Origin: a virus
Length of the DNA: 22,400 nucleotides
Reading direction: 5' to 3' (one strand)
IMG/VR virus record: IMGVR_UViG_3300047552_001395
Location: 1 to 22,400 of that record
In this document: positions 1 through 22,400 of the stretch, piece by piece
Position numbering within the stretch: position 1 is the first letter of the stretch
How the letters are laid out: every line of letters begins with the position of its first letter
Translations under genes and position numbers: made by a program
Notes under the pieces: model-generated
Told to the model about the DNA's origin: nothing
The model's input: the letters and a program-made list of their open reading frames with translations, nothing else
Databases searched by the model: none

Positions 1-165
1 ACATGTTATGCTGGTTGCCGTGTTGCCACGGGTGCCGAGGAACACCAGGTCACCCGAGGTCGGCACCGCCGTAGCCGGCGCGCCGGTGGTGAAGTTCCAC
101 CACTGGGAAGCCGCGCCGGAAGTGTTTGCCAACGCCGCGTTGGCGTTGAATGCGAGTTCTGCCAT
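1..165 (-). CDS. Tail-associated protein, 3' end outside the window
   Basis: This reading frame begins with MAELAFNANAA and stays open for 55 codons to the left edge, so its C-terminus is missing. The visible part is rich in Ala, Thr and Gly with a WWNFTTGAP stretch, a composition typical of phage fibre or virion surface proteins. It starts one base after the TAG stop of the YD-repeat gene upstream, so it very likely belongs to the same tail operon. No Shine-Dalgarno sequence precedes the ATG. I do not recognise a family. The tail assignment rests on position and composition only. Confidence 0.6.
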   Translation of the reverse strand, partial: MAELAFNANAALANTSGAASQWWNFTTGAPATAVPTSGDLVFLGTRGNTATSITC

Positions 166-166
166 G

Positions 167-520
167 CTATGAAACGGTTACGGCGATAAGTTTACCGTCG
201 GAATAATCCAGCGCCTTGGACTGGTAGCTGCCCGTCCCAGCGACGGCTGCGAGCGTTCCGTCCGGGTTATAGGTGAACGTCTTGGACCCGTAGGCGTCCG
301 TGACGGAAAGCAAGGAACCGTCCGGGTTGTACGCGAACGTCTTGCTAAGGTCGTTGAGCTTGTATTGCTGGTGCGGATTCGCTTCCGCCACGTGCGCGTC
401 CAAGGCTATGGCCCCGCTCGGACCCTGCTGCGCCGGGAACTCCACGAGAATATCCGCCGGTTTCGTGACGGTGACCGCGATGATCGGCGGTTCTGTAAGC
501 GTGACGTTGATGTCCGCCAT
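167..520 (-). CDS. Small tail protein with collagen-like and YD-like repeats
   Basis: The 117-residue protein has three visible parts. The N-terminal third (about 1-30) is Val/Thr-rich beta sequence. A short QQGPSG collagen-like turn and a HVAEANPHQQYK segment follow (about 31-54); the H...NPHQQY pattern is common in phage tail fibre proteins. The C-terminal half (about 60-117) contains three imperfect repeats, FAYNPDGSL, FTYNPDGTL and LDYSDGKL, which resemble the YD repeats of Rhs and fibre proteins. The start overlaps the stop of the BppU-like gene in a TAATG junction, suggesting translational coupling. A role as a receptor-binding or fibre accessory subunit is inferred from these motifs and from its place in the tail module. 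Confidence 0.75.
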   Translation of the reverse strand: MADINVTLTEPPIIAVTVTKPADILVEFPAQQGPSGAIALDAHVAEANPHQQYKLNDLSKTFAYNPDGSLLSVTDAYGSKTFTYNPDGTLAAVAGTGSYQSKALDYSDGKLIAVTVS

Positions 521-840
521 TAGGTGGTCACGTCAAAGGTGATTTGGAAGCCGCCCTTGAGGATGGTGGTCACGACGCCCGCCGCGTCGGTGAGCTGGAT
601 GTCGTACCAGTAATTCCCCAGGGCGAGCGCCATCTGCGCCGCCGTGAACGTGACGACGCCTTCGCCGGTCGCCGGGGTGTAGACTACCGCCGTGGCCTGC
701 AAAACGGGCGAAGCGTCGCCCGGATTCGTCTTGATGGTGAACTTGACCGTAGAACCCGTCAGATCGATGGCGGCCCCTTGGTCGTCCTTGAAGGCCAGGT
801 TCCTCACGAAGGTATCGCCTCGGGTGTGGGAGATGTCCAT
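520..840 (-). CDS. BppU N-terminal/Ig-like tail protein
   Basis: The 106-residue protein opens with a RGDTFVRNLAF segment, then DLTGSTVKFTIK, a GEGVVTF strand, and GNYWYDIQL near residue 80. This series of beta strands matches the small beta-sandwich at the N-terminus of BppU-type baseplate upper proteins, often found as short stand-alone ORFs in siphophage tail modules. Such domains anchor receptor-binding proteins to the baseplate. Here the protein is only that domain, with no C-terminal fibre part, so a partner such as the next gene may supply it. It ends at a TAATG overlap with the YD-repeat gene. The family call is by pattern only. Confidence 0.65.
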   Translation of the reverse strand: MDISHTRGDTFVRNLAFKDDQGAAIDLTGSTVKFTIKTNPGDASPVLQATAVVYTPATGEGVVTFTAAQMALALGNYWYDIQLTDAAGVVTTILKGGFQITFDVTT

Positions 841-849
841 GGGCGGGAG

Positions 850-1329
850 TTACGGATTCAGCTTATCGGCGGCGGCCCGGATTGCAAGTCGCGTTTTCAA
901 GAGGTTCCGCAGGTCAACCGGGTCGATGAGGTAGTCCAAGGCCGGGAACTCCGACGGGCGGCAAGCGTTGAGGAACCCATAGGCCAGCTCGGAGCAGAAC
1001 CACCGATCCGGGTCTTGGCGGCGCTTGTTGAGCAGGAACGACAGGATGGCGCGGAAGTCGTATCCGCCGTCCTTCTGCGCCGCCAAGAGGAACGCGCGGC
1101 CGCGATCCAATTCCTCGTCCGTGAAGTCAAATTCGTACCGTTCCGTGCCGCGTTTCCCGATCCGTTCCGCCTCGTGTGACTCGATCACCCCGCCGAACGG
1201 CACCGCCTCCGTCACCCAGCAGGGCGTGGCGACGATTCCTGCGTGCGAGAAATCCCCGCCCGACTTCCACGCGATGGCGTAGCCGACGGGGGAGGCGGGG
1301 CGCTCGAAGATGATGGAGGCGGTCGGCAT
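850..1329 (-). CDS. Permuted NlpC/P60-type (YiiX-like) cysteine peptidase
   Basis: The 159-residue protein shows the order of a circularly permuted papain-fold enzyme: a FSHAGIV motif with His29 near the N-terminus, then YDFRAILSFLL (about 90-100), then WFCSELAY with Cys112 and Glu114. In YiiX/YebB-like NlpC/P60 relatives the equivalent His and Cys form the active site, which cleaves amide or ester bonds in peptidoglycan, lipids or proteins. No signal peptide or membrane segment is visible. Because it sits among tail genes, it may be a tail-associated cell-wall enzyme used at entry or the phage endolysin; the sequence does not decide which. The start lies two bases after the TAG of the preceding gene. 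Confidence 0.75.
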   Translation of the reverse strand: MPTASIIFERPASPVGYAIAWKSGGDFSHAGIVATPCWVTEAVPFGGVIESHEAERIGKRGTERYEFDFTDEELDRGRAFLLAAQKDGGYDFRAILSFLLNKRRQDPDRWFCSELAYGFLNACRPSEFPALDYLIDPVDLRNLLKTRLAIRAAADKLNP

Positions 1330-1331
1330 GT

Positions 1332-1763
1332 CTATCGGAGGTCAAGAAGGGTTTCCGGGCGCTCGAAGCTGGGATCTGTGGACGCCTCGGCGGTGACGAA
1401 CAATCCCGGCTCGCGCTCCGTGAGGTCGCAGTAGGCCCGGAGGAACCCGGCCAGCTCTTCCTTTGAGACCGTCTTGACGGCGAAATCCCGCCCGAAGTTC
1501 ACCAATTCGGCCACCACGGCCTCGTCTGTGAAATTGAGCGCGGCCATTCCGGCTGTGTCCCATTCCAGCTTGCCCACGCGGAGGCCGGAAATCTGCCCGT
1601 TCGGGAGGGTCTTGTATTTGGTCTCTGGCACCAGCTCGTCGGTGAGGTTGGCGATTCCCTGGCACTCGGGGTACTTCGGCAGGAACTCGAAGGACGGGGT
1701 GTAGCGGGAATTGCCCGCGAGCGGCTGGAACTTGTAGCGGTACAGGAAGAACTGGGAGGCCAT
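1332..1763 (-). CDS. Unrecognised tail-module protein
   Basis: This 143-residue protein begins MASQFFLYRYKFQPL and has no motif I can assign. It contains a GQISGLRVGKLEWDTAGMAAL segment cut by turns, then an acidic helical part (about 75-112) with KTVSKEELAGFLRAYC. The composition is that of a soluble mixed alpha/beta protein without membrane segments or coiled coil. It lies between the LamG-like adhesin and the cysteine peptidase, starting about 10 bases after the adhesin stop (TAACCCCCGTTTTATG) and ending in TAGACATG with the peptidase gene. A role as a chaperone or small virion part for the neighbouring fibre is possible but unsupported. Confidence 0.8.
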   Translation of the reverse strand: MASQFFLYRYKFQPLAGNSRYTPSFEFLPKYPECQGIANLTDELVPETKYKTLPNGQISGLRVGKLEWDTAGMAALNFTDEAVVAELVNFGRDFAVKTVSKEELAGFLRAYCDLTEREPGLFVTAEASTDPSFERPETLLDLR

Positions 1764-1773
1764 AAAACGGGGG

Positions 1774-3342
1774 TTAGTTGCGGTAGGTGCCGAAATAATG
1801 GGACTGGATTTCCTGCTGTGTCAACAGTTCGTCCGTCGCGAAGTAGTCGCCGCCCTGCGAGGCGCTGTTGGCTCCGCCGTCGTTGTCGGATCCGATGGTG
1901 AAGCCTATGCCCGTGGTAGAAGGGAGCGCCGCAACGGTTCCCGACGCAACGAGCGCGCCGTTGAGGTAGAGCGAGACGGCGGTGCCGTTGCGGACGCACG
2001 CGCAATGGAACCACTTGTCCGCCGTCAACGCCGTGCCGCCGTAAACCTCGGTGAGGCTCCCGGAGACAATGTTGAGGAACCAAAGCTGTGCGCTGGCGCC
2101 GCGGACGTAGAACCCGAACCAACTCGTGCCGCCTCCTCCGTCGTAGCGCGCTCCCATGATGATCCGGTGGACGCTGACGCTCGGGAACTTGCACCACGCC
2201 ATATAGGTGCCGACGGAATACTTGAAGTTGTCGCCGAACGACACGCGCGACGGGGCGCCCGGGAAAGCCAGCGCGTCGTTCTGCCCGGCGCGGATTTTCG
2301 TCTCCGCCGTGGAGACCATCGTCCCGTTCTTGGTGTTGTCCGCGATGTTGTAGACGGTCGTGCCGTTGAAGTATCCGGGGGCGTAGAGCTTCGCCTTGGA
2401 GAGCGTGGATGGGAGGATGGAACGCCGGAATGCGTAAGGGTAGCGGCCGGACTTGAAGCAGTTTTCAAGGTACGTCTGTTGCGCGGCGGTGACTGTTCCC
2501 GCCGGGTAGTAGAGAACAGCCCGGACGGTGTTGGCGGTGTTAATACCCGTCGCCGTGACCGCCGCGACGTTCTTTTCCAGCTTCCAACCGGAGTTGTTCC
2601 AGTAGACGAAAGAGTCCCCGGAGACGGAAGTCCAGGACTGGTTAGGCCCGGCGATGGCGCGGGAGATGCCGAACTCGTCGTTGGCGACCGTCCCGGCGGT
2701 GCGCGTGGCCTTGGTAGCAAGGCTCACGTCGTAAAAGGTGTCCTCGCCCACGGCGTCGAGGTACGCGGTGGGATTCGGGATGACCGCCCCGAAGTCGCTC
2801 CCGCCTCCCAGCTTGCGGTTGAACTCGTGCCAAAAGCGCAGGATGTCGTCGGCGGACGGCTTGGCGTTGAAAGTGCGGACGGCGGCGGCACTACCTAGGA
2901 AGGACGACACGCCAAAATTCCAGTTCGCGGCGGTGATGGAATCGTGGGTGACCATCACGAAGTTCCAGGCGTTGAGCGTCAAAGCGGCCGAGGCTTGGCC
3001 GTTGACGTAGATGGCGGAGTTCGTCAGCCCGGTCTGCGTAATGTTGTTGCTGGCGTCGATGGCGAGCTTGGCCGTCCCCGTGACGTACTGGAAAAGGTCT
3101 TTCGTGTTGGCCGTAGGACGGATGAACGCCATAAATCCCTGCACGGACGCCAGGGACGCGCGGGTGAGGTTCGAGGTCGCACCGAAAACGCCGCATTGCT
3201 TCTGATACCCGACAGGGCAGTCCGCATAGGTGACGTTCGTCCCGGTGTAGGTGACCTTCGTCCCGTCGTTCGTATCGGCTACGCTGCCATTCAACAGGAC
3301 TTCCCCGATGACGGCGGCGCGCGGCAGCGAGAAATAGGTCAT
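1774..3342 (-). CDS. Tail adhesin with two LamG/concanavalin-like modules
   Basis: The 522-residue protein appears to have two beta-sandwich modules of the LamG/ConA-like type. The first spans roughly 20-160 and includes GFMAFIRPT, IYVNGQ and LNAWNFVMVTHD. The second spans roughly 318-522 and includes VGTYMAWCKF, WFHCACVRNGT, VSLYLNGALVASG and GIGFTIGSDNDGG, then a final helix ELLTQQEIQSHYFG. The 'W...V....g..v.lyvNG' pattern in both is typical of laminin-G-like carbohydrate-binding domains. Between them lies a helical and loop region (about 163-315). Placement downstream of the baseplate hub suggests a receptor-binding or surface-polysaccharide-binding fibre. It starts in a TAAACCCATG junction without a Shine-Dalgarno sequence. 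Confidence 0.8.
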   Translation of the reverse strand: MTYFSLPRAAVIGEVLLNGSVADTNDGTKVTYTGTNVTYADCPVGYQKQCGVFGATSNLTRASLASVQGFMAFIRPTANTKDLFQYVTGTAKLAIDASNNITQTGLTNSAIYVNGQASAALTLNAWNFVMVTHDSITAANWNFGVSSFLGSAAAVRTFNAKPSADDILRFWHEFNRKLGGGSDFGAVIPNPTAYLDAVGEDTFYDVSLATKATRTAGTVANDEFGISRAIAGPNQSWTSVSGDSFVYWNNSGWKLEKNVAAVTATGINTANTVRAVLYYPAGTVTAAQQTYLENCFKSGRYPYAFRRSILPSTLSKAKLYAPGYFNGTTVYNIADNTKNGTMVSTAETKIRAGQNDALAFPGAPSRVSFGDNFKYSVGTYMAWCKFPSVSVHRIIMGARYDGGGGTSWFGFYVRGASAQLWFLNIVSGSLTEVYGGTALTADKWFHCACVRNGTAVSLYLNGALVASGTVAALPSTTGIGFTIGSDNDGGANSASQGGDYFATDELLTQQEIQSHYFGTYRN

Positions 3343-3346
3343 GGGT

Positions 3347-4213
3347 TTAGGCGGAGAAGCGGAGGATGAGGCGCGGGTTGACCGCCGGGGTGGTGGAACC
3401 GACGCCCGTCAGCGTGGCGTACAGCACGTCCCCGTCGGCTATCGCGGCGGAGGTGAAGGATGTGACAGGGGTTCCGACATAGCGGCCGTTGGTAGCGGAT
3501 TCCGTGGTGGTGACTTGGAGCGTGGAGGACAGGATGTTCCCGGAGCTGGTGGAGTTCTTGCGGAGTTCGCAAATCAGGTTGCTTCCCACCGGGAGCGTAT
3601 CGGAGATGACGGTGACTTCCGCGAGCGTCTTGGCCGTGGTGGCGTCAAACTTCCCGAGGATACCCACGACTGCGGGGCCTTCGTAGGATTGGGCGGTGAA
3701 CTCGTAGGCGGAACCCCCTGCTGCCGCGTTCTGGAACGTCGGGGCGGAAGAAGCTCCGTTGGACGTGAGGACTTGTGCCGCCGAGCCCGGTGCGGCGATG
3801 GGAAGCCATACGGCGTTCGCCCAGGCCCCGGAATGGTAGGTTCGTTCGACGCGGGTGCCTACGATGGCGTAAGCGGTGCCTCCGATGGTGGCGGTGCCGT
3901 TGCGGACCAAGACAGTGAACCCGTGGCCCGCTTCCGGCGTGGGATCGGTGACGGTCGCCGTTCCCGTGATGATATAGTTCCCGTGGACGGCGGCGGTGAA
4001 GTCGGTCGTCTTTTCTTCGCAGACGGACTGCTTTCCCGCAAGATCTGCCACGCCAGCCTTTCCGTCCAAAGCCGCCTGCGTCGCGTTGGAAATCGGGAAA
4101 GAGGCAGGCGTTGCGGCCTTCGTGACGCCGGACGTTGTTTCATCGAAAGGGAAAAGGTCGCTCGCCCCCGGAGACCCGAGGGGGAGTTCGGAGATTTTTT
4201 CGGGGAGGGCCAT
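3347..4213 (-). CDS. Tail fibre-like protein
   Basis: The 288-residue protein begins MALPEKISELPLGSP, with a following SDLFPFDETTSGVTKAAT stretch; this 'ISELP...D..P' opening is frequent in phage fibre proteins. A GSAAQVLTSNGASSAPTFQN segment near residues 142-161 is another recurrent fibre motif that usually precedes a distal domain. The C-terminal part (about 168-288) is Thr/Val-rich beta sequence. It lies between two other fibre-like genes and overlaps neither. The start is preceded by GTAAAAAATG, an A-rich leader rather than a Shine-Dalgarno sequence. The exact receptor or partner cannot be inferred. Confidence 0.75.
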   Translation of the reverse strand: MALPEKISELPLGSPGASDLFPFDETTSGVTKAATPASFPISNATQAALDGKAGVADLAGKQSVCEEKTTDFTAAVHGNYIITGTATVTDPTPEAGHGFTVLVRNGTATIGGTAYAIVGTRVERTYHSGAWANAVWLPIAAPGSAAQVLTSNGASSAPTFQNAAAGGSAYEFTAQSYEGPAVVGILGKFDATTAKTLAEVTVISDTLPVGSNLICELRKNSTSSGNILSSTLQVTTTESATNGRYVGTPVTSFTSAAIADGDVLYATLTGVGSTTPAVNPRLILRFSA

Positions 4214-4216
4214 TTT

Positions 4217-5557
4217 TTACAGGTTAACCGTGAAAAATGAGGCGATCTTGGCGATGAGGTTCTGCGTGAGGTCGTACTTGATCGCCAGCGGCCCGACCCG
4301 CGAGTTCGGGTTGTAGTACGTCGAAACGTCTTTGCAGTAGAGCTGTACCAAATCACCGGCGGCGAGCGTGAAATTTTCCGTCCACGACTGCGTTCCAGTA
4401 CTTCCAGCCAATCGTTCCGTACCCACCGCAACGCCGTTGATGTAAATCCTCCCGTTTTGGTAGTCGTCCGAATCGAACGGGTCGAGGTTCAGCGTGACGG
4501 CGTAGGTTCCAGCGAGGTTGCACTGGATCTCGAATTTCTTGGTGTAGACCGTTTCCGGGCAAGCCACCGTTCCGCCGGACTGCTTAGCAAGGTAGGTGCT
4601 ACCCGCGCTCATCGTATAGCCCCACGTCGAGAAAATCTCGCTGGCGTCCGGCACGACGTTGGCCGATCCCGTGAGGGTTTCAGCGCCGGTTGCGCGCTCG
4701 ACGCTACCCGCTTCCGAGGTGGACGCGAGCTTGGCGGCGATGGCTTGCTTGGTACGAAGCGGCGTCATCATCTTCGTGTTGTCCACGGCCGCCTCCGCTT
4801 CCGCTTGGCTGGCGACGTTGTACCCCGTGTACGGCGCCGAGGTGACGCGGAAATTCGTCCCGTCGTAGTGCAGGACGACGACCTGGCCGGAAAGGATCAT
4901 CCCGGCCGGAACGTCCGTCGTGCCGTCGGGCAGTTTCAAGGTCTTGGCGCCCAGCCCGTTCACGTTCATTGTGACCGGGGAGGTGTTTTGCGCCGGAGCG
5001 GTAAAGACCACCTCCATGCGGTTCGCGTAGGCCGTCGGGGCCGGGGTCAATTCCAGGACGTAGGCCGACGCGGAACCCGTGGCGGCGCCGCTGTTGAACG
5101 CCTTGTCGCGGGCCGCCTCCGCCGCCGTGCGGGTGTAAACCCGTGCGTCCGTGATTACGCCGGATGCCACCGTGGCGAGGCGGATATGGGCCGTGGCGGG
5201 CCAATCGGCGCCCGTTGCTACCTGGGCCAGACCGGAACCGTCCGAGACCGTGTTGAGAGAAGGGTCGTTGACACGCGCGGCGATAGGCTCCAGCCAAATC
5301 TTTTTCGTGCCGGAGGTGTCGATGGTTTCCGCCGTGGTAAGCTCCACGTGCATGAGAAATTTCTCGTTCGGCGTGGTGGACGTGCGGATGCCCACGACGA
5401 GCGCGCGCCCGAGGGCGACGCTGTTGGTGGTCACAGCCATCCCTTCGACGACTCCGCCGCCGCCGGGGAGGTCTTTCCAAAGGGAATAGCCGAACGCACC
5501 CAGGTCGTGATCCTTGGTGACGTTGGCGACGCCGGCGATCTGTCCTGCGCGAATCAT
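4217..5557 (-). CDS. Tail fibre protein with distal beta-sandwich
   Basis: The 446-residue protein follows the baseplate hub gene. Residues 1-145 form an Ala/Thr/Val-rich domain common in proximal fibre parts. Residues 170-245 contain TPAPTAYANRMEVVFTAP and VVVLHYDGTNFRVTS, and residues 252-273 contain the AEAAVDNTKMMTPLRTKQAI segment. That last pattern is a hallmark linker of many phage tail fibres. The distal part (about 300-430) looks like a jelly-roll, with IYINGVAVGTERLAGS and FTLAAGDLVQLYC, as in trimeric fibre tips. It most likely forms the main fibre attached to the baseplate. Family membership is assigned from motifs only. Confidence 0.85.
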   Translation of the reverse strand: MIRAGQIAGVANVTKDHDLGAFGYSLWKDLPGGGGVVEGMAVTTNSVALGRALVVGIRTSTTPNEKFLMHVELTTAETIDTSGTKKIWLEPIAARVNDPSLNTVSDGSGLAQVATGADWPATAHIRLATVASGVITDARVYTRTAAEAARDKAFNSGAATGSASAYVLELTPAPTAYANRMEVVFTAPAQNTSPVTMNVNGLGAKTLKLPDGTTDVPAGMILSGQVVVLHYDGTNFRVTSAPYTGYNVASQAEAEAAVDNTKMMTPLRTKQAIAAKLASTSEAGSVERATGAETLTGSANVVPDASEIFSTWGYTMSAGSTYLAKQSGGTVACPETVYTKKFEIQCNLAGTYAVTLNLDPFDSDDYQNGRIYINGVAVGTERLAGSTGTQSWTENFTLAAGDLVQLYCKDVSTYYNPNSRVGPLAIKYDLTQNLIAKIASFFTVNL

Positions 5558-5568
5558 GGTGGGAAAGG

Positions 5569-6738
5569 TTACAGGGAATTGAGGTAGGCTTGGTTCTCGA
5601 TCTGGGCAAGCTTCTTGGACAGGTCGCGGACGTAGGCGTACGTTTCAGACAGTCCCAATGTAACCCGTTCGCTTCCGTTTTCAACACGCAAAGTGAGCTG
5701 GTTGACTATGACGGACGCGTCGATGTCAAGGTATTCGCCGCAGTTGGCTATCCGCAGGGCTATCTTGTCGCCGCATTTCACGCGGGAAAGCGGGTCAACG
5801 ACGGTCTCCGGGGCGGCCTTGGTGACCAAAATCAGCCCGCCGTCCTCCTTCGTGATGGCACCGCCGTCCTCTTTCGCCAGGTAGCGGTCGGCCGGGACGG
5901 GCGGCTGGGACGGTTCCCCGGCGAACTCCACCGTGACCGTGACGACTTTCTGCTCCACCTTCTTGCTCGCCAGATACTCGGCGGCCGCCGCCGCAAGACC
6001 ACCCTCCCGAAATTCCTTGTATTCCCCGAGCGGCCCGTTCGCCGCTATGCTCCCGGCGTCCGTGTCGGTGCGCTTCGTGGTGCCGTCGGAGCTGACCAGG
6101 ACGTTGGAAAGCGTCTCGTAGGTCTCCACCTTCACGTCGCCGCAGTTGGAACCCCACGGGTCGGCCTTGTCGAACTGGACGATGGCGTAGTCCGCCCCAG
6201 CTACCGTGCGGTCAACGCCCAAGAGAGGGGCCATCTTGATGACCGTCCCTTCCGCGCGCCATACGCACCCTGCGGCGCCGGCTATTTCCTCGATGGCGTC
6301 AAAAAGCTTGTCGCCCTGCTTGAACTCCTTAGTCACGGCCGTTGTGACCGCCGAATCGACCGTCCAAGATTCCCCGTAGGCGCTGTTCCAGGCCAGCAAC
6401 AGGCCGCCGACGGCCGTATTGGCGGGCTGGGCGCTGATGGTGGTGTCGGCCAGCACCAGCTTCTTCTGCAAGATGGCCTTGTCCGAGCGGCACGTCACGG
6501 TCAGAACCTCGATGGATGCCTCCACGGAATAGATCGTCCCGGAGAAAATCACCTCGTCCGCCCCGTCCACCACGCGCACGACCTCGACGCGCTGGAACTG
6601 GCGCAGCCCCGTGACCGTGGACGGCAGGACGAACTCGCACACGTCGAAATCGTTGATGTCGCAGGACACCGAAAGCGATATCGGGTCGGATATCGTCTTG
6701 GCTCCGCCGGCGGCGGCTATCTTGAGGAAGTAGGCCAT
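5569..6738 (-). CDS. Baseplate hub/tail-associated protein (gp27-like)
   Basis: The 389-residue protein follows the Dit-like gene, the usual place of the siphophage baseplate hub. Features fitting this are the N-terminal beta-barrel part (about 15-90, including VEVVRVVDGADEVIFSGTIYSV) and the second barrel near 95-190. A YLAKEDGGAITKEDGG segment sits at about 285-300; the doubled EDG motif recurs in tail hub proteins of many siphophages. The C-terminal helix (SKKLAQIENQAYLNSL) may contact the tail fibres. No lysozyme or peptidase extension is present, so the protein is likely only the structural hub. It starts in a TAATG overlap with the distal tail gene. Confidence 0.8.
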   Translation of the reverse strand: MAYFLKIAAAGGAKTISDPISLSVSCDINDFDVCEFVLPSTVTGLRQFQRVEVVRVVDGADEVIFSGTIYSVEASIEVLTVTCRSDKAILQKKLVLADTTISAQPANTAVGGLLLAWNSAYGESWTVDSAVTTAVTKEFKQGDKLFDAIEEIAGAAGCVWRAEGTVIKMAPLLGVDRTVAGADYAIVQFDKADPWGSNCGDVKVETYETLSNVLVSSDGTTKRTDTDAGSIAANGPLGEYKEFREGGLAAAAAEYLASKKVEQKVVTVTVEFAGEPSQPPVPADRYLAKEDGGAITKEDGGLILVTKAAPETVVDPLSRVKCGDKIALRIANCGEYLDIDASVIVNQLTLRVENGSERVTLGLSETYAYVRDLSKKLAQIENQAYLNSL

Positions 6739-7586
6739 TAGGCGATGTACGTGTCATTCCAGTACATGCGGACCAGTGGCGGCGCAGATGGGCTGTAGAT
6801 TCCCGTGATGCTGATGAGATTGTCGCCCGGCATGAGCATGGGCGTGACCGACCCGGCCTCCCGGAAGCCGGAAACGTCGTCGCCGTCGTCCGTCACGGAC
6901 AGCGGCCGCACGGTCGCGTCCAGCACGAATTGCGTGGTGGTCACCCCGGACAGACCGTAGAACCGCCCATTGTTGCGGTTGGTGACCTTGGGGTTTTCGA
7001 TTTCCCCGATGATTTCCAGCCGGATGGGCGCGGGGTAGTTGCCGGCGTTGTTGGCGGAAAACGCGCCCGGGTCCGCCCCCAGCACCAGCGGGACGACGAA
7101 CGGCATAACGGCCCCGTTGACGTTGGAGATGGTGACGTTGCGCGACTTGTCCTCGAACCCGTCGAACGTGGCGTCCGGGGATATGAGGTCAAAGGAAAAC
7201 GACGCCACGGAGTCCGCTTTCTCGTGTTCCCATTCCGGCATCGCGTATACCTGCACGGCGGTCTTGAACATCCGCCCGGCAAAGTCCTCCCACACCAATT
7301 CCAAGAGCGACGTTCCGCTGATGAGGTCGTCCGGCCGCACGGCAGAATTGACCAAATCCACCCCGGCTTGCCGCTCCGCCTCCGTCCCGAACACCCGGCC
7401 CTTGACCGTGAACAGGCGCCCCTGGGCCACGGAACGGCCCACCACGGTGCCCGGGGAGGTTTGGCGGCCCAAGGTGAAGGTGGCAAGCTGAACGTCGTTT
7501 TTGAACGAATCCAGCACCACCCGGTTGGCGCGGGCGTCGGCGTCCGAGAACCCCACCCCGTTCAATGTGACGTTTTTGACGAGCAT
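6738..7586 (-). CDS. Distal tail protein (Dit-like)
   Basis: The 282-residue protein lies directly downstream of the tape measure gene, the standard place of Dit. Its N-terminus (MLVKNVTLNGVGFSD...VVLDSFKND) and the central segment GRLFTVKGRVFGTEAERQAGVDLVNSAV match the ring-forming N-terminal domain of Sipho_tail proteins. A galectin-like beta domain is plausible at about 160-282 (YPAPIRLEIIGEIENPKVTN). Dit forms a hexameric ring joining tail tube to baseplate and carrying the receptor-binding proteins. It starts in a TAATG overlap with the tape measure stop and ends in a TAATG overlap with the hub gene, so these three are probably translationally coupled. Confidence 0.85.
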   Translation of the reverse strand: MLVKNVTLNGVGFSDADARANRVVLDSFKNDVQLATFTLGRQTSPGTVVGRSVAQGRLFTVKGRVFGTEAERQAGVDLVNSAVRPDDLISGTSLLELVWEDFAGRMFKTAVQVYAMPEWEHEKADSVASFSFDLISPDATFDGFEDKSRNVTISNVNGAVMPFVVPLVLGADPGAFSANNAGNYPAPIRLEIIGEIENPKVTNRNNGRFYGLSGVTTTQFVLDATVRPLSVTDDGDDVSGFREAGSVTPMLMPGDNLISITGIYSPSAPPLVRMYWNDTYIA

Positions 7587-9442
7587 TAGGACGACAGCTT
7601 AGAGACGATTTTATCCGTGATGAGCTTGGCGTCCACCGCGTTTTTCACGTCGTTGTTCACGATGACCGTGGTGGACCCGGCGGCCGCGTCGGCCGGGACG
7701 GAGCTTCCGCCCACCTCCCGGAGGCGCACGCGGGCCTCGATCTGCCGCTGGATTTCGTCGGTCAGCCGCTTGCTGGCTTCGATTTGCTGCGCGATGTTCG
7801 CCTGGAACTCGGCGGTGAACTCCCGTTCGGCGTTGATCTTGGCCTTTTTCAGCTCGTCCACGTTCGCCAGCTCGGTGTCGAACTTCACTTTGAGCGCCGC
7901 CGTTTCCAGGTCGATGGCCGCCAGTTTCTCGTCGCGCTCCTTCACGATGCGCTCCGACTGGGAGAGCTTGTCGTACGCCTCCGCCTGCAACCGCACCTGT
8001 TCCGTGGTGGCCTTTTCCAGGAAAGACTTTTCGGCCATGAGTTTGGCAAGCTGCCCCTCGTCCTCCACCTCGCCGGATACGATTTCCGCCAGGTCGCGCC
8101 GCACCTCGACGTACCGGGCGCCAAGCTCCTTGTTCGCGTCTTTATTGATTTCGGCCGCTTCCTCGGCGTTCTTCTTGATCTGCTCCGACAGGTCCAGCGC
8201 GGCATCCTCGGCCTTCCGTATGGAGTCCTTAATGGTCTCGTAGGCCGTGACGTACAAGCCTTTGCGTCGCTCGATGCGCTTCTGTTCTTTCTCAAAAGCG
8301 GCTTCCCGGACGCGCTCGACGCTCTCCGCGTCGTCCTCGGCCTGTTTCTTTGCGGCCTCCGCCTGTTTCTTCCGCAGGGCGTCGGCTTCGCCGGCGGACT
8401 TCTTGGATGCCGTGGTCTGCGCGTTGGCGGCGAACTTCGCCACTTCGTCCGTCTCCTGCTTGATCGACTCGAATTCCCCGGCGATGTTGGCGCCCATCGT
8501 CTCCCAGTCCATGCCGATGTTCCGAAACGCCAGCTTCGCCTTGCGCGTGAGGTCGGGGAAGCTGACGCCCGCGAACGGGTTGGACACTCCGACCTTCCCG
8601 GTCACGTCGATCTTCCCGAACGTGAGGTCTTTCACGCCCTGCGCCCAGTCCTGCGAAAATGTGTTGAGCTTTTCCAGGACGTACCCGAAAGACGCCTCCG
8701 CCGCCTGGGGTATGGAGCGGAAAACGTCGGTGATGAGGCCGCCGAGCTGCACGAACACGTCACCGACGAAAATGCCGAAATTGCGGACGGCCGAACCGGC
8801 TTGCCGGAGCGACTGGGACGTTGCGGAAAATATTTGCGACACCTTCTTGACGCCTTCCTCGCTGTTCCGGCCGAACATGCCGAAGAACCGCTCAACGGTG
8901 GACCACAGGACGCCGCCGATCTGCACTTCCAGGCGCTCGAAGGCATTTTGCGTACCGGCCAGCTTGGAGGTGAACTGCGAGCTGGCCGACCCTCCCGCGT
9001 CGAAGAATTTTTTGAGCGAGTCCTTAGCCACCTTCGCGGTCAATGCGCCGCCCAGCGCGGAAATGCTGCGCGAGACGTGCATGATGCGGTCGTTCACGCC
9101 CGAGAACAGCTTGCCCAGCACCGACACGTCCTTGTTGCCCGTGCGGGAAAAGTTCGTCAGCTCCCGTTGCGCCTGGGCGATGCGCTGCTTGAAGATGGCG
9201 ATGTCCGCCGTGACGCGGATTTGCCCCTGGCGGTCGCCCGTCGCCCGGAGTTCCTTCAAAAGCTGTTCCGCCTCGCGCTTGCCCTGCTGGAACCTGGCCA
9301 GCCGCAGGGACAAATCGACGGCCGCCTGGCTCTTGACGCGCTCGTTGAAGCCCGTGATGTCGTCGCGCACGGCGTCCAGCCCGGTCTTGAACTGGGAGGC
9401 GTCGGCCTCGATGGAGACGGTCAGTTTGTCTACGACTGGCAT
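7586..9442 (-). CDS. Tape measure protein
   Basis: This 618-residue protein is the longest in the window and lies between the tail assembly chaperone and Dit. It is largely helical. The N-terminal part (about 1-110) has the KLTVSIEADASQFKTGLDAVRDDI opening typical of tape measure proteins. Residues about 115-260 are more hydrophobic. Residues about 340-590 are a long charged coiled coil rich in Ala, Glu and Lys. The C-terminus (GSTTVIVNNDVKNAVDAKLITDKIV) is a usual tape measure ending. Tape measure length sets tail length; using the general figure of about 1.5 angstrom per residue, the tail would be near 90 nm. The start overlaps the chaperone by 13 bases. Confidence 0.92.
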   Translation of the reverse strand: MPVVDKLTVSIEADASQFKTGLDAVRDDITGFNERVKSQAAVDLSLRLARFQQGKREAEQLLKELRATGDRQGQIRVTADIAIFKQRIAQAQRELTNFSRTGNKDVSVLGKLFSGVNDRIMHVSRSISALGGALTAKVAKDSLKKFFDAGGSASSQFTSKLAGTQNAFERLEVQIGGVLWSTVERFFGMFGRNSEEGVKKVSQIFSATSQSLRQAGSAVRNFGIFVGDVFVQLGGLITDVFRSIPQAAEASFGYVLEKLNTFSQDWAQGVKDLTFGKIDVTGKVGVSNPFAGVSFPDLTRKAKLAFRNIGMDWETMGANIAGEFESIKQETDEVAKFAANAQTTASKKSAGEADALRKKQAEAAKKQAEDDAESVERVREAAFEKEQKRIERRKGLYVTAYETIKDSIRKAEDAALDLSEQIKKNAEEAAEINKDANKELGARYVEVRRDLAEIVSGEVEDEGQLAKLMAEKSFLEKATTEQVRLQAEAYDKLSQSERIVKERDEKLAAIDLETAALKVKFDTELANVDELKKAKINAEREFTAEFQANIAQQIEASKRLTDEIQRQIEARVRLREVGGSSVPADAAAGSTTVIVNNDVKNAVDAKLITDKIVSKLSS

Positions 9443-9993
9443 TTTTCGGCGCGCTTAAGGGTCTCCAGGGCCATTCTAAAGGACGGGTCTTCCTTGGCAA
9501 GCCTCACGCGCTCTTTCCCCAGCGTCCGGGCGTTCTCGGCCCGGCCTTCCTTGGTCAGCTCGTTGGCGTTCCAGCGCAGCCCGGAGGAAAGCTCCTTGAC
9601 CTGGGCCAGCGTGTACCGCTCCATGATGGTGAGCGGGTCGCAGGACAGCTCCTTGGCGAGCGTGGCGAGCGTGGCGCCGAACGGGGGGGCGGCGACGGCC
9701 GGCGACGGCGTGCCTTCCAGGGCGCCGCCGAAGTAGGCCGGGCGCACCATGTCCCACAGCTTTTGCCAGTCGTCCCACATGGCTTGCACTTGCCAGCCCT
9801 TCGGACGGGTTACACAGCTCTCCAAGAGGAACCGAACGACCCACTCCCGGACGGTGACGCCCTCGGCCTGGAACTCGCACAGCTCGGCCAAGGTGGCCTC
9901 CTTGAATCGGAAAAACAACCGCGCGCGGCGGCGGAAGGGGAACCCTCCCGCCACCTCGGCGGCGACCTCGTATTCCTTGCGGGTGGGGAACAC
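9430..9993 (-). CDS. Tail assembly chaperone (gpG/GT-like, single frame)
   Basis: The 187-residue protein precedes the tape measure gene, the conserved place of tail assembly chaperones, which bind the tape measure protein during tail-tube assembly. Residues 1-86 form a helical domain (RFKEATLAELCEFQAEGVTVREWVVRFLL). A Pro/Ala linker follows (about 89-108), and then a second helical domain (about 110-187) with ERYTLAQVKELSSGLRWNA. In most siphophages the second part is reached by a programmed -1 frameshift; here both parts are read in one frame. The linker is encoded across a run of seven C residues on the coding strand. The start is GTG, preceded by a C/A-rich leader after the TAA of the major tail gene. 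Confidence 0.82.
   Translation of the reverse strand: MFPTRKEYEVAAEVAGGFPFRRRARLFFRFKEATLAELCEFQAEGVTVREWVVRFLLESCVTRPKGWQVQAMWDDWQKLWDMVRPAYFGGALEGTPSPAVAAPPFGATLATLAKELSCDPLTIMERYTLAQVKELSSGLRWNANELTKEGRAENARTLGKERVRLAKEDPSFRMALETLKRAEKCQS
9683..9689 (-). other. C7 run with slippery-heptamer form in the chaperone linker
   Basis: The coding strand reads GCC GCC CCC CCG TTC, encoding Ala-Ala-Pro-Pro-Phe at about residues 101-105. In the reading frame this is C CCC CCG, which fits the X XXY YYZ pattern for -1 slippage. A -1 slip would add 68 Arg/Ala/Gly-rich codons and stop at 9476, giving about 172 residues. That tail looks like ordinary out-of-frame sequence, so any shift would swap off the second domain rather than add one. 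Confidence 0.5.
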
Positions 9994-10005
9994 GGGGGTT
10001 TGCGG

Positions 10006-10845
10006 TTAGACGCGCTCGGAGTAGCGCAGCGAGTAGCCGCCCTTGTTCGTCATCAGCTCGACGGGGGAGCCTTCCAGGTCGTTGTTGCTGGGGTCCAGGA
10101 ACGAATCGACCAGGGAGCCGGCCACGGAAGCGTCCACCAGGTACTGGTAGTTGACCTTGCCGTTCTCGTCGGCGGACGTGGCGATCTTGACGACCAGGCG
10201 CGGGGTTTCCAGCGTCGTGGCGGCCAGGGAAGAAGCGACGGCGGCGTTCGGGGTGTACGAGTACGACACCGTGATGGCGCCCGTCTGGGCGGTCAGCGGG
10301 ACGATGTACGTATACCCGAGTTCGCCGTTGGTGCCGTCGCCGACGTACGTGCGGTAGTCCGTGTTCAGGACCAGCGCGATGTTGTCTTCCTCGACGACGA
10401 TGGACGCGACGATGGTGTTGTCGCCGTCCTTGTTTTCCAGCTTGAACGGCTGGCCGATGGTCCAGCCCGTGCCGTGGGCTTCGTCGGTGACGGCCACGGG
10501 GGAGGCGGCGACCGTGTTCTTGACGCGGCCCGTGAGCAGGGCGCGGGCGTCTTCGTTGCCGGATTCGTACCAGGTCGCCTCGACCGTGGTGACGGGACGG
10601 ACGGCGCGCCAGATGGTGCCCGTGTCGTCGGCGATGATCTCTTTCAGGTCGGCGGCCATGTCGGCGGTCGCCTTGAGGCCGACCACGGAAGCGAGGCGCG
10701 TGAACGTGCACTTGGCCTCGATGTCGGTGCGGACGGCGGCCAGGTTGGACTGCCCCGCGTTGATGGCCGCCAGGTTGGACGGCAGCTCCGCGACGTAGAG
10801 CATCGCGGGCTGGGTCGCCAGGTGGTTGGGATTGACTGCGCCCAT
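10006..10845 (-). CDS. Major tail protein (tail tube)
   Basis: The 279-residue protein sits between the tail terminator and the tail assembly chaperone, the standard location of the tube protein. It has a mixed beta composition with TFTRLASVVGLKATADM (about 47-63), VTTVEATWYESGNEDARALL (about 85-104), and strand-rich segments such as AITVSYSYTP and PRLVVKIATSADENGK. The C-terminal part (about 240-279) includes the DPSNNDLEGSPVELMTNKGG segment, which resembles the tail end of other siphophage tube proteins. Tube proteins stack as hexameric rings around the tape measure. It follows the tail terminator stop by seven bases and has no Shine-Dalgarno sequence. Confidence 0.82.
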   Translation of the reverse strand: MGAVNPNHLATQPAMLYVAELPSNLAAINAGQSNLAAVRTDIEAKCTFTRLASVVGLKATADMAADLKEIIADDTGTIWRAVRPVTTVEATWYESGNEDARALLTGRVKNTVAASPVAVTDEAHGTGWTIGQPFKLENKDGDNTIVASIVVEEDNIALVLNTDYRTYVGDGTNGELGYTYIVPLTAQTGAITVSYSYTPNAAVASSLAATTLETPRLVVKIATSADENGKVNYQYLVDASVAGSLVDSFLDPSNNDLEGSPVELMTNKGGYSLRYSERV

Positions 10846-10852
10846 GTTGGGT

Positions 10853-11263
10853 TTAGGTCACGGAGTAAATGGAATCGATGATCACGTCGTGGATCAGCAC
10901 CCGCCTTTCCTTTTCGTCCTTGAGCCAGAGCCAGCTCGCCCCGGACGAAACGCGGTAGGCGCGGAACGTCGTGAACGAGTGAGCCCCTGCGGACGTGGAA
11001 TGTACGAGGGCTTTTTCCGCTTCGAGCATCCCGCCCTCGACGGAGGAACGGGTAGCGGTTCGTGCGTTGGAGACGGCGCGCAGCTCGACGCGCGCCCGGT
11101 TGTTCACGGAGTCCCAGGACTGCGAAACGGTGTCCAATACCAGGTATGGCCCGGCCTGGGAATCGTCCAGCGGCTCGCCCGCCCATATCCGCGCGCCGAA
11201 AACGGCCGCGACGGACGGGACGGTACGCAGCCAGGTGGCTATTTCCTCAAGTCGGATGCCCAT
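10853..11263 (-). CDS. Tail terminator protein (gpU/DUF3168-like)
   Basis: The 136-residue protein fits the tail-terminator position just before the major tail gene. It opens with a helix, IRLEEIATWLRTVPSVAAVFG, followed by beta strands (PYLVLDTVSQSWDSV and RARVELRAVS). Then come a helix (GGMLEAEKALVHS) and the final strands (RVLIHDVIIDSIYSVT). This alpha-beta-helix-beta order is that of gpU and DUF3168 tail terminators, which cap the finished tube and connect it to the head. The start lies inside the preceding gp10-like gene, a 25-base overlap, so translational coupling is likely. The upstream ATG context shows no Shine-Dalgarno sequence. Confidence 0.78.
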   Translation of the reverse strand: MGIRLEEIATWLRTVPSVAAVFGARIWAGEPLDDSQAGPYLVLDTVSQSWDSVNNRARVELRAVSNARTATRSSVEGGMLEAEKALVHSTSAGAHSFTTFRAYRVSSGASWLWLKDEKERRVLIHDVIIDSIYSVT

Positions 11264-11613
11264 GCTCGGATTGCTTCGGTTATCGTCTTGGTGACCTCCT
11301 GCCGCTTGGCGTCGAACGCGAGCGTGAACATGCGCGCGCCGACCCCTCTGCGGAACACGACACCCTTGGGCTTGTGGTAATTGTAAGCCCTGCCGACGCC
11401 GTATTCCACGTAGGTGGCGTAGGACGTGGCGTTCTCGATGCCACCGGATACCTTGTCGCCGGAGACGGAGAGCTGCGTCAGCTTCGTGGAGCGCACCAGT
11501 CTTGTCGTATCTTCCGGGGTGCGCGCGTCAGCTTCGGCCTTTAGGACTTGCGACGCCTTCGCCACGGCCGGCCCGAGGGCCTTCAGCAACGATTTGTCGG
11601 CGTCTTTCAGCAT
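11239..11613 (-). CDS. HK97 gp10-like head-tail joining protein
   Basis: The 124-residue protein has an N-terminal helix (LKDADKSLLKALGPAVAKASQVLKAEADART) and a TRLVRSTKLTQLS stretch. The segment NATSYATYVEYGVGRAYN follows at about residues 61-78. The last segment is the signature of the HK97 gp10-like family (S-Y-A-x-Y-V-E-x-G), whose members act at the head-tail interface. Gene order agrees, with head closure upstream and tail terminator downstream. It starts after TGACCTAAACACATG, with the head-closure stop just upstream. Its final 25 bases overlap the tail terminator gene. Confidence 0.85.
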   Translation of the reverse strand: MLKDADKSLLKALGPAVAKASQVLKAEADARTPEDTTRLVRSTKLTQLSVSGDKVSGGIENATSYATYVEYGVGRAYNYHKPKGVVFRRGVGARMFTLAFDAKRQEVTKTITEAIRAWASDLRK

Positions 11614-11617
11614 GTGT

Positions 11618-11938
11618 TTAGGTCAGCAGCTTCACCTTGCATTCCAGGTTGTCCACGACGCCCGCCCACTTGTGCGGGACGGCCGACTCGACGAGCCAGT
11701 CTTTCCCGCCGTGGCGGACGACGCTTCCGACCTGGACCGAGGACGAGCCGCGGAAGCACGCCGTGGCGGTCGTGACCTCCGTCTCCCTCCCCAGTTGCCC
11801 GTCGGCCAGCTTGGCCGAATACGACCACCACGCGCAGGGCTGGTTCGCCGCGACGAGGGACAACGCCACGACCTGTTCCGCCCCGGATTCCGAGACGGTC
11901 TGCGCGTACACGTCGGCCAGTTCGTCGAAGAAGACCAT
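11618..11938 (-). CDS. Head-closure/stopper protein
   Basis: The 106-residue protein is Ala/Val-rich beta sequence with VQVGSVVRHGGKDWLVESAV (about 68-87), a strand-turn-strand pattern seen in head-closure (gp7/SPP1 gp16-like) proteins. Such proteins close the portal exit after packaging. Its position between the gp6-like connector and the gp10-like protein supports this call, since these three usually occur together. The start is ATAATATG, overlapping or adjoining the stop of the connector gene, with no Shine-Dalgarno sequence. The protein has no membrane segment. The family assignment rests mainly on order and size. Confidence 0.7.
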   Translation of the reverse strand: MVFFDELADVYAQTVSESGAEQVVALSLVAANQPCAWWSYSAKLADGQLGRETEVTTATACFRGSSSVQVGSVVRHGGKDWLVESAVPHKWAGVVDNLECKVKLLT

Positions 11939-11939
11939 A

Positions 11940-12491
11940 TTATGCGACGGCGGGTTGGTATTTGCGGACGATGGACTCGGCGGCCATGACGGCCGGATCG
12001 GCGTCTTTTCCGTAAGTGACGGAGCGCGGCCCCAGCGTTTGGGAAACCACGTCCCGCCCGGCTTCGCGCGTCAAGGCCTTTGCGGCCAGCTCCACGACGG
12101 CGTTCTTGAGGTCGGCCGGACAGGCGGCCCCGCCCGTGAGCGTGACCGTGAAGTACGGCGAGTACGAGAACGTGACGGGCAGGGAAGGCATGGTGACCTC
12201 TTCCCCGTCCAGCCAGTAGTCGGTGCCAAGGACGCCCGTATAGGCGGCGCCATCGACTTTCGTTACCGCCGTGGCGAACTTCGTAGGCAGGACGAACTTG
12301 TCGCCGAACCGGGAAGCGTGCCGGATCTTGGCGTCGTAGCCCGTCCCGAAGTCAGAAGCCAAGACAGGCCCGACGATCCCCCGCGCCCATGCGGAAACCG
12401 CGTCCAGGGCCGCTTGTACCTGCGCGTCGGAGACGGAGGCCAAGGCGGGCTGGGCGGTGCGGAATTCCGCGAGGGTGGCGAGGGATTGCAT
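11940..12491 (-). CDS. Head-tail connector (gp6-like adaptor)
   Basis: The 183-residue protein begins with a helical segment, SLATLAEFRTAQPALASVSDAQVQAALDAVSAWARGIVG, which matches the N-terminal helices of gp6-like adaptors that bind the portal. A beta-rich insertion (about 55-120) contains KFVLPTKFATAVTKV and TFSYSPYFTVTLTG. A C-terminal helical part follows with KNAVVELAAKALTREAG, and the last segment is SIVRKYQPAVA. This helix-strand-helix order is usual for the family. It sits directly after the small basic-tailed gene downstream of the major capsid gene. The start is preceded by TAAGACCGACCG and no Shine-Dalgarno sequence. Confidence 0.8.
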   Translation of the reverse strand: MQSLATLAEFRTAQPALASVSDAQVQAALDAVSAWARGIVGPVLASDFGTGYDAKIRHASRFGDKFVLPTKFATAVTKVDGAAYTGVLGTDYWLDGEEVTMPSLPVTFSYSPYFTVTLTGGAACPADLKNAVVELAAKALTREAGRDVVSQTLGPRSVTYGKDADPAVMAAESIVRKYQPAVA

Positions 12492-12500
12492 CGGTCGGTC

Positions 12501-12740
12501 TTACTTTTTCTGACGCTTGGGCTTTTCCGGAGTTGAGACGGTGGCGACGGCTTGCGCCGTTTCTCCCGCCTCGCGGAACCGATTGATGTTCAGATACCGA
12601 GCATAGCCCGGATGGGCCATGTGCGGCTCGGCGAACTCTACCGTTACCGTTTCCCCTTCGCGCACCTTCGTCTTTTCCGTAGCTCCTGGGAGCATGATGA
12701 GGGTTTCTCCTTTTCCGGCGTATCGGAAGGTGCGCTTCAT
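12501..12740 (-). CDS. Small protein downstream of the capsid gene
   Basis: This 79-residue protein has a predicted beta core, FRYAGKGETLIMLPGATEKTKVREGETVTVEF, and a lysine-rich C-terminal tail ending KPKRQKK. Small genes in this position, between major capsid and connector, sometimes encode head decoration or head-completion proteins. That role is only inferred from location. The core could be an SH3-like or Ig-like barrel. It begins 11 bases after the capsid gene stop, in a TAACC...CCCATG junction, and ends nine bases before the connector start. No catalytic motif is visible. Confidence 0.7.
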   Translation of the reverse strand: MKRTFRYAGKGETLIMLPGATEKTKVREGETVTVEFAEPHMAHPGYARYLNINRFREAGETAQAVATVSTPEKPKRQKK

Positions 12741-12751
12741 GGGGAAGTCGG

Positions 12752-13927
12752 TTAGACGGTGGCGTTGATCGCGAGGGCGCCCGTGGCGCCTTCACCGACG
12801 AGGGACGTGGCGATGGCCAGGCCCATGTCGTAGGAACCGAGGATCTGCCAGCCCTTGCCCGGGATGCGGTAGACTTCCAGGACGTAATCGGAGCCGAAGC
12901 CGTACTGGACGGCCTTGGAGTTGACGAACATGAATCCGCCCTTCGTGTTGGACGCCGGGGTGGCGGACTGCTTGCCGTCGGCTTCCGTGAGGCCGAACAC
13001 TTCGGACGTGTAGACGTTGCAACCGAGGATCTTCGTCAGCGCGCGGACGCCTTCGTTGACCGTGGACATGTTGCCGTTCTTGGCGGCGTCCGCGAAGTCG
13101 GCGATGCCGAGGGACTTGAGGTACGTCTGCGTGTTCATGATCAGCGCAACGTCGGCCGGGTTGGCGGCGTAGGCGCCAAGCTTGCCCATGACCGTGGCGT
13201 AGTCGTCGAACGCCAAGGCGCCCACGTCCGTAGCGGCGGACAGGAACGACTTGCGGAGACCGTCGGCGCCCAGGTAATAGGACGTGTCAGCCGGATCGGC
13301 GTCATCGGAGTTGACGTTGCCGGTAGCGGCGTTCGTCGTGTCGCCGTTGATGATGAGGCCTTCGATGGTGCGGGCGGCGGACTTCGCCAGCTTGGCCTGG
13401 ATGAGCGCCAAGAGGTCGATGACCGAGTAGCGAACGTCCATGTCGGAGACATCGACGGAAGCCTGGTACGTCTTCTGCGTCAGCGTGACGAGGGCCGTCG
13501 GGACGCGCTTCGTGCCCTGGGCGATGGCGCCGGCGCCGGTCGTCCATTCGGAAGCCAGGTCGTGGAATCCGACCTCACCGACGACGGGGCGCTTTTCGAT
13601 CTTCTGCAAACCGCGGCCGTGGAAACCGGCCTGGAAAGCCTGGACGACCGGGGAGTACGTCGGGGCCATGTCCAGGAAGTCGGACATGAGGACGGACGCC
13701 GGGACGAGTTCGGCTCCGTAGCCGGTGTTCGTCGAGTGCATCACTTCGTTGGCGCGGGTCGTGAGCAGGGCCTTGCGTTCCAGGGCCTTGGAAAGGTCGG
13801 CGCGGTGATCGGCGGCGCCTTCGGACTTGTACTGGCCGGCGAGAAGCTCGGCCATGAGGCGGGTCGCGTCGGCGGCGGACCGGATGGTACCGACGTGGAC
13901 GGCGCCCGGCTTGAGAGCGGGATTCAT
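12752..13927 (-). CDS. Major capsid protein (HK97 fold)
   Basis: The 391-residue protein follows the prohead protease gene by six bases, the standard arrangement for an HK97-type capsid. The N-terminal part (about 1-60) is helical and charged (DATRLMAELLAGQYKSEGAADHRADLSKALERKALL). Such a delta-type arm is often cleaved off by the protease. Typical capsid segments follow: MHSTNTGYGAELVPASVLMSD (about 63-83), SVDVSDMDVRYSVIDLLALIQAKLAKSAARTIEGLIINGD, and the C-terminal VYRIPGKGWQILGSYDMGLAIATSLVGEG. The segment around SAARTIEGLIINGD resembles the conserved spine helix of the HK97 fold. It starts after TAAAGAAACATG and has no Shine-Dalgarno sequence. Confidence 0.88.
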   Translation of the reverse strand: MNPALKPGAVHVGTIRSAADATRLMAELLAGQYKSEGAADHRADLSKALERKALLTTRANEVMHSTNTGYGAELVPASVLMSDFLDMAPTYSPVVQAFQAGFHGRGLQKIEKRPVVGEVGFHDLASEWTTGAGAIAQGTKRVPTALVTLTQKTYQASVDVSDMDVRYSVIDLLALIQAKLAKSAARTIEGLIINGDTTNAATGNVNSDDADPADTSYYLGADGLRKSFLSAATDVGALAFDDYATVMGKLGAYAANPADVALIMNTQTYLKSLGIADFADAAKNGNMSTVNEGVRALTKILGCNVYTSEVFGLTEADGKQSATPASNTKGGFMFVNSKAVQYGFGSDYVLEVYRIPGKGWQILGSYDMGLAIATSLVGEGATGALAINATV

Positions 13928-13933
13928 GTTTCT

Positions 13934-15025
13934 TTATGCGTGAACGCTCCGGGCGATTTCGGCCAGCGACGGCATCCTGTAGGAAGCCGACGGGCCATTG
14001 TTGACGGGCGTGCCGGAGCTAAAGCCGCGCGTCAGCATCTTGTTCATCCGTTCCTCGGCCTCGGTCTTGGCGGCGCGGACGCCGTTCAGTTCCGTTTCGA
14101 GGGCGGAAATTTTGGACTGGTGGGCCTTGCTGGCTTCCTGTTCGGAGGCGAGCGCGGCGCGCGCGGCTTCCAACTCTTTGGAGAGCTGGGACGCTTTGGT
14201 TTCGGCCTCGGTCACCTTGGCTTCCGCTTCGGCCTTGGCGGCTTCCGCTGCTTCGATGGCGGGGTCTTTCGCCTCTTCCTGGTGTTCCACAGGTTGGGCG
14301 GCGTCCGGCACAATGGCGGCGGGCGTCTCGTCGGGTTTCACGACTTCCTCCTTGGCCTTTCCGTCCGCGTCCGCTTGCGCGGCCGCCGGGGTTTCACCGG
14401 CATTTTCAGCGGGCTGGACAGGTTCGGCAACGGGTTTGACCTCCGGGACGACCTCGGCCGCCACGGGGGCGACAGGGGCATCTTGCGTATCTTCGGCGCG
14501 GCAGGCGCGCAGCTCGTCACCGATCTCCTGCATGGAGCGGGCGACGGAAAAGAGGGTGTTTGGGTTGGCGGGGACGGAGACGACGGAGATCTCCTTCATC
14601 TCGATTTTCGTAAGGACCAGCACCTCGCGGTCAGCGACGGCGCGGAACTCCCACGAGACGGGCATGAAGCCGACGGAGAAACCGCGCAGTACGCGGTTCT
14701 TGACGGCGGAGAACACCCCGTCCACGTCCTCGGTGATTTCGGCGCGTACAAACAGGCCGCCCTGGTCGATGGAGTATTCCACCACCTGGCCGATAGGCTT
14801 GTCGTGCTTGTGTTGGAGCAGCACCACCGGGTTCTTGGCCAGGTAGTCGCGCATCGAATCGGCGTAGGCCGAAGGCTCGATGATGGACTCATAGCTGTCG
14901 ATGTCCGGCGTGGAAGCCAGGCCCTCGACGGTGATCTTTCCTTCCGCCGAACCGTCCACGGCGCGGAAAGCGACCTGGAAGTTGCGGACCTTGGAAAGGG
15001 CTTGTTCGAGCTTCTGCTTGTTCAT
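13934..15025 (-). CDS. Prohead protease with coiled-coil scaffold-like C-terminal extension
   Basis: The 363-residue protein has two parts. Residues about 15-160 are the S78/U35 prohead protease domain: EGLASTPDIDSYESIIEP, then LLQHKHDKPIG with the expected catalytic His72. RGFSVGF follows with Ser117, and EISVVSVPANP with Glu145. Residues about 175-260 are a disordered Pro/Ala/Glu linker (PVAPVAAEVVPEVKPVAEP), and about 255-335 are a heptad-like coiled coil (AEAEAKVTEAETKASQLSKELEAARAA). The C-terminus is SYRMPSLAEIARSVHA. Since no separate scaffold gene is seen, the extension may serve as scaffold before capsid maturation. It starts in a CCCATCATG context between the portal and capsid genes. 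Confidence 0.9.
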   Translation of the reverse strand: MNKQKLEQALSKVRNFQVAFRAVDGSAEGKITVEGLASTPDIDSYESIIEPSAYADSMRDYLAKNPVVLLQHKHDKPIGQVVEYSIDQGGLFVRAEITEDVDGVFSAVKNRVLRGFSVGFMPVSWEFRAVADREVLVLTKIEMKEISVVSVPANPNTLFSVARSMQEIGDELRACRAEDTQDAPVAPVAAEVVPEVKPVAEPVQPAENAGETPAAAQADADGKAKEEVVKPDETPAAIVPDAAQPVEHQEEAKDPAIEAAEAAKAEAEAKVTEAETKASQLSKELEAARAALASEQEASKAHQSKISALETELNGVRAAKTEAEERMNKMLTRGFSSGTPVNNGPSASYRMPSLAEIARSVHA

Positions 15026-15035
15026 GATGGGAAAA

Positions 15036-16181
15036 TTAGGCTTGCGGTTGGGAAGGTTCTGCCGGGTCGTTGAGCGATTCGTCCGGTTCGTGCCCGACGT
15101 AATCGCGGGCCTCGTTTGTCGTGATGATGCCGCCCGACTTGAGCTTGACGGCGATGTCGGCCCATTGCATTGCCTGGCTGATATGGTCGTCGATGATGTC
15201 GGCGGTGCAACCGTAGGGAGAGAGCAACGTATTTAAAACCTGCTCGAACCGTTCCTCCATCGGGCGGACGGTGTTCTCGATGAAAATTTGGTACTGCTGC
15301 GCCCCGTTGGCGTAGTTGACTCCCTCCGTGTAGTTGAGGATGGACTTCGGGACGCCCATCGCGGCGCACACTTTCTCCGTGGAGAACTGGCGCATCCCCA
15401 CCCACTTGCCGTCCTTGTCGGTCGCCGTGAGCGTGATGATCGAGTCGATGGCGTTGGACAGGGTGCCGACCTTGCCCTGGTTCTTGGCGCCTCCGTACTT
15501 GGCTTCCATCTGCTCGCGCAGCTTGTCGGCCTGTTCCTGCGTAGCACCGGCCACCAGCTTGACAAGGTGGGCGGGGACGGCGTTGTTGTCGAAAAAGACG
15601 AAGTTCGCCATTGCCGCGCGGTCGTCCCCGAATGCGTCGTACACCACGCGGGCGACCGGGGAAATGCCCCAGGCTGGGTTTTTCCTGTCCTTGGCGGGCT
15701 TGACGTGGATAACGTCCTCGGCGGGGTAGGTGAACTGCCGCCCCTGGCGCATCTGATCGGCGTACACGTAGCGCGTCGGCAGGGACGTGGCGCTGTCGGT
15801 GTAGATCGTGACGTGGCACGGGTCCAGCAACTCCACTCCCACCGGGTTGCCCTCGGCGTTGCGGAGGATGGCCCAGAAGACGTTGCCGCCCACCTTCACG
15901 TCCACCACGGCGTCGCCCTTCACGGACAGGAACGACTTGACCAGCGCGTCCGTCTCGGGGGATTTGAATTCCCGCTCGCCCTTCATCACCAGAACGCCGG
16001 ACTTCGCCACGGTGTCGCCCAGTACCTCGGTCGCGCGGGAAACGTCGCCGTTTCGCTCCCAAACGTCAAACCAGGTGCGCATCGAGCGGACGGCCAAAGG
16101 TTGGTCGCCCGCTTGGGAGTTCTGCCGGAGTATCGGCGTGGCCGTCGCCGCACGGAACGCGGCCTTGCGAGGTTTTGGCAT
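15036..16181 (-). CDS. Portal protein (HK97 family)
   Basis: The 381-residue protein is a portal of the phage_portal (HK97 gp3-like) type. Visible features are the N-terminal MRTWFDVWERNGDVSRATEVL region and LLDPCHVTIYTDSATSLPTRYVY (about 118-140). VIHVKPAKDRKNPAWGISPVARVVYDAF (about 157-184) contains the G-x-SP-x(n) pattern common in this family. The core segment QMEAKYGGAKNQGKVGTL and the C-terminal GGIITTNEARDYVGHEP also fit. Portals form the dodecameric DNA channel at one capsid vertex. This start is unusual for the window: it has a clear AAAGGAA Shine-Dalgarno sequence five bases before the ATG and a candidate promoter just upstream. Confidence 0.92.
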   Translation of the reverse strand: MPKPRKAAFRAATATPILRQNSQAGDQPLAVRSMRTWFDVWERNGDVSRATEVLGDTVAKSGVLVMKGEREFKSPETDALVKSFLSVKGDAVVDVKVGGNVFWAILRNAEGNPVGVELLDPCHVTIYTDSATSLPTRYVYADQMRQGRQFTYPAEDVIHVKPAKDRKNPAWGISPVARVVYDAFGDDRAAMANFVFFDNNAVPAHLVKLVAGATQEQADKLREQMEAKYGGAKNQGKVGTLSNAIDSIITLTATDKDGKWVGMRQFSTEKVCAAMGVPKSILNYTEGVNYANGAQQYQIFIENTVRPMEERFEQVLNTLLSPYGCTADIIDDHISQAMQWADIAVKLKSGGIITTNEARDYVGHEPDESLNDPAEPSQPQA

Positions 16182-16185
16182 CGAG

Positions 16186-16192
16186 TTCCTTT
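16186..16192 (-). promoter_or_regulatory. Shine-Dalgarno sequence of the portal gene
   Basis: The transcribed strand reads AAAGGAA followed by CTCG and then ATG. AGGA is five bases from the start. Almost every other start in the window lacks such a sequence, so this marks the portal start as a possible independent translation entry. Confidence 0.75.
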
Positions 16193-16198
16193 GAGGTC

Positions 16199-16226
16199 AC
16201 ATTATCCCGCGAGTCGCGCAAGTCAA
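16199..16226 (-). promoter_or_regulatory. Candidate promoter before the portal gene
   Basis: In the 48-base gap between terminase and portal genes the minus strand has a -35-like TTGACT (five of six to consensus) and a -10-like TAATGT 16 bases downstream. TAATGT matches consensus weakly (three of six). GATAAT is a closer match two bases up but leaves only 14 bases of spacer. Within the spacer lies a perfect odd palindrome, CGCGACTCGCG, at 16208-16218. The arrangement could be a repressible promoter, but the sequence alone does not prove it. Confidence 0.45.
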
Positions 16227-16229
16227 GCG

Positions 16230-17690
16230 TTAAGCGAAAACCGGGACGAAAGCCGGGCGGGCCACGGCGTCGAAGACGGTATCGGCCAGGTCGTCGTGCG
16301 TCACGTTCGGGAACGCCAGTAGTTGCTCGACCGTCGCATGGGAGGCCGGGCAGTCGGGGCTGAAGTACACGTTGCCGTTTTGGAATTCCGCTTGCACCTC
16401 CTTGGCGCGGGTCACCTTGTCCTTGTGGCGCTTAACCTCCGTCACGGCGATGCCACGTTCGCGCAAGAGTCGGGCCAGCGTCGCCATATAGCCCACGGAT
16501 TCGATCTTGACCACGTTGGCGCGGTAGCGGCGGTACAGCCCTTCGATGACGGCAAGCGCGTTGTTGTCGTCCTTGGCGGGGCCCTTGAGTTCCTCGCCCC
16601 AGAGCATGACCCTTTGGACGCCGCGATGGCCCCAGCACGTGATGGCGAAGGCGTCGGAGAGTGTCTTGGTGCTGTTGGCCGGGTCACAGATGATCTCTAC
16701 GCGGTCCCAGGATGACGCACCAGCGACGCATTCGCTGCCGATGGCCCAATGCATCCACTCGCGCCGGAAGATCGCTTCCCCGCCCTCGTAGGGCACCAGC
16801 TCGTAGTTTTGAGCGTAGGCCGTCGGCCCCTGCTGTTCGAGCTTCTTTTGCAAGCTGATGGGGGACTTGTGCCCCTTGGCCTTTGCTTCGTCCGCTTCCG
16901 CGTCGGTGGCGAAGATGCGGGCGGGCCAAGCGATGACGCCTTTCTCGACGGCGGGTTGCCAAAAGCACGCCCAATCATTCCGGCGGCCCATTTCGCGGTA
17001 GATGCGTTGCGATACCCCGTCGCCCTTGATGACGTTCCCGAGTACCACATAACGCGCGGACGCCCCTTCCGCGCCCATGATTTCCCCCTTGACCCGGTTA
17101 TACCCGGCGTCGATGAGTTCCACGGTGTTGACGGAGCTGATCGTGTCGATGTCGTCCAGGACGATGAGATCCGGGCGGCGGGAGATACCTTCCTTGTCAA
17201 TGTAGTTGACGCCGCGCACGCCCGTGCCTAGCCCCAATGCGCGCACCTTCACGCCGTTGGTGGTGATGAACTCGGCCATGGTCTTGCGCTCCTTGATGTC
17301 CAAGGCGGCCTCCTGCTTCCCGTTGTAGAGTTCCCCGAAGTCGCCCTTAAGGTTCTGGTTGGCTTGTAGTTGTACGGTGATGTCATACAGGCGTTCCTGC
17401 GCCTTGGCCTGGTCTTGGCATACCCACAGTATGTACCCAACTTCCTTGAAGGCGATGGCACGTATCACGTCGGCCACGGCCCACACGGTCTTGCCCAGGT
17501 CGCGGGCGCCGATGACGCACACTGACTTGCGGGCGTTGAACGCCTTGGCCCACTCCCAATGAAACGGGGCGGGCGGCACGCAAAAAACCCCAGGGAGGTA
17601 GTTGACCCCGAAGGCGTAGAGGGAACGCTTGACCAGCTCCGGCCGGACGGCGGGATCTTCGAGCGCGGCTTGGATGGTCCGAAGGTCCAT
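16230..17690 (-). CDS. terL: Terminase large subunit
   Basis: The 486-residue protein is the packaging motor. The ATPase domain has Walker A GARDLGKTV (about 61-69), Walker B LIVLDDID (about 175-182), and a VVLGN coupling motif at about 215-219. The RNase H-like nuclease domain shows VEIICDPANS with Asp336, VKIESVG with Glu397, and NVTHDDLAD with Asp466 and Asp467, the expected acidic metal-binding residues. It cuts concatemeric DNA and pumps it into the prohead through the portal. It starts in a TAATG overlap with the 51-residue gene that follows the small subunit. Its length fits the family. Confidence 0.95.
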   Translation of the reverse strand: MDLRTIQAALEDPAVRPELVKRSLYAFGVNYLPGVFCVPPAPFHWEWAKAFNARKSVCVIGARDLGKTVWAVADVIRAIAFKEVGYILWVCQDQAKAQERLYDITVQLQANQNLKGDFGELYNGKQEAALDIKERKTMAEFITTNGVKVRALGLGTGVRGVNYIDKEGISRRPDLIVLDDIDTISSVNTVELIDAGYNRVKGEIMGAEGASARYVVLGNVIKGDGVSQRIYREMGRRNDWACFWQPAVEKGVIAWPARIFATDAEADEAKAKGHKSPISLQKKLEQQGPTAYAQNYELVPYEGGEAIFRREWMHWAIGSECVAGASSWDRVEIICDPANSTKTLSDAFAITCWGHRGVQRVMLWGEELKGPAKDDNNALAVIEGLYRRYRANVVKIESVGYMATLARLLRERGIAVTEVKRHKDKVTRAKEVQAEFQNGNVYFSPDCPASHATVEQLLAFPNVTHDDLADTVFDAVARPAFVPVFA

Positions 17691-17845
17691 TAGTCGGGGT
17701 CTAACATATCCGCAATTTCTTCTCCGATGCTTTCAAAGTTTGAAGCCACGCTGTCCGGCTCTTTGCCCTGGACGGCGCTTGATAGGTCGGAGATGGCGGA
17801 AAACGGAAGTTTCGCGGCTTGTCCGATGAATCCGAAGATTGACAT
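17690..17845 (-). CDS. 51-residue protein between terminase subunits
   Basis: This small gene encodes MSIFGFIGQAAKLPFSAISDL (about residues 1-21), then a charged C-terminal half with SIGEEIADMLDPD. The first part is hydrophobic or amphipathic, and the rest is acidic. It is held between two TAATG junctions: its ATG overlaps the stop of the small terminase subunit, and its stop overlaps the ATG of the large subunit. This tight placement argues strongly that it is translated. I do not recognise the family. Possible roles are a terminase accessory factor or a membrane-interacting peptide; neither is supported beyond location. Confidence 0.75.
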   Translation of the reverse strand: MSIFGFIGQAAKLPFSAISDLSSAVQGKEPDSVASNFESIGEEIADMLDPD

Positions 17846-18279
17846 TATCCGGGAAGGTTAGCGATGGCCCCTTGGAGCAGGGCGATTTGGTCGGGCGTCA
17901 GCGCCTTGGCCGCGCCGTGTTCGTCGGTGGCCTCGCCTCGGAGCAGCATGTACCGGGCGGCGGACTCCTTGGCGATGCTGGACAGGTCGCGGGCCTCCAC
18001 CATGGCGACGGGGCGTTTCAGTTCGCGGAGGATGTGGCCCTGGGCGAGCTGCACGATCTCCACGTCGGCGTCGGTGATCGCCAAGATTCGTTCGTCCTTA
18101 GCTCCCGATTGTCTCACTTCCTCCTTTACCCGATTGACGGACGAGGGGGAAACCCCTGCCGCCTTCGCCAGTTCCCTTTCCGTAGCTCTAGGCTTGGCGA
18201 GCATGGCCTTGGCGACCTTCTCGATGGTCTTGCGGCGGTCGGAACGCTGGCGCTTGGGCTTGATGGGTTCGGATGGCAT
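17845..18279 (-). CDS. terS: Terminase small subunit
   Basis: The 144-residue protein has a basic N-terminus (KPKRQRSDRRKTIEKVAKAM). A helix-turn-helix follows at about residues 32-59 (ATERELAKAAGVSPSSVNRV), of the kind that binds packaging sites in small terminase subunits. The central region (about 70-110) is helical with LAQGHILRELKRPVAMVEARDLSSIAKESA, suitable for oligomerisation. The C-terminus LTPDQIALLQGAIANLPG may contact the large subunit. It lies one small gene upstream of the large subunit. Its start has no Shine-Dalgarno sequence. The function is a strong inference from motif and order. Confidence 0.82.
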   Translation of the reverse strand: MPSEPIKPKRQRSDRRKTIEKVAKAMLAKPRATERELAKAAGVSPSSVNRVKEEVRQSGAKDERILAITDADVEIVQLAQGHILRELKRPVAMVEARDLSSIAKESAARYMLLRGEATDEHGAAKALTPDQIALLQGAIANLPG

Positions 18280-18297
18280 GGTGCTGGCTTACTGGCT

Positions 18298-18306
18298 GAT
18301 TATACT
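18298..18306 (-). promoter_or_regulatory. AGTATAATC 9-mer before the small terminase gene
   Basis: The minus strand reads AGTATAATC, containing a perfect TATAAT -10 hexamer over the stop of the upstream 65-residue gene, with the terminase start about 20 bases downstream. No convincing -35 lies 16-18 bases upstream. The identical 9-mer occurs at 18505-18513. Confidence 0.35.
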
Positions 18307-18497
18307 CCGACCTCGACCGAAACGCCACCCCGCTTGACGGTCACGGTGACGGACTTGATGGAATCCTCGGCTCCCTTTTTCTTGGCGTCGGCGAGCAACT
18401 GGGCGACGCAATCCCCCGCGACGGCGGAGTGTCTGGCGAATTCCTCCAGGCTGGCGGCGTCCGGGCAAAGGACGTGGACGTTATCGGGGGTGAGCAT
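18300..18497 (-). CDS. Unrecognised 65-residue protein
   Basis: The protein begins MLTPDNVHVLCPDAASLEEFARHSAV and continues with an alpha part (GDCVAQLLADAKKKGAEDSI), then ends in alternating strand residues (KSVTVTVKRGGVSVEVGV). It has two Cys residues (11 and 30) and no membrane segment. It lies between the winged-helix gene and the small terminase gene. The start is preceded by TAATCCCGACGTATG. A perfect TATAAT begins about 10 bases ahead of the ATG, so its mRNA could be nearly leaderless. I do not recognise the family. Confidence 0.75.
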   Translation of the reverse strand: MLTPDNVHVLCPDAASLEEFARHSAVAGDCVAQLLADAKKKGAEDSIKSVTVTVKRGGVSVEVGV

Positions 18498-18504
18498 ACG
18501 TCGG

Positions 18505-18513
18505 GATTATACT
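18505..18513 (-). promoter_or_regulatory. Second AGTATAATC 9-mer, before the 65-residue gene
   Basis: Same 9-mer as at 18298-18306, over the stop of the winged-helix gene, with the ATG of the next gene eight bases after the end of TATAAT. The upstream -35-like TTTCCG is weak. If it is a real -10, transcripts would start nearly at the ATG. Confidence 0.35.
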
Positions 18514-18761
18514 TGCGCCTCGAAGGAACGGAAATACGCCTTGGCGAGCCTAACGCCCCTGGCTGTGAGGTAGAACGCGGTCTTGCCGTTCTCGTTGATA
18601 CGGCCGCAAAGCCCGGCGCGTGCCATTTCACGGAGACGGACGGGCATGGTGGTCTGTCCCATGTTCTTGAGCGGTGACGAAAGGTACCAGGGGAAAGCGG
18701 GGTTGCACTTGGTGGCCTTCCGGCGAAGCAGCAGCGCGGCGATCTTGGCGTACTGGTTCAT
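18507..18761 (-). CDS. Winged helix-turn-helix DNA-binding protein
   Basis: The 84-residue protein starts at ATG 18761 (MNQYAKIAALLLRRK), after a CCCCACCCATG junction. Its body fits a winged helix: MGQTTMPVRLREMARAGLCGRI (about 34-55) as recognition-type helices, then NENGKTAFYLTARGVRLAKAYF (about 56-77) with the strand-turn-strand wing. Proteins of this size in phages often act as transcription regulators, and the AT-rich palindromes at 20121-20147 and 21543-21569 are possible targets. The fold assignment rests on the pattern of charge and hydrophobic residues, not on an alignment. A longer upstream reading frame exists but lacks the usual junction. Confidence 0.7.
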   Translation of the reverse strand: MNQYAKIAALLLRRKATKCNPAFPWYLSSPLKNMGQTTMPVRLREMARAGLCGRINENGKTAFYLTARGVRLAKAYFRSFEAQV

Positions 18762-18772
18762 GGGTGGGGCGG

Positions 18773-19048
18773 TTAGATTTTGACGCGCCAGGCGTTCGCC
18801 ACGTCGATGACGGCCAAGGTTCCGAAAATGGCGGCGGCCGAGGCGGCTGCCCATCCCTCGAATCCCTGCGGGACGTACCCGGCGGAGAGCGTCACGGCGA
18901 CGGAAGCGGAAAACGCGCAGGCGGCTCCTTTGAAAACGGCGTGCTGTTCGCGCAAGCCCTTCAAGGCGATGCGGGCACCGAGGCGGGCGATGTTGGCCGA
19001 ATCGACGGAAGCCTGGGCGGCAACGTCCATTTTCTCGCGGTTGTTCAT
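18773..19048 (-). CDS. Two-segment membrane protein, holin-like size
   Basis: The 91-residue protein starts at ATG 19048. Residues 1-38 are polar and helical (MNNREKMDVAAQASVDSANIA). Two hydrophobic segments follow: about 39-58 (FKGAACAFSASVAVTLSAGY) and about 66-86 (WAAASAAAIFGTLAVIDVANA), with a WRVKI basic end. Size, two membrane helices and a charged tail fit a holin-like or other small phage membrane protein, but no motif proves lysis function. The start follows a C-rich leader. The frame continues upstream without a stop for 50 codons to the TAG of the 54-residue gene. It lies just before the winged-helix gene. Confidence 0.72.
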   Translation of the reverse strand: MNNREKMDVAAQASVDSANIARLGARIALKGLREQHAVFKGAACAFSASVAVTLSAGYVPQGFEGWAAASAAAIFGTLAVIDVANAWRVKI

Positions 19049-19064
19049 GGGCTGGTGGGTAAGG

Positions 19065-19082
19065 GCTGGGTAATTTCCCAGC
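19065..19082 (-). other. Hairpin before the membrane gene
   Basis: GCTGGG and CCCAGC form a perfect six-pair stem with a six-base loop (TAATTT on the plus strand). It ends 17 bases before the downstream ATG. Confidence 0.65.
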
Positions 19083-19168
19083 GTGGGCAATCGATCCGGC
19101 AAGACGGAGGTGGCCCTCCAGTTCTCGCCCAGGTATCTAACCCGCTGGCGAGAATCGATTGCCCGCGC
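19081..19168 (-). repeat. Nested inverted repeats forming a possible three-way junction
   Basis: The outer arms at 19081-19095 and 19154-19168 are complementary at 14 of 15 positions (core GGGCAATCGAT/ATCGATTGCCC). Inside them TTCTCGCC (19122-19129) pairs with GGCGAGAA (19147-19154). GGAGG (19106-19110) pairs with CCTCC (19115-19119) across a four-base loop. The right arm is contiguous and pairs with two left segments about 26 bases apart. The A at 19154 is shared by two stems. Confidence 0.65.
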
Positions 19169-19173
19169 CGGGA

Positions 19174-19191
19174 GGCGTCCCGAGAGACGCC
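19174..19191 (-). other. Hairpin after the 54-residue gene
   Basis: GGCGTC and GACGCC form a perfect six-pair stem with a six-base loop, starting seven bases after the TAG stop on the transcribed strand. There is no U-run after it, so a terminator is doubtful. Confidence 0.6.
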
Positions 19192-19198
19192 AGGCGGG

Positions 19199-19363
19199 CT
19201 ACTTCTCGACCTTCTCAATGGCGAAGCCTTCCGCGATGCGGACGATGGAGCGCCACACAAGGACAGGGGCGAACAATCCGAACGTCACGGCGGTCAGCGC
19301 GCCCCACAAAAGGAACTCCAGCGCGAAGGCGATGCCGCCGGTCTTCATCTTGAACTGGTACAT
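19199..19363 (-). CDS. Small single-pass membrane protein
   Basis: This 54-residue gene encodes MYQFKMKTGGIAFALEFLLWG, then ALTAVTFGLFAPVLVWRSIV and a charged tail with EKVEK. One strong membrane segment spans about residues 12-37, with basic residues on both sides. The pattern recalls short membrane proteins of the DUF6693 kind, but the match is only by general shape. It ends in TAG, in the same frame as the 91-residue gene downstream. It follows the DUF4258-like gene after a 30-base gap without a Shine-Dalgarno sequence. Its function is unknown. Confidence 0.7.
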   Translation of the reverse strand: MYQFKMKTGGIAFALEFLLWGALTAVTFGLFAPVLVWRSIVRIAEGFAIEKVEK

Positions 19364-19393
19364 GGGAAGAAAGATAATGGTTTGAAACTTTAT

Positions 19394-19609
19394 TTAGGCC
19401 TTGCGGTACAGGGTGACAAGCTCGGAACCTACGTGGACGAACCGCCAATCCAGCCACGACAGGACGCGCTTGGACGGGCCGGACGGGAAATCCTTTGCCT
19501 TGCCATTCTTCAACGCCTTGCAGGCTTTGCGGAACAGGCTTTTTCCATGCTGGACGCTGGCGCAACGTTCCTCGGCGCGTTCCTGGGCGTGTTTCGTGAA
19601 GGTGATCAT
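19394..19609 (-). CDS. DUF4258/RelE-fold-like small protein
   Basis: The 71-residue protein starts at ATG 19609 in an ATGA overlap with the zinc-ribbon gene stop, which fixes this start. It begins MITFTKHAQERAEERC, a pattern of DUF4258-like proteins (TKH..ER..ER), and continues through an alpha segment (LFRKACKALKNGKAK). It ends in the strands SWLDWRFVHVGSELVTLYRKA. Such proteins have a RelE-like fold, some being toxins and some plain phage proteins of unknown role. No partner antitoxin is seen beside it. A longer in-frame upstream form exists but has no matching junction. Confidence 0.72.
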   Translation of the reverse strand: MITFTKHAQERAEERCASVQHGKSLFRKACKALKNGKAKDFPSGPSKRVLSWLDWRFVHVGSELVTLYRKA

Positions 19610-19794
19610 TCGCGGGTTTGGTAGGGTTGGGCTACGACGGTCTGCGAAGCGCGGCACGAATAACACACGTCTCCTGGCCCAATCACGTAGGCGTGCTTCC
19701 TCTCGAAGCAGCGCGTACAAGTGATGAGGTGCGGCCCTTTACGGACTACCCGCCGCAGATAGGGCAAGGCGGTATTTTCGACGGACGTATTCAT
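19606..19794 (-). CDS. Zinc-ribbon small protein
   Basis: The 62-residue protein has two CxxC knuckles: ITCTRC (Cys26 and Cys29) and VCYSC (Cys44 and Cys47), separated by a basic segment (ERKHAYVIGPGD). This is a compact zinc ribbon like those in small phage regulators or RNA-polymerase-binding factors. The N-terminus MNTSVENTALPYLRRVVRKG is helical. It starts after a CTCACCCATG context and overlaps the end of the preceding 117-residue gene by 56 bases. Its TGA overlaps the next ATG. No specific function can be assigned. Confidence 0.72.
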   Translation of the reverse strand: MNTSVENTALPYLRRVVRKGPHLITCTRCFERKHAYVIGPGDVCYSCRASQTVVAQPYQTRE

Positions 19795-20092
19795 GGGTGA
19801 GCTTTTGGGAACCTGTTGCTTTGGTGCCGACCGCGTAGATCGCGGCGGCCTCGGGGGAACCTTTCTTGACGGTCAAACGGACGGTCACCTGGTCTTTGGA
19901 CGGGTCGGCATGGTCGAAAATAACGTAGGCCAACTTGACGAACCTTCCGGCCATGAGCGCCTCGGTTGCGCGGCCCAGCTTCCATTTCGGAAGCGTACCC
20001 CACAGGTGCTTTGCGGCGTCGGACGGCTTCTTGAAGAAGCGGTGCCCCTTGCTGGCGTGCGGGTACTTGCGGGTGATGGCGCGGCGCTTCAT
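19739..20092 (-). CDS. Unrecognised basic protein
   Basis: The 117-residue protein starts at ATG 20092 after the CCCACACCCATG context shared by other genes here. It is strongly basic (MKRRAITRKYPHASKGHRFFKK). A central part contains RFVKLAYVIFDHADPSKDQVTVRLTVKKG (about 50-78), a likely beta hairpin pair, and the C-terminus is EYVRRKYRLALSAAGSP. Its size and charge suggest nucleic acid binding, but I find no named domain. It lies downstream of the 54-base gap with the palindrome and candidate promoter. Its last 56 bases overlap the zinc-ribbon gene. Confidence 0.75.
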   Translation of the reverse strand: MKRRAITRKYPHASKGHRFFKKPSDAAKHLWGTLPKWKLGRATEALMAGRFVKLAYVIFDHADPSKDQVTVRLTVKKGSPEAAAIYAVGTKATGSQKLTHEYVRRKYRLALSAAGSP

Positions 20093-20109
20093 GGGTGTGG
20101 GTTGCGTGA

Positions 20110-20137
20110 ATGATACCGTGATACTGCTTTTTTGCAA
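20110..20137 (-). promoter_or_regulatory. Candidate promoter with TGATAC direct repeats
   Basis: The minus strand has TTGCAA (four of six to the -35 consensus) and TATCAT (five of six to the -10) 16 bases apart. Two copies of TGATAC on the plus strand (20111-20116 and 20119-20124) lie over the -10 and spacer, and the -35 sits inside the quasi-palindrome. The next ATG is at 20092. This layout resembles a controlled phage promoter. Confidence 0.45.
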
Positions 20138-20147
20138 ATCGGAATAC
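20121..20147 (-). repeat. AT-rich quasi-palindrome, copy A
   Basis: On the minus strand this reads GTATTCC, GATTTGCAAAAAAGC, AGTAT in series. It shares the GTATTCC arm, TTTGCAAAAA core and GCARTAY arm with copy B at 21543-21569, in opposite orientation. It lies in the gap before the 117-residue gene and is unusual for this GC-rich window. Confidence 0.65.
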
Positions 20148-20365
20148 TACAATCCTGCGAATGCGGCGGGGAAGGTGCGGCGTGCCCAGGTCTTGGCGCG
20201 TTGGCGGACGCAGGACTGCGCCAAGCGTTCCACGTCGCCCTGTTCCCCGTCAGCGACGGGAAGGTGCATCGTCTCGCCCGTGGGGAACGGAAAGGAAAAG
20301 TGGGCGGCGCCGTTCTGGACGACGCGGCGCATGGGCCAGATCGGGACGACCTTTTTGCGTTGCAT
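20147..20365 (-). CDS. Unrecognised 72-residue protein
   Basis: The protein starts at ATG 20365, two bases after the TAA of the upstream membrane gene (TAACCATG), and begins MQRKKVVPIWPMRRVVQNG. It continues with FSFPFPTGETMHLPVADGEQGDVERLAQSCV and ends RRTFPAAFAGL. The mix of basic and Pro/Gly residues does not indicate a known fold. The stop overlaps the edge of the AT-rich palindrome. A much longer in-frame ORF reads further upstream through the membrane gene, but it is arginine-rich and shows no start signal. Confidence 0.65.
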   Translation of the reverse strand: MQRKKVVPIWPMRRVVQNGAAHFSFPFPTGETMHLPVADGEQGDVERLAQSCVRQRAKTWARRTFPAAFAGL

Positions 20366-20367
20366 GG

Positions 20368-20580
20368 TTATTCGGAAAAGGTTTGGAAAGCCACGACGAG
20401 GCCGACGATGATGAGCCAAGAGCAAAACCAGGCTACGGCGGCGGATACGATGAGCGCTCCGGCGGTCAGCCCTACAATCCACGTCACGAACAATACTGGT
20501 ACGGCGACGCCGGAAATCCATGCCAACAGTCGGAACGCGACGAGCAGGACGGCGGCGACGGAAAAAAAGATTGCTTTCAT
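20368..20580 (-). CDS. Small hydrophobic membrane protein
   Basis: The 70-residue protein is almost entirely hydrophobic: MKAIFFSVAAVLLVAFRLLA, then SGVAVPVLFVTWIVGLTAGALIV, then AAVAWFCSWLIIVGLVVAFQ. Two to three membrane segments are likely, with few charges at the ends. It follows a one-segment membrane protein gene after 10 bases and precedes the 72-residue gene by two bases. Small multi-pass phage proteins can be holins, exclusion proteins or other envelope factors. Nothing in the sequence decides. Confidence 0.72.
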   Translation of the reverse strand: MKAIFFSVAAVLLVAFRLLAWISGVAVPVLFVTWIVGLTAGALIVSAAVAWFCSWLIIVGLVVAFQTFSE

Positions 20581-20590
20581 GGCGCGGCGC

Positions 20591-20902
20591 TTAGCGTTCG
20601 TTCCCGGTAATAACCGTGAGGTTGTCAGTTCGGAGGCAGCGGCCCGCCTTGTATTCTATGGACACTCCCGGCGGCAACATGCGGTGCGACGGGTCGGAGT
20701 CGGCGGCGACGCCGTAGTATTCCGCGATTTCGTTGCAGGCGATTTGCGCCTGGCGCTGCGAGTAGCCCTGGGCGGCGCTGATGGTGAGGAAGATTGCGGC
20801 CACGAAAACGATGAGCGGGGCGAACACTTCCGCGACGGACTGGCCGATGCCGGGCGCCGGGTATTCCATGCGGTCGAGCATCAAGCGTTGATTCGGGGTC
20901 AT
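20591..20902 (-). CDS. Single-pass membrane protein with extracytoplasmic domain
   Basis: The 103-residue protein starts at ATG 20902 after a CCACCCCACCCATG context. The N-terminal 25 residues are polar. A membrane segment spans about 26-44 (VFAPLIVFVAAIFLTISAA), followed by a helical region with GYSQRQAQIACNEIAEYYGV. The C-terminal part ends with EYKAGRCLRTDNLTVITGNER. Two Cys residues (about 56 and 89) may form a bond outside the cytoplasm. A spanin-like role is possible but weak. It belongs to a cluster of small membrane genes between the left end of the terminase block and the right edge. Confidence 0.7.
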   Translation of the reverse strand: MTPNQRLMLDRMEYPAPGIGQSVAEVFAPLIVFVAAIFLTISAAQGYSQRQAQIACNEIAEYYGVAADSDPSHRMLPPGVSIEYKAGRCLRTDNLTVITGNER

Positions 20903-20913
20903 GGGTGGGGTGG

Positions 20914-21165
20914 CTAAAAGGTGGGGTTGACGATTTCGGAGACGGTCTCGGCGACGATCCGGCGGGCGTGACTGATCGCTCCGTCCAGGTCTCCGGCCCT
21001 TTCCGCCGCGCGTTGTGCGGGCGACGACGGGAAGCGGTGGCCGGAGAGCGAGACGTAGGAATATGACTTGACGGCGGCTTTGACCTCGCCGGGGGTCGGC
21101 TCCCGGTAGGTGCCGTCCGGGCATTTCACCCGGAAGCAGTTGACGGCGGCGGCGTAGCTAGTCAT
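20914..21165 (-). CDS. Unrecognised 83-residue protein
   Basis: The protein starts at ATG 21165 inside the end of the upstream gene (eight-base overlap). It begins MTSYAAAVNCFRVKCPDGTYREP and continues with EVKAAVKSYSYVSLSGHRF. It ends in an alpha-helical segment, ERAGDLDGAISHARRIVAETVSEIV. Two Cys residues (10 and 15) lie close together but no zinc motif is complete. The role is not recognised. It may share regulation with the preceding gene because of the overlap. Confidence 0.65.
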   Translation of the reverse strand: MTSYAAAVNCFRVKCPDGTYREPTPGEVKAAVKSYSYVSLSGHRFPSSPAQRAAERAGDLDGAISHARRIVAETVSEIVNPTF

Positions 21166-21541
21166 GTGCGGGCTGGTTACGTTCGGATTTCTCTTGGGCG
21201 GCGTCCACCTCGGCGTCGTGCCTCGCGGCTTCCGAGCGGTCGGCGTCCTTATCGGCGTCGGCAACGTTGGCGGCGGCGTCGAATTCCAATGCCATGCGCA
21301 AGAGATTCTTGGCAATCGGGCCGGAATCTGTGCGGCTGATAACCGGGTACATTTCCGAAACGGTACGCAGGATTTCCGCGACGTGGCGAAGATCGGAAGC
21401 GTTCAACGCAAGCGTGAACTCTGCGGGATAGCGGATGACGGTACAAGTGGAAACTTTGCTTCCCAAATCGGTGACGACGGGCTGGATGGTGGGGTTCATG
21501 GTCTTGCTGGTTTGTCCGGGATGCCCCGGCTGCAAAATCAT
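21158..21541 (-). CDS. Unrecognised acidic-tailed protein
   Basis: The chosen start is ATG 21541, because AAGGA lies seven bases ahead of it (AAGGAATACAATG), one of only two clear Shine-Dalgarno sequences in the window. It gives a 127-residue protein beginning MILQPGHPGQTSKTMNPTIQ. A start at 21499 (MNPTIQPVV) is also possible but has no such sequence. The body includes VIRYPAEFTLALNASDLRHVAEILRTVSEMYPVI (about 36-69), and the tail is rich in Asp, Ala and Glu. No domain is recognised. Palindrome copy B overlaps the ribosome-binding region. Confidence 0.65.
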   Translation of the reverse strand: MILQPGHPGQTSKTMNPTIQPVVTDLGSKVSTCTVIRYPAEFTLALNASDLRHVAEILRTVSEMYPVISRTDSGPIAKNLLRMALEFDAAANVADADKDADRSEAARHDAEVDAAQEKSERNQPAHD

Positions 21542-21542
21542 T

Positions 21543-21569
21543 GTATTCCTTTTTTGCAAAAAGCAATAC
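21543..21569 (+). repeat. AT-rich quasi-palindrome, copy B
   Basis: The plus strand reads GTATTCC, TTTTTTGCAAAAAGC, AATAC in series. Its centre, TTTTTGCAAAAA (21551-21562), is a perfect palindrome. Copy A (20121-20147) has the same arms on the other strand. The outer arms are offset by one base, so it is imperfect. It covers the Shine-Dalgarno region of the 127-residue gene and could act at DNA or RNA level. Confidence 0.65.
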
Positions 21570-21572
21570 TAT

Positions 21573-21971
21573 TTAGTTACGGAAGTTCGCTTCTATTTCT
21601 TCCGGCGTGGCGGCGCGAATCTCGTCGCTGTAAATCCATTCCCCGGCGACGCGGTACTTGATCGTCCTAAGCTTTCCTTCCTTGACCAGCCGGATTGCGT
21701 CAATCGTCCCGAACGTCTTGGTGTTTTGCTGGGCAAATTCCATCACGTGAACTCGGTCTCCGACGCGCAGGTTAACCTTTTGGTTAGGGACGGGTTCGCA
21801 ATCCTTGATGTTCCAGCTGACGACTTCCGCTCCGGGATAGTCGATTTCGTGGACATGTACCCATTCCGGGTGCATCACGTCGTGGCGTATCACTTCCGCG
21901 ACGACTTCCGGGCGGTTAATTTTGCGGATCTTCTGCCTCGTCAAGGCCGGGATAAATTCTTTCGGTTGCAT
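21573..21971 (-). CDS. SH3/KOW-like protein of unknown role
   Basis: The 132-residue protein begins MQPKEFIPALTRQKIRKINRPEVV. A central part contains VNLRVGDRVHVMEFAQQNTKTFGTI (about 66-90), a 'GD.V.V...GTI' pattern of SH3/KOW-like barrels found in nucleic-acid-binding or assembly proteins. The end, IKYRVAGEWIYSDEIRAATPEEIEA, closes the barrel. It follows the coiled-coil gene by about ten bases (TAACCGAAAAACCATG) and ends four bases before the palindrome copy B. No substrate can be inferred. Confidence 0.68.
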   Translation of the reverse strand: MQPKEFIPALTRQKIRKINRPEVVAEVIRHDVMHPEWVHVHEIDYPGAEVVSWNIKDCEPVPNQKVNLRVGDRVHVMEFAQQNTKTFGTIDAIRLVKEGKLRTIKYRVAGEWIYSDEIRAATPEEIEANFRN

Positions 21972-21981
21972 GGTTTTTCGG

Positions 21982-22400
21982 TTAGCGCACGTCCATATCT
22001 TCCCAAATCCGCACCCCGGAGATCTCGCGCGCGCCGGCGTTCACGGCGGCCCGGATGGCCTTCTCGTCGGCGCACAGGTATTCGCGGGGAAGCTTGGCGG
22101 CGTCGGTCACCTCGAACTTGGCGACCTTCCGCACGCCCTTGGGGGCCTGGACCTTGGCGCGGGCGGCGGCTTCGCTGGCGGCGCGTTCGGCTTCCTTGGC
22201 CAATTGCTCCTGCTGGGCCTTCCGGGCGGCGTCCTGCTTGTCTTGCTCCAACTTGCGGGCTTCCGCCTCTTGGCGGGCCTTTTCCTGGGCGATGGCGGCG
22301 GCTTCCTCGCCCTGCTTCTTGGCGATTTTGGCAAGCTCCTTGCGTTCGGCGTCCAGGCGCTTGGCCTCGGCGGCCTGTTCGCGGGCCTGGGCGATGGCGG
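21982..22400 (-). CDS. Coiled-coil protein with DUF1351-like end, 5' end outside the window
   Basis: The frame is open through the right edge, so the N-terminus is missing; a start at 22251 would only be an internal TTG. The visible part is a long Ala/Glu/Lys/Gln coiled coil. It continues as KVAKFEVTDAAKLPREYLCADEKAIRAAVNAGAREI and SGVRIWEDMDVR. The 'F.VTD...LP.EYL..DE.AI...V.AG...I.GV' end resembles phage DUF1351-type and related recombination-region proteins. Many such genes lie near phage single-strand annealing or exonuclease genes, which may be outside this window. The domain assignment is moderate. Confidence 0.65.
   Translation of the reverse strand, partial: AIAQAREQAAEAKRLDAERKELAKIAKKQGEEAAAIAQEKARQEAEARKLEQDKQDAARKAQQEQLAKEAERAASEAAARAKVQAPKGVRKVAKFEVTDAAKLPREYLCADEKAIRAAVNAGAREISGVRIWEDMDVR

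Follow-up and report, generated by a model that had tools for sequence, protein, structure and literature searches.

In phage lambda, the tail assembly chaperones gpG and gpGT are made with a programmed -1 frameshift, and a 30:1 ratio of the short to the long form is described as crucial (PMC5009743). Such a frameshift is not annotated in every phage genome. Among 3,679 SEA-PHAGES genomes, 1,203 have no annotated frameshift gene, and 347 of those carry a single chaperone gene, for some of which the authors suspect incomplete annotation (PMC10885494). Slippage can also work in the opposite direction, and in E. coli dnaX, which sets the precedent, a frameshift leads to loss of a domain (PMC5009743). 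Split-frame chaperones are widespread enough for a slippery run in a one-frame gene to suggest a site of recoding. Among the papers searched, none joins Gracilibacteria, phage and tail assembly chaperone.

The gene considered here lies in a 22.4-kb virus record, the whole of which we call the window, and belongs to the late region of a siphophage, encoded on the minus strand. Family matches support assignment of the terminase, portal, protease, capsid, head-tail adaptor, neck/tail completion protein and Dit. The GC content of the window is 57-66% per kb, and the stop codons of 21 minus-strand genes (167-17690) comprise 17 TAA, 4 TAG and no TGA. On codon use, the phage looks compatible with the standard code as well as with code 25, and its TGA-free stops resemble those of Gracilibacteria and Absconditabacteria phages that are compatible with code 11 (PMC10746230). 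The absence of TGA from all 21 stops, together with relatives that read TGA as glycine, suggests a host among the Gracilibacteria or Absconditabacteria.

Some other features of the window deserve mention in their own right. The major tail protein (279 aa) contains, in two neighbouring stretches, about 80 residues that also occur in the related locus L004 and are absent from another, L008, like an inserted domain. Adjoining the late genes at 850-1329 (minus strand) is an enoyl-CoA hydratase-like match to phrog_1128 (E 9.2e-16). Finally, at 18773-19393 (minus strand), two open reading frames in the same frame are separated by one stop codon; both have coding-like codon usage, and they may represent separate genes or a single gene that has been interrupted.

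To judge from the gene order, its size and weak fold matches, the gene considered here probably encodes a tail assembly chaperone. The gene overlaps the start of the tape measure gene by 13 bases. In the window and in the relatives L008, L018 and L021, homologues of the major tail protein lie upstream of it and homologues of the tape measure downstream. In L030/L033 there are also homologues on both sides, the upstream match being weak (E 0.0015-0.0096), and in L039, where the contig ends, there is an upstream homologue only. Searches of Pfam, PHROGs, NCBIfam and PDB sequences gave no informative match to a known tail assembly chaperone family. The structural model of the window protein, built from an alignment with four homologues, is weak (mean pLDDT 65). 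The model of the L021 protein has an N domain with pLDDT 79-94 over residues 11-90, in which a beta hairpin is followed by helices, and a low-confidence linker at 93-102. Residues 6-98 of this model weakly match 3fgx_A (Z 3.2, rmsd 4.3, 85 aligned), a protein called a tail assembly chaperone in PMC9603447; the match ranks 15th, after short alignments (about 34-41 residues) with the model's last helix. Among the best 50 of 540 matches in BFVD, eight are named tail assembly chaperone or GT protein, none of them at E 0.001. HK97 gp13 (2OB9) and YqbN (3KLU) were not among the structure matches listed, which excludes nothing. Furthermore, searches of the window, L005, L008, L018 and L021, each of which is a fragment, detected no separate short copy of the chaperone better than E 0.2.

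Table 1. Features at and around the putative chaperone gene, in window coordinates
Feature	Coordinates	Strand	Remarks
Major tail protein	10006..10845	-	Position and homology to L008 (41%) and L004 (30% in alignment)
Putative tail assembly chaperone gene, one-frame, two-domain	9430..9993	-	187 codons, GTG start, TAG stop
N-terminal domain, residues 1-94	9712..9993	-	Predicted beta hairpin then helices, resembling TAC-N folds
Linker, residues 95-103	9685..9711	-	Model confidence low at 95-101
C7 run, coding strand	9683..9689	-	G7 on the plus strand
In-frame heptamer C_CCC_CCG	9682..9688	-	Last base of Ala102, then Pro103 and Pro104
C-terminal domain, residues 104-187	9433..9684	-	Same frame as the N-terminal domain
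-1 reading after a slip	9476..9682	-	68 codons and TAG; not protein-like by codon usage
Tape measure protein	7586..9442	-	Position; N-terminal part homologous to L008 (27%)

A preliminary description of this DNA had drawn attention to a C7 slippery run in the linker of a chaperone whose two parts share one frame, and had noted that a -1 shift there would replace the second domain with 68 out-of-frame codons. Each of these observations holds (Table 1). The run is real and forms an in-frame heptamer, the two parts form a single open reading frame, and the -1 reading closes as described. Within the gene, the frame reads GCC CCC CCG (Ala102-Pro103-Pro104) and follows the pattern X_XXY_YYZ. The linker was placed from predicted structures: residues 95-101 are one of five low-confidence segments in the model of the window protein, and residues 91-100 are the lowest-confidence block (39) in that of L021. 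C7, at residues 102-104, is at the end of the linker, where the next helix begins. Beyond it, the C-terminal domain carries a G-x-x-W-N-x-N-E motif that is common to a four-row alignment.

Scored with codon usage learned from other genes, frame 0 is strongly coding on both sides of the run (+63.3 for the N part and +65.3 for the C part), and the other frames score between -46.8 and -84.3, the -1 reading being at -46.8. The C-terminal domain does not lie in a different frame, as the coding score is positive in frame 0 alone. Because coding signal is confined to frame 0, there is no sign of selection on the -1 product. The same scores bear on a sequencing or assembly error, under which the true run would have six or eight C, the real gene would be split, and a frameshift would be needed to join its parts. 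Such an error could enter a virus record from IMG/VR, and no second contig found covers the site; the near-identical contig that we recovered with the capsid query (IMGVR_UViG_3300042988_001172, a partial genome) ends at window position 11403, before C7. However, where this second assembly aligns with the remainder of the record (10,998 bp), identity is 99.99%, and errors therefore seem rare. That both halves belong in one frame is itself an argument against a run of six or eight C, which would place one half in a strongly negative frame. It would also break a one-frame gene that is common to all five relatives, each of which is in one frame across this point. On these grounds, we consider an error to be very improbable.

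The relatives were reached by indirect routes. No close homologue of the chaperone was found in the collections searched (viral contigs, phages and genome contigs), and queries with the major tail protein, tape measure and Dit likewise returned none. Among phages, the capsid query gave no close homologue, and the terminase and portal queries gave distant phages only. Relatives were found via capsid and portal queries and via a chaperone profile; capsid and chaperone profiles were run on 379 genomes of the phylum and 353 of the class, and the portal profile on viral contigs. Besides the near-identical contig, the capsid query led to the diverged relatives L004 and L008, the latter located in a Candidatus Gracilibacteria MAG. 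The chaperone profile yielded one gene each in L008, L018, L021, L030 (the same place as L033) and L039. In one scan of 19 loci with this profile, 14 had no match (L004, L013, L014, L016, L017, L019, L020 and L022 to L028). The contigs of L004, L014 and L003 stop short of the chaperone site; L003, whose capsid is 96% identical, was outside the scan. Six further hits (G612, G530, G670, G462, G638 and G361) were taken as chance matches and left out of the count of homologues. The five chaperone relatives come from Gracilibacteria-class genomes or virus contigs and were read with TGA as glycine. In-frame TGA codons occur in L004, L008 and other relatives, and the frames are open when TGA is read in this way. 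Pairwise identity among the six chaperones is 16-31%, except for 71% between L018 and L021.

A single frame runs through both domains in all six chaperone genes. The preliminary description had proposed a comparison with homologous chaperones, in which absence of both the run and a frame change would speak against its suggestion; neither C7 nor a change of frame occurs in any of the five relatives. CCC codons are missing from the linkers of all five, so that no C run of at least five can be present there, and since the relatives at hand are diverged, these counts bear on conservation of C7 over long distances only. An in-frame X_XXY_YYZ heptamer of some kind is present in the linkers of L021 (A_AAA_AAA) and L039 (A_AAA_AAT) and absent from those of L008, L018 and L030; about 2.8 would be expected in the five relatives from the heptamer density of their own genes. 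Even the closest pair disagrees, with the heptamer present in L021 and absent from L018. Across the relatives, a conserved slippery heptamer at the domain junction is thus absent.

These comparisons also bear on whether C7 is a remnant. In that case, an ancestral split G/T pair, joined by frameshifting, would have been brought into one frame by a later insertion or deletion that left the slippery run behind. Both states do occur in the wider group, where putative chaperones are split between frames in L013 and L016, two loci with related heads and other tail modules; given that six chaperones are in one frame, frame-split and one-frame genes coexist there. Yet all six diverged chaperones are already in one frame, so any fusion predates their split, and a neutral run, of which the relatives retain no trace, would hardly last so long. 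We therefore regard a remnant as very improbable.

The two split loci are of some interest in themselves. L013 (8883-9450) holds an unrelated putative chaperone pair whose second part is in the +1 frame, with TTTTTCCCCC in the overlap; this is the T5C5 motif with which programmed slippage of RNA polymerase has been associated (PMC5009743), and the preceding 30 nt show only weak folding. In L016 (13957-14540), a first part of 125 codons is followed by a second of 86 codons in the -1 frame, and the overlap contains no in-frame X_XXY_YYZ heptamer.

Homopolymer counts place the run in a genomic setting. The window has eight homopolymer runs of at least six, and C7 is the sole C or G run among them. 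CCCCCCC occurs once in 22.4 kb compared with 8.9 times expected from dinucleotide shuffles. The 20 minus-strand genes contain one C/G run of at least six against 6.8 expected from synonymous codon shuffles, and one or fewer such runs were seen in 0.5% of 1000 shuffles. The phage avoids C/G runs of at least six in its genes, and the run in the linker is the one exception. Inside the chaperone gene, C7 is not above chance expectation: synonymous shuffles of this gene contain C7 or G7 in 25.4% of cases and GCCCCCCC in 18.6%. The run is easy to form there because of the amino acids and codon usage of the gene. The product of the probabilities of GCC for alanine and CCC for proline is 0.16, and both halves have a GC3 of 0.88. 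The 20 minus-strand genes, with 5,726 codons in total, contain 16 in-frame X_XXY_YYZ heptamers of any type, which gives an expectation of about 0.07 for a linker of 26 codons.

Some slippage at the run is plausible because the heptamer is listed as shift-prone in E. coli. There, C_CC.C_CC.G belongs to a set of underrepresented motifs at which shifting exceeds 0.10% with no stimulator present (Sharma et al., PMC4066793), and the best bare heptamers shift at roughly 0.3% (PMC4066793). By computation, neither of the dnaX-type stimulators was found at C7. The downstream RNA folds no better than shuffled sequence (z +0.39 for 93 nt and +0.78 for 37 nt), and an equal or more stable fold exists at 44.5% (30 nt, n=942) and 63.3% (50 nt, n=923) of the positions sampled in 11 genes. 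For an upstream Shine-Dalgarno-like element, the best match to AGGAGG within 26 nt is only 3/6.

Other outcomes of slippage were considered and set aside. The -1 reading shares its frame with the tape measure gene but closes before that gene begins, and a fusion of chaperone and tape measure by a -1 slip is blocked by the TAG at 9478-9476. A +1 slip at CCC-C would run for 41 codons to a TGA, or for 218 codons if TGA is glycine, and is without support. Transcriptional slippage is held to be unlikely, as C7 has neither of the contexts described for it, T5C5 and a run of nine A or T (PMC5009743).

Truncation is the outcome that merits most attention. With reversed, dnaX-like use, unshifted reading would make the long chaperone, and a slip at C_CCC_CCG would yield the N domain with a replaced, non-functional tail, and so provide the short form, which is abundant in lambda and comes there from unshifted translation. 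Both the frame and the position of the heptamer suit this use, its class is prone to shift in E. coli (PMC4066793), and it is part of the only C/G run of six or more in the window. The removal of a domain by the dnaX shift is a precedent (PMC5009743). However, no stimulators like those of dnaX were found at the run, and the E. coli dnaX shift ends one codon later as opposed to 68 codons here. After the linker midpoint, the -1 frame stays open for 2 codons in L008, 1 in L018, 1 in L021 and 16 in L030, so that the 68-codon tail of the window has no counterpart in these four. A truncating shift would require the prompt closure that L008, L018 and L021 show, yet such closure is frequent anyway in these AT-rich genes: in four of the five relatives, -1 frames close on average within about 7-12 codons, and the inflated mean for L018 probably comes from the tape measure frame, which is open at the end of the gene. 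Likewise, an A-rich heptamer is found in the linkers of two relatives, but the other three, including L008 and L018 with their prompt -1 stops, have no in-frame linker heptamer, and C7 is in none of the five. Searches for a separate short copy, which found none better than E 0.2 in the window and in L005, L008, L018 and L021, leave room for a short form made by slippage; nevertheless, lambda has 30 times as much short as long form (PMC5009743), and the best bare heptamers, at roughly 0.3%, fall far short of such a level (PMC4066793). Reversed use is, in our judgment, unlikely. A more specific version would have the run newly gained, spared from the genome-wide avoidance of C/G runs, and used as in dnaX to make an N-domain-only short chaperone, with the A-rich heptamers of L021 and L039 as possible independent equivalents. 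This elaboration is, if anything, slightly less likely.

Our results are most consistent with a naturally fused, one-frame putative tail assembly chaperone that carries a slippery run by chance, in a siphophage related to Gracilibacteria phages, and we consider this very probable. Its basis is that six diverged genes are each in one frame, the other five lack C7, no stimulators were detected, and frame 0 alone is coding. The preliminary description had offered a remnant, reversed slippage, chance and sequencing error as options. Chance is the best supported of these, with five of five relatives lacking the run and any frame change, and a run of six or eight C is unlikely. In a chance origin, the long form would hold G-like and T-like parts in one reading frame, and C7 would have arisen because a GC-rich gene encodes Ala-Pro-Pro where a flexible linker ends. 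Translation would continue through the run without a shift and make the full protein. Judging from the E. coli heptamer data, a small fraction may slip and give an unneeded product with a nonsense tail of 68 residues. The short form would then not be required, or might be made otherwise, for example, by proteolysis. Several findings count against chance. The sole exception among C/G runs sits at the linker and invites a functional reading, a linker heptamer of some kind is present in three of the six genes with the window included, and the -1 frame closes one or two codons past the linker midpoint in three of the four relatives measured.

A fused chaperone with a chance run has implications for how these phages assemble tails and for how their genes are annotated. 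The one-frame state is common to all six members found of a diverged family of Gracilibacteria-type phage chaperones. Such phages may have no ratio of short to long chaperone made by frameshifting, or may make the ratio in another way. In annotation, an isolated linker heptamer should count as weak evidence of recoding when neither conservation nor stimulators accompany it.

Compared with described systems, the locus shares something with each and matches none of them fully. As in E. coli dnaX, where a shift at A_AAA_AAG truncates the product, unshifted reading gives the long form and an in-frame X_XXY_YYZ heptamer, here C_CCC_CCG at 9688-9682, precedes the C-terminal domain. It differs from dnaX in that no stem-loop or Shine-Dalgarno stimulator was found, the -1 frame has no prompt stop (68 codons), and the run is absent in relatives. 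The likeness to lambda gpG/gpGT lies in the position of the gene, with the major tail protein gene on one side and the tape measure gene on the other, and in the combination of an N- and a C-terminal domain. In contrast to lambda and its programmed -1 frameshift, all six genes are in one frame, with no conserved slippery site, and sequence families provide no informative match. T4-like phage chaperones that do without frameshifting have a separate short copy beside the fusion, whereas none better than E 0.2 was found here in the fragments searched. In those phages, as at this locus, the long form is a one-frame fusion (PMC10885494, citing Vladimirov et al. 2022).
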